Shown: positions 1 through 64,000 of the stretch, in pieces
Layout: each line of letters starts with the position of its first letter
Position numbering within the stretch: the stretch's first letter is position 1
Assembly (NCBI GenBank): GCA_963556145.1
Contig: OY744469.1
Coordinates: 3,568,767 to 3,632,766, forward strand
Direction of reading: 5' to 3'
Origin: Hygrocybe punicea
Lineage: Eukaryota > Basidiomycota > Agaricomycetes > Agaricales > Hygrophoraceae
DNA length: 64,000 nucleotides
Made by a program: the position numbers and the translations under genes
The notes under the pieces: generated by a model
The model's database searches: none
Seen by the model: only the letters and a program-made list of their open reading frames with translations
What the model was told of the DNA's origin: nothing

Positions 1-2108
1 ACCATGACAAGTTTGCCAGTCTGGGTCCTTCATGAATTTTCTATGTCCTTGAGATCCAGATTCACTGCCATTCATACCATCATGATACCACACATCACCT
101 TCTGCAGAAATTATACATGATGTAAAATGGAAATTTCCAAAGTATAAAAGACCTCGCAAACAATATCTGATCCTAGTATTGTCCACACTTTTAAACTTGA
201 GGTATTTACTTGGTTTGATTCTGTATGTGGAGTGGTCAAACAGTAATATCCCTGGGAACTGTGTATAGTGCACTGTGGATTTCAGTGCAGATTGACACTG
301 AGGACATTTATCTGCTGATTGTTGTTCGAAGTTGTTGAATGTGTGAGAAGTTGATTTTGATGAACTATGATCCATAACAAATACACAGCCCAACTTATCA
401 TCCACTGCAGGTCTGAAGAAGTCACAATTTGAACAAGTCTCTTGACTTTTTGCAATTTTGACATTGGTGGAGAATATGTCAAGTGTCAATTGAGATAGGC
501 TGGTGCCCACATGACCATAAGGATACATTAGTCTGTATTTTGCATGAAGGATTTTTCTGATGTCATCCCTTACCTTTTCTAGACTCTTTATGCCTTGGGA
601 TGCTGCCAAAAAATCAGTTCCAAGAGATTGAAGATAATTTGACTTGAGGTGCCTTGCATTCACATTCCATCGGAATCTGTTCTCATTTCAGATATCATAG
701 AGTACTGTGAACAAAGCATCATATGCACAGCTATAATTATTTCCATCCCACACCAGTCCCTGTGGCTTGTCAACAGCTGAATGTCTTTGAACTTTCTTTG
801 GAACCTGCATAGCTGCTTCATCTTCAGCCTTTCTTTTTTTTGAAACATTTTGTTCAAGGTTTGGAGTTGTTCCTTGAGCAGAAATAAACCCTGTGGAAGG
901 TTTTTCTTGTGCATTATCTTTGGATTTTGATTTTTCTTTAGTCACCAGCTGCCATGGACTATCAGTGACTACAGGTAACATAAGCATTGCATCACGATTA
1001 TTCCATGCCAAATGTGTGTCAACATTTGCAGGAACAAAACCTGTCCCTTTCCATTTCTGATATTGTCTGATTATGGTATTTCTGCGGTTTCCATCCACAT
1101 GATGAGGGAGTTCATTTTCATACCTCAGTTTGGCAATATCATCTAGTATCTCCTGTTCTCTGAACTCCTGACGCAAGTAACCAGAACAGCCCCCAGTAAT
1201 AACTCTGGGTTCAAAACCTTGTACAATAATGGTCCCATCCGCACTTGCACTCCTAGAAAGACAGGTGTAATATGATTGGTGTGAGGTGCAACTGTTCAAA
1301 TGCACAACATTTTTTGGTCTTGTCTTTCCCTGTGATGTATAGTCTGTCATAGCAAAATTGGGCAGCACCCAGGCCTGCTGTCTTTCCACACTAACTTTGT
1401 CATCACTTGGGAATGTGCATTGAATTGTTTTTTTGTCCTTGACTACAGGCACTACATTGTCAGGTAGCCCAGGGATCTGTATCAGGCGAGGTGGCTTGTC
1501 CAATTCCACAAACAAAGTGTCCAAGACTATCTTGCCATGGGGACCTATCAATGATTGCCAGCCAACAACAAATCCTTCTTGACCCTTTGTGATGCAAAGT
1601 TCAGTTGCTTCATTGTTGCGTATCATCACAGGCATGCCAAGACACAAGGAAAGTTTACCTGGAAAATGATCTGTTGCACCAGGCCTCAGACTCCATATGT
1701 GTGTTTGTTCTTTGAGAGACATGTCCCTTCTCTTTTGAACAGATTTAATTTTTTTGTTGATTTTTTTAGCCTCAAACAAGGCAGGATCAGGTGAATTTCC
1801 CCACTGGTCAGTAGAATAAAAATGAACCAACTTCTGTCCTGTATCTATGGCAAATCTTTCACATCCAATCATGTTAATCTGGTCCTTCTGTGTGTGTCTA
1901 CCACATATGACAGCAACATTCCTGAACTCTTTGGCTGCCAACTTGGGCTGGTCTGCTCGTTTACCAGCAACAAGACTCCTATGAAATTTGATGTCATCGG
2001 GTATACATTTTCCATATCTCATGTTCACCAGAGCTGTTCGAAGTTGGGCATCCCTTGGTGTTTGCAACTTTTGTCTCATATTTTGTCTCAGTATCACAAC
2101 AGTGGTTA
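1..2108 (-). pseudogene. HLE copy B, 3' part: PIF1 helicase C-terminal half plus USP-like protease domain
   Basis: This is the C-terminal part of a Helitron RepHel protein, read right to left and running off the left edge of the window. It begins just after the insertion point of copy A at 2,108/2,109 with the helicase motif LRQNMRQ. It continues through the late PIF1 motifs (TSQGKTRP, VVHLNSC, SRSAS) and a Lys/Arg-rich linker. It then enters a C-terminal domain with a cysteine box (NNYSCAYDAL), two CxxC pairs (TCSNC and KCPQC) and a histidine box (FHFTS then VWYHDGM). That order is what a USP fold with a zinc finger would show. A TGA at 688-690 interrupts the domain where copy A has Trp, so TGG to TGA is likely; the same frame stays open from there to base 1. 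Helicase identity is firm. The protease call is inferred from motif order. Confidence 0.85.
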
Positions 2109-2640
2109 TTACGAGTTCTTTATCAGACCTGGTTCAGTGAGGGTTCGTAATTAATTAATTAATTAATTGATTGATTAATTAATAAAGTTGATCGCCTATA
2201 GACAGAATTTTTTTGGGCAAGAGATATGATTCTACTTCTGATACTGGAAAATAAGATGCAGTTGGGGCCATGTGTGGACAAGCTTACATAAGCATCCAAA
2301 TATGGGTTGTCTCAGAAAATACAAACTACCTTCTAATTATATTCAAAATATTCATACTGACTTCATTTCTTCTCAGAATCAGCTGAAATTTGAACTGCTG
2401 ACTAAGATAACCATTTCGGGCAAGGTGTGACAGTCACATGTGACCACTCTAACCATATAAGGCAATTTTTGATATTATATACCAAATTGTTTGCTGATCA
2501 CAATGGTGACAGTCACATGTGACCAGTCTAACCATATAAGGCAATTTTACATAAAGTTTGCTAAATTTTATATTGATCACTATAACATTCATTGCATGTA
2601 GCAAATCTAATTATATAACACACTAATACACATTTCATCA
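2109..2640 (+). repeat. Copy A 5' terminal region
   Basis: This region is shared with all the short HLEs here. It holds the 5' terminal motif ACGAGTTC, the conserved stretch TCAGACCTGGTTCAGTGAGG, a (TTAA)n-type tract, and two copies about 79 bp apart of the overlapping palindrome GTGACAGTCACATGTGAC (near 2,430 and 2,509). Each palindrome is followed by a block close to TCTAACCATATAAGGCAATT. It could hold the replication origin and the promoter; neither is shown by sequence alone. Confidence 0.75.
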
Positions 2641-2959
2641 TGTGTTTTGGTCTTCGTGGTCCTATTTGAGCTTTAGTAAACAAATACAAATAGATGCAAA
2701 CAAAGACAAATAATATGCTCTCTTATGAATATTATCACTAGACATTTATAAGTGATGTTACAACTTGGCCACATAACAAACAAATACAAACCCAATATGG
2801 TTAGATTACTTTGTATTTCAATTTTGGTTTTGGTCAAGTTTCTTACATAATCATGATTATGTAATCATTAGTCAGATCACCATTTGAACCCAGACTTTGA
2901 ACCTTATTGTGCTTTTGCTTCTTGAACCTGAACCACCACCTTCCCCATTTAGTGCGTTA

Positions 2960-3640
2960 AGTCCGCGTTTTTTGACCTTTTTGGCTTGTTTAAGCTCAGT
3001 TTTTCATATTCAGACTCCGAAAAAATGTTTTCTGGATCAGGTGATGTGCCCGGACCATTTAGGGTCCAATGCTGACATAAGATTTCCTTTTTTAGACATA
3101 AAAGTGCAAAATTCTTCGGATTTTTGTGCTTTTTATTTCCTATGGCTCTGTTTTCTTTCCTGGACCACTGGTAATGTCTTCAATTTGTATATCTTGTTGT
3201 TTGTTAACATAATATATCATTTTACAGCCCATCTCCCTTGCAATTTTCAAAGTATGTACAAATTTCATGTTTTTTCACCTTTTTGGCTTGTTTAACCTCA
3301 GTTTTCTGTATTCAGACTCCGAAAAACAGCGATCTGGATCAGGTGATGTGCCTAGACCATTCAGGGTCCAATGCTGACATAATGTTTCCTTTTATAGACA
3401 TAAAAGTTGAAAATTCTTCGGATTTTAATGCTTTTCCTTTTCTCTGGCTCTGTTTTGTCTCATGGACCACCGGTAATGTCTTTTATTAGTGTAAATTATT
3501 ATTGGGTGACATAATCTATCATTTGACAGCGAACCCCCCTGTCAACATTCAAAGTATGTGGAAATTTCACATTTTTTCACCTTTTTTGATTGTATAAGCT
3601 CATTTCTCAACCTACAGGTTTACAGTGGTTCATTTCTGGC
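2960..3640 (+). repeat. Tandem ~301-bp repeat upstream of the copy A gene
   Basis: A block beginning TTTTTTNACCTTTTTGGCTTGT recurs at about 2,967, 3,269 and 3,570, a spacing of 301-302 bp. The first two copies are close over about 220 bp and share CTGGATCAGGTGATGTGCC and GGTCCAATGCTGACATAA. The third is degenerate. The repeats lie between the shared 5' terminus and the ORF and are absent from the short elements. They could be promoter repeats, but nothing here proves it. The 132- and 83-residue ORFs over them are by-products of the repeat. Confidence 0.7.
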
Positions 3641-3860
3641 TCAGGTATGAATGTCTTACCATTTAAGATCACATGCTGACATAATATTTCCATATATAGC
3701 CTTAAAATGTGAAATTTTGTGGATTTTTTCGATTTTTACTGCTCTTTGTGCTGGAATTTGTATTGGTATGTTGTTTATTGATCATCTCCAGATATATTTG
3801 ACATATCCATATTATTATGTAGCTTTTATTTTCAAAAAAACTATAAACCTGTTCACAAAA

Positions 3861-4930
3861 ATGTTAAAAATGTCATCCATGTCACAATGTCTTATGATTT
3901 TTATCATTGCAATGTCTTGGGCACAATGTGCTGTCATTGGGATTGGCCTTGTGCCTCCTGCAAATGTCATGCAAAATGTCCCTGTCACACCAACTGTCTC
4001 TGTCATACACAATGTCATTCTATGCCCAGTTACTTTGAATTTTTATAAAGACAATTTGCAAAAGTATGAAAATCCCCCTTATTTACCAAATTTAATCCCA
4101 ATTCATCATATTGGTCTCCAGTCCACTTCTTCCTCCACATCACCAAACCCTGAAAAATTCACAAATATCCACAACAGCACTGAATTTGTTCTTTCTAGTT
4201 GTAAATCAGCTCATCCAATTTTTCTATTTGAACTATATGCCAGAATCTTCTTGAACATGTTTGATTTGTTTTCTGTGTATCATTGTACAACCAGCATTGC
4301 TAATAAGTGCATGTATATTAAGTTGAAACTTCAACAGAATGTGTTCAGAAAACATGACTTCAGAGCTTATTTAAAATATGTAAACAAACTACCTATATTA
4401 GCAAATGGAGCCATACTGCTGTTTGTCCTAGTTCTGCATCATTTTCTAGCTTTTCAAATGGCTGGTCACTATATTTGCAATAAAACTTCGAAATTATATG
4501 ACATTTTCAAGTCTGAAAATATATCCTGTAATTCTAACCTTGATATTGAATGCATTGGTGGAGGCAAAGCAAATATATTCTCATTCCATGAACTAATGCC
4601 TACTTCAACCAATGACAATGCTAGTATGGATGCAGCTAAATATAAATTCCACTCTTACATGCCAAAAAGTGAAGCACTCTCATTGGAATCATCATCTGAA
4701 AAATCACTTGTAATTGTAAATCACCCATTTGAATTGTTGATTCCAAAGTTGACCATTGCCAACTTGAAAGTAATTGCAGCTCATCATAGCATTCTTGTCC
4801 ACTCAAAAATGAATCAGGCATCAATTCAAACTGCAATACAGAATCATGTGTGCACCAACTGTCCTGAATTTGTATCAATCTTTGAATTTATTAATGAAGA
4901 AGTAATTGCAATGCACAAGAAAACCTCAAA
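3861..4930 (+). pseudogene. Copy A RepHel gene, N-terminal segment
   Basis: This is the first coding segment of the copy A protein. The frame is open from 3,651. I prefer the ATG at 3,861 because it lies beyond the promoter repeats and gives a hydrophobic leader (LMIFIIAMSWAQCAVIG). That choice is uncertain. A second hydrophobic stretch (ILLFVLVLHHFLAF) lies near residue 200. The last ~60 residues contain KLTIANLKVIAAHHSILVHS and a CTNC motif, which align with copy B's LTITSLKLIAAVHGIYIKS and CDHC, so that end is certainly coding. The segment is cut at 4,930/4,931 by a 1.37-kb non-autonomous HLE. Joining 4,930 to 6,300 restores the frame (KTSN then TSAVNKF). Codon use and composition before about 4,550 look poor, so the true start could be further in. 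Confidence 0.6.
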
Positions 4931-6299
4931 TTACGAGTTCTTTTAATTTATTAAAAGACTCATTCTTTATCAGACCTGGTTCAGTGAAGGTTCGTAATTA
5001 ATTAATTAATTAATTCATTCATTAATTCATTAATTAATTCATTAATGTTTTTGCATCGCCTATAGAGAAATTTTTTTTGGGCAAGAGATATGATTCTACT
5101 TCTTATGTTGGAATGTAACATAAAATCTGGGCCATGTTTGGAGTGGCTTACATAAGCATCCAAATATGGGATGTCTTACACAAGACAAATTACCTCCCAA
5201 TTATATTCAAAATATTCATACACCCTTCAGTTCTCATCGGAATTAGCTGAAAATTGAACTGCTGACTAATATAAACATTTTGGGCAAGGTGTGACAGTCA
5301 CATGTGACCAGTCTAACCATATAAGGTACTTTTTGATATTATATACCAATTTTTTTGCTGATCGCAATGGTAACAGTCACATGTGACCAGTCTAACCATA
5401 TATGGTAATTTGGCATAATATATGCTAAATCACATACTGCTCATCATATTCATTACACAAATGCAATTATATTCAAAATATTTATCCTGGCCTTAATTCT
5501 TATCAGATTCAGCTGAAAATTGAACTGCTGCCTAATATTATCATTTCGGGTCAGATGTGACAGTCACATGTGACCACTCTAACCATATAAGGCAATTTCT
5601 GATATTGTATAGCAAATTTTTTGCTGATCGCAATGGTGATAGTCACATGTGATCAGTCTAACCATATAAGGCAATTTTACACCATATATCCTAAATTTCA
5701 AGGTGATCACAGGAGTCATAGTCACATGTGACCACTGTTACTATATATAGAAATATCAGCCATATAAGCAGAAATTAGTGTAACTCAGATGATATAATGA
5801 TATTTTTACTTAAAACATATAATTCAATGTGATATCGCTGTATATATTATATACTACTTATATATTTCAAGCAAAATCACTTATTGATGTTTGTAATAAT
5901 CATACAAATAAAAATTCAATAATAGAAACAAGACTTTGTTCATGCCATATGCAACATTGGTCCACTCAAGTACAGCTGTCTTCATGTTATCATCTGTTGT
6001 GCAGCAAAGTTATGGAGAAGTAGAGTTTAGCAAATGTAAGTCAATTGTTATCATACTGTTTAAAGACAGTTGTATTTGACAGTTGATGTATTGTATTGTG
6101 TTGCTCTCTTTTTTGGCTGAGAGTATTGCATAATGATGAAGTAAAGAAGACATGACAGTGGGAGAGAAAGTTGAGACATGCTATGCAGGTTTTTTCTTCT
6201 ATTTTTATGTTGCTATGGTGAGAGGTTGCTATGATGAAAGTGAGGAGAGGAAAAAAAGAACTCGTTCATGCCATGCGCAGCACTGGCCCACTAAACAAG
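4931..6299 (+). mobile_element. Non-autonomous HLE, insert 1 (1,369 bp, in copy A gene)
   Basis: It runs from TTACGAGTTC at 4,931 to CACTAAACAAG at 6,299, in the same orientation as copy A. At the 5' end ACGAGTTC pairs with ACTCGT about 20 bases on. At the 3' end GAACTCGT, the inverse of the 5' tip, lies about 35 bp inside the terminus and is followed by a GCCA...TGGC hairpin 12 nt from the end. Internally it has five copies of GTCACATGTGAC or near variants (about 5,293, 5,372, 5,562, 5,643, 5,721). The last ~330 bp match copy A's 3' tail. It has no coding capacity: it is an internal-deletion derivative of a copy A-like element. Target A^T, no duplication. Confidence 0.88.
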
Positions 6300-9200
6300 T
6301 ACCAGTGCAGTCAATAAATTTAAAGCACAACATCCTGACAAATATGCACAACGAAATCTAGCAGCCGTGCAGAAATTTCACAATGAACACCCTGATAAGC
6401 ATGCCAAACAACATCTAGCAGCTGTGCAGAAATATCAGAGTGAAAATCCAGAGAAACATGACAAACAACATCTAGCAGCTGTGCAGAAAATTCAGAGTGA
6501 AAATCCTGACAAACATGCAAAGCAAAATCTGGCAGCTGTACAAAAATTTCAGAGTGAAAATCCTGACAAATATGCAAAGCAAAATCTGGCAGCTGTACAA
6601 AATTTTCAGAGTCAAAATCCTGACAAGCATGCAAAACAAAATCTGGCAGCTGTGCAGAAATTTCATGTGGAACATCCTGAGATGCATGCAACACAAAACC
6701 TTGCAGCTGTTACAAAATTCAAAGTTGATCATCATGAGAAGCATCTGCAACACATGTTAGATGCAGTTAGAAGACATACTATGAACCACCCTGAGCAGCA
6801 TGCACAAACAAATCAGATTGCTGTTCAAACATACAGAGATAATATTCAATTCCCTCCAGAACCACCTTCAGCAAAATTGCAACACTCTATAATTTCAGGA
6901 TTTTGTAGTGATGCCTCTCCCAACAAATTTATCGAATCTGGTTGTGCTGTCTGTGGAATATTGACACCAATTCTGGAATTGCAAAGCTACACAGACTTGA
7001 ATTTAAGTTGTTTGAAACAAGCTGGTATAACTCAAAAAGAGCGCTTCTCAATAAATGATCCAATTGAATTTTCAGAGAGCCCTATAATAATTGAAGATCT
7101 CCATGGTATTTGCAAGAAGTGTTGCAAATCTTTGGTCAGAGGAAAATGCCCAGCTATGTCTCTGGCAAATGGTTTATGGCTTGGACAAATTCCTAATGAA
7201 TTAATTAATTTGTCTTATGCAGAACAACTGTTAATTGCTAGAGTGAGACACAATAGATGCATTGTTAGGGTTTCTTCAGGAATGCACAAGATGAGAGCAA
7301 ATGCCATTACATTTGCCAATCCAACTCCAAAGATTTTTGACATTTTACCCCCACCTGTTGATGAGTTGGATGAAGTACTTGCATTCATTTATACTGGACC
7401 ATGCAAACCTACCAAGTCTGATTTTGAGAGAACACCATTGCTTGTTAGAAGAAACAAAGTTGCAACTGCTTTGAATTGGTTGAAACTGAATCACTGTGAC
7501 TATTTTGACTTGGAGATTTCAGAAGAAAACTTGAAACAGTATCCTGAGAATGACATACCAGTTGTGGTAGATTACAGACAATCATTCATTAACAAAAACC
7601 CAGAAGCTACTGCTGTTAATGACATGGAAGAGGAAGAAGGAACTGAGACTGGCATGTGTCCATTTGTAGTTCATGGTCTAACAGGTGAAGAGTACTCTAC
7701 CAAAAGTATCAAAGCCATCAAAGCTATTGCATTAAAACATCTGATGGATAATAACAAGATTTTGGCAATTGGACATGAGAGTGATCCACAATCCATCTAT
7801 AACAATCCTCAGTTGTTTCCTCAAATGATGCCATGGTTGTTTCCCTATGGACTTGGTGGAATTGGTAACTCACTGATTCAAGGCAAGATTTCTGAAATCA
7901 AACACAAGAGACACTTGTTAATGTACTATGACAAGAGGTTTCAAAAAGATCCACACTTTCCTTTAATTGCATTCAACCATGAGCAAATCAAAGAGTCTAC
8001 AACAGCTGGCTATTTATTAGCTGAAAAGGCAAAATTTGAACACATTTCACAAAGATTGATGGATGTTGATCTTGGAGTGTTGAATAACATTGCTAGGAAA
8101 ATGGAAGATGGTGAACATGTTATTCCAGAAACAGATGAAGAGAAACTTTGTTTCCAATTAATTAAAGACATTGATCATGTAGGAAGTCATGTAAAAGGAT
8201 CACTCACAAGTAAGAAATACATGAGAAATGAAGTCTGGTCTCTGATGTCCTTTGTGGGTGCACCTTCCTGGTTCATTACATTTTCACCTGCAGATAACAT
8301 GCACCCACTCTCCTTATATTATGCTGATACAAAAGAAACATTCACACCTGAGCTTAGAGGATATGATGAGCGCTATAGACTTATTGCAGAAAATCCAGTG
8401 GCTGGTGCTAGATTCTTTCACTTTATGGTAGAACTATTTATCAAACATGTCCTTGGAGTTGGATCAAACCATTCTGGCTTTTATGGCAACACCAAGGCAT
8501 ACTATGGCACAGTGGAGCAACAAGGACGTCTCACCCTTCACATGCACATGCTACTATGGCTCAAACGATGTTTGTCACCTCAGGAAATCAGAGATAGAAT
8601 CATGGATCCAAAATCAGATTTTCAACAAGCTTTTGTTCAGTATCTGGAAAGTGTGCACATTGGTGAATTCAGGACTGGGACTATGGATGAAGTCAAAGCC
8701 AAGAAATCTGAACAAGAAGACTACAAAGATCCCACTCAGACTCTACCTGAAGCACCCCCACCTATGTGTACAATTAGGCATGATGTGAACAGTAACAACA
8801 ATTGTCATGATTGCAAACAAGATAATTTATGGTGGAAGAGATTTGAAAACACTGTTGATCATTTGATCTTATGCTCCAATGTTCATAATTGTGGCAGAAA
8901 TAGTTCAAACAATGAGAAAGTCCAGAGAAAAGATAGACCAAGTTGCATGAACAAACATGGTAAATGCAAAGCTAGATTTCCAAGACCTTTGTTTGAATCA
9001 ACACAAGTAGACCCAAAAACAGGTGCATTGAATATGAAAAAGGGTGAAGCATGGATCAATACATTGACACCGCTGGTGACATTTCTACTTCGCTGCAATT
9101 CAGATGTTACAAGTCTTCTTTCTGGTACCGCAATCAAAGCAATTGTAGCATATATTTCTGACTATATTACAAAGCCTGGATTGAAAACCTATAGCACATT

Positions 9201-9860
9201 TGATACCATTAGAAGTGTGTTTGATAGGAACTCAGAAATGCTTGGAGGATTCATGAAAAGAAAGACAAAGCTAGAAAACTCATCACCCAGATCATAAATG
9301 CTTTGACTGCAAAACTTGAAATTGGTGGACCAATGGCTTCAATGTATCTGCTTGGGAACCCTGACCATTATACCAGTCACAAATTCATTCCTGTTTATTG
9401 GAGAAACTATGTGAAAGAAGTCCAGAAAGCTTGGAATTCAGATGAAAATGATGACATGCAAGTTGACTCTGAAAAAGTTGTACTGCACAATCAAAAGGGA
9501 AAATTCATAGGATTATCTGCTGTACATGACTACATTTACAGACCAGCTCATTATGAAGACATGAATTTATATGAATGGGTGCAGGGTGCAGAAAGAGTCA
9601 AGAGAAACATTCAAAAACCTCATGATGAAATAAACAGTGATGATGAGTTAGATGTCTTGGAATCTGAGCCACAAACTGCAACTCACAAAAAAACTTCGAG
9701 ATCTAATGTATCTACCAGTAATGACTTGAGCATAGAATTTGATGATCTGAACATCAAAGATGATGACACTTTCATAGAATGTGATTCAGAGGACAATGAG
9801 TCTGATACCACTAAGTCTGTGCAAGAAGACACCAAGCATTTCCTAGAATATCACCCATTA
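6300..9860 (+). pseudogene. Copy A RepHel gene, Rep/HUH nuclease segment
   Basis: This segment carries the Helitron N-terminal and Rep domains, which nick and join single strands during rolling-circle transposition. In order: nine 19-residue repeats (6,319-6,831); a Cys cluster (CAVCG, CKKCC); the region around PQMMPWLFPYGLGG and LIAFNHEQIK; the HUH metal motif LHMHMLLW (His codons 8,539 and 8,545); a second Cys-rich stretch (CMNKHGKCKARFP); and the paired tyrosines of AYISDYITKP (codons 9,151 and 9,163). A single-base loss at about 9,262 ends the first frame at 9,297. The frame then resumes as AKLEIGGPMASMYLLGNPDHY and runs to 9,860 through an Asp/Glu-rich linker. Copies B and D read through that point, so this is damage, not an intron. 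The segment is cut at 9,860 by insert 2. Confidence 0.88.
6319..6831 (+). repeat. Nine in-frame 57-bp repeats (19 aa)
   Basis: Nine tandem 57-bp units encode variants of the 19-residue unit FQSENPDKHAKQNLAAVQK. The outer units are the most diverged and units 3-6 the most alike, as expected from unequal exchange inside the array. The unit is charged, probably helical, and rich in Lys, His and Gln. Copy B has no such array at the corresponding place (it reads KSLVKRRREANVRAVRKYKN there), so the expansion is specific to the copy A lineage. Confidence 0.9.
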
Positions 9861-11023
9861 TTACGAGTTCTTTTAATTTATTAAAAGACTCGTTCTTTAT
9901 CAGACCTGGTTCAGTGAGGATTCGTAATTAATTAATTAATTGATTAATTAATTAATTGATTAATTAATTAATAAAGTTGATCGCCTATAGACAAAAATTT
10001 TTTGGGCAAGAGATATGATTCTACTTCTGATACCAGAAAATAACACCATGTTGGGGCCATGTGTGGACAAGCTTACATAAGCATCCAAATATGGGTTGCC
10101 TCAGAAAAGACACATTACCTTCAAATTATATTCAAAATATTCGTACTGACTTCAATTCTTATCGGAATCAGCTGAAAATTGAACTGCTGACTAATATAAC
10201 CATTTCGGGCAAGGTGTGACAGTCACATGTGACCAATCTAACCATATAAGGCAATTTCTGATATCATATAGCAAATTTTTTACTGATCGCAATGGTGATA
10301 GTCACATGTGACCAGTCTAACTATATAAGGTAATTTTACATGATATATGCTAAATTTTGAGGTGATCACAGGAGTCATAGTCACATGTGACCACTGTTAC
10401 TATATATAGAAATATTAGCCGTATAAGCAGAAATCAGTGTAACTCAGATGATATAATGATATTCTTACTCAAAACATATAATTCAATGTGATATTGCTGT
10501 ATATATTATATGCTAATTATATATTTCAAGCAAAATCACTCATCGATGTTCGTAACAATCAGACAAATAAAAATCCAATAACAGAAACAAGACTTTGTTC
10601 ATGCCAACATTGGCCCACTTAAGCACAGCTGTCTTCATGTTATCATCTGTTGTGCAGCAAGGTTATGGAGAAGTGGGGTTAAGCAAATGTAAGTCAATTG
10701 TTATCATACTGTTTGAAGACAGTTGTATTTGACAGTTGACATGTTGCTCTCTTTTTTGGCTGAGAATATTGTATAATGATGAAGCAAAGAAGACATGACA
10801 GTGGGAGAGGAGGTCAAGACACGCTATGTAGTTTTATTTTTTCTACTTTTTATGTTGCTATGGTGAGAGGTGGGCTTATTAATATATAATATATGCTATA
10901 TGTCTTCTATCACATGTAACATGCTTTATGCAATTTAATATTATTATTTACTTCATCATAAAAGTGAGGAGGGGAAAAAAAGAACTCGTTCATGCCATGC
11001 GCAGCACTGGCCCACTAAACAAG
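9861..11023 (+). mobile_element. Non-autonomous HLE, insert 2 (1,163 bp, in copy A gene)
   Basis: It has the same termini and orientation as insert 1 (TTACGAG at 9,861, AACAAG at 11,023) and an intact 5' hairpin. Three palindrome copies lie near 10,223, 10,303 and 10,379. Joining 9,860 to 11,024 restores the frame (EYHPL then YETHC), which matches copy B's NHPQQESHY region. Target A^T. Confidence 0.88.
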
Positions 11024-11424
11024 TATGAGACACACTGCATAGAATTCAGTGAAAAGAAGAAGCATGTTGTTCCAAACTTTGTTGGTGGTTCACTGCCCAG
11101 ACGTGATAGAGGAGACAGAGAATACTATTGCATCACAATGCTCACTCTGTTCAAACCATGGAGATCTGGCAATGACCTCAAAAGTAACCTAGAATCATGG
11201 GATGAAGCATTCACTGATCATGAATTCACTGACAGGCAATTAGAAATTATGGACAACTTTAATCTGAGATATGAATGCTTAGATGCTAGAGATGACTATT
11301 CTGCTCAGCTTAGACAAGGAGCAGTTTTGGATGGTACTTGTCCTCAATTTATGACTTCAGACATGATTTCACACTTGGATGATGACAACATTCAAAATGG
11401 TGGTGACTTTGGAGATGACAATTA
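11024..11424 (+). pseudogene. Copy A RepHel gene, linker segment between Rep and helicase
   Basis: This short coding island lies between inserts 2 and 3. It reads NFVGGSLPRRDRGDREYYC, a tract shared with copy B (NFLGGSLPWCDRGDREYYC), then FKPWRSG, LRYECLDARDDYSAQL and an Asp-rich tail ending DDNY. The first conserved block is typical of the region joining the Rep domain to the PIF1 helicase in fungal Helitron proteins. Its own function is unknown to me. The apparent ORF start at 10,928 and the C-terminal FSGPVLRMA come from the flanking inserts and are not part of the protein. Confidence 0.8.
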
Positions 11425-12603
11425 CTTGTTTAGTGGGCCAGTGCTACGCATGGCATGAACGAGTTCTTTTTTCCCCCTTCCGACTTCCATGATGAAGTGA
11501 GCAATAAGATTAAGTTGCATAAAGCATTTTACATATAGTATGAGACATATAGCATATATTGTATATTGCAAATTGTTCTAATCAGTCCACCTCACACCTC
11601 AGCAACATAAAAAGTAGACAAAATAAAACTACCTAGTGAGTCTTCAGTCTTCATCAACCTCCTCACTTACTGTTATGTCTGCTGTGCTGTATCATCTTGT
11701 AATAGTCTCAGCCATAAAAGAAATGTTCAAGGAGCAACAGGTCAACTGCCAAACATAACCATCTCCTAAATAGTATAATAACAATTGACTTATATTTTCT
11801 CAACCCTACTTCTCCATGACCTTGAATGCTGTATAACAGATGAGTCATCAATATGAAGACTACTGTACTTGTTAAGTGGGCTAATATTGCACATAGCATA
11901 AACAAGTCTGTTTTCTTTCATTTTATTTGTACGATTGTTACTCACATTAATAAGTGATTAATATACAATTAACATATATAATATTGTGCGATATCACATT
12001 GAATTTTATGTTTGAAGTAAAAATAATAGTGGATAATCAGAAATAAGCTCATTTCTGCTTATATGGCTGATATTTCCATATATAGTAATAGTGGTCACAT
12101 GTGACTGTAACTCATGTGATCAGCTCAAAATTTAGGATATATAGTGTAAAATTGCCTTATATAGTTAGACTGGTCACATGTGACTGTCACCATTGCGATC
12201 AGTAAAAAATTTGCTATACAATATCCGAAATTGCCTTATATGGTTAGAGTGGTCACATGTGACTGTCACACCTTGCCCGAAATGGTTATATTAGTCAGCA
12301 GTTCAAATTTCAGCTGATTCTGAGAAGAAATGAAGTCAGTATGAATATTTTGAATATAATTAGAAGGTAGTTTGTATTTTCTGAGACAACCCATATTTGG
12401 ATGCTTATGTAAGCTTGTCCACACATGGCCCCAACTGCATCTTATTTTCCAGTATTAGAAGTAGAATCATATCTCTTGCACAAAAAAATTCTGTCTATAG
12501 GCGATCAACTTTATTAATTAATCAATCAATTAATAATTACGAACCCTCACTGAACCAGGTCTGATAAAGAACGAGTCTTTTAATAAATTAAAAGAACTCG
12601 TAA
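11425..12603 (-). mobile_element. Non-autonomous HLE, insert 3 (1,179 bp, reversed, in copy A gene)
   Basis: It is reversed relative to its host: the plus strand starts CTTGTTTAGTGGGCC at 11,425 and ends AGAACTCGTAA at 12,603. Palindromes lie near 12,091, 12,172 and 12,252. Joining 11,424 to 12,604 restores the frame (DDNY then EQDKNNTEYG). The target is A^T, which is symmetric, so it obeys the same rule as the forward inserts. It is the closest relative of the 34,097 and 44,855 copies but keeps the full GAACGAGTTC that they have lost in part. Confidence 0.88.
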
Positions 12604-14895
12604 TGAGCAGGACAAAAACAACACAGAGTATGGCACTAACAAATACTCTGAACTTGGTCAACATGGTAGACTGATCAAAGCTCAAATGGATGCCACTGAG
12701 AACATTGTCAGAAACATTGGTTGGCTTGATCCATGTCCAGATGGTTCTATTACAGTAAATTCAGCTCCACTTGAAGTTGAAATGAATCAACCTGGTAGTC
12801 AATGGAAACAACTTGTTCAAGAACAGAGACAAGAAATACTAGATGAGCGCAATCAATATATTCCTGCAAACTCAAAGTCTGTTTCACACAAAACATATGC
12901 TGATGCAAATGAAAACAATGTGATCATTGTGGACCAGTCATACTTGATGCAATCTTTCAGAGCTGCAAATGCACAGAGACAACAGGTAATTGATGCCACA
13001 GTTAGAAAATTCAGCTTGAACACTGAGCAGAAAAGAGCCTTTAGGATTATTGCAAATCACACTTCGTCTCCCAGCAGTGACCAGTTGAAAATGAATATTG
13101 CTGGAATGGCTGGCACTGGAAAATCACAAGTCATCAAAGCAGTTGTTGATTTCTTTGACAATGTACATGAGTCTCACAGATTTGTTATTCTTGGTCCTAC
13201 TGGTACATCTGCAGCGCTACAAAATGGCTCAACTTATCACTACTTCCTGGGCATCAATCCAAACATGTCAAATAGAAATGAAGCAATGGGTATTGCTCAG
13301 CTCAAGGGTAGATTAGAAGGAGTTGACTATATATTCATTGATGAAGTTTCAATGCTGTCTTGTCATGATCTCTACAAAATCAGTGCGAGACTGGCTAAAG
13401 CTTTGAACATACATGACATCCCATTTGGTGGAATCAACATCATATTTGCTGGAGACTTTGCACAGTTACCACCAGTTGGAGGTGCACCATTGTACAGTGG
13501 AACAGTTGGCACTCAGATCACATCAGCCTTGACAACACACTCTCAGGAAACTGCAATTGGAAAAGCACTCTGGCATCAAGTGACCACAGTGGTGATTCTC
13601 AGAGAAAACATGAGACAGAGGACACAAACAACTGAAGATGCATTGTTCAGAACTGCCCTTGTCAACATGCGCTATGGCAAATGTACCGCACAGGATATTC
13701 AATTTTTGAGAACCAGAATTGCAGGCAAGCGTCCAGACCAGCCCAATGTTGCCTCCAAAATTTTTAGAAATGTTCCTATCATATGTGGCATTCACTCACA
13801 GAAGGATCAGATTAATCTTCTTGGATGTGAAAGATTTGCTTCTGACACCAACCAGAACTTGACCAACTTCTATTCCATTGACAAGTGGGGAAAAGACAAG
13901 GATTCTGTTAGACGCAAGTCCAAATCAAAAGCTATACATCAATCCAGTGACATAGACTGTGATACACAAAGAGAGATATGGAAAGTGCGACATGCTGCAA
14001 CTGACAATTTTCCTGGAAAACTCTCATTGTGTCTTGGTATGCCTGTCATGCTTCGCAACAATGATGCTACTGAGCTCTGCATTACAAAAGGACAAGAGGG
14101 ATTTGTTGTTGGCTGGCAGTCAATGAAAGCAAGTCATGGCAGAAGAGTACTTGACACCTTGTTTGTTGAACTAGACAAACCTCCAAAGCTGGTGTAGATT
14201 CCAGGACTTCCTGACAATGTGGTGCCCATTGTAAAAAACACCAAGACAATTCAGTGTGTATTTCCAAATGACCTGAAGGAATCCATTGAGAGACAACAAG
14301 TCTGGGTGCTTCCTAACTTTGCAATGACTGCTCATGCTGCTCAAGGAAAAACACGTCCATTCAATGTTGTGCATTTAAACAGTTGCTTCAACCATATGTC
14401 ATATTATTCTTCATTGTCTAGAAGTGCTTCTGCTGCTGGAACTGTAATCATTCAAGGCTTTGACACTAAAGTGATCACTAGAGGTTGTTCTGGATATCTT
14501 AGACAAGAATTTAGAGAACTAGAATTGCTTGATGAGATTACCAGGCTCAGATATGAAGGTGCTTTACCTGACCACATTGATGCTGGTACACGCTCTGTTA
14601 TGCTTCAAAACTTTCAGCAATGGAAGGGAATTCACTATGTTCCAGCCAAAACTGATAATGCTCTTAAATGGTCACCAACTGATCCATTGCTATTGGCTCG
14701 TACAGTCCCTGATAGCCCATGGCAATTGGTTGAAAAAGGCAAAGGAAAACAGAAAGCAGGTGTAATTGCAACTTCATTTGTCCCAGCAAAAGGCTCAGTT
14801 GCTATTGGTTCAACCCAAAAACATTCACTGGACACAAATAATGAACCAGTAGCTAAAAGGCCTCGGATCACCAAAGACCAACCAAGGATCCACAA
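12604..14895 (+). pseudogene. Copy A RepHel gene, PIF1-type helicase segment
   Basis: This is a superfamily 1B (PIF1/RRM3-like) ATPase-helicase, which unwinds the displaced strand in Helitron transposition. It shows the Walker A motif GMAGTGKSQ (about 13,105-13,130), Walker B YIFIDEVSML, motif III GDFAQLPPVGG, RENMRQ, and late motifs AAQGKTRP, VVHLNSC and LSRSAS. A TAG at 14,195-14,197 replaces the Gln codon in KPPKLVQIPGLP (copy B reads RLIQIPGLP). The frame resumes at once after it. Near 14,893-14,900 a tandem CAAG duplication (+4) throws the reader out of the frame of the following protease-like domain. The basic linker before that domain (KRPRITK) resembles a nuclear localisation signal. 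Confidence 0.9.
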
Positions 14896-15719
14896 GCAAG
14901 CAACAGGTCATTAACTCTCCAGCTGGACTGATCTGGGATAGAAATGACTACAGCTGTGCATATGACTCATTGTTGGTCATTCTGTTCAATCTGTGGAAAG
15001 ACAATCATGCAGAGTGGTCCACAGTATTCAGAAGCATGAATGATCATTTGACCACATTGTCTCATGGTTTTCCACAGGTGTTGCACAAAAATGTGGCATT
15101 TGAACAGCTAAGAGATCACCTTAGAACTACACTGCATAACATGAATCCTACAGACTTTCCTAGAGGCACTGTGGGCATCAGTGTTGCAAATCTGGCTATG
15201 GAGTTGTTTAAAGTCAATAACATTGTAGCCTCTTCTCAACATGAATGTTCTCAATGTGACTTTGCAGAAGAACCCATTGATGACAGACTAGGCTATGTGT
15301 TACATGCTGATGACACCATTAAACAGTCTACCATGAAGTGGATTGATACCTTGTCACAGAAAACCAATAGAAGATGTCCTGATTGCAACAGCAGAATGAA
15401 TCAACTTGTATTTTATAATGAAGCACCACACATTCTTGTTCTAGAGTATCCATTCAAAAACATTGAAACCAGTCATAGACTAGAATTTGTTTCAGAGACT
15501 GACACAAAGACATTAGAACTTAGAGGCATTGTATATCATGGTCAATATCATTTCACATCACGTATTATTACTCCACAGAAACAAGTATGGTATCATGATG
15601 GAATGATTACAGGCAACTCTTGTTCCAGAGAGACTGACCTTACACAACTTTCAGACCATGATATCAGACACTGTAGAAATAGAAACCTAGTACTAGCTAT
15701 TTATGCTCAGAGCCTTTGA
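14896..15719 (+). pseudogene. Copy A C-terminal USP-like cysteine protease domain
   Basis: This domain follows the helicase in the same protein once the 4-bp duplication at about 14,895 is allowed for. It has a Cys box (DRNDYSCAYDSL, Cys codon 14,955-957), two CxxC pairs (ECSQC, RRCPDC) spaced as in a zinc finger, and a core strand ILVLEYPF. A His box (YHFTS followed by VWYHDGM) and the terminal strand LAIYAQ complete it. Ubiquitin-specific proteases have this order: Cys box, CxxC/CxxC finger, then H-[YF]-T with a downstream W-Y-x-x-D. The same architecture is seen in copy B and, as a fragment, in element C. Alternatives are a SUMO-specific USPL1-like enzyme or an inactive fold. Animal Helitrons are known to carry OTU-type proteases; this domain does not look like OTU. 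Confidence 0.65.
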
Positions 15720-16174
15720 GCATCCTCCTTGAGGTCAAGCACGGCTTTCTTCATGTGGTAATCTGTTGTGTAGCATTCAAGGTCATGGAGAAGTAGGGTT
15801 GAGCAAATGTGAGTTAATTGTCAGCACACTGTTTGGGGGGCAGTTGTATTTGGCAGTTGACCTGTTGCTCCCTGAGCAATTGCTTCATGGCTGAGAGTGT
15901 TGCATGATGGTGCAACACAGGGGAGATGGCAGGTAGAGAGGAGGTTGATGAAGACTCAAGACACTCTTATGTAGATTTATTTATTTTATGCTACTTTATG
16001 TGTGGCAGAGGTGGGAGGTGGGCTTAGTAGATCAATATGCAATATGCAACACATGCTATGTATCTTATGCCATATGTAACATGCTTTATGCAATTTTGTT
16101 AATTCAGCAAAGAAGTGGGGAGGGGGAAAAAAGAACTCGTTCATGCCATGCGCAGCATTGGCCCACTAAACAAG
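15720..16174 (+). repeat. Copy A 3' terminal region with inner inverted repeat and 3' hairpin
   Basis: About 400 bp of 3' tail are shared with the short HLEs, for example TGGAGAAGTAGGGTTGAGCA. It ends with AAAAAAGAACTCGTTC, the inverse of the 5' tip but about 35 bp inside the end, then a hairpin-forming GCCATGCGCAGCATTGGC, then the last 12 nt CCACTAAACAAG. A hairpin about 10-12 nt before the 3' end is typical of Helitrons. An inner, asymmetric inverted repeat is described for the Helentron/Helitron2 branch. Confidence 0.75.
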
Positions 16175-19100
16175 TCTGATGCCAGAGGCATTTCCCAATG
16201 GCAGCCTCCTGGTCACGCACAGTTAATCCAGCATGAAGTTGGGTTGACACCACATTGCTATATAGTGTCTTGCCCCTACAGGAGGAAGCTGGGCAAAATC
16301 ACCTGCAAATATAAAGTTGATGCCTCCAAATGGTAGTTCATATTCATCAAGGGCTTTTGCTAGCTGAGAACTAATCTTGTACAGTTCATGACAAGCCAGC
16401 ATGGAGACCTCATCAAGAAAAATATAGTCAACACCTTGCAACCTTTCCTTGAGCTGTGCAATGGCCATATTTTTAGACTTTGGGTTTTGTGAACTAACTA
16501 CTTGAATTCCTAGAAAAGAGTGATAGGTTGACCCATTATTTAGTGCTGCTGCAATTCCTGTTGGTCCAAGAATAACAAACCTGTGTTGCTCCTTCTGTAG
16601 AGTAAAGAACTGAATGAGAGATTTAATCACCTGAGACTTTCCTGTACCTGCCATGCCTCCAATGTACAACTTTAGCTGCTCAGGGTCATGTTGAGTGGCA
16701 TGGTTGGCAACAATTTGAAATGCCCATTCTTGCTCTTGATTTAATGTCTTGTCCCTGACCATTGAATCTATGTGATCTTGAGACAATTTTGTCTGGGCTT
16801 CAAAGGATCGATACAAGTAGGATCTATCAACAATTTTCACTTGATTTTCCACAAACAACTCAGAGGTGACATGTTCAGTGGCTGACTTATTCAAGTTCCT
16901 ACAATACAAGTATTTCTTTCAGACAGCACCTCCTTGCGCTTGTCATTTACAGTGGCCTTCCATTTTGAACCCAATTGTATACAACTAGGTTCAATTGGCT
17001 TCTCTTTCACAGAATCCAAACCATTAGGACTGTTGTCAAGCCAACCAGCAGCTTGCATGCAATGTTTCATGGCATCCATTTCAGCCTGTTTGAGAATTCC
17101 ATATTTTCCAAGCCTCATGAACAAGTCTATGTCCTCCTCCTGGTGATCATCGTATGCTTGATCAACATCATCATCAATCAAGTCAATGTCATCATTGTTT
17201 TCAACCAAGTCAGAAGTCAACCATGAAGCAGACATTTGGGACAAGCTGTTTTTATGTTTTAGCTGAGCAGAATAGTCATCTCTAGCATCATTGCACTCAT
17301 ATCGGATGTTGAAATATTTCATCAGCTGTTTCTGTTCTGCAGTGAATTTATGGTTAGTAAATGTCTCATCCCAGCTGTAATCATCCTCCTTCAAGTCTTC
17401 TTTTTTTCTCCAAGGCTTGAACATTGCCAACATAGTAGCACAATAGTATTCACGATCACCTCTATCACACCAGGGTAGGCTCCCACCAAGAAAGTTTGGT
17501 ACTTTGATCAGACGCTTGCTATTTGACACTACATAATGAGATTCTTGCTGAGGATGATTATCTAGAAAATAATAATATTGCAGACCATTTGTTTGTCTTT
17601 GCCCTTCACCATCATCAACAGCACTCATAACATCAAGTTCATCTTTTTCATTATCTGAATCTACATCATCTACATCATCTACATCTTCTGAATCACTTTG
17701 TTGTACCTCATTAAGAATGTCCTGAGAAGGTTTGACAATGTTTAGTTCATCATCAGAAGATGCATCATCTGTAATGCCAGGTTCAGATTTAGTTGTCAGA
17801 GGTGTCTTCTTTGATTTCTTATTAGGTATCTTACATTTCTGAGCTGTCTGTATCCATGTGTACAATGACATGTGAGAGTATGACAGTGGCCGATATATGT
17901 AGTCAAACACAGCACTGTATGCAACATACTTCCCTGCCTTGTTTTGAATGACAACCTTTTCTGAAGCTTTTGAGGAACCCTCAGCATTGTTATTGCACTC
18001 TGGTTCAAAGAATATGTGATGAACAAAGCTTTTCCAATAAAAGGGAATAAAATCATGGCTTCTATAGTGGTCAGGATTTCCTAGGAGATACAAGGCAGAC
18101 ATTGGGGTCCCAATCTCTGATTTTGCTGTAAATGAATTCATCATCTGTGTGACCAACTTTCTAGCCTTTTCTTTTCTGGAAAATGATCCACTTAGCATTT
18201 CAGAATTCCTCTCATAGACTCCTTTGATGCTGTCAAACATTGTATATGTCTTTAAAGCAGTCTTTGTTACATAGTCTGATATGTATGCAACTACTGCTTT
18301 GACTGCTGTACCTGACAACAAACTTGTGACATCTGTGTTGCATCTCAGCACATATGTAAGGACAGGTGTGACAGTATTTAGCCATGGTTCACCTTTCTTG
18401 ATATTTAATGCACCTGTCTGTAGATCTACTTCTGTCTGCTTAAATACAGTGTGTGGAAATCTGGCTTTGCAATTTCCTTGCTTGTTGAAGCAGGTTGGTC
18501 TTCTCCCATTTTTGCCTCCTCCACACTTATGAACATTAGACTTCAACAAAATATCATCAACTGTGGTTTTGAACTTACTTTGCCAAACTTGATGCTTTTT
18601 GCACCTGGCACAGTCATCTTTTATAGGGTGCTTACATAGAGGAGGAGGTTGCTCAGGAAGAGTCTGTGTAGGATCTTTATACTCTGGGTCCTTAGCAAGA
18701 CATTCAACATCAGATGCAACTTTCTCCATAGGTCCAGTCATAAATTCCCCTACATGAACACTCTCCAGATACTTCACAAGTTTCTTCTGAAAGTTGGACT
18801 CTGGATCCATGATTCTGTCTCTTATTTCCTGAGGTGATAAGCTCCCTTGGATCCATAGAAGTAGGTGGAGATGCAAAGCTAGCCTTCCCTGTTGTTCTAC
18901 TGTGCCATAATATGCTTCTGTGTCTCCAAATGCACCTCGGTGATCAGAACCTACACCTAAGACATCCTTGATAAAAAGCTCACAAAGGAAGTGAAAGAAT
19001 CTAGCACCCGCCACCGGATTTTTGCTCATGAGTTGGTAACGTTCATTATAGTCTCTTAAGAGTGGTGTAAAATCTTCTTTCTTATCTGCCCAATAGAGGG

Positions 19101-20854
19101 AAAGAGGATGTAGATTATCAGCTGGAGCAAAGGTAATAAACCATGATGGTGCTCTCATAAATGAGATAAGGGACCATATTTCATTTCTCATGATTTTCTT
19201 GTTTGTGACAGACCCCTTTATATGTCCACCAACATGATCAATGTCCCTCAACAGCTTAAAGCAATTTTTTTCCTCTTCAGTTTCAGGGACAATTCTTTCC
19301 TCTTGGGCCATGCGGGTGCATAGACTTGTCAGAACTGTCTTATCAATGTGCAACAACCTGTTGGTGATCTCATCAAATTTTTGTTTGTCAGAGAGAATGT
19401 ATCCTGCTGTTGCTGTGTCCTTGATCTGTTCATGGTTGAAGGCTATCAGAGGAAAATGAAAATCTTTCTGGAACCTTTTGTCATGATATAACAAAAGATG
19501 ACGCTTGTACATCAGGTCTGAGATGTGACTATTTTTTTGGTATTGATTTCCTATGCCTCCAAGGCCATATGGGAACAGCCAAGGCATCATTTGAGGGTAC
19601 AGTTGTGGGTTATTATACAAAGACTCTGGTTGACTTGCATGTCCCACAGCAAGGATCTTTCCATCCTTCATCAAATGTCCAATAGCTATTGCCTTTAGAG
19701 CCTTTAATGTTTTTGTTGAGTATTCCTCTCCTGTAATCCCATGGACTGCAAAGGGACATGGACCTGAGGAAGTCCCTGCCTCTTCTTCATTATCATGAAC
19801 TGAAGTTGCCTCCTGGACTTTATTATTTATAGAAGACAAATATTCCACAATAACTGGAGGCCCATCTTCTGGGTATGACTCAAGATTTCTCTGGGAGATT
19901 TCAAGATCATAATAGTCACAGTGATTTAACTTGAGCCACTCAAGGGCATTTCCAACTTTATTTCTCCGCACCAACAATGGTGTTCTTTCAAAGTCCTTGG
20001 GAGTAGGTTTAAGGGGCCTGTATAAATAAAAGCCAATATTTCATCCAACTCATCTTTAGATGGTGGCAAAACATCATACACAATTGGAGTTGGATTTGCA
20101 AAAGATATAGCATTAGCAGTCATCTTATGCCACCCAGAGGACACTCTGACCAAGCATCTATTGTGACGAACTCTTGCCACCAACAACTGTTCTGCAAATG
20201 TTAAATTTGCTAGTTCAGGAGGCACATGTCCTAACCACATACCATTAGCTAGGGAAACTTTTGGAAGTTTGCTTACAGTCAGCGACTTATGACATCGGGA
20301 ACATATGTGTTGGAGGTTAGACTCAACAATTGGGCCCTCAAAACATTCTACAGGATCATCCACAGTCTTTCTTTCCTTCCGAGTGATGCTGTCAAGGCAT
20401 TGCAGCATATCCAAATTAACTGATGCATCTTTCAATAGCACAGACTTTGATTTAAGGGACAGCTCACCACATACAGCACATCCTACCTCTTCAAAATTTT
20501 TAGATGACATATCCTTACACCAAGCTTTAACAATTTCATGTTCCATTTTCTGATCCAATGGAGATGGTGGAAATATTCTCTTATTTTCTATACTATCTAC
20601 AAGTGGGTCTGATTTCTTCTCATACTTGGTATTTCCTTTTGCCAAAGGAATGTTACTGTTAAGACATATTTTTGTATTTTTATATTTTCTTACAGCCCTG
20701 ACATTAGCTTCTCTTCTTCTCTTTACCAGAGATTTAGCAGGTTTAAATAAAGTAATACAATTCTGACAATGGTCGCAATTGTGGTCTTGTATGATTTTTA
20801 GAACTTCTGGTAGAGGTGTTCTACTCTTGATATAAATTCCATGAACTGCAGCAA
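16175..20854 (-). pseudogene. HLE copy B, middle part: Rep/HUH nuclease and helicase N-terminal half
   Basis: Read right to left, this continues copy B after element C and stops where copy A entered. It has a Cys cluster (CAVCG, CSRCH), the Helitron N-terminal region (MMPWLFPYGLGG), the HUH motif LHLHLLLW, the tyrosine motif AYISDYVTK, an acidic linker with repeated VDDVD, the block NFLGGSLPWCDRGDREYYC, and PIF1 motifs GMAGTGKSQ, FLDEVSML and GDFAQLPPVG. Three single-base frame breaks are visible by comparison with A: about 20,017 (after IYTGP), about 16,910 (after ERNT), and about 16,285 (after LPPVG). It has no 19-residue repeat array. Copy B must predate copy A, since A sits inside it. Confidence 0.88.
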
Positions 20855-21489
20855 TTACGAGTTCTTCCATTTATGGAAAACTCGTTCTTATAAACCTGGT
20901 TTTCAGCCATTGAGGTGATTCATTCATTCATCTCAGGGACTGAGGGAAAATTGTGTCCCAATATGGCAACTGAGTTCAAAATCCCGTTTGACTGGTTTCA
21001 TTCCAGAATTCAGAGCCTCTATTGACTTGCACACTGCATAGACTGTCACCAGATTTGACGAGGAGGATGTCATGGGGACTGTCCTGCTGGAAAAAAAATA
21101 TGGAGGGGATCTGGTATGATTTGGGCTCTCTGTGAGCCATTTTTTGCCAAGGAAATGAGTATAGATGCAATAACTAATGTTATACTGCCAATAAAAATGT
21201 GGTAATTTCTAACTGTATTTTAGTGTATGTCTGGGTCACTTTTGTCCACTGAAGGCAGTTGTAAAATGTGATATCTGAGTCTCTAGAATGCAAACAAGCA
21301 AGAGTGGTCCGGAGTTGTGGCTGAAATTAGAGCGGAGTCTTAAATATACAGTGAGAGCTTTCGAGCTCAGATGAGTGCACAAACCTTCTGTTGCTCAACA
21401 GCAACATCGTCGAGGGGGTGGTGTAACAGAGGTATGGACATAGTTTTATTGTCCTTGGTCTAGTACTGATGTCTGTACCCCCCGCAACC

Positions 21490-22400
21490 CGTTTCCATCG
21501 AAAACCAGGGGTCGGGAGGTCTGAGGACCTCACATTCCCACCTTGTGCCCAACCAGCGCCCCCCAACGTTTTCAACCACCAGGACGCCTCACCCCGCCGC
21601 GTTTTTGACCATCCCCGGCCAGTCTAGACCCCCCGCACCTCATTCCCGTTGAAAACGAGGAGTCGGAGGGTCTCCGGCCCTCGCATTCCAGCTGTCTGCC
21701 CAACCAGCAACCCCCCCTTTTTTCATCTGCCGGGGACGCCCCATCCTGTCCGGTTTTCGATCACCCCCGGCTAGGTTACACCCCCCACACCTCGTTCGCA
21801 TCGAAAACGAGGGGTCGGGGGATCTCAGGCCCTCGCATTCCGGCTGTCTGCCCAACTAGCAACACCCCCTCTTTTTCATCCCCCAGGACAACCCGTCCCG
21901 CGGCTTTTACGACTACCCCCGGCTAGGTTACACTCCCCGCACCTCATTCGCGTCGAAAACGAGGGGTCGGGGGGTCTCCGGCCCTCGCATTCCGCCTGTC
22001 TGCTCAACCGGCAACCCCCCCCCCTTTTCATCCCCCGGGACACCCCACCCTGTACAGTTTTCGATCACCCCCGACCAGTGCACACCCCCCGCACCTCGTT
22101 CGCGTTGACCACGAGGGGTCGGGGGGTCTCAGGCCCTCGCGATCCGGCATTCTGCCCAACCACCACCACCCTCCCTTTTTCTACCTCCAGGACACCCGTT
22201 TTCGACCACCCCCGGCCAGTCTACACCCCCCGGTCCTCGTTCGCGTTGAAAATGAGGGGTCGGGGGGGTCTCAGGCCCTCGGATTCCGGCTGTCTGCCAA
22301 ACCACCCCCCCCCGTTTTCACTCACCATGTCACCCCGTCCCACACCCCTCATCTAGATCCCCATACCCTGTTTCTCTTGAAAACGCGAAGTTGGGGGTGT
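21490..22400 (+). repeat. GC-rich ~150-bp satellite array inside element C
   Basis: A block containing (C/T)TCGTTCGCGTTGAAAA and GAGGGGTCGGGGG recurs at about 21,500, 21,651, 21,803, 21,955, 22,105, 22,248 and 22,379. The unit is 150-152 bp, shorter at the right end. Each unit also holds ACCACCCCCGGCCAGT-like and CTGTCTGCCCAACCA-like segments. GC content is far above the flanking element. ORFs over it follow the repeat and are not genes. A related array lies at 33,140-33,690. Confidence 0.85.
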
Positions 22401-22866
22401 CAGGCCTTCCATTTTTGACTCATATATTTACTTATATTTAATTATTAAATAGAAATTAAATATTATATAATCAATTTCCAAATTTATCTTTGAAATCTAA
22501 ATGCTACACTTGTAACACATCATCTGCTAGTGCATAACATGCTATTCTACTGTGTTGTGTTCCTACTGCTCCTGCTGTTCCCCATTCCCTCTGGTCTCAA
22601 TAGTTCTCATGTCTGTTTTATGGTTCCTTTCTTGTTGTCAGTGACACATTCTGACCATTCATTTAACTTGTGTTGCATGACAGGCCAATGTGAATGCCAA
22701 TGCATCATTGCATATGTGATTTCTTCACAAAGACGGGTTGGTTTATCTGACCATTGATTGAAGCACCAGAAATCTCTGGTGGCCTTGTTTACACCGTACA
22801 CGGCTCGGTCCACTATGTAATGTTTCAATTATACAGCTGTACCATATACTATACAAAACACCTGAG

Positions 22867-23157
22867 TTGCTGGTATTAGAATATCCCAACATAAACATGA
22901 TTACCAGCCATCAAATAACTGTAAATGTAAATGACAAGTCAGTAAATTTGTATCTAAGAGGTATTGTATATGTTGGAGGATATCACTCTACATCTCAATT
23001 CATATCAGAAGATGGCACAATTTGGTATCATGATGGTATGACAACTGGAGCAACATGTAAGCAAGATGGTCACATTGGTATCATGTCAGATCATGGTTTT
23101 AAAAGATATGAAGATAAAATTCTTGTGCTAGCAGTTTATGCTCAAAACCAGTAATTT
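22867..23157 (+). pseudogene. USP-like domain fragment in element C
   Basis: The last ~95 residues of the HLE protease domain survive as an open frame: LVLEYPNINM, LRGIVYVGGYHSTSQF, IWYHDGMTTG, and the end VLAVYAQNQ. These align with copy A's ILVLEYPFKNI, LRGIVYHGQYHFTS, VWYHDGMITG and LAIYAQSL. The Cys box and zinc-finger cysteines are gone. The His-box strand is well kept compared with the rest of element C, so the loss of the upstream gene may be fairly recent. As it stands it cannot be an active protease. Confidence 0.75.
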
Positions 23158-23723
23158 AATATAATTGAGGACTATTGTGTGGGAAAGTGGGACATTCAGA
23201 ATTTTCACCATTTGTAAATTCATATTGGACATCAAAATTGAAGGAAATCTTCAGGGTGGGAAAGTGGGCCATTAAATATAGGAATGTTATAAATACATTA
23301 CATGATGTCAAACACTTAAGTTCTTATTGTTACTTATTGCCCGAGCACTGATAAGTAATGGTAACAGTGGTAGTAGTAAATGCCAGGATAAACTGTTGTA
23401 TAACTGACATTCAGTCCACTACAATGTTGGTTGACTAGTAATATACAAGTATGGCAGGAACAAGTGTCAATAATATTGTCCAAGAGATTAGTAGTCCCTT
23501 GATCAAAGGCCCCAACTGAGGACAAGTAGTACATTGTTACTAACAGAATGGGATAACATAGAATGTATGATTCCAAATTCCAACAATGTTCACATATACT
23601 ATGATTATTCTTGTTATACATTACAACTGCAGATTATGTAGAATAAATAATGGACATCAAATGATTGAATAGAACTAAGAAGAACTCGTTCATGCCACGC
23701 TTGTGATGGCCCACTTCCCCAAG

Positions 23724-24625
23724 TCAATTTCAGACTTGTTATAGTCAAATTGTTTATAATTTTACCCAAAGGTACATCACAAAGCAAAGTATCTGTGTCT
23801 ACCAAGTTTTTCTCAATTTGTTTGTTTCCAATATGGCAACCTTCAAATTTATACATCACATCTGCAGAAGGTGTGAACATCATATGATCTTTCAATAGAT
23901 AGGGTTGTAATTGAGCCAAATAAAATAGTTCAGAAACCCCACCTCCAATGTGATACTCATCATCTGTCAAGCTGGGATATTCACAAGATCTTTTACCCAA
24001 AGGAAACAAATTTATCCAATGCCATACATGATGCTGCAAGACCAGGTAGTCATGTCTTCTCAATAAATTTCTCACAAAAAGTAGAGACAGTAACAGACAT
24101 ATGTGTTTTGGCATGGTAGTACCATCTGTGATTGTATGATACCTGTCATTCAAGAAGGTAGGTTTGTTGGAAATGTTCAACTTATATTGTGATGGCAAAT
24201 GAGTTTGGAAACAACCATGCTCAGTATTGCAGATTGTTTGATCATCAAAGCGGCAAAGAGTAACATCATATAAGTCAACATCCCTCAAGCAGGGAACCCA
24301 CAAACGGGTTGTAACACAGAACATTTCACTATGATCTATAATAACAAGAGATTTCCCATCAATAAAGGATAGTTGAGAGTTTGGCTTACCAGATAGTGGA
24401 AGTACATTTGTCGATACAACCCAATCACAACTTATTGCAATCTCCTTCAGGATGGTGCTGATAATGGAAACAAGTAGTTAGAGATGTTAGTATACAGATA
24501 AACGACCTTAGGAATTCTAACCTCCTATGCCTCCCAAACCTCCAGGCTCTGCCATGCAAAGTCAAGAAGAGAGTGACAAACAACACAATACCTGGAAAGA
24601 AAATGCCAAACTTGATTCTTGCCAT
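23724..24625 (-). pseudogene. HLE copy B, 5' exons: N terminus of RepHel
   Basis: On the minus strand an ATG at 24,625 opens a hydrophobic leader (FFPGIVLFVTLFLTL). A 65-bp intron fits at 24,458-24,522, with donor GTTAGA, branch-like CTAAC and acceptor TTATCAG. Its removal joins GRHR to STILKEIAISCDW in frame. The frame then runs to 23,724 and continues across element C as LTITSLKL-IAAVHG. A Leu-rich, His-rich stretch (LLLSLLFVRNLLRRHDYLVLQHH) precedes the Cys-rich region. I do not recognise a domain. The leader resembles a signal or membrane segment, odd for a nuclear transposase; copy A's leader is similarly hydrophobic but not alignable. Confidence 0.55.
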
Positions 24626-24792
24626 TTCTGATGTGCATCAAGATGAAAGACGAAATCCCAATGATAGATATATAAAAGGAGTCACTCTGCAGGAGAGAGA
24701 AGACAGAAGAGGATGTACTGCACCCTTATCACATTCATTACTGCAAAGTTGAATCTCCGACTGAATGAATAACATAGGCAGGGCGTGTTAAA
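24626..24792. other. Upstream flank of copy B; no gene seen
   Basis: This AT-rich stretch lies between the copy B start codon and the outer end of the large inverted repeat. A TATATAAAAGG lies at about 24,670 on the plus strand. I could not find a copy B 5' terminus (CTCGTAA on the plus strand) here, so copy B may be truncated or belong to a subfamily with other ends. Confidence 0.4.
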
Positions 24793-25616
24793 TAACACTT
24801 CAGGCTACCCCCAAACCTGAACAACTAGTTACAACTCACCTCTAGTACTGAACCATCTACATGTTGGTAAAAGTACTGGGCAGCCCTGGGACGAAACCAT
24901 CGTCCCTGGGACGATACGTTGGGACGTCCCATTGTCCTTGGTCCGGTGTATGGGATGGCCCATGGGACGACATTTGGTGTTGTGGGATGTCCCATGGGAC
25001 ATGGGACATCCCACACAGAGGGGGTGTCTGGGGGCATTTGGGACGTCCCTTCTCTAGATATTTAATAGAAACCTCAGGATGATGATAGCATCTAGTTGTA
25101 AATTTCAAGGCCTTGTCATGGCCACTATGGGTACCATGGGTGCTATAGCATAGTATAAGATTGTACATACTTATTCTTTTGAGAGTCACAGAGCTGATTG
25201 TCCTTCAAGGTCAGTGGCAGGGTGTGGAGATACAGCAGTTGTTTCAACATATAAGAACAGAAGGAGTGGGAGAGGGAGATGTTGGGTAATGAGATGGGAA
25301 AGAGGGGGAGGATTGAGGGTGTGCTTCTGGTAAACCAATCCCTTGTGCATGTGGCAAGCTGAAGCTTGTAGGGGAGTAAGTGAGCAGAGCATGCATGATA
25401 TACAAAGAAAAGTAGGGCTATATATGCAGAGGAGGCTGAGCTGAAAATTAAACACGTGTATTATGAAGAGCATTTGATCAGGATATCAGTGGTTATTACA
25501 TTATTGGCTGTGCATACAATGGCTGACTGGGAAGCAGATGCAGAGGAGAGATCTGAAATTAGAGTGTGTCTTGAGGACAGTGGACTTGGGTAAGGAGACA
25601 TCTCACAGAGGTTTTA

Positions 25617-26165
25617 TTGGGACATCCCACAGGCTCGTCTGGGATGTCCCTGTTGCTGAGGCTTTCGGACATCCCTGTCATCTTGTGGGACATCCCACCA
25701 AGGCTTTGGGACATCCCACAGCCTTGTCTGGGACATCCCTGCCAGTTTGTGGGACATCCCACAGCCTTGTTTGGGATGTCCCTGTCAGCTTGTGGGACAT
25801 CCCTACCAGCTTGTGGGACGTCCCACTGAGGCTTTGGGACATCCTACAGCCTTCTCTGGGACGTCCCTGTCAGCTGGTGGGACGTCCCAGCCAGCTTGTG
25901 GGATGTCCCTGTCAGCTTGTGGGACATCCCACCGAGGCTTTGGGATGTCCCACGGCCTTGTCTGGGACATCCCTGTCAGCTTGTGGGACGTCCCACAGCC
26001 TTGTCCGGGACATCCCTCTCAGCTTGTGGGACGTCCCACCAAGGCTTTGGGATGTCCCACAGCCTTGTCTGGGACGTCCCTGTTAGCTTTTGGGATGTCC
26101 CACAGTCAGTTTGTGGGATGTCCCACAACCTGGTGTGGACATCCCAATGTACAGGCTTGTGGGAC
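25617..26165 (+). repeat. Array of palindromic decamers GGGAYRTCCC, left arm
   Basis: About two dozen copies of the self-complementary decamer GGGACGTCCC or its variants GGGACATCCC and GGGATGTCCC occur 21-23 bp apart. The spacers are of three recurring types: a CACCAAGGCTTT type, a CACAGCCTTGTCT type and a TGTCAGCTTGT type. They often follow in that order, giving a higher-order unit of about 65 bp. Similar decamers are scattered at 24,890-25,050. The long ORFs over the array (for example 25,538-26,086) are side effects. Confidence 0.85.
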
Positions 26166-26319
26166 TGCCTGCTTGCTCAGCATCTGCTAAGTCATACAAT
26201 AATAATCATTCCAATCCACATCTTACATAATTTTAAATAATTTACATTTAGCAACTACTTAAAATAGATATAGCAAATCAAATAATTATTTTACCTAAAT
26301 ACATGGTATTCTACTTATC

Positions 26320-26560
26320 AGGGGAGAGGCAGGGAGGTGGAGGTGGAGGAGAGGACAGGAGAGGGGGCAATGGCAGGGGCAATGGCAGGGGGTGGGCAAG
26401 GGGAGAAGGGCAGGAGGTGGATGGGAGGTGGATGGGAGGTGGGGGTGGCAGGGGGCAGGAGATAGGCAGGGGAGAAGGGGCAGGTTAGGAAGGGACAGAC
26501 TAGGAGACAGTCAGGGGGAGAATGGAAAGGAGGAGGGAGGAGGGAGAGGGGAAAGGAGGG
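26320..26560 (+). repeat. G-rich block, left arm
   Basis: Runs of G separated by short spacers, for example repeated GGCAATGGCAGGGG and GGTGGATGGGAGG, extend for about 240 bp. The plus strand could form G-quadruplexes. The mirror block lies at about 31,140-31,370 on the other strand. Confidence 0.7.
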
Positions 26561-26589
26561 GAAAAACCAACAAAATTACACACCGGTGT

Positions 26590-26755
26590 TCCCTGGTGTC
26601 CACACCCCTCCACGTCCTCGCCCTTGTCCCCCTCCTCGTCCTCGTCCCCGTCCCCGTCGTCGTTGTCGTCGTTGTCGTCGTCCCTGTCCCCGTCGTCCTC
26701 ATGTTCGTCGTTTTCGTCCCCGTCCCCGTCCTCGCCGTCGTCCCCGTCCCCATTC

Positions 26756-26788
<33 letters not shown>

Positions 26789-27650
26789 CCGTCCCCGTCA
26801 CCCTCGTCCTCGTCATTTTTGTCCCTGTCCCCGTCCCTGTCCCCGCCGTCCCTGCTGTCCTCGCTGTCCTCGCCGTCCCCGTCCTCGTCGTTGCCATTGC
26901 CGTCGTTGCCATTGTTGTGGTCCCAGTCCCCGTCGTTGTCGTTGTCGTTGTCATCCTCGTCGTCCCTGTTGCTGTCGTCCTCGCTGTCCCGGTCTCGTTG
27001 TCCTCGTCATCCCGTTCCCTCGTCCCGGTCGTCCTCGTTTCCGTCGTCCGTTGCCCCCGTCCCTGTTCCCGTGCTCGCTGTCCTCGTCGTCGTCCTCGAC
27101 GTCATCCCCATCGTCGTCATCCTCGTCCCCGTTGTCCTCGTCGCCCCCGTCGCCCCCGTTGTCCTCGTTGTCCCCGTTGTGTCGTCCTTGCTGTCCTGGG
27201 TCCGTTGTCCTTGTTGTCCCGTTCCCTCGTCCCGGTCGTCCTTGTTTCCGTTGTCCGTTGTCCCCGTCCCCATTCCCGTGCTCACTGTCCTGGTCGTTGT
27301 CCTGGTCGTTGTCCCCGTCGTGCTCGTCGTTCCCGTTGCTGTCGTCCTTGTTGTCGCGGGCTCCATGGTTTTCATCGTCCCGTTCCCCCTCCCGGTCGTC
27401 GTCCCGGTCCCCATGCCCGCTGCCCTACTCGTCATCCTCGTCTTCGTTGTCATCTTCCCGTTGTCGTGGTTCCCGGTTCCCGTTGTCGTCTTCCCCTTTC
27501 GCGCCGTGGTCGCGTTCGTTCGTTTACCCCGTCGTCCTCATTCTCGTTGTCCCCGTTCTTGTTGTCATGGTGGGCCTGGGTTGTCCCCGTTCTGGGCTGT
27601 GACCTCCGTCCTTGTCGCCCGCATCTGCATCTGCTTGTTTTGTTCGCGTT
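26590..27650 (-). repeat. C-rich triplet/hexamer low-complexity tract, left arm
   Basis: About 1 kb is built from CTCGTC, CCCGTC and TTGTCG-type hexamers, leaving all three plus-strand frames and much of the minus strand open. Plus-strand products would be Val/Pro, Ser/Pro or Arg/Pro tracts. Minus-strand products would be Thr/Gly/Arg or Asp/Gly tracts. With every frame open, coding is not supported by ORF length. It directly follows the acceptor of the small spliced ORF below. Confidence 0.75.
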
Positions 27651-27915
27651 TGTTTGGCGCGAGGGTGCGGCAAAAAAACCTAAAAGTATTTAAGTAGTTA
27701 GTAGAATAAATGAAAAAGATAAATGGACGACTTACCTGTGGTGCTCTGGCATCCGCACCCATTGTCGCATCGTTGTTGAAAACGACAAGTCTTGTTGAAC
27801 TCGTGCACGAGACTTTCAACTGGAATTTGCCGATGTCCCAAACGGGGTCGAGTTGCCATATAGGGAAGGGTGGCTGGATTTTCTTATTATTATTACATGT
27901 ACTACAACACCTCAA
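27450..27915 (-). CDS. Putative small spliced gene, left arm of inverted repeat
   Basis: A minus-strand exon reads through QLDPVWDIGKFQLKVSC, LVVFNNDATMGADARAPQ and stops at a strong donor (CAG/GTAAGT, exon end 27,736). A 56-bp intron with branch TACTAAC and acceptor TTTTAG (27,680-27,735) joins it in phase to VFLPHPRAKQ and then the low-complexity tract. The right arm holds the same splice signals. I do not recognise the protein. The good splice sites, kept in both arms, are the main support; the exact start and end are not established. Confidence 0.35.
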
Positions 27916-28422
27916 TGTCCAGGGAAAAACCCTTAAGAGATGTAGGTATGATGCACCTACCCCGAGGGGAGTTTATGTATTTTATTTCATTTTATATGTG
28001 GAGATATTCACCATATATTTTATGCCTCTGCCAAAATTGGACCCTTAAACAGCTAACTTTGCGAGTACACATCTGAAAAATCTAAAATTAATTCTAGGAG
28101 TGCTAGGTAAGGTATACATTGTGTTCCAGACAAGTGCCTGGTAGTTGGTGGTGCAGGGAATGTGTTGTAGCCAAAATGGAGTTGGATCTTTGCATTGTGG
28201 CTAGACAATCAAAAGTCCGTATAAGCACACACAATCATGAATGGAATGTGAGGGACAAGTTCATCATATTTTGGCTACAACACATTCCCTGCACCACCAA
28301 CTACCAGGCACTTGTCTGGAACACAATGTATACCTTACCTAGCACTCCTAGAATTAATTTTAGATTTTTCAGATGTGTACTCGCAAAGTTAGCTGTTTAA
28401 GGGTCCAATTTTGGCAGAGGCA

Positions 28423-29754
28423 CTTGTTTAGTGGGCCAGTGCTGCACATGGCATGAACGAGTTCTTTTTTTCCCCTCCTCACTTTCATCATAGCAACCTC
28501 TCACCATAGCAACATAAAAAGTAGAAGAAAAAACCTGCATAGCATGTCTCAACTTCCTCTCCCACTGTCATGTCTTCTTTGCTTCATCATCATGCAATAC
28601 TCTCAGCCAAAAAAGAGAGCAACACAATACATCAACTGTTACGAGTTCTTTTAATTTATTAAAAGACTCGTTCTTTATCAGACCTGGTTCAGTGAGGGTT
28701 CGTAATTAATTAATTAATTGATTGATTGATTAATTAATAAAGTTGATCGCCTATAGACAGAATTTTTTTGTGCAGGAGATATGATTCTACTTCTAATACT
28801 GGAAAATAAGATGCAGTTGGGGCCATGTGTGGACAAGCTTACATAAGCATCCAAATATGGGTTGTCTCAGAAAATACAAACTACCTTCTAATTATATTCA
28901 AAATATTCATACTGACTTCATTTCTTCTCAGAATCAGCTGAAATTTGAACTGCTGACTAAGATAACCATTTCGGGCAAGGTGTGACAGTCACATGTGACC
29001 ACTCTAACCATATAAGGCAATTTCGGATATTGTATAGCAAATTTTTTACTGATCGCAATGGTGACAGTCACATGTGACCAGTCTAACTATATAAGGCAAT
29101 TTTACACTATATATCCTAAATTTTGAGCTGATCACATGTGACTGTCACATCTGACCCGAAATGATAATATTAGGCAGCAGTTCCATTTTCAGCTGAATCT
29201 GATAAGAATTAAGGCCAGGATAAATATTTTGAATATAATTGTATTTGTATAATGAATATGATGAGCAGTATGTGATTTAGCATATGTTATGCAAAATTAC
29301 CATATATGGTTAGACTGGTCACATGTGACTGTTACCATTGCGATCAGCAAAAAAATTGGTATATAATATCAAAAAGTACCTTATATGGTTAGACTGGTCA
29401 CATGTGACTGTCACACCTTGCCCGAAATGTTTATATTAGTCAGCAGTTCAATTTTCAGCTAATTCCGATGAGAACTGAAGGGTGTATGAATATTTTGAAT
29501 ATAATTGGGAGGTAATTTGTCTTGTGTAAGACATCCCATATTTGGATGCATATGTAATCCACTCCAAACATGGCCCAGATTTTATGTTACATTCCAACAT
29601 AAGAAGTAGAATCATATCTCTTGCCCAAAAAAAATTTCTCTATAGGCGATGCAAAAACATTAATGAATTAATTAATTAATTAATTAATTACGAACCTTCA
29701 CTGAACCAGGTCTGATAAAGAACAAGTCTTTTAATAAATTAAAAGAACTCGTAA
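28423..29754 (-). mobile_element. Rearranged non-autonomous HLE with two inverted 5' ends (1,332 bp)
   Basis: The outer ends are those of a reversed HLE: CTTGTTTAGTGGGCC at 28,423 and AGAACTCGTAA at 29,754. The site is A^T, since joining 28,422 to 29,755 restores the right arm to match the left. Inside, the 3' portion lasts only to 28,638. A second 5' terminus in plus orientation (TTACGAG at 28,639) begins abruptly there, without the usual purine before it, and runs to a palindrome at about 29,133-29,140. From the palindrome on, the sequence is the reverse complement of another 5' region out to 29,754. The result is one 3' end and two head-to-head 5' ends in a single mobile unit. Confidence 0.8.
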
Positions 29755-30400
29755 TAAAATGCATGGTGAATATCTCCACATATAAAATGAAATAAAATAC
29801 ATAAACTCCCCTCAGGGTAGGTGTATCATACCTACATCTCTTCAGGGTCTTGCCCTGGCCATTGCGGTGTTGTAGTACATGTAATAATAATAAGAAAATC
29901 CAGCCACCCTTCCCTATATGGCAACTCGACCCCGTTTGGGACATCGGCAAATTCCAGTTGAAAGTCTCGTGCACGAGTTCAACAAGACTTGTCGTTTTCA
30001 ACAACGATGCGACAATGGGTGCGGATGCCAGAGCACCACAGGTAAGTCGTCCATTTATCTTTTTCATTTATTCTACTAACTAATTATTAATAATAAACAG
30101 TTTTAGGTTTTTTTGCCGCACCCTCACGCCAAACGAATGCGAACAAGGCCAACAAGCGGACGCGGATGCGGGCGACAAGGAGGGAGGACACAGCCCAGAA
30201 CCGGGACAACCCAGGCCGACCACGACAGCAAGAACGGGGACGACGAGAATGAGGAATACGGGGTAAACGAACAAACGCGACGACGGCGCGAAAGGGGAAG
30301 ACGACGGCAACGGGAACGGGAACCACGACAATGGGAAGACGACGACGAGCAGGGGCAACGAAGACGAGGACAGCGGGCACGGGCACGGGAACGACGGACG
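29755..30400 (+). CDS. Putative small spliced gene, right arm of inverted repeat
   Basis: This mirrors the left-arm gene. An exon with QLDPVWDIGKFQLKVSC and ADARAPQ ends at 30,041 with CAG/GTAAGT. The intron runs 30,042-30,106 or 30,042-30,100 (branch CTAACTAA; acceptor TTTTAG or AACAG). It leads to VFLPHPHAKRMRTRP and a long Asp/Glu/Arg/Gly-rich tract open to about 30,950. The proximal exon agrees with the left arm apart from a few changes. I do not recognise the family and coding is unproved. The HLE insertion lies just upstream and may have removed the promoter from this copy. Confidence 0.35.
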
Positions 30401-31085
30401 ACGGAAACGAAGACGACCGGGACGGGGGAACGGGACGACGACCACAGAGCCGGGGACAACAAGGACGACTGCAACGGGGACGATGGGGACGACGACGAGG
30501 ATGGCGACGGGGGCAGCGAGCACGGGAATGGGGACGGGGGCAACGGACGACGGACGACGGAAACGAGGACGACCGGGACGAGGGAACGGGATGACGAGGA
30601 CAACAGAGACCGGGACAACGAGGACGGCGGCAACAGGGACAACGAGGACGACAACGACAACGACGGGGACTGGGACCACGACAACGGCAACGACGGCAAC
30701 GGCAATGACAGGACGGGGACGGCGAGGACAGCGAGGACAGCGAGGACGGCGGGGACGGCGGGGACAGGGATGGGGACAGGGACAGGGACGAAAACGACAA
30801 GGACGAGGGCGACGGGGACGGGGACGAGGACGAGGATGACGAGAACGGGGACGGGACGACGGCGAGGATGGGGACGGGGATGCAATCAACGAACACGAGG
30901 ACGACGGGGACGGGGACAAGGACGACGAGAACGGGGACGGGGACAACGGTGAGGACGGGGACGGGGACGGGGACGCAATCGACGAACACGAGGACGACGG
31001 GGAAGGGGACAACGATGACAACGACGACAACGACGGGCACGGGGACGAGGACGAGGAGGGGGACAAGGGCGAGGACGTGGAGGGG
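30110..31085 (+). repeat. G/A-rich low-complexity tract, right arm
   Basis: This is the mirror of the left-arm tract. The plus strand is GACGGGGAC- and GAGGACGAC-type hexamers, open in several frames on both strands. The two tracts differ in length and order of motifs, as expected of an unstable minisatellite. Confidence 0.75.
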
Positions 31086-31527
31086 TGTGGACACCAGGGA
31101 ACACCGGTGTGTAATTTTGTTGGTTTTTCCCCTCCTTTCCCCTCCCCCTCCTCCCTCCTCCTTTCCATTCTCCCCCTGACTGTCTCCTAGTCTGTCCCTT
31201 CCTAACCTGCCCCTTCTCCCCTGCCTATCTCCTGCCCCCTGCCACCCCCACCTCCCATCCACCTCCCATCCACCTCCTGCCCTTCTCCCCTTGCCCACCC
31301 CCTGCCATTGCCCCTGCCATTGCCCCCTCTCCTGTCCTCTCCTCCACCTCCACCTCCCTGCCTCTCCCCTGATAAGTAGAATACCATGTATTTAGGTAAA
31401 ATAATTATTTGATTTGCTATATCTATTTTAAGTAGTTGCTAAATGTAAATTATTTAAAATTATGTAAGATGTGGATTGGAATGATTATTATTGTATGACT
31501 TAGCAGATGCTGAGCAAGCAGGCAGTC

Positions 31528-31862
31528 CCACAAGCCTGTACATTGGGATGTCCACACCAGGTTGTGGGACATCCCACAAACTGACTGTGGGACATCCCAA
31601 AAGCTAACAGGGACGTCCCAGACAAGGCTGTGGGACATCCCAAAGCCTTGGTGGGACGTCCCACAAGCTGAGAGGGATGTCCCGGACAAGGCTGTGGGAC
31701 GTCCCACAAGCTGACAGGGATGTCCCAGACAAGGCCGTGGGACATCCCAAAGCCTCGGTGGGATGTCCCAAAGCCTTGGTGGGATGTCCCACAAGATGAC
31801 AGGGATGTCCGAAAGCCTCAGCAACAGGGACATCCCAGACGAGCCTGTGGGATGTCCCAATA
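31528..31862 (-). repeat. Array of palindromic decamers GGGAYRTCCC, right arm (shortened)
   Basis: The inverse of the left-arm array with the same spacer types, but only about 335 bp long against about 550 bp. The missing part corresponds to a block in the middle of the left array, consistent with unequal loss of repeat units after the duplication. Confidence 0.8.
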
Positions 31863-32662
31863 AAACCTCTGTGAGATGTCTCCTTACCCAAGTCCACTGT
31901 CCTCAAGACACACTCTAATTTCAGATCTCTCCTCTGCATCTGCTTCCCAGTCAGCCATTGTATGCACAGCCCATAATGTAATAACCACTGATATCCTGAT
32001 CAAAAGGTCTTCATAATACACGTGTTTAATTTTCAGCTCAGCCTCCTCTGCATATATAGCCCTACTTTTCTTTGTATATCATGCATGCTCTGCTCACTTA
32101 CTCCCCTACAAGCTTCAGCTTGCCACATGCACAAGGGATTGGTTTACTAGATGCACACCCTCAATCCTCCCCCTCAATCCCATCTCAATACCCAACATCT
32201 CCAGCACTTTTCCTCTCCCACTCGTTCTGTCTTTATATGTGGAAAGAACTGCTGTATCTCCACACCCTGCCACTGACCTTGAAGGACAATCAGCTCTGTG
32301 ACTCTCAAAAGAATAAGTGTATACAATCTTATACTATGCCATAGCACCCATGGTACCCATAGTGGCCATGATAAGGCCTGGAAATTTATAATTAGATGCT
32401 GTCATCACTCTGAGATTTCTATTGAATAGCTATGGAAGGGACGTCCCAAATGCCCCCAGACACCCCTTATGTGTGGCATGGGACATCCCACAACACCAAA
32501 TGTCGTCCCATGGGCCATCCCATACACCAGACCAGGGACAATGGGACGTCCCAACGTATCGTCCCAGGGCTGCCCAGTACTTTTACCAACATGTAGATGG
32601 TTCAGTACTAGAGGTGAGTTGTAACTAGTTGTTCAGGTTTGGGGGTAGCCTGAAGTGTTAAA

Positions 32663-33135
32663 TAATGGTGCTTGGTGAGCATCAGATGAATGATTGGGCT
32701 AAAATGTGGTTCCACTTTCCACTATATCAATGCTGATGTAGGCCTGTATTTTATTAGGCAAGAAATGTCTCCGAAATCCTATTTAATGGCATTTTCTGCA
32801 ATTTCTGAGGAATATCACAAGACTCAATGCCCACAAAGACCTGGGAAAATGCTCCAAATACTCTCCTGGACATCCCTGACAATGTTCCTCTTAGGACCAG
32901 GAGGATCCAACATATATTTCAACTACCAGACATGCAATAACCTCAGAGACATATTAAATTTATTGCATGTGGTCGTATCTGGGGAATAAAATATTTATTA
33001 AATACGCCAGAAAGTTCAAATTTGTGCTTATTCAGCGCCTCAGCGAGTTGACTTCAACCGCGCCCCACAATCTGCCAGTGGGATGCACATATAAGTATGT
33101 ATTTCACAGGTTCTCACGATCCCGCCTCGCAGAAC
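32663..33135. other. Region right of the inverted repeat; no gene seen
   Basis: Ordinary AT-balanced sequence with short ORFs only. No transposon terminus, splice pair or repeat was recognised. Confidence 0.4.
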
Positions 33136-33139
33136 TAAA

Positions 33140-33690
33140 GTCTCCCGTTTTCTACCACCAGGACACCCAGTCCCTGGCCGTTTGCGACCACCCCTGGCCA
33201 GTCTACACACGGATGGGGGCGTCTGAGGCCCTCGTGTTCCAGCTGTCTGCCCAACGACCCTTTTTCATCCACCAGGACGCCCCACCCCGTCCGTTTTCGA
33301 CCACCCACGGCTTGTGTACACCCCACCCTGTTTTCATTGAAAGGATGGGTCAGTCCCAGCGCGCGGTGTTCCCACCACCAGCCCGACTTGTTCACACCAA
33401 GGATGCCCCTTCCTACCCATTTTCGACCACCCCCGGCTCCTATCGACCCACCGCACCTCATTCACACCTCGTTCACAACGGAAACAAGAAGTCGGGGGGT
33501 CTCAAAGTCTCGTGTTCCCGACTTTTGCGCAATACCCACCCCCTCCACTTGTTCAACAGCCAAGGCCCCTCCTCCCGCGCCGTTTTCAACCACCCACGGC
33601 TGCTATTGACTCCCCGCACCTCGTTCACAACGGAAACGAGAAGTCGGGGGGTCTTGACGCCTCGTGTTCCCGTCTTTTGCGCAATGTTTT
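33140..33690 (+). repeat. GC-rich ~150-bp satellite, second array
   Basis: Diverged units of the satellite found in element C: ACCACCCCTGGCCAGTCTAC, CAGCTGTCTGCCCAACGA, CAACGGAAACGAGAAGTCGG. Unit landmarks fall at about 33,206, 33,337, 33,479 and 33,631. The 324-residue ORF across it is a by-product. Confidence 0.7.
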
Positions 33691-33759
33691 TCAGCCACAC
33701 TTGTGGCGTGGGAAGACTTGTGAGCTATAGCGCAATTTCAGGAGAGACAGTGCTAACGA

Positions 33760-34096
33760 AACGGCAGCAACAACACACAGGTTCCAACTGCAATCCCAGC
33801 GACAAGTGGCCGTGGCAGGGACCCAGCGTCAGCACCACCGGCGGCTGTTGGGACTTCAGTAGCAGCACCAGCAGGAGGGTAGGGATGCAACGGCTGCAGC
33901 AGCGACAGCATGGCAGTGGCAGCACCACCATCACGCTGTGACCACCAGCAACAGCAACAGCGGCACCATCACCAGCACCAGCAACACAGCAGCAGTGGCA
34001 GCACCAACAGCAGTGTCCTGCATCGGCAGTGGCATCACCACCATTAGCGGCAGTGGTGGGGGCAGCAGTAACACAACGGCAACACCACCACCATCA
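33760..34096 (+). repeat. CAG/CAC/CAA triplet-rich stretch
   Basis: Dense CAGCAACAGC- and CACCACCAC-type triplets, without long perfect runs. The tract continues after the HLE at 35,278-35,330, so it was one block before the insertion. No supported coding frame crosses the junction. Confidence 0.6.
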
Positions 34097-35277
34097 CTTG
34101 TTTAGTGGGCCAGTGCTACGCATGGCATGAAGTTCTTTTTTCCCCCTTCCGACTTCCATGATGAAGTGAGCAATAAGATTAAGTTGCATAAAGCATTTTA
34201 CATATAGTATGAGACATATAGCATATATTGTATATTGCAAATTGTTCTAATGAGTCCACCTCACACCTCAGCAACATAAAAAGTAGACAAAATAAAACTA
34301 CATAGTGGGTCTTTAGTCTTCATCAACCTTCTTGCTTACTGTTATGTCTGCTGTGCTGTATCATCTTATAATATTCTCAGCCATAAAAGAAATGTTCAAG
34401 GAGCAATAGGTCAACTGTCAAACATAACTGTCTCCTAAACAGTATAATAACAATTGACTTATATTTTCTCAACCCTACTTCTCCATGACCTTGAATGCTG
34501 TACAACAGATGAGTCATCAATATGAAGACTACTGTACTTGTTAAGTGGGCTAATATTGCACATAGCATAAACAAGTCTGTTTTCTTTCATTTTATTTGTA
34601 CGATTGTTACTCACATTAATAAGTGATTAATATACAATTAACATATATAATATTGTGCGATATCACATTGAATTTTATGTTTGAAGTAAAAATAATAGTG
34701 GATAATCAGAAATAAGCTCATTTCTGCTTATATGGCTGATATTTCCATATATAGTAATAGTGGTCACATGTGACTGTGACTCATGTGATCAGCTCAAAAT
34801 TTCGCATATATAGTGTAAAATTGCCTTATATGGTTAGACTGGTCACATGTGACTGTCACCATTGCGATCAGTAAAAAATTTGCTATACAATATCAGAAAT
34901 TGCCTTATATGGTTAGAGTGGTCACATGTGACTGTCACATCTTGCCCGAAATGGTTATCTTAGTCAGCAGTTCAAATTTCAGCTGATTCTGAGAAGAAAT
35001 GAAGTCAGTATGAATATTTTGAATATAATTAGAAGGTAGTTTGTATTTTCTGAGACAACCCATATTTGGATGCTTATGTAAGCTTGTCCACACATGGCCC
35101 CAACTACATCTTATTTTCCAGTATTAGAAGTAGAATCATATCTCTTGCACAAAAAAATTCTGTCTATAGGCGATCAACTTTATTAATTAATTAATCAATT
35201 AATTAATTAATTACGAACCCTCACTGACCCAGGTCTGATAAAGAACGAGTCTTTTAATAAATTAAAAGAACTCGTAA
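34097..35277 (-). mobile_element. Non-autonomous HLE (1,181 bp, reversed)
   Basis: CTTGTTTAGTGGGCC at 34,097 to AGAACTCGTAA at 35,277. Host bases are A before and C after, which is G^T on the element strand. It lacks 3 bp in the inner inverted repeat (CATGAAGTTC instead of CATGAACGAGTTC), a change shared with the 44,855 copy. The 5' hairpin is intact. Three palindromes lie near 34,763, 34,844 and 34,924. Confidence 0.87.
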
Positions 35278-35435
35278 CTAGTAGCACAGAGGCAGCAACA
35301 ACCACGGGTGGCATCAGCTACAACGGTAGAAATAGTAGTTGTACCATCATGTATTGCATAGCGAAATATATTGGTCCTCTTTACTGTGCATTAACTGGAA
35401 AAATAGGGGAAATGGAGCTTGAACGACTGCTTCAC

Positions 35436-36259
35436 AGATTCGTCTGTAGAACGATGAAACATGCGAGTTGAGCTACAAGACGGCCAAGTTTACCTATGAG
35501 GACGTCCTGCAATTCACCAAGGTCAAGTTTCGTCTGTGGAAAACCACAGTACAACGTTCGGAAGACGAGGCAAAGGTGCGGAAGAAGGAGATCTCAAATA
35601 CCAAAAATAAAAGAGGTCAGAGGAAAAAACATGTGAGCTTTCAATGCGGTCTTATGGAACTGTACTACTCACCCGGACACAGCGCAAAGAGGACCGCTTC
35701 AAGGCCATCAAGGAATATCGAGAACGCTTCAAGAAAGACCCGAGCGCCTTTCTGGACGAATCTGATTGGATGTCCTCAGAAGTAAGTGAGTTGGATACCA
35801 ATGATGAAGAAAAAAAGCTGGCGCACCGCGAGCGGATTGCCACAGAGACTGGAGTTGATGTTGAGCGCTTGGAGGATGAAGTCATCTGGGAAGTCATCAG
35901 GCCTGCCTGGCGAGTGCAATCGGTATGTTCACTCACCAGATTTGATATTGAATACATAATCGGAATCTGATGGTTCACAGATCACGACTATCTACGAGCA
36001 ACTAGACAAGATTAGACTCGAAGATCGTCGCAAGAAAAAAGGGAAAGGCAAAAGACGAGCACTCACAAGGCGTGTCGATCTAGGACGTATGAGTGATGGT
36101 ACACCGTTCCCCTCCATCTACCCCATCATGCTCAACCCCGAGTGGTACCGAGTATACCTTGCTGGACGCAATGACGAAGGGATATTCACTCTGTCTGAAG
36201 ATCCTAGGGGATGGGGCAATGCTGAAGCTGGCGCAGAGGATCCCGACAGCGACAACTAA
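35436..36259 (+). CDS. Multi-exon fungal protein of unknown function
   Basis: Three exons can be read. The first visible one begins after TCTGTAG near 35,448 (NDETCELSYKTAKFTYEDVL). A 50-bp intron at 35,633-35,682 (GTGAGC...CACAG) joins QRKKH to RKEDRFKAIKEYRERFKKD. A 58-bp intron at 35,923-35,980 (GTATGT...CACAG) joins WRVQS to ITTIYEQLDKIRLEDRRKK. The gene stops at TAA 36,257-36,259 after an acidic tail. The protein is highly charged, with Lys/Arg-rich stretches (RRKKKGKGKRR) and conserved-looking aromatic segments (FPSIYPIMLNPEWY). Earlier exons may be missing, cut off by the triplet-rich DNA. I do not recognise a domain; similar proteins are common near fungal transposons. Confidence 0.6.
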
Positions 36260-36904
36260 GAGCAGGACATACCTCCTTCATGTTTTCACAGAAATCGACG
36301 CTATCTCAGGCTAGGATGTAGTTGTCACGCTCAGTTCCCAGTTCTTGTGCTTGGTTGTTGTCTCACCCGCTCTCGGTCTCACTTATCAGCATCTCTCGTG
36401 ATTCTTCAAGTTGCCCTCCAGTCTTTGCCTTTGCTCGCTTTCCTGTTTGTCAACGTTGCTAGTGGTTTCACTCACGCACCTAGAGTTCTTCAGTCATTCT
36501 CTCCAAGTCTTTGGGTCTCCGAATACCTTGTCTTGCGCACATTTTGTCCTCAATACCTGCAATGCTTCATAATGGATAAACTGTTGTAATTGTGACATTA
36601 ATTAGAATGAAACAGATTGAAGTTAGATAACAATGACATCCTGGAGAAGTGAGTCAATATCAACATTAATACAAGAAGCCGGTGTCAAGCATTCAACGCA
36701 CTCGGGTCAGTCCAATTGTCGCCCACAACATCTGTGTTCCTCCGCCCTTCCTTGGAATTGTGACGCGGCACGCTTGGGACAAGATCAAAGAGATTGGAAT
36801 GATGGCCGGTGGACCTTCTTCTCGAGGGTTGAGGAATTTCTCGTGTTGCCAGAAATAAACTTCAAGTTCAGGGCTAGAAAAAGATCAGGCCCATAAATAG
36901 TACA
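36260..36904. other. Intergenic; nothing recognised
   Basis: Only unsupported short ORFs, among them an 80-residue hydrophobic frame at 36,347. The tail of the TNP2 gene converges from the right. Confidence 0.4.
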
Positions 36905-39900
36905 GAAATAGTACTTAAGGACGACATACTAAGGATCCCAATGTTCTGTGTTGTGACCCTGTAGACGCCGGAACCAGCGGACATCAAGAACGGTGACTTC
37001 GTGGTCAACTTTGGGTTGTTTGTGCGTGAATGTGTGGAAAATTTGACCAACGTAACGAGTGTTGTTAAGGTCGACCTGTACAACAGAACTAGAAGTTCGT
37101 GAGAGTGCTGTTGAGGGGATAATTCGTCGTCCATCAAGGACAAGAGACCGGTGGAATTTTGCGCGGCTGAAAAGAAAGTTGGAATTATTATCGGCACAGC
37201 TGTGAATCTCAATGTCGGGATAGGCGTTGTGATAGAATTCGAGCAAGTGTTGTTGTTGCTCTCTCGTGAGTGTGTCCATTGCATATGGGCCAAGAGAGAA
37301 CCGTTTCGTTACTCGTTGTCATTCAGCACCAAACACATGAAGTAGGAGAGGAACAAACGTACCATCCACAGCAAAATCGTCGATTTCGCGAGCTATAGAA
37401 GCAACAGTCCCGCGGACATCACCGTCAGTATCTAGCATGAGTTGAACCGAGTCACGAAGATACTGGGCCTCATCCCCAGGATCCTGACAGGAGTGGAGAT
37501 GCATGAGCTGTTAAGGTCAGTTTTTGGAACACGCAACAGGATGCACCAACTTGGGTACTCACAAGATCCCTAAGTGCCGCATCCCTTGAAAATGCCCAAA
37601 AGAAAGTTGTTTCTACTTCGCCAGTGTGACCATTTGTTGCGTAACTCTTGAGAACTTTGTTGAGCCGTTCAAATAGGTACGTCCAAAAGTTGTACACTGG
37701 ACCGTAGTCATCGAGCTGGTCGAATATATGCACAAGCCAATGGTGGCTTGGCTTGACGTTGCCAGGGTGTAACTGAATACTAATATGAGGATACTCCGAG
37801 TTAAAGAAGACAGACGCACTGCAAGAAAACCAGCAAGATAATCGTAAAGGAGACCCCTTGCTCGAGGGATGTCGGAGTCTTTGACTGATCGTGCCATGAT
37901 AATCTTCAGTGCGGTTGCAAGCTTAAGGAAGTTATCTTCCTCGCCAGGCAACATGTGCGGGTTTGGTTTTTCATTGGGTGTCCCATCTGTCTTCTTTGCT
38001 TTTCCAGAAGCTATTCGTTGGAGGCGTTTTGCATCGTCTAGTTCCCATTTCTCCATCTGCTTCTTGAGATCCAATTCTGCATTCGGTAGCCACATATCCC
38101 ATATCAACGGGATCTAGCTAACTGATCAGTGCCTCGCAGCTTTAAACAAGGGAAATCAAATGCACGATGATCGGGCAATAGACCATGGCAAGTCCTTTCC
38201 ATTCGTCTGCCTTTAGAGACCCTCCAGCCGGATATCCCACTTGAGTTGGAAGTCGAGCCACCCACGCTGGCATCTCAAACTATGGAGCTTGTGATGGTTA
38301 ACGTTCAGTTCGACGCGGAATTGAACTCACAAGGTCAAGGTATGTATGTATCTCGTCTAATTCCCTTGGGACTTTCAATGTTGATGTTCGTTGCCGAAGC
38401 GCATTGGTTTGAATCCAGGCATCGTACCATTGGGTTTTCATGACGCCTGGACTCAGTAGTTGTTAGTTACAGCACGCTATTACCTTTATTTTCCCTTACC
38501 AAGTAGAATGTTGTGCATTGGGTCAATCACGGTCATGTGAACCGGATCGAAGTATTCCAGTCTTGCAAGTTCAAAATACCTTGCTGAATGTTCTGTAAAA
38601 AATGCCTGACGAGCTTTATCGTCGTCGAGCGTTGCATATATTAGTGCTTTGCGCTTATGCTCAGCACCGCTTTGAGCTTCAAAACCTATAAACTTCGTCA
38701 GCATCGAGACTTAACAATCAAATATGAAGCTTGCCGTTACGCATGGCAGCCTCTGTTTTTAACTCCTTGTGTGAGATCTTGCAATGGGAGCAAAATCCTT
38801 CTTCTTTCCGATGGTCTCCAAACCCGCAGACTCGACACATCGCTGGGTGGTCGCAGCACACGGCAATGAGAACGACACGTACTCGCCGACCTTGCGGAAA
38901 CTGCGGTATTTGGACAACAATACTGTGGTCATATAGTCGGAGGAGATCATCTACGTAACTCTTTATCAAATACTGCAGTTCATCGGCACTAAATTCAAGT
39001 GGGCCAGGTGTCATCCCACACAATAGCAGATTTCGCGGTCGGTATCTATCCGTGAATATATGTCCATCATTTGAATTTTCTATAAGATTGCATGAACGTA
39101 CCTTAGATGGTTCGGAAGGTTTGCAATGCAATTCGATAAAACTCCTGTGGAGTATGACCCGCCGGAGCCCGCCTGGTTTTTCTTGTACCCGAAGCTGAAC
39201 AGTATAATGTGAAGACATTTTTGAAATAGAGACAGATGACGATACCCATCAAAGCCAAGTGTGACGCCAATCCGAAGTTCATCACAGTCCTCTCGATCAG
39301 GGCTATTATCAAAAAATAGTTTTCCATCGGGACCAGCGAGAGTCTGCCAGATTTTGCCATCCATCACTGTGGTTTTGACCCCAGGGTTTGGATTTTGTAG
39401 CCGCCATATGTCACAGGCTTCTTCAATCCCTACTCGATTGAGTATCCGAGGGAGTTGGTCAGAAATAGGACGCTGAGGACATTGGAGAATTGGGGTTGAA
39501 GTCTTCCGAGAAGAACTACCTGTGCCGGCATCCCAAAATTTGAATAATGGGATGTCACATTCTGAACACTTCAACGATGCTGGCGAGTCTGTGGGATATA
39601 TCCAGTGGCATTTTGGGCATGTCGGGTAGATTTGGAATTCGTCGTTGAGGTTCAGGTGTCGAAATGTTGTGGTGAGCGTTACTGGGACGTCGTCATCATC
39701 GTTTAGGTGTCCCAACCCTAGAAATATTACCCTAAGAACCTTTAGCAAGAGTACACAAGCACGGTGGGGTAAGTGATAGTGTAGGTTTAACCAGGCTGTG
39801 AGAACGAGAATGATCCGCCAGAATCAGTGTGTTGCGGATTTCTGTAAGACTTCAGCTGGTGCTGGGGGAGCAAACAGCATTTCCGAGTCAGGACTTGAAG

Positions 39901-40830
39901 GTGTAGGCCCAGTGGTGGTTTGATCTCCAAGCTGCAGAGACACGTCTTCAGTTGAATTGGGTTGAACTGAATTGGACGTTCTCTCTTCTGGAGCCGCTGT
40001 GGTGCCATTAACGAGATCGGAGTCTGGTTCCGCTGGATCAAAATATAAGTCGTTGTCGTTGTAGTTGTCCATTTCGGCAAGCTGTGTATGATCACAAACA
40101 GTGGCAGGATTGTAATAGAGCCCGAGTACATGTACTGAAGACGTACCCCTTCCCAATTTAATGAAGAATTGCCTTGAAGAGTGCCGGTGACATGGCTCTG
40201 CAAAACAGAAACCACACGCCTGTCAAGATCTCTTGCCTCCTGATCTATTTGTTTGATGACGTGGCGCCTCAAATCTCGGATTTTCTCCACCCCAGCTGTC
40301 TCCACTGCGTCGAGCGTCACCAGGAGTCGGCTAAGGGTTTCTGAATACTTGTGCAGCGGTGTGTTCACATCGGTATATGTTAATTGGTGAGTTTCTAGGT
40401 CCGGCTCAAAATCTGTTAGCATCTCGGGATATATGTTGTGTGCTGCCAGAACATCAATAGAGAGGTGGGTTCCGTCGTGGCTGATGAAATCGAGCTTTGT
40501 AGGAAATGTAAAGTCATCACAACAGGCTCTGAATTGAGCCTCGACGACCTTGATGGTGTCTAACGATTTGTCATAAATATCTTGAGTGTTGTATTGACTG
40601 GCGGCAACTGGTGGAAATACTTTATTGGGGTCAGCAACATCTGATTCAAAATGAAACTGTATTTTCACACCGTAAACTGAGGGCACAGGTGTAGCTCCAG
40701 ACGCTGATTTTGCAGGTAACGGAATATCAGGAACGACATCCTGTAATTCGAGGACGTTGTGGTTAATATCAGCTTGCACTGAAGCGCTGGGATCGATGTT
40801 GGGTTGCGACTCTTGGTTGGCCTGTCTCTG
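36905..40830 (-). CDS. TNP2-type (CACTA-like) transposase gene, multi-exon, possibly broken
   Basis: A minus-strand gene with many short introns encodes the fungal version of the TNP2/CACTA transposase, which cuts and pastes DNA elements. In order: an N-terminal region (from about 40,830; exon joint with GTACGT...CACAG at about 40,092-40,156); CPKCHWIYP and CSECDIPLF; LLLCGMTPGPLEFS then VDDLLRLYD; a Cys/His cluster (AVCCDHPAMCRVCGFGDH, FCSHC); DPVHMTVIDPMHNILLG; PTQVGYPAGGSLKADEW; and YGPVYNFWTYLFERLNKVLK. The C-terminal exons lie at 37,279-36,929. The motifs GxxPGP, DxMHNxLLG and PAGGSLxADxW are those I associate with this family. I found no terminal repeats, so element limits are unknown. 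Splice sites after 39,850 and near 38,480 are uncertain and some may be mutated. Confidence 0.75.
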
Positions 40831-40856
40831 TCATTTATAGTTGTTGGTTTTTTCAT

Positions 40857-41450
40857 ATGGAACGGTGGATGGGCCAGGATTCCCCCGCTTTCGTTGATTT
40901 AAGGTATTTGACAGTGATTCATTCTCCTGCTTTTGGCGATGTCGCTTCCGAGTGTATGATGGAAGTTTTTGCCCTTGAGGTCCGTGGTCTTTCACGCAAT
41001 CATGGCACTTACACCAATCTTTTTCTTTCAGATAATCGTACTATTCATGTGTCAGGATATTGCACTAGCAGCAACAACGACTCGAAATCGCACCTTGCTT
41101 TTCTTGCCAAGCGCCTTAGACATAGTAGGAGAGAACAAAAGAAAATACCTAAGTGCACGCTGGCGCTGGCAGGCAGTTGATACGACTTAGGTAAGGCTGT
41201 CAAGCTGAGGTGGGAATAGGTCGCCTGGGATTATCTCGTATCGTACGTAGAGACAGTGTAGAATAATGTCAAGCTAGGTGGTGTTGCATAGTCCAATACA
41301 GGTTGATCTAGATGACTTCCTTGTAGATAGAATCCAGTAGACGATGCTAAAGCTAGTCTGTGATGATGTTGATGATATGAGATCTAACCGGCAAACTTAA
41401 TCCTGCTAGGTTAACCCAAATTCAGGTTAACTTGTGGTAACCGTTTTTAC
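40857..41450. other. Intergenic between TNP2 gene and next minus-strand gene
   Basis: A 107-residue plus-strand frame (40,857-41,180) is open but shows no domain or splice support. From 41,180 to 41,450 nothing was recognised. Confidence 0.35.
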
Positions 41451-41490
41451 ATTCATTTATTCAAACTGAAATTAACTCGCAACCTGCCCT

Positions 41491-43979
41491 CTACCCAGGC
41501 CCGAAACGCGGTGACTTGGAAAAGAAACTGAAGCCTGGAGATGTAGGTGCAGGACCAGTGGGCTTGGCTTCTTTGATGGGAGAATCTAAATTCATGTTGA
41601 TGAGCATACAATACCAATAACAGCACAGAAGTCGTACTCTGCTTGAACTTGGTTCCAAAGTCTTCATTGCGAGTGTTGAAGTATAGGACCCAGCCATATG
41701 CATTAGCATTGAGATCAGATACCAAGTCGTATTGCATGCAGAAGTGGGAAGCGAGACGTTCATGCTCCTGGATGTGAAGCACACCACCAATCTTCTTGTT
41801 CCTGGTTTCACCGATGGGCCTGCCATAAACAAGAGAGCAGCTGTTGACTAGGATGAGAGAGACACAGATACAATGGGTGCCGGTTCCGGGTAAGACCAGG
41901 AAGTGTTGTGTCCCAAAGTTGGAGACAGTAACCTTCTCAGGATCGCTTCTAGACATGTTCACATATCGGCCTGATTGTTGGAAAGTCAACCACTTAAACA
42001 AATAGCTGAGCAGTGAATGGGATTCATCAGTACTGTTCACAAGGACAAGACACAACTCACGCTTCATCATATGGGTTGAGCACCTCTTGCCATATTTGAA
42101 ACCAAACCAAGCTTGGCGCATCGATACGGGTGTCCTCAGCCCACGGCAGTAGTTCACCCCATCTGGAATACATCCATGAGATACATATGAGATTTGTATG
42201 AGAAGTCGCATTCATACTCACTTAAGCCAAGGCAGGTTCTCATAAGTCTCCGCAATCACATAATCTTGATGGGCGTCCTTCATGACAGCAAATTTAGGGT
42301 GTTCATTCTTGTCACGAACAAATCTATGCACAGGTAATGAGTTCAAATGCACAACCTGTCAATGTAACTGAAATATACCGTGACTTCATGACGTCCTCCC
42401 AGTAGACCGTGTTCTCATTGATCTGAGTCACCTTGTCTTTGCCTTTGTCTATTACTATATTCTTGGGCTTCTCTACTGGCTTGGTCTCCTCCTTGGCCTT
42501 ATGCTTGCCTTTGTCTGAGGTGACGACTTTGCCTTTCCCAACCCCCTTCCGTATTTGCATGCTAACATGGAATCAGTGTCTAGTACCAAGCATTTTCACA
42601 GAAGACATACCTGGACTGGTTGTCGATGAAAGGGTCAGAGTGCTCAGTCACCCCACTCTCACTTTCCTCCTCATCACTGTCACTGTTAGACACTTCTTGA
42701 CCAGATGACTCATGGTCCTTCGCTTCTTCCTCATCATCCTCATCATCATTAGACATTGGATTTTTCTTGTGATGGCTGGCAAGCACAACATTATCACATG
42801 TCTTGCTGACCAACAGGACAACCCACCGAACAGGTTTTGGATTCTCACTTTCATCATCGCTGTTCTGACTCCCAGAGTCATCTAACACCTCCTCATCAGA
42901 TGATTCAATAAGACGCTTCCTCTTGGCAGACCTAGGTGATGTTGAGCCATAATACGTGCAAAGTCTGGATGTCATCACTTACGCTATGATAGCCGACTGC
43001 TTCTGAAGCCTCTTGACAGGACTATAGACCTCTCGGTAAGTGTGTTGTACTTCTAAGTGATGGTTTACCCACTGAGACACCACAACAGACGGAACCTTCC
43101 TGTACTCTGGAGATCCAGTTAAAGATGTGACTTTGACCTGCTTTGCAGACTCTTTGGAGACTTGACCACCTTTGGCAGCGTAATCTCTACAGGCAGGGTT
43201 ACAGATCCAGTTTGAGGCATAGTGTGCTCAACTCACTTTGCAAATGTTATCGGCTCTAGCTTCTCATACTCAGGCGTGCCAGGTGTGGCGGACTTTGGCA
43301 GTGGAGCTAGATGCAACAGTAAGTCTCTCACAATTACACACAAGACTGCAACTGACCGCTTGGTAGGAGACCCTTCATGGACCTTGGCCTTGGTATCTTC
43401 ATCGTCAATGAGCCTGTATTAAAACATCAGTCTCTTCCAGATACCCAAGCCTAGCTGATGCACATTACAGAATCATCGCTCCCATCTCTCTTGACCTCTC
43501 GTCTGATGTACAACAAAGAGTGAGTAGCTCAATCCAATGTTATGATCTAGAACTTACTTTACAACCTTGCGGACAAGCACAATCTCATCGTCGCTCTCCT
43601 CTTTTGCTTTGGGTTTTCTAATGTATGTGAGTAACTCATACATTATCGATAATGGGACAAGACACACCTGACTATCTTATTGCTTCCCTTAGCGGTCTTC
43701 TTGGCAGGGATGATTTCAAGCGTGGAGTCACTAATGCAGTACAAACCAATGTGAACAAGACCAGCATAAGTATTGAGGCATGTACCTGCTAATACTGACT
43801 GCCCTCTCTCTGATAGGATCATCAGAAGTTGCAATGCAAAAAGAGATAGGCACGAACTCATCCTGGGTGGTGGACCAGTCTGTGACAGATACGGCAGACC
43901 TTGAGGACCTGGAGGACCTCAGAGGCTTGGCTTTAGTAGGAGTGGTAGCAGCAACAGCAGCAGAACGACGAGGAGGCAT
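41491..43979 (-). CDS. Multi-exon fungal protein with acidic middle region, unknown function
   Basis: It starts at ATG 43,979 with a basic Ser/Ala-rich leader (MPPRRSAAVAATTP) and reads through many short exons. These include one with PAKKTAKGSNK, an acidic Ser/Asp/Glu exon (SSDEEVLDDSGSQNSDDESE, about 42,900), a Lys-rich exon (KGKHKAKEETKPVEKPK), and a folded-looking part (WFGFKYGKRC, FLVLPGTGTHCICVSLI, ERLASHFCMQYDL). The last intron (GTACGA...TTTAG) joins KFKQ to SPIKEAKPTGPAPTSPGF, ending at 41,491. It stands head to head with the plus-strand gene at 44,126, with about 146 bp between start codons, so a shared promoter is likely. I do not recognise a domain. The disordered acidic and basic stretches suggest a nuclear protein. 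Confidence 0.6.
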
Positions 43980-44854
43980 CTTTGTAGGTGGTAGATCGAA
44001 TGAACAAACTAAATGTCATGTGTTGTTTGTAGGTCGACTTATAGTTGGATATTTGCAGATATTTGATCATTATCAACACTAGCGCACAGTAAAGATCTCT
44101 TGTCACCTTCTGAAGAATCACCAGCCATGGACGAACACTATGACTTTTCCACAGCCAGTAAGTGACTATGTGTAGATGTACCAGAAACCCAACGACTGAC
44201 ATACATTGGATGGAGGCAACACTCTACGATCCATCACAGAGGAACATGTAAAATCCAAGCCAGACATACAAATATCTGCCATTAACCATGTGAGTGGTAA
44301 TATCATTGATAACAGGATGGGTCTGATCATTTTCAGGACTATATTGCTCAATTTGAGGTCATGTCCACCATGCATCCTACTCGGTGGCGCATGTTGCGGA
44401 CCATGGATAGTGGTGACAAAGAAGAACTCATACTGCGTGTTCAAGGCATCTTGACCTTGAAAGAACTTCCACCTATTCAAAAGCAGTGAGTTGACTCTGT
44501 TATTTATGAATTATCAGCTGATATAACAGAGCAGACGCAAAAATAAACCTGAAGATGCAAAGTTTCTCCGTCAATTTGTTCAGCTGACTGGCCTAGACAC
44601 ATCAATGTTTAATATGGCGGTTCACAACATCAGAACATTGTATGCAGAGTTTTCACGTCACTTCCAAGCAAGCAATATCCACATCTGGAACCCTGATACA
44701 TTCATACACATCCTGCACTCAACATTTACAACCGCTACTTCTACACCACCAAGGAATGTCCCAACCAAGCAGCCATAGGGCTTGGAGACACCGTAGACCC
44801 TCACCACACACTGGCAGCAATGGGTCTTGCATCCGGTCTCATTCACACAGGCGA

Positions 44855-46294
44855 CTTGTTTAGTGGGCCAGTGCTACGCATGGCATGAAGTTCTTTTTTC
44901 CCCCTTCCGACTTCCATGATGAAGTGAGCAATAAGATTAAGTTGCATAAAGCATTTTACATATAGTATGAGACATATAGCATATATTGTATATTGCAAAT
45001 TGTTCTAATGAGTCCACCTCACACCTCAGCAACATAAAAAGTAGACAAAATAAAACTACATAGTGGGTCTTTAGTCTTCATCAACCTTCTTGCTTACTGT
45101 TATGTCTGCTGTGCTGTATCATCTTATAATATTCTCAGCCATAAAAGAAATGTTCAAGGAGTAATAGGTCAACTGTCAAACATAACTGTCTCCTAAACAG
45201 TATAATAACAATTGACTTATATTTTCTCAACCCTACTTCTCCATGACCTTGAATGCTGTACAACAGATGAGTCATCAATATGAAGACTACTGTACTTGTT
45301 AAGTGGGCTAATATTGCACATAGCATAAACAAGTCTGTTTTCTTTCATTTTATTTGTACGATTGTTACTCACATTAATAAGTGATTAATATACAATTAAC
45401 ATATATAATATTGTGCGATATCACATTGAATTTTATGTTTGAAGTAAAAATAATAGTGGATAATCAGAAATAAGCTCATTTCTGCTTATATGGCTGATAT
45501 TTCCATATATAGTAATAGTGGTCACATGTGACTGTGACTCATGTGATCAGCTCAAAATTTCGCATATATAGTGTAAAATTGCCTTATATGGTTAGACTGG
45601 TCACATGTGACTGTCACCATTGCGATCAGTAAAAAATTTGCTATACAATATCAGAAATTGCCTTATATGGTTAGAGTGGTCACATGTGACTGTCACATCT
45701 TGCCCGAAATGGTTATATTAGTCAGCAGTTCAAATTTCAGCTGATTCTGATAAGAATTGAGGCTAGTATAAATATTTTGAATATAATTGCATTTGTGTAA
45801 TAAGGTTAGTATGCAATTTAGCATATATTATACAAACTTACCATATTTGGTGAGACTGGTCACATGTGACTGTCACTGTTGAGATCAGCATAAAATTTGG
45901 TATATAATATCAGAAATTACCTTATATGGTTAGATTGGTCACATGTGACTGTCACACCTTGCCCGAAATGGTTATCTTAGTCAGCAGTTCAAATTTCAGC
46001 TGATTCTGAGAAGAAATGAAGTCAGTATGAATATTTTGAATATAATTAGAAGGTAGTTTGTATTTTCTGAGACAACCCATATTTGGATGCTTATGTAAGC
46101 TTGTCCACACATGGCCCCAACTACATCTTATTTTCCAGTATTAGAAGTAGAATCATATCTCTTGCACAAAAAAATTCTGTCTATAGGCGATCAACTTTAT
46201 TAATTAATCAATCAATTAATTAATTAATTACGAACCCTCACTGACCCAGGTCTGATAAAGAACGAGTCTTTTAATAAATTAAAAGAACTCGTAA
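44855..46294 (-). mobile_element. Non-autonomous HLE (1,440 bp, reversed)
   Basis: CTTGTTTAGTGGGCC at 44,855 to AGAACTCGTAA at 46,294; host A before and C after (G^T on the element strand). It shares the 3-bp loss in the inner inverted repeat with the 34,097 copy and matches it closely up to about 45,725. It then has ~260 extra bases holding two more palindrome units (near 45,863 and 45,938), as if the ~80-bp internal repeat array had expanded. Confidence 0.87.
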
Positions 46295-46444
46295 CAACCA
46301 GGTTGAGTACTTCAAGTTCACTACAGACAGAAAGTGAGTTGTGCTCTGTTGAATGAAGGATATCTAACCGCAGTAACCACAGAATCTCTCCAGCCAACCC
46401 CATGACCTTCCATGTAGGTGACATTGTGGAGGTGAACTTCTCTG

Positions 46445-47603
46445 TTACGAGTTCTTTTAATTTATTAAAAGACTCGTTCTTTATCAGACCTGGTTCAGTG
46501 AGGGTTCGTAATTAATTAATTAATTAATGAAGTTGATCGTATGTAGGGGACTTTTTTTTTTGGTAAAAGATATGATTCTACTTGTTATACCGAAAAATAA
46601 CATGTGGTCCAAGCCATGTGTGGACAAGCTTACATAAGCATCCAAATATGGGTTGCCTCAGAAAAGACACATTACCTTCAAATTATATTCAAAATATTCG
46701 TACTGACTTCAATTCTTATCGGAATCAGCTGAAAACTGAACTGCTGACTAATATAACCATTTCAGGCAAGGTGTGATAGTCACATGTGACCAATCTAATC
46801 ATATAAGGCAATTTCTGATATTGTATAGCAAATTTTTTACTGATCACAATGGTGACAGTCACATGTGACCAGTCTAACCATATAAGGCAATTTTACACTA
46901 TATATGCGAAATTTTGAGCTGATCACAGGAGTCATAATCACATGTGACCACTATTACTATATATGGAAATATCAGCCATATAAGCAGAAATGAGCTTAAC
47001 TCAGATAATATACTGATATTTTTACTTAAAACATAAAATTCAATGTGATATTGCCATATATATACATTATCTTATATGCTAATTTATTTCAAGCAAAATT
47101 ATGGTGTTCATAATAATCATACAAACAAAAATCCAATAAAAGAAAAAAGACTTTGTTCTTGCCATATGTAACATTAGCCCAATCATCAAGCACAGCTGTC
47201 TTCATGTTGTCATCTGTTGTACAGCATAGAAGGTCCTGGAGAAGGTAAGTCAATTATTATCATAATGTTTAGGAGGCAGTTGTATTTGACAGTTGACCTA
47301 TTGCCTCCTCAACATTTCTTTTTTGGCTGAGAATATTATATAATGATACAGCACAGAAGACATGACAGTAAGAGAGGAGGTTGATGAACACTCAAGACAC
47401 TTTATGTAGTTTTATTTTTTCTACTTTTCATGTTGCTGAGGTGAGAGATGGGCTTATTAGAATAATTGGCAGTATACAACATATGCTATGTATCTTATAC
47501 CATATGTAACATGCTTTATGCAATTGTTTACTTCATCATGGAAGTGGAGAGGGGAAAAAAAGAACTCGTTCATGCCATGTGCAGCACTGGCCCACTAAAC
47601 AAG
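46445..47603 (+). mobile_element. Non-autonomous HLE (1,159 bp)
   Basis: TTACGAG at 46,445 to AACAAG at 47,603; host G before and T after (G^T). The 5' hairpin and the 3' GAACTCGTTC with its hairpin are intact. It matches insert 2 more closely than the reversed copies, sharing GGGTTGCCTCAGAAAAGACA, and has three to four palindromes. One bears a C-to-T change (GTGATAGTCACATGTGAC). Confidence 0.87.
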
Positions 47604-47892
47604 TCGTTATGATGCCGGTGAAGCAGAGCAAGCATCAGATGATGTTAGTGTTACGAGGCCTGGCTTTGTTAGATGGCAGTTTAACTATGGTAAGGGAGAG
47701 ACACGTCTTGCACCCATATCAAACTAAACAACCTTATATCAGCTTGCCCAGACGAAGCGCATTAGCAAGATCTCATTGTCATCCCACCAGCAGGTGTCAG
47801 CTCTCGCTCTCAAGAGGAAGACATGTTACGATGAAGATGAAGAGAGGGAGGTTCAACAGATCAGAAAGAGGGTTATGGACATGTCTGTGTGA

Positions 47893-48416
47893 CGTACTAT
47901 ATCTTCATAATGTACAATACACTGTAGACCTTGCCAAGAAGTGGTGTCAAGTACAATCATGGGTTGACAAGGAGAGGTTGAAACTTCCTAAAATGCTCCA
48001 AATCCGCGTCTCGACTAATTTCAAACTCAGAAGTGAAGCAAAGCTTCAAAAGATTTATTCCCACGGTTACAATTTTGTAGTAAAGCTTATAATCAATCGA
48101 AAAGATGACCCGGCCATTTTTTGGTGGGCCCCAAAGATGATAGAATGATTCCTTATAAATAAGGACTCGTAACTATGTCTTTCGAGCAAGAGATTCTTCC
48201 ACAGAGGAGTTGATTCTCTGGAACGTGCAGTCGTGGGAACCCTTTGGAGATTGTAAAGCATACGATTTCTTAGGTCCATCCATTCCACCTCAATATCAAC
48301 TCCTTTTTTTCATTCTTGTCATCTAGTTTTGTTCCAGGGTGAGTCTCCACATAATCCTCGACCAAGAGACCTCCTTTTCCAAGATATCCAGCCACGTCCA
48401 CGAAACAGGAGCAGGA
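47893..48416. other. Flank between the split gene and the LINE; no clear gene
   Basis: An open plus-strand frame (VDKERLKLPKMLQIRVSTNF, about 47,960-48,148) runs in from the end of the previous gene but has no start or domain. A GGACTCGTAA at about 48,165 is reminiscent of an HLE tip, but no partner terminus was found. Confidence 0.35.
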
Positions 48417-48429
48417 GAGGCACACCTTT
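48417..48429. repeat. LINE target-site duplication, left copy
   Basis: GAGGCACACCTTT occurs here and again at 55,248-55,260, directly flanking the LINE. A 13-bp direct repeat is a normal size for target-primed reverse transcription. Confidence 0.85.
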
Positions 48430-48910
48430 TATTTTTATTTTTTATTTTTTTATCCAATTTATGTCCATTGGGGCGAACCCTATGTAGGACCTTACAACGT
48501 GGGCATAAAGTAAACTAAATAAAGGGGCCTTCCCTTTTCTCTGCGCCTCTGACTAGCAAGTGTGGCTCCGACGAGTAATCCCCCCGGAGTCCCAATGCGT
48601 CCTCGCATTGTTTTACTTGCCTTGTCTGACTTAATGAGGGTGCCCAGGGTAATTGGTGTGGTAGGTGCAAGTGGTCATATAACAAGTGCTTGACCGCTGT
48701 AGCGGGTGTGCACGAGGGGCTAACGCAGGTAGAAATGTATGTAAAGTGGTGCGCGTGGTGGTATGCGAGTCGTTGGCTAGTTTGGGTGACATCGAGTTAG
48801 GGGGTGGGCAGGGCAGTTGCGAAGCCTTTTGTGGGTGAGCGTAGTGTGTAGTGAGGAGCTGTAGATTGTCATGAGGGTGTCGGGAGATGAGTCTGTCAAT
48901 GAAAGGATGG

Positions 48911-49870
48911 TTAGTTGGGTTGAGGCTGGTGGGAGGGGTCACCGAATGTGGATTTAAGACTGCCCGTTCGCCCTATGTATTTTAACAGCTCGTTTGTGCC
49001 TTCTTTAGTATTGAGTAGAAATTTGAGCGAGTGGGCGTTGTGGCGGAGTTTAACATAGAGCAGGTGTCTTGGGCGGGCGTATTTTGGGCAGTCGAAGATG
49101 AAGTGGTGTATATTCTCTTCGTCGGTATCGCAATTGGGGCAGTAGGGTGTTGGCGATTTGTTTATCTTGTACAGGTAGGAGTTTAATGGGACATGACCTA
49201 TACGAAGTTGGGTTAGTAGACTGCACTGGGATCTCTTAAGTAGTTGCGTTAGTTTAAGGTAGTTTCGTAGAGGGAAAGTGGCATCGATGCGGGTGAAACG
49301 GTTGTAGTGCGGGGAGGATTCCCACTCTTCCTTCCATTGGATGTCTAGGGCTTTCTTGAATGCTAGTTTGACAGCGGAAGTGCCCTGTGGTAGGGGATTG
49401 TCGCGTAACCAGGTTGGGAGGCGTCGTTTGGAGCTGGATTGGCCTTGGGCTGCTTTTTTGGCTTCTTCGTCAGCTAGTTCGTTGCCTGCAACACCGCTGT
49501 GAGCAGATATCCATTTGAGGGTGATACTTAGCTGTGGGTGTAGGGCGATTAGGCGTGATCTGAGATCTTGGAACTCCCTGACAATGTATTGGCCTGCGTT
49601 TGATTTGATGTTGGGATGTCCCACCGCTTGGATTGTGGAGCTGCTATCGACGTAGAGGGATACTGATTGTGGATTGCGTTCTTTGCTGAGTAAGTGTAAG
49701 GCAAGGTTGCAAGCTAACATTTCAGCTTCGTAATTAGTGTGATCGTTCGAGGAGCCTAGGTGATAGCGCAGTATTTTCGGATGGGAGCGTTGTGCGTTGT
49801 AGAGGATGGCTGCCGCGCCGATGCCTCCCTCGAAACCTGAGCCGTCGGTGTAGATCTTTATATTAGATGG
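48911..49870 (-). CDS. LINE ORF2, C-terminal part: RNase H domain and zinc motif
   Basis: This part degrades the RNA strand of the RNA:DNA hybrid. It has the four acidic positions of RNase HI (YTDGSG, YEAEM, YVDSSS, NELADE) and the helper His of ISAHSGVAGN. A C-terminal CPNCDTDEENIHHFIFDC motif follows, a CCHC type common after RNase H in Tad elements. In the intact element this was continuous with the reverse transcriptase: removing the solo LTR joins TEQSD to PSNIKIYTDG. The MGYD start seen as an ORF belongs to the LTR and is not a real start. Confidence 0.88.
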   Translation of the reverse strand, partial: PSNIKIYTDGSGFEGGIGAAAILYNAQRSHPKILRYHLGSSNDHTNYEAEMLACNLALHLLSKERNPQSVSLYVDSSSTIQAVGHPNIKSNAGQYIVREFQDLRSRLIALHPQLSITLKWISAHSGVAGNELADEEAKKAAQGQSSSKRRLPTWLRDNPLPQGTSAVKLAFKKALDIQWKEEWESSPHYNRFTRIDATFPLRNYLKLTQLLKRSQCSLLTQLRIGHVPLNSYLYKINKSPTPYCPNCDTDEENIHHFIFDCPKYARPRHLLYVKLRHNAHSLKFLLNTKEGTNELLKYIGRTGSLKSTFGDPSHQPQPN

Positions 49871-49875
49871 GTCAG

Positions 49876-50289
49876 TGTCATATCCCATGCAGCTCCGCCA
49901 GATTCCGACGAACTCCGCTCCGGACTTTTCCGCCGACTTATCTTATCTTATTTTCTTCCGAACTCCGGTCCTCTTTCCGGAGTTCATATTGTCTTCACGT
50001 CTCCAAGGACATGACAATTAGTCTACCAAGTATATAAACTAGAACTACAATGTCCTGTAACTCCGTTCAGAAAATCAACTTGAGTTCCTTATTTCTTACC
50101 CACTCTCAAACTTAAGGCTTTCCCTTAAGCTCATTAGTTATCTTAGTACTTAGTCCGGAACTCCGGACTAACTCCGCTCCGTCCACGTCTTCTCAATACG
50201 ACTTAAGGCAGTAGTGAACCTACTTCAAGAGTTGACGTCTCCGCTCCTCCGAAGAACTCCGATCCTTCCGGAGTTGCACGCCTCTAACA
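49876..50289 (-). mobile_element. Solo LTR (414 bp) inside LINE ORF2
   Basis: On the plus strand it runs TGTCATATCC...CTCTAACA, with 5-bp direct repeats GTCAG at 49,871-875 and 50,290-294. On the minus strand it starts TGTTAGAGG and contains a TTATATACTTGG TATA-like box and repeated CTCCGGA motifs. Deleting the LTR and one repeat restores the LINE ORF2 frame. It is probably the remnant of a full LTR element after LTR-LTR recombination; the superfamily cannot be told from the LTR alone. Confidence 0.8.
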
Positions 50290-53271
50290 GTCAGACTGTT
50301 CTGTGCGTATCGAGCTGTCTCTGGAGTTATCAATGTGTGTGGTTAAAGGTGGATGATGGGGGCGCGATGGTGGTAAGATGGTCTCTAGGTTATCCGGGTT
50401 GATGTCGTATAGGTGTGTTAGAATGTGGAGAGGTGATTTGTGTCTGGCTACCAGACGTCTGGCGCAATGACGAAGTGGACGGTGGAGTGGGTGTGATGTC
50501 GGGAGGGTGGCTAGCCTCACCGTTGCTCGATGACAGGCTTTGTGGAGTGTGAGGTTGATCGGCAGAATACCAGCATGCATATCTAGGAGGTTTGTGGGGG
50601 AGGAGCGTAACGCGCCTGTAATCTTGAGTGTAGCCATACGCTGGGCTTTCGTGAGTTCCTTCATGGCCCTAACTGAGCCCCGCTTATTTTTGTAGCCGGT
50701 GGCCTTGTGTACCGGGGTGTACCAAATGTCAGCCGCGTACATGATTTTGGGGATGGCAACGGCGTTGTAGAGTCGTCGCATGAGTTTTAGGTTGACTCCT
50801 AGTTTAATTCTCGTTAGTCTACAGAAAAGGGTGATCCATTTTGTAGCGTTGGCCAGCGTGTGTTCGTGCTGTTCATGCCAGCGTAGTTGCTGATCAAGGA
50901 TGATGCCTAAGAATCGATGCGAGTTTATAGGTTTAATGACTGTGTTCTGCAAGGTTAGGTTGGGGCGGGTGATGTGTCGTTTCTGTGAGAAGTCAATCAG
51001 CGTGAATTTATTGGTTTCAAATCTGGAATTATGGTCTCTGGACCAGTCGTAGGCGCCATTTCGTTTATTCATTATGTTTTTGATAGCTGTGTGTGTATCA
51101 GTGAAGTTTCTCCCCTCCGCGTAGATGGCTGCGTCATCTACGAAGGCTACCGCGAGTTCATATGGACCTGTGGGTATATCAAGTAAATCAGCGTTATAGT
51201 ATAGGTATATAATCATGGATAACGGATCACCCTGTCCTATGCCGTTTACTAGTTGAATAGGGTCAGAGACGTAGTCATCGAATTTGAGGCGTGTAGATCT
51301 GTCTGAGAGTATGAGCCCAATAAGGGTGACGAGTTGTTCAGGTATGCGACGTTTTCTAAGATTGTGTAGTAGGGGGTCCGTGACGGCGTTGGGGAAGGCG
51401 CCCTCGATGTCCAGAAAGAGGATGGTGGCGACCCTTTTGTTTCTCCAAGCGTGTTTGATGCGGTTTACTAGGAGGTGCATGGAGTCGGTTGTCGAGCGGC
51501 CAGGTCTGCCGCCGAAGTGGGTTGGTGGTAGGAGTTGATGTTCCTCTGTAAGTTGGACTAGGACCTCTGTCAGTATAGATGTTAGGATTTTTGGTAGTGT
51601 GTTAAGGAGGGCGATGGGACAGTATGCTTTTGGTATATCGTAGCGGGGTTTTCCTGGTTTTCTTAGCACGCAGGTTGTGGATTCCTTCCAGCTGTCGTGG
51701 TACGTGCCTAATTCGAAGAAGGCATTGTAGATGTAGTATAGGTGATCGATAATGAGGCGGCTCGTTTCTTTGAGTACTATGTTTGGAATGCTGTCCGGGC
51801 CTGGGGCTTTGAAGGGTTTCGTCTTGTCGATGTGTTTGGAAATTTGGGCACGAGTGATGATGGGGTCGTAGTTTACTCTGGTTGGGTAGTCGTATAGCTG
51901 TGGGACGGTGGAAGTATCTGGAGGGGGGGGGAAGAAGCTCGTCGCTATTGCTTTACTTTTTTCTTTGTTTGAGGTAGCGTATTTAGTCGTGCCGTCATGG
52001 GCTTTAAACTCGAGGGTGGGTATGGCTGAGCTCCCTCCGTCTCCTCGTGGATAGTCGCTAATGGGATTTGAGATGCAGTGGTTGACTGACCATAGGGAGT
52101 AGTCGTTGGCGTCTTCTAGAAAGGCTGACCAGTGATCCTCCTTGGCTTTCATAATGGCGTTACCGTAGGTGTTTCTGGCCTGACGGTGTTCTTCATGGAC
52201 CGGATGGTAGGGTAAGGCTCTTTTTCTATAGGATTCGAAACTTAGCTTGTTTTTGGTTCTTTTTAGGTCTGATAGATTTTTGTTCCACCATCGTTTCGAG
52301 TGCGGTGTCGGTTTAGCGAGAGGCACCTCACGCTCGATGATATGTTGTATTGAGTTTGTGAGGTCTGTTATGGCGCGAATTAGTTGTTGTTTGGTAGTTA
52401 TCTTAGTCGGCCTGGGGTAGTTGAGGTGAAGATGATAGAATAGCGATTTGTGGAATGTGTCCCAGTCGGTCATAAGATAGTCGCGTGTGGGGGTTGTGTG
52501 TCGTGTGCGGGTTTGGAAGAGGAGGGTGGTAAGGATTGGGACGTGGTCAGTGCCCGTGGGGTGTTCGTCAGGTTTAGTGTCGCAGATTAGGATTGATTGT
52601 GAGGTTTTGGCTGTGCAGTAGACATTGTCGGTTCGTGTCCAATTTTTGGTGGCCATTGATTCTAGTGTGGGGAGATCTTTGGGCAGAGCCATGATCATAT
52701 CATGGCTCATCATGGCATCTATAAGGAGCTGTGCTTGGTCTAGGGCGGCGGCAGTGAAGAGATGGTGATTCCTTTCTTCATCCCATAATGGGTGGTGCCG
52801 GTTGAAGTCCCCGCACCAGATCATGTGGTCGGAGTCGTTTCGATAGAGTGTGGATGCGTTGTTTTTAGCGAAGTCGGATAGTAATGTGATGTTGTCGGAA
52901 TGTAAGCAGTCGTTATATATGTTAAAAATGGAGATATTGCCTTGTGTGTTACGAATACGGATGGCGGAGATGTCGTTGGTGCTGTGGACCTTGATTTGTT
53001 CCCAGGTAGTCGTGTCTAGTCTAGTGTTGATGAGGATAACCGAGTGGACCGTCTCGTCGATGATAAAGCGTGATGAGGGGTATATTACCCGCCAGTCATG
53101 TGTTGCTTTGGTGTTGTTGTATTTGTCGAAGTAGGGTTCTTGTAGGAGGAGTACGTCACATTTATTATATAGGTTAGAGTTGATTAAGTCCCATTGCGCT
53201 TTAGCGGATTTGTTGAGGTTGATTTGCCATATGTTTAGTCGAATCGGGTTTTCGTTGGGGTGGTCAGGCAT
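50290..53271 (-). CDS. LINE ORF2, N-terminal part: AP-like endonuclease and reverse transcriptase
   Basis: It nicks target DNA and copies the element RNA. I start it at the ATG at 53,271-53,269, which overlaps the ORF1 stop as ATGCCTGA; the longer upstream frame lies over ORF1. The endonuclease shows LLLQEPYF, WCGDFNRHHPLWD and GTDHVPIL. The reverse transcriptase shows FKAPGPDSIPN, PIALLNTLPKI, HFGGRPGRST, ILFLDIEGAFPNA, GIGQGDPLS and the catalytic VAFVDDAAI. A thumb-like part follows (IPKIMYAADIWY). YRPIALL, usual in this family, is YCPIALL here; the effect is unknown. The frame is open to the LTR junction. Confidence 0.9.
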
Positions 53272-55078
53272 GAGGCAAGGGGGGGAAGGAGTCGAGTGGT
53301 CTATTACTGAAAACGGAATAGGGTGATGGCGGGCGATCGCCCCAACCTTCTGGGGTGCGGGTTCGTGGGATGATGATGGGGGGTATGGTAGCTTCGTTCG
53401 GTGTGAATGGAAGTGTTGATTGCGTGAGGTGGGGGAGTGTGTTATGTATGGGTCTGTGCGGTTGTTGTTGTTGTTGTTGTTGTGACGTACGCGTGGGGTT
53501 GGGTCTGTTAGATGGGATGCGGTGGGTGTTGGGGTTGGGGGTGTAGTGTCTGTCTTCGGGTCTGAGCATGGGATGGTGGGAGTGTGAGTCATTGGTGGTG
53601 TTTAATGTGGCGCTTTCTGAGGGGGTGATCGCCTGCGTCCATGGATCGGCTGTGGGGTAGTATGGCATGCGGTTTTCTATGTTAGAGGCGTCTATATCCT
53701 TGCATTTTTTGATAAAGGTGGGACAGCTGCGGTCCCAGCTGGTGTGGCCGTCTTTTCTGCATGGGGTGCAGTATGGGTTGTTGCTGACGGTACAGTCTGT
53801 GGTTCGATGATTTTTGCCGCAAGTGCCGCATGTGTCTCGGGGAGCCGGACACGAGGATGCGACGTGGTTCCATAGCTGGCATCGTAAGCATCGAAGGGGT
53901 TCCCTTTTACATTTATTGGCTTTGATGCGTTTATTGCATACATATAGCCCCTTGGAGATGATGGAGTTAGCGGATTCTGGGGATGAAACAAAGAGGAATG
54001 CGTGTCCGCAGGTTTGGTTAGCTGCGCGCTTTTCTTTTGGTTTGATCCAGGTTGCTTTGATGATGGAGAGGGTGGGCAGGTCATTGGTCTCCTCTATTTC
54101 TCTTAGGTTTCGTGTGTCGTCCGGATTAAAGGTGAGGGGAATGAAGTAAGCTACGACGTTGTATGTTCGAGGTTTGATCTCTGCCCCGAAGCCAAAGTTA
54201 GTCGTAAAGCTGGATCGGCGGTCATCTTCCAGTAGCCATTTGATCAGTATATCGGAACTTGCTTCTAGTAGTATACCTCCATTGCGTAGTTTGGTTAGAC
54301 CCCGAAATTTTTGCCCATCTGGGGCTCCGATGGTAGCTAGAATCTGGTTAGCTTTTTCTATAATGCTGGCATGACTGAGCTTAGCGATGTCCTCCTGGTG
54401 GGGGGGTTTGACGTCGACGAGGATTTGTCGGGCTTGCAGGGCCTCTTTGGAGCTAATGTGTGGGTTTTTGTGGCCGGTGGGGTGAAGTTTGGGTTGGTTA
54501 ATTAATGCGTCTTTGTATGTATTGGTAGTGGATTCGATGGTGTTCATGGATTTTTGTATGTCGCAAGCAAGTTGCTGGAGCTGGGTTCTGGTAGCTTCTA
54601 AGTTGTCTTCGACCTTTTTGGTTACTTTTTCTACTATTGCGTCGATGATCGGTTCTAGGGTATGTGCGGGGGAGATGGTGGACTGTAGATGATCAGTGTT
54701 TATTTTGGTCGCGAGTTGGTCGGAAAAGGTGGACGCTTTGAGGTCTAGGTCTAGGTCGAGTAGGGCGATTGCGATCGATCTTACGGTATTGATCGCCTCC
54801 CTGTTATCAGCTAAACCATTTGCTGTGGCGAGGTGGAAGAGCATGCCGGCTAAGATAGAGGCGTCATAGACCTTATGTGAAAGGGAGGGGAACTTAGCGG
54901 ATAGGTATTCTTTAGCGTCCTCCGGGGTTTCTACGTCGTCACTGTCTTCGGTATCTTGCCTGATGTCTTTCTTTTTCCGGGAGCCCGGATTAGGACCAGG
55001 GGTTGACTTGGTGTTTGCGGGGTCCTGGTTGGTTGATTTGCCGGTGGATTTACCGCTTGTGAGTGTTGACTGTCGCAT
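53264..55078 (-). CDS. LINE ORF1: gag-like nucleic-acid-binding protein
   Basis: A 604-residue protein that would coat the element RNA. The N-terminal third is acidic and disordered (RQDTEDSDDVETPEDAKEY). A coiled-coil-like middle follows (DAIVEKVTKKVEDNLEATRTQLQQL). Next come an RRM-like stretch (KFRGLTKLRNGGILLEASS) and three zinc-knuckle-type clusters (CLRCQLWNHVASSC, CGTCGKNHRTTDC, CTPCRKDGHTSWDRSC). The Pro/Gln-rich tail includes a Gln run. The start is the first ATG of the frame (55,078), about 170 bp from the element's 5' end. The stop overlaps the ORF2 start, which suggests stop-restart coupling. Confidence 0.88.
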   Translation of the reverse strand: MRQSTLTSGKSTGKSTNQDPANTKSTPGPNPGSRKKKDIRQDTEDSDDVETPEDAKEYLSAKFPSLSHKVYDASILAGMLFHLATANGLADNREAINTVRSIAIALLDLDLDLKASTFSDQLATKINTDHLQSTISPAHTLEPIIDAIVEKVTKKVEDNLEATRTQLQQLACDIQKSMNTIESTTNTYKDALINQPKLHPTGHKNPHISSKEALQARQILVDVKPPHQEDIAKLSHASIIEKANQILATIGAPDGQKFRGLTKLRNGGILLEASSDILIKWLLEDDRRSSFTTNFGFGAEIKPRTYNVVAYFIPLTFNPDDTRNLREIEETNDLPTLSIIKATWIKPKEKRAANQTCGHAFLFVSSPESANSIISKGLYVCNKRIKANKCKREPLRCLRCQLWNHVASSCPAPRDTCGTCGKNHRTTDCTVSNNPYCTPCRKDGHTSWDRSCPTFIKKCKDIDASNIENRMPYYPTADPWTQAITPSESATLNTTNDSHSHHPMLRPEDRHYTPNPNTHRIPSNRPNPTRTSQQQQQQQPHRPIHNTLPHLTQSTLPFTPNEATIPPIIIPRTRTPEGWGDRPPSPYSVFSNRPLDSFPPLPHA

Positions 55079-55247
55079 TTCTAACTGACTGTAAGGGTTG
55101 TTTACTCTGGTATGTCTGGAAATTGTATATGATGAGTATTGGTGAGATTTTTGAAGGGGGGTGTAGGGCCTGAAGCCGCTGTAGAGGGACTCCTTTTTTC
55201 GGGGTCCCTAGGGGGTACCACGTGGTGAAGGAGCAAGAACCGTCCTC
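55079..55247 (-). promoter_or_regulatory. LINE 5' leader
   Basis: About 170 bp between the LINE's 5' end, set by the target duplication, and the ORF1 ATG. LINEs usually carry their promoter inside this leader. No specific motif was recognised. Confidence 0.5.
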
Positions 55248-55529
55248 GAGGCACACCTTTAAGGACAGCAACTTCCACTTCCTCGTTGTTGGTTACATCC
55301 TCTCTCTCAGGCTCGTCTACGCCGGTTGAGGGACTGCCGCAGCAGGTCCGCAGTAGTCTGCTAACTCTCCTTTTGACACTTGGTGAATGTAAATCATCCC
55401 GTAGATGCTGTGCAGCAGACCAAGGACATTGTCTCCGGAAAGGACAGGGACCGTTCAGCCAGTTGGGCCAGGTACCTTGGTATCTGTCATTATTCGCATT
55501 ACTCGATGCAAAGCTGAACGCTTTCTTAG

Positions 55530-56507
55530 GGATCAGGATCCTTGGAAACAGAGATGCGCGATGAGCGTGCTGCGCATCGTTCTGCCTTGATTCCTTCCCC
55601 AATACAGAACAAGGAACGAGTGAGAAGCTCCCCAATCGGACTGATTACTCGTTGACTTCTTTTCAGGCAAGCAAGGCTCCTCAGAGGTGTTGGGACATTT
55701 ACATGCAATGCTCTATCACCGGAACGACAAACCTTGTTGAAGGAGACGTCCGCAAGCCTGCAGACATCGAGGCTGCTCACATTTTCCCTCACACATACCA
55801 GGACCAAGTAAGCTGACCTCTTGAACAAAGATTCATTGCTCTGATTGGTTTATTTCGAGTGGGTATCAAATGGATGGCCGGCAACTTGCATGGATCGCGG
55901 ACCGGATGAAGACTGTTGTCACGATTTCACCGGGTATCATCAAATATGCTGTCTCAATAACATGATCCCTCTGCGCGCTGATATTCATCGCCTCTGGGAT
56001 GTGTACGAAATTGGAATTGATATCTACCTTTGTCCTAGTGTTCCCGTCTTTGGAATCTCTCTCATATATCAGTCCAACAGGACGACTATCGTGTTATCAG
56101 CTTTTCCATGGGGCGCGCATATCTTTAAGATAACTCATCTGGAAGCCAAACACCGCCCTCTCTCTGAACTCATTATGGACCATCTTGCACAAGGTGTCTA
56201 TTTGTGCTGTCTTTTCCCTGAGTCAAGGCATGCCGACCGCCAACAAAGGAGCGGTCTTGATTCCATCGCAGAAGCCATAGAGGCTCCGCTTTCCGAAGAA
56301 GACTCTGAGGATGAGGCCGCTGGCTATCTACCCACCCACATGGAACACCTGAGCCTCCATCGAAGACCGGAGGTATTGACAAGGGCACGAGCAGAGGTCA
56401 ACCAATACAAGCCAAAGGACAGGGAGCATGGCAAGGGTAAGGCCTCCTTTGAAAATTATCTCAATGTCGCCTTATCAATGTGCATTTGTACGCCCTGGGA
56501 ATGGTGA
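55530..56507 (+). CDS. HNH-endonuclease-domain protein (fungal HNH_2 type)
   Basis: Exon 1 contains the ATG at 55,554 (MRDERAAHRSALIP). An intron at 55,620-55,666 (GTGAGA...TTTTCAG) joins QNKER to ASKAPQRCWDIYMQCSITGT. A second at 55,808-55,859 (GTAAGC...CGAG) joins HTYQDQ to WVSNGWPATC. HNH motifs are AAHIFPHTY, then LNNMIPLRADIHRLWD (N and H), then YEIGIDIY. Downstream, RPLSELIMDHLAQGV is a segment I associate with the same fungal family, and an acidic stretch (PLSEEDSEDEAA) follows. HNH_2 proteins are numerous in mushroom genomes and their role is not known to me. Earlier exons may lie at 55,270-55,500 or beyond the LINE, which cut in just upstream. A donor (GTAAGG) at about 56,436 suggests the real 3' end is later. 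Confidence 0.65.
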
Positions 56508-57740
56508 AGAACTCTCTTGTCAAATTGAAGTCCCTTTTGTTTTCTTTTTGTTATGAACAGTGTAAGAAACTTGCCCAATGGTAATATAGTCAAATCGCTC
56601 TCTTATGCACAGCTCTTTGCTGAGCCGCAAGAGTGTGCAGCTTGTCTCATCTCAGCTGGATCAGTTTCGAGCCAGGGCCCTTGCTCATACCTACACAGGA
56701 TCAACCATTTCCTGAAAATGCGGCACCTGCCATGTGCCGCGTTTGTGCACGAAACATGGCCAAAACGCGGTATAATGCATGATCATTTGTACAGTTATAA
56801 CAACCTATGTGCATGACCGGAGGGCCTCTCTATCATCTCTCCGAAGCGCATATTCCATTTTCCATCAATCTCCCGCCCTTCCTCTGCATTTCTTCCACAT
56901 TAGTACTAGCTCGTGGATGTTCTGGACAATGTCGAGTCGTCAACAAACGCTGGAGCATTCCCAAACGTTCCACTCACGGTACAAACTATGTCATCGTCCA
57001 ATCCGTCTGTGTTCCTCTGTCAGACCCTGTCCTACCGCCGGCATTCTCTTCTCGCGATTCCGGGAACCAATGGAAACCTTTCCAAGAAACAGAAGTGAGA
57101 TATCTTTCATTTTGGTGACAGAATCATACCTGTCGCTGTCTGGTACCATATGCGACACCACCAGCTCACGTAGAACATTCTGGATGGGTTGTAAACAATG
57201 TTAGCACTAATATAATGAGATATAGACAGAATTCGAATTGTAGTTTTCGATCCGGTATCGATTCTGTGGCTGACATTGTATCTGCAACTGGTGTATACCA
57301 TCTTGCACGTCTTGACCGAAATTTGGAGGGCTCGAGGGGTCTGAATAAGTCAGAAGTAATTGAACACTCAGATAAGAATACGAACATGATATATTGACCG
57401 CTTTTTTGTGCTAGAAGGTGTGCCGGCCACCTGAAACTATATCTATGGACCGAAATATGTGTTGGCCGGACCTTGCATGGAAAACGGAATGTTGCAGCGT
57501 CCTGAATGACTCAGAAAGGGTCTGAGCACCAAGAGAACAACATAAAGAGAAGATGTATACTTTACTTTGGTTCCCGCGAGTGCTTCTTCGTCCCGGAGCG
57601 TGTGTGCAGATCAGGATCCAAAATTTGAAACGAGTGAATTAGGACGAAAGGAGTGGCATGCACCGAGATTTAGGTCGCGAGAGTCAGGATTTCAAACGGC
57701 TTAGACATTCGAGTAGAATTGGATGAGATATCACAGTTGG
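56508..57740. other. Downstream of HNH gene; no firm gene
   Basis: An open frame at 56,553-56,813 (LFAEPQECAACLISAGS) could be a further exon of the HNH gene, as it follows TTATGCACAG. From 56,820 to 57,740 only short frames occur, with no domain, repeat or terminus recognised. Confidence 0.35.
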
Positions 57741-57762
57741 ATTGTGGGACTTCAAATAAAGC

Positions 57763-59168
57763 GTGAAAGTCACCTGTGACAAGTCACATGACAAAGACAA
57801 TAACTGTTCTAATCCAATATGGATAAGACGTGATTTCAAACGCATTATTGTGTTTTTGCACACCCACTCTGACCCTGATACTGGTTTGCTGCACTGTCAA
57901 GTGGATCGTGGTGCATCACTCACTATTCCTGAGGTAGGTATCACATATTAATTTACAATTTGATATAATAACATATTTGTTGGAATTGGTAACGTCGTAC
58001 ATTTATCACTGTCTACGTTATTCGTTTGAATATGCGCTTATCTGATTATTATCAGATAACTACTCATTAGGACTATCTTCGTATGTAATCTTCTTTACTC
58101 ATCGGAGTGTATCCGGGTCTGCCTTCTCCGAGGGACTTACGCTATTGGCTAGTTGTCATCATTAGTCATCATTTGTAGTTAGTATATATACTTGGTATCC
58201 GATGTAGTAGTCACCCCATCGGATTATTACAAGTTTGTATCAGACTCACTACCGTCTCTCTAAGAACCGCTCTCTTTCTTACGAGTGTCAACTAACGTTG
58301 TCAACAACCGTATAATCCGCTTTTAACAATATTTGCACTTCATAGCTTTTCTCTGTTCTATTCTTCCCTGGATTGGAGCGTCTGCTTACCACAGCAACAA
58401 CACATCTCTACCTTTTGACATGTGCTCACATTTTTTCACATGATGGTTCTCTTACCATGCTCAAGGACCTGGCCAAGCAGTAAATGTTCCTTTTCAAATA
58501 ATTTACTTGGAGACTAAAGTTTATTGTATAGCAACATATTTGATTGGATTGTTGGCTTCACACAACTTGACTTCTACCCCCACATTGCTTCACCCTTCTT
58601 GCAAAAGTTGGCTCTCAAGGTGTTTCTTGAGAAGTATAATATGGAATTTATTATTGGCAACTTGCTGGTGGAAGAACAAAACCTGGGTCATAACACTGAT
58701 GTCGCCGTGATGAATCGGGAGAAGGGGTGGCGTTTTTTCCTTTGTTCGGAGTCACGGTCACGTCCCCTTGGGATCACAGTTTCTCCTCAATGCCCAGCAT
58801 GTGGTCGCATCGGATCCTCTGAATGGGGGTCACATCCCAATGATCAATTCACACTCTTAGTCAACTGCAAATTCTGTCCACACATCTATTCCCTTTATGC
58901 AGGCCAGGACGATTATTTTACCAAGGCAATTTTGAATGGTGGAGATGGCTGGGGTATTGGGCTTTATTGGGGTCCTTATATTGACCACTTTCCCAATGGT
59001 ACTGAGGCCTACTCACGAGGGAGCCAGAGTGAAGAAGTCACCAATCGTCTTAAAGCTATAGGTTCTGAGGAGCATTACAAGAAGTTGGAGGAGAAAAAAG
59101 CTGCTGAAAAATCTGGTGGGCAGGCCAAGGAATTGGCTAGTGCAATTAATAGGGGATTCCAATCTTGA
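57763..59168 (+). CDS. Multi-exon fungal protein with zinc-ribbon-like motif, unknown function
   Basis: The first visible exon (to 57,933) reads FKRIIVFLHTHSDPDTGLLHC and ends at GTAGGT. The intron (57,934-58,345) contains a solo LTR. Exon 2 (58,346-58,479) reads PGLERLLTTATTHLYLLTCAHIF. A 52-bp intron (58,480-58,531) joins DLAK to HNIFDWIVGFTQLDFYPH. Exon 3 runs to TGATAA at 59,166, with CPACG and CKFCP about 28 residues apart (zinc-ribbon-like) and a Lys/Glu-rich tail. All joints keep phase. I recall similar proteins as an unassigned repeated family in mushrooms, but no function. The true start lies upstream. Confidence 0.6.
57978..58328 (+). mobile_element. Solo LTR (351 bp) in an intron
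   Basis: TGTTGGAATTGG...CGCTTTTAACA, flanked by 5-bp direct repeats ATATT (57,973-977 and 58,329-333). It contains a TATATATACTTGG box and a downstream CATCGGATTATTAC stretch. The TATA context resembles that of the LTR at 49,876 on its own strand, so both may come from related LTR retrotransposons. It sits in an intron, so the host gene can still be spliced. Confidence 0.88.
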
Positions 59169-59367
59169 TAAATAACTCCAACTTTATTACAATGTTTTGT
59201 TTTCATTTTTTGTAAAAACAATTGTAGATTATGGTGAAAGTTGAATCATGGCTGAGTTATTGAATTGGACTATAGGATCATGTGATCCTGAGAACTCTGA
59301 TCATGTGACTTTTTGTTGTTTGCAAAAAAAAAAAATTTGAATCTTGTTCACTCTTACCACTACTACC

Positions 59368-62300
59368 ATGCCAAAAAACCAGTTAAAAAGACAAAAGGGA
59401 ACAGTTGTGGAGACAGTATATGTCAGGAAGACCACTTCTAGAGGTGAAGTCAAAATATTGGCCAAAAATCAGATCAGATCTTCCTCTATACACCATCATT
59501 CAAAATATAGAGAAAGATCACAGCCTTTAGTTACAGAACAGATTCATATACCACTACAAGATCTAGAAGAACCCCAATCTCCTCAGGCTTTGAAGCAAGG
59601 AAAAGTATGCTTATTTCTGTCATAGTTTTCATATGATTCTCCACTCAATCAATTATCAGACACAGAATGATTATCTCCAAGAATGGAAGCATAAACATCG
59701 ACAGACTCACTTGGCAAAACTGGTTGAGTTGGAAGCTCCACCAGTAAACATGTTATGCATCAATTGTCAGCAGTGTCCAGGGCTGTACCGATGTCTTGAT
59801 TGCCACCTTGGTCAACAATTGCTTCGCAATAATTGCTGTCTTCGAGTTCACCAACACAATCCTTTTCACAAAATCCAGTATTGGACAGGCCAATTTTTTG
59901 ATCGTGCTGATCTTGGAGAACTGGGTCTAATCATTTATCTTGGACATGATGGAAATCCATGCCCTCAACCCACAACATCACAATCCTGGGAGGATGTAGA
60001 AGATGATGATATGCAGCTTGATAAAGATGATGATATCATGGTTGAAGAAAACCTGGATGATTTCTCCCAGTCTCGAACCACAACTATGGTTTTTGTGGAT
60101 AGCTCTGGGATTTATCGACACCGTGTTTGCTGGTGCCAATGTTCAGCAACAGCTACCCATGAAACACAGCTCTTCAACATGCGATTCTTTCCAGCCACAT
60201 CATCTCGTCCCACCACTGCATTTACTTTTACGGTTCTTCACCAATTCTACATTGAAGCTATGGAATGCAAAGTTTCTGCCTTGAACTTTTATTCAAAGCT
60301 TAGGAGATTGACAGACAACAATTTTCCACACTTGATACCAGTACATTTTGATTTTTTTTGCAAGTTATCCTGTCAGCCACTAACAAATCACTTTTGTAGG
60401 ACCGTTATCGTGAATTAATGCGTGTGTCAAGGCAATGGAGAAACTTGACTGATCTGAAACGGGCTGGCTTTGCACATGATTCCACTATTAAATGCAAAGA
60501 TGGTGGTCTTGCAGTCTTTTGTCCAAGTTGTCCCCAACCTGGCATCAATGTTACTGAGGATGAAATAAGATGCTCAGACACACCATATGCACTTTTTTGG
60601 TTATGTTGTGAGAGAGGTGTACATTATTCATGATACTACAACAGATGGGTATATTACCCAAAAATTGTTGCAGATGGCAACTTCAAGCTTGATCATGTCA
60701 TTCCTAAATGTCCTGAGAAGGATGTTTGGTTGAGTGATGGGCATCAGTTCATGACAGGCGAATCTGCCTATCAGCAGCATCTTGCCTCCTCTTTTGAAGA
60801 GAATCAGGTTTGTCCTCTGTATTTATTTCTATATATTAGCTGGTCTTACAATTTATTCAGAAACATAAATGTCAAAATCACAGAGCCATTAGTTAAGTCA
60901 ATGTTCACCATAAGGACCATCTTCGTGCCACTGGAGTGGGTGCCTGTGCTTGTGCCAATCATGGATGCTTCTATCCACATAGTGTGGTGGATTTTCAGAA
61001 GGGTGAAAGGTGGTCTTCTTGTTTTGTGATTACAGCTGATTTCATAAACATGTGGAAAAGTTAAAAAAAAAATTGAGGTGTAAAAATTTTGGACTTGGTG
61101 AAATTTCTCTTGTATCTCATGGAATACTGCATGGATTGAGATGGTTATAGAGGGAAAGTTGTACTATTTCTTAAGGGCTTTCTACTCCTGTGATTACATT
61201 TGGATAATATTTAGTGTATGGTGAGTTGTAGATGAAATAACAGGGAAACCAGCACTTTTTGAGACCCAAAATGATATTGTCAAATTATGGCATCAAATGA
61301 GCTCCTATGAACAAGATTGTAGGGGGGAAATTGTTCATTTTTTCAAGGGCTAGAAGTACATATACCGTGTTTTCCTTTATTTTTGTGTTTTGAGCCAATA
61401 TTACATCTGTACTATTTTTGATTGCATTGGGATTGAAATACCACAAGAATTATAAATATTGGCTCAAAACACAAAAATAAAGGAAAACACGGTATATGTA
61501 CTTCTAGCCCTTGAAAAAATGAACAATTTCCCCCCTACAATCTTGTTCATAGGAGCTCATTTGATGCCATAATTTGACAATATCATTTTGGGTCTCAAAA
61601 AGTGCTGGTTTCCCTGTTATTTCATCTACAACTCACCATACACTAAATATTATCCAAATGTAATCACAGGAGTAGAAAGCTCTTAAGAAATAGTACAACT
61701 TTCCCTCTATAACCATCTCAATCCATGCAGTATTCCATGAGATACAAGAGAAATTTCACCAAGTCCAAAATTTTTACACCTCAAATTCTTTTTTAACTTT
61801 TCCGCATGTTTATGAAATCAGCTGTAAATAAATCATATTCACTCTATTATTCTAGACAAGTCAACATGGACTATGCTTTCTGCCAGGCGTTGGCTCAAAA
61901 TTCACTCACACCAAAGGCTATTGCAATTTATGACATCATGTGTTCATGGTCAAAAAACTTTCTCTGGCGGGTTTCTCAAAGCAACACCCTAGATCTGAGA
62001 GAAGATCTCGAACTTCTATATGGCATTGGAAAATTTCACCTTGGGGTTCATATTCAAGAATGTTTTCCTCTATACTCTCTCAACTTTATTCATGGAGCTG
62101 GACAAATTGCTGAGGAGATCCTAGAATCACTCTGGTCCAATCTGAAAAAGGCAGCTGGTTCAACCAGCACAATGTCTCAGGCTCATCGTCAGGAGGTTTT
62201 GGATAATTATATGAATGGTTCAAATTGGAAGAAACTGATCAAGTCAGGTATGATTCACATATGTCTCAATAAGTTTCTCTGAAATATATTTTTGCAGCTC

Positions 62301-63129
62301 AATCTATTGTCAAGAAGTGGAAGGAAGCTGTCCTCGAGAGAGAGAATATGAAGGATGCCTTGGATGAGTTGACTGACAGACTCAATGATGAGTGGATTGC
62401 AGAGTGGAAGGAGCTAGAAGAATTGGCCATAGAACGTGGTGATATCTTAAGAATGTATGATGTTGATGAAACGCATGGTAAGCAGGGGTTATATATCCTA
62501 TTAGTACAATATATTGATGTATCAATCCAGTCTGCAGTCTTGCAGAGATACAGTTGGAACTTGCTGAAATTCAAAACAAGTCTGGCAATATGATGGGATA
62601 TTCTAGTATATTGGCCGTTGGACTAAATGTGGAGGAGGCACAGTATGTCTTTCTTATCCTGTTGAAGCTCAAGTTATTGCTTATACGTTTCTATGATAGA
62701 ATGGCTCTTTGTCAGCATATACGAACACTACGCCGACCATCATTAGCTGAAAAGAAGACCCTTCAAGAGAAACGACAAAGACTTCAAGCTCTCATTAACA
62801 ACTTTGAAAAGAAGCTCTCTATGCTCACTATTATGAACAATATTGGGGGTGGAGATCTTATGAGAGTTGAAATTTCTAGAGATGAAAGTGAAGAAGAGGA
62901 GGAGCTTCTAGATGATGAAGAGGAAGTGAAACAGACTCCAGAAAAGATTACACTTCTTCTGCCATCCAATCTTTCTGCAAAGTGTCAAAACCAGCCAGGA
63001 TTAAATGACTTGAGCAAGCAAGAGGCTCAGTTACGACTTGGGCAGTTGAATGATGCATTGGAGCAGTTGAAGGTGGCTTTAGGTGGAAAGTCCCTGATAA
63101 TGCGCAAAAAGGTCTGTCCATTGACTTAA
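59368..63129 (+). pseudogene. KDZ transposase with CxC2-type cysteine cluster, probably inactive
   Basis: Kyakuja-Dileera-Zisupton transposases mobilise large DNA elements. Exon 1 (59,368-59,604, basic leader) joins over GTATGC...TATCAG to exon 2 (59,660-60,340). Exon 2 carries the cysteine cluster CINCQQCPGLYRCLDCHLG and NPFHKIQYW, then FVDSSGIYRHRVCWCQC. Exon 3 (from 60,400) has DRYRELMRVSRQW, FCPSCPQPGIN and DGNFKLDHV. Exon 4 (60,861-61,009) has ATGVGACANHGCFYPHSVVDF. After an 846-bp intron, exon 5 (61,856-62,247) carries the catalytic core: NMDYAFCQAL, YDIMCSW, GIGKFHLGVHIQECF, GAGQIAEEILESLW. Exons at 62,298-62,477, 62,546-62,642 and 62,700-63,129 give the helical C terminus. Stops at about 60,631 (TGA) and about 60,895 (TAA, probably from CAA) break the frame. 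Confidence 0.85.
61033..61824. mobile_element. Foldback element (MITE-like), 370-bp arms and 52-bp loop, in KDZ intron
   Basis: Bases 61,033-61,402 and 61,455-61,824 are near-perfect reverse complements around a 52-bp loop. The tips read CAGCTGATTTCATAAACATG. They are flanked by TA on both sides (61,031-032 and 61,825-826), as for a Tc1/mariner-type target. It has no coding capacity. It occupies most of the 846-bp intron between KDZ exons 4 and 5. The transcript could form a 370-bp double-stranded hairpin. Confidence 0.92.
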
Positions 63130-63166
63130 CTATGACAAACTTTACTTAGTGACTTTGATATAGATT

Positions 63167-64000
63167 CGTAATTCCAAAAGCACTAAACAATCCACACGAT
63201 TTTGGAGTCAGATTCATACACTGGATGAAAAAATCCTGACACCACAATCATTACCTGAATCTTGTAATGTTGGCTCTAAAAGTAATTCATCTTCACTGTG
63301 AATTTCATCATGAACTGTTTTTCTGTGGATTTTAACTTTTTTGGCACATTGAATCCATTCATATAGATTGACATCCTGAAACCTTTGAGGTCCATAAACG
63401 TAATCATGCACCATTGATGTTCCAACAAAAGTGCCTTGCTGATTTCGGAGGACTACTCTGTCTGGCTCACTTGACATTTCCGTATCACCATCTGTTTTCC
63501 AAGCATTCAACACTTCTCTGACATAATTTTTCCAATACACAGGAATAAACTTGTGGCTAGTGTAATGATCAGGATTGCCCAGCAAATATAGAGCTGACAT
63601 GGGTCCACCTATTTCCAGTTTGGCTGTTAATGTATTGATAATTTGTGTGATTAATTTTCTAGCTTTTTCTTTTCTCTGCATTGATCCACCAAGCATCTCA
63701 GAATTTCTGTCAAATACACTTCTGATAGTATCAAATATGCTATAAGTTTTCAGCCCTGGTTTAGTTATATAGTCAGATATGTATGCTACAATCGCCTTGA
63801 TTGCTGTGCCGGATAGAAGACTTGTGATATCAGTGTTGCAGCGTAATAGATATGTTACAAGTGGGGTTAATGTGTTGATCCATGCTTCACCCTTTTTCAC
63901 ATTCAGCGCACCTGTCTTTGGATCAACTTAAGTGGATTCAAACAATGGTCATGGAAATCTAGCTTTGCATTTTCCATGTTTGTTCATGCAGGTGGGTCTG
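63167..64000 (-). pseudogene. HLE copy D: Rep-domain fragment at right edge
   Basis: A fourth Helitron protein, minus strand, entering from beyond the right edge. It reads CMNKHGKCKARF, KKGEAWINTLTPLV, the tyrosine motif AYISDYITKPGLKTY, KEKARKLITQIIN, LYLLGNPDHYTSHKFIPVYW, and a Ser/Asp/Glu linker ending near 63,214. Two stops near 63,925-63,955 (TGA after CKARFP; TAA after FEST, where copy A has CAA) show it is broken. It resembles copy A more than copy B (ITKPGLKTY against VTKTALKTY) and carries the KEKARK stretch that copy A lost by frameshift. No clear HLE terminus was found at 63,130-63,170, where it meets the KDZ gene. Confidence 0.82.

Follow-up and report, generated by a model that had tools for sequence, protein, structure and literature searches.

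A Predicted USP-Like Protease Domain at the C Terminus of Helitron2-Like RepHel Proteins of Agaricomycetes

The stretch of DNA analyzed here (the window, 64,000 nucleotides of Hygrocybe punicea contig OY744469.1) carries a Helitron whose reading frame continues behind the PIF1 helicase into a cysteine-containing domain. From its motifs, an earlier note had taken this domain for a ubiquitin- or SUMO-specific protease with a zinc finger. The locus raises the question of whether such an enzyme is a regular part of the transposase and, if so, what it might do for the transposon. The computational evidence comprises a USP-like fold predicted by modeling, a conserved Cys-His-Asp set with an aromatic residue next to the His, and zinc-ribbon cysteines in most members of the family.

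Nested Helitrons in the Window

Positions 1-20870 of the window hold a plus-strand Helitron inside a minus-strand one from a different subfamily, and a clean empty site can be demonstrated. The relevant features are listed below; identities of the RepHel pieces refer to P0072, an uninterrupted copy.

1..2109, minus strand: 3' half of element A/C, with the second half of the helicase, the linker, and the USP-like domain; 49% identity to P0072 residues 2142-2826
7..759, minus strand: USP-like domain of element A/C, reaching the window edge; 34.5% identity to the domain of B, triad kept, one in-frame stop
2110..16175, plus strand: element B, a Helitron2-like rolling-circle transposon of 14,066 bp, hosted by the older minus-strand element A/C
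3651..4946, plus strand: N-terminal part of the RepHel of B; 89% identity to P0072 residues 5-416
6295..9297, plus strand: RepHel of B with 22-residue-type repeats, DUF6570, and Helitron_like_N (Rep domain); PF20209, E 1.4e-42; PF14214, E 4.4e-35; 90% identity to P0072 residues 494-1485
9255..11425, plus strand: middle region of the RepHel of B in two pieces (9255-9860 and 11024-11425), located by tblastn of P0072 residues 1481-1816
12587..14914, plus strand: PIF1 helicase and linker of B; PF05970, E 6.1e-23; 93% identity to P0072 residues 1817-2575
14720-14920: linker with conserved motif in B
14925..15716, plus strand: 264-aa USP-like cysteine protease domain at the C terminus of the RepHel of B; in P0072 the domain occupies residues 2592-2855
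14955-14957, 15246-15257, 15375-15386, 15549-15551, and 15597-15599: in that domain, the Cys codon, the two CxxC pairs, and the His and Asp codons, respectively
16141..16175, plus strand: 3' terminus of B, consisting of the 35 bp that follow the inverted-repeat copy AAAAGAACTCGT and end in CTAAACAAGT
16176..20870, minus strand: 5' half of element A/C, with DUF6570, Helitron_like_N (PF14214, E 1e-32), and the first half of the helicase
22801..23148, plus strand: detached, 5'-truncated C-terminal piece of another copy of the USP-like domain
63283..63999, minus strand: fragment of a further RepHel, reaching the window edge; 77% identity to P0072 residues 1374-1612

When the flanks of B are joined to reconstruct the empty site, the translation of the A/C helicase runs continuously across the join. 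Since removal of B restores this frame, A and C belong to a single minus-strand element, which runs from 20870 to 16176 and resumes at 2109-1. The three copies of the domain that had been assigned to A, B, and a separate element C have to be recounted accordingly: the domain is indeed shared by A and B, but A and C are a single element split by B, and the third piece stands by itself near 22.8 kb.

Element B itself is no longer intact. Its RepHel has a stop at 14195-14197, changes frame near 14877-14881, and contains inserted DNA; its 14,066 bp compare with ∼10.6 kb in the uninterrupted copy L010. The DNA separating the two middle pieces gave no match to P0072, and the N-terminal part (3651..4946) matched no Pfam family. 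Tandem repeats of the NPDKHAKQNLAAVQKFQSE type extend over window positions 6304-6834 (plus strand), in the N-terminal half of RepHel.

The termini of B could be delimited by comparison with other copies. In 8 of 11 of these, the match to B ends at the same point, AAACAAGT, and the flanking sequences are unrelated. Deviating 3' ends are seen in L017, with one base different just before that point, in L011 and L013, which diverge earlier, and in L016, which matches over 84 bp only; no 3' end of its own was found for L011. The 5' end of B is common to all four copies whose 5' flank was read, and two such ends are present in the flank of L012. Near the 5' end of four copies lies a 12-bp sequence (ACGAGTTCTTTT) that recurs in inverted orientation 35 bp before the 3' end of L009 and L010. 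The same four copies could form a 5' hairpin with an 8-bp arm, whereas B has a shortened 5' end and lacks the hairpin. The 3' stem comprises only 4 bp, 13 bp from the end, and DNA folding there is no better than in shuffled sequences (z 0.16). Asymmetric terminal inverted repeats and a 5' hairpin are among the terminal features of Helitron2, as given in the accessible text of PMC3627910; together with the RepHel protein (PMC5148889, likewise in its accessible part), they constitute the likeness of these elements to Helitron2, with the 5' hairpin coming from copies other than B.

The rest of the window contains several unrelated features. A non-LTR retrotransposon (48911-55207, minus strand) has an endonuclease and reverse transcriptase frame at 50284-53601 and an RNase H frame at 48911-49942; its upstream frame shows CCHC-like cysteines by eye and has no Pfam match. 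A CxC2 cysteine cluster, a domain associated with KDZ transposases, is found at 59594-60418 (plus strand; E 1.5e-27), and a BAG domain in an open frame at 39787-40830 (minus strand; E 6.3e-8). Two GC-rich low-complexity arms are arranged as an inverted pair (26300-27690, plus strand, and 30080-31390, minus strand), with frames that, judged by eye, start alike.

The C-Terminal Domain and Its Copies

In element B, the domain is covered by the open reading frame 14853-15719 (plus strand), which holds the Cys box, both CxxC pairs, the HFTS histidine box, and WYHDG, so that every motif named in the earlier note is present; the placement given there, 14896-15719, is right to within ∼30 bases, the homologous domain being 14925-15716. 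The key residues are Cys11, the CxxC pairs 108/111 and 151/154, His209, Phe210, and Asp225. The detached fragment at 22801..23148 retains His209 and Asp225 and has Ser in place of Phe210.

A search of the whole genome (92.2 Mb in 42 contigs) resulted in 135 scored matches to the domain from 796 first-look candidates. Four of these copies, L009 to L012, are open from stop to stop without interruption over 2787-2855 codons, with the domain at the end. In the three long frames scanned with Pfam (L009 and L010, which are uninterrupted, and L015, from a second subfamily), the RepHel domains occur in order, PF14214 and PF05970 share one frame, placing Rep and the PIF1 helicase in one protein, and no endonuclease family was found. 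Tandem RepHel frames of different subfamilies are seen in L018 (2526-4169 and 4668-8999), each ending in a stop-free USP-like domain with 44% and 95% identity to that of B, respectively.

In the protein database, 70 of the 178 candidates were accepted with the domain alone as a query (weakest E 1.7e-19), and 17 of 186 were full-length RepHel fusions from other sources. Given these counts and those from the own genome, the observation is far beyond chance. The named sources include Tricholoma, Galerina, Collybia, Mycena, and Flammula, all of them Agaricales; most of the matches are metagenome proteins. Among the host names that the database gives for a few of the relatives is also Tricholomella. 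The automatic UniRef name of P0046 from Galerina marginata starts with "USP domain-contain," so the domain has already been noticed by a database. In viral contigs, 7 stretches fitted the pattern of the domain and none was confirmed.

Relation to Ubiquitin-Specific Proteases

Structure prediction, suggested earlier as a check on the protease reading, returned a USP fold (papain-like thumb, palm, and fingers) across the whole domain, and a second model did likewise. The fold matches include USP54, USP46, USP12, USP1, and Ubp8, at 10-16% identity in the fold lists. In both Foldseek lists, USPs rank above USPL1, with lower rmsd and more aligned residues. Matches in BFVD are mostly USPs of giant viruses, with coronavirus papain-like proteases placed lower.

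The Pfam USP profile, a search also proposed at the outset, did not recognize the domain above its cut-off. The best score against PF00443 was E 0.011 (15.8 bits against a cut-off of 23.9, in P0043), and just one of 71 relatives matched this profile at E ≤ 0.03. As no Pfam model scored above its cut-off for the domain, it is referred to as USP-like and not as a member of PF00443. Scans of the 71 relatives with Pfam and NCBIfam gave scattered weak matches, mostly to zinc-ribbon families; OTU is absent from the 14 families matched at E ≤ 0.03, and its absence from the fold list is not an exclusion. Searches of PDB sequences, with single sequences and with alignments, found no USP, the matches being to a sigma factor (E 0.19) and to the zinc regions of RPA12, RPB9, and ZBTB17 (E 0.23-5.3). 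ELMO_CED12 gave weak matches in 5 of the 71 relatives (best E 5.4e-5), of which the one inspected, in P0006 (residues 105-159; 18 bits, below the cut-off of 23.3), was put down to chance.

A more sensitive comparison used USPs from the host. Because a USP profile sought in viral contigs gave 9 stretches and none was confirmed, the profile was built from spliced host USPs, namely, seven of the 20 host matches to PF00443, none of which falls at the listed sites of the Helitron-encoded domain. In hhalign, the domain profile matched these USPs with E 7.7e-7 and a probability of 91.7 when C6a served as the reference (1.5e-6 and 5.4e-6 for two alternative references); with a profile built from 18 full-length RepHel sequences, the value was 4e-7. 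In controls, 20 column shuffles gave a best E value of 0.02, and for six other RepHel pieces the lowest values were 0.052 with the host USPs and 0.005 with the domain. With C6a, both CxxC pairs and the catalytic His are in register with the host USPs; the best local match covers residues 102-224 and leaves the Cys box and Asp225 outside, and in global mode the Cys box is unaligned.

The two remaining catalytic positions were placed by other means. Ungapped reading from the starts of the fold-match rows puts the catalytic Cys in the USP register, with one row off by one. The Asp or Asn of USPs stands four residues after its Trp; Asp225, by eye, is three residues after Trp222 and requires a one-residue gap to fall into the same register. 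The canonical Cys box of USPs, NxGNTCxxN, is not kept: position C-5 is variable (Gly in 33, a gap in 32, and Ser in 18 of the 106 domains), and C-3 is Asn in 82 of the 106, a residue that might serve in the oxyanion hole. With the predicted fold, the conserved Cys and His, and the CxxC pairs opposite those of the host USPs, the proposal that the order and spacing of the motifs fit a ubiquitin- or SUMO-type protease with a zinc finger has gained support.

Conservation and Selection

The conservation of the domain was surveyed in 130 proteins: the best 120 of 501 relatives from a search with the Rep region, P0072, and 9 further proteins from the domain search. The domain is present in 106 of the 130, including all 98 with at least 250 residues past the helicase-end motif. 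This last count takes in 10 proteins that were picked through the domain or taken from this genome, as well as 8 recovered by both searches. After removal of the domain-selected proteins, 88 of 112 carry it, as do 80 of 80 long-tailed ones, so that the survey of fungal RepHel proteins proposed in the earlier note comes out in favor of a regular fusion. Of the 24 proteins in which the domain is missing, seven stop within 250 aa of the helicase-end motif and 17 (1610-2094 residues long) have no such motif; truncation is thus likely, though short of proof.

Among 103 near-complete domains, whose median pairwise identity is 30%, Cys and His are conserved in all 103, so that the check on these residues suggested earlier favors the protease reading; the third residue is Asp in 101 domains and Asn in the other 2, and an aromatic residue directly follows the catalytic His in 102. 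The cysteines of the putative zinc site number four in 72 domains and three in 31. For the 85 domains chosen without the domain search, the figures are Asp in 83 and Asn in 2, the aromatic residue in 84, and all four cysteines in 57. Of the 71 relatives in the first set, 57 reach the Cys position and 56 of these keep it; His was found in 70 and Asp in all 71.

Distances between the domains track those between the Rep (r 0.81) and helicase (r 0.88) regions in a Mantel test of the 55 of 130 proteins that match all three patterns, as expected if the parts evolved together. The domain has a dN/dS of 0.23-0.27 in comparisons between uninterrupted copies (four pairs, dS 0.14-0.20); the values for Rep, in three of these pairs, are 0.05-0.08, those for the linker 0.37-0.41, and the helicase was compared in the pair L010/L012 only. 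Between subfamilies, dN/dS of the domain is 0.08-0.37, and because dS in those pairs (1.2-4.1) is partly saturated, weight is placed on the four pairs of uninterrupted copies. The close pair L015/L022 has a dN/dS of 0.57 (dS 0.07). The domain is under purifying selection and occupies a constant site behind the helicase.

The linker in between is variable. A loose F[VI]PAxG[ST] motif, ending 30-85 residues (median, 40) before the domain, is seen in 57 of the 100 linkers (mean 0.78 and at most 3 after shuffling). It precedes a bipartite basic stretch, which 71 of the 100 linkers carry (mean 10.8 and at most 22 after shuffling); each pattern was drawn up once linkers had been inspected.

Other Helitron-Encoded Proteases

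OTU proteases belong to a fold family other than that of USPs. They are known from Helentrons (PMC4067079 and PMC5148889, accessible parts), including, according to the available text of one review, certain fungal Helentrons that carry OTU along with an AP endonuclease (PMC6431247). The likeness to the present elements lies in a cysteine protease carried by a rolling-circle transposon; the difference lies in the predicted fold and in the endonuclease, and membership in this group was set aside since no AP endonuclease was found in the three long RepHel frames (L009, L010, and L015). The accessible part of PMC9741609 describes a second class, the VTD domains. Three of those from zebrafish Helitrons cleave ubiquitin chains; they react with ubiquitin probes, two also with NEDD8, and none with SUMO, and the authors propose that Helitrons gain from deubiquitination, using enzymes of more than one class. 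VTDs are also known from fungi, though the text covered does not locate these in Helitrons. The fungal domain described here shares with VTDs the location of a deubiquitinase-type cysteine protease in a Helitron frame and the proposed benefit. However, VTDs have a D-x-H type triad and no aromatic gatekeeper, while this domain has the order C...H...D, with Asp225 16 residues after His209, an aromatic residue after the His, and no endonuclease domain found, so that its membership in the VTD family was set aside on the order of residues and the aromatic position.

By contrast, the likeness to USPs (peptidase family C19) extends to the predicted full-length fold, the Cys-His-Asp order, the CxxC...CxxC ribbon, and the aromatic residue after His; the score below the PF00443 cut-off, the missing NxGNTC box, and the fusion to a transposase set the domain apart. 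USPL1, the SUMO protease of family C98, is similar in length and among the fold matches, but with higher rmsd. As to fungal elements, the Pleurotus HELPO RepHel has ∼1400 aa and no cysteine protease found in it, as far as the accessible text of PMC4289320 goes, compared with the ∼2800 codons and USP-like end seen here. Other domains carried by fungal transposons, including Helitrons, are TET/JBP dioxygenases, which are thought to counter silencing (PMC12730594, accessible part). No Helitron with a USP domain was found described in the literature searched, which included the accessible parts of PMC9741609, PMC4067079, PMC5148889, PMC6431247, PMC4289320, PMC12730594, and PMC3627910, with most subscription journals and bioRxiv preprints outside the search. 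The surprise that the earlier note expressed at a Helitron protease of this kind has to be tempered, as deubiquitinases of the VTD and OTU classes were already known in Helitrons; a USP type fixed in fungal Helitron2-like elements does look new.

Possible Functions

The reading that we consider probable is that the RepHel of agaricomycete Helitron2-like elements ends in a USP-like clan CA protease whose active site looks intact and which removes ubiquitin and thereby protects the transposase or reverses ubiquitin marks. Such a putative deubiquitinase would act in the nucleus on RepHel itself or on proteins at the site of transposition; another modifier with a Gly-Gly tail is a less likely substrate. 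The transposase could be stabilized in this way against proteasomal turnover, or ubiquitin marks that silence or abort transposition could be reversed, and the transposition intermediate is also a candidate for protection. These considerations suggest that the elements protect themselves from the protein-disposal or silencing machinery of the host.

Several alternatives deserve consideration. The aromatic gatekeeper that follows the catalytic His in deubiquitinases selects Gly at P2. This bears on the idea that the protease processes its own polyprotein, cutting RepHel between the helicase and the protease, for example, at the F[VI]PAxG[ST]-type motif. The frequency of that motif in linkers that otherwise vary speaks for such a cut, as does the Rep/helicase cleavage suggested for the Helentron OTU proteases in the accessible text of PMC4067079. 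Yet Gly in the motif is preceded by Lys, Gln, Arg, Glu, Asn, Ala, Ile, or Ser, Gly-Gly is found in just 4 of the 100 linkers, and 43 lack the motif by this pattern. The aromatic residue (the gatekeeper is also mentioned in the available part of PMC9741609) and the scarcity of Gly-Gly disfavor self-cleavage, which appears quite unlikely; of the two functions that the earlier note had envisaged, polyprotein processing is the weaker one, and countering host turnover or silencing is favored. Specificity of the USPL1 kind for SUMO, NEDD8, or another modifier, directed against SUMO-linked silencing or DNA damage signaling, is unlikely too, if a little less so, modifier specificity not being readable from sequence: the ranking of USPs above USPL1 in both Foldseek lists speaks against it, as does the reaction of the zebrafish Helitron VTDs with ubiquitin but not SUMO probes (PMC9741609, accessible part).

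Helitrons capture gene fragments, and the domain might be a passenger picked up in this way or a catalytically inactive scaffold, in line with its catalytic activity being a prediction and with the inactive VTD domains of insects noted in the accessible text of PMC9741609. Retention of the Cys, His, and Asp (or Asn) residues at such low overall identity, dN/dS values that are mostly well below 1, and the presence of the domain in every long-tailed protein chosen without it make this very improbable. That the fusion is an artifact of assembly or annotation could be suspected from the broken frame of copy B, but this genome also has four copies with an unbroken frame, and other sources contribute 17 full-length fusions, which leaves the chance of an artifact negligible.

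Implications

Whether the ubiquitin-removing protease favored above is, in addition, an active, previously undescribed USP-class deubiquitinase, fixed throughout one lineage of fungal Helitron2 transposons and independent of the VTD and OTU enzymes of animal Helitrons, is a stronger claim, toward which the evidence leans somewhat. It would be the third class of deubiquitinase recruited by Helitrons, and rolling-circle transposons would have acquired deubiquitination at least three times. A third unrelated class fixed in a fungal transposase would strongly, and convergently, point to ubiquitin as a factor limiting rolling-circle transposition. Annotation of transposons based on Pfam can miss such domains, and the single catalytic cysteine, which can be mutated in an uninterrupted copy, offers a testable handle. 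If this holds true, ubiquitin removal would be a general requirement of the rolling-circle life cycle, and the domain would represent a new peptidase family of clan CA.
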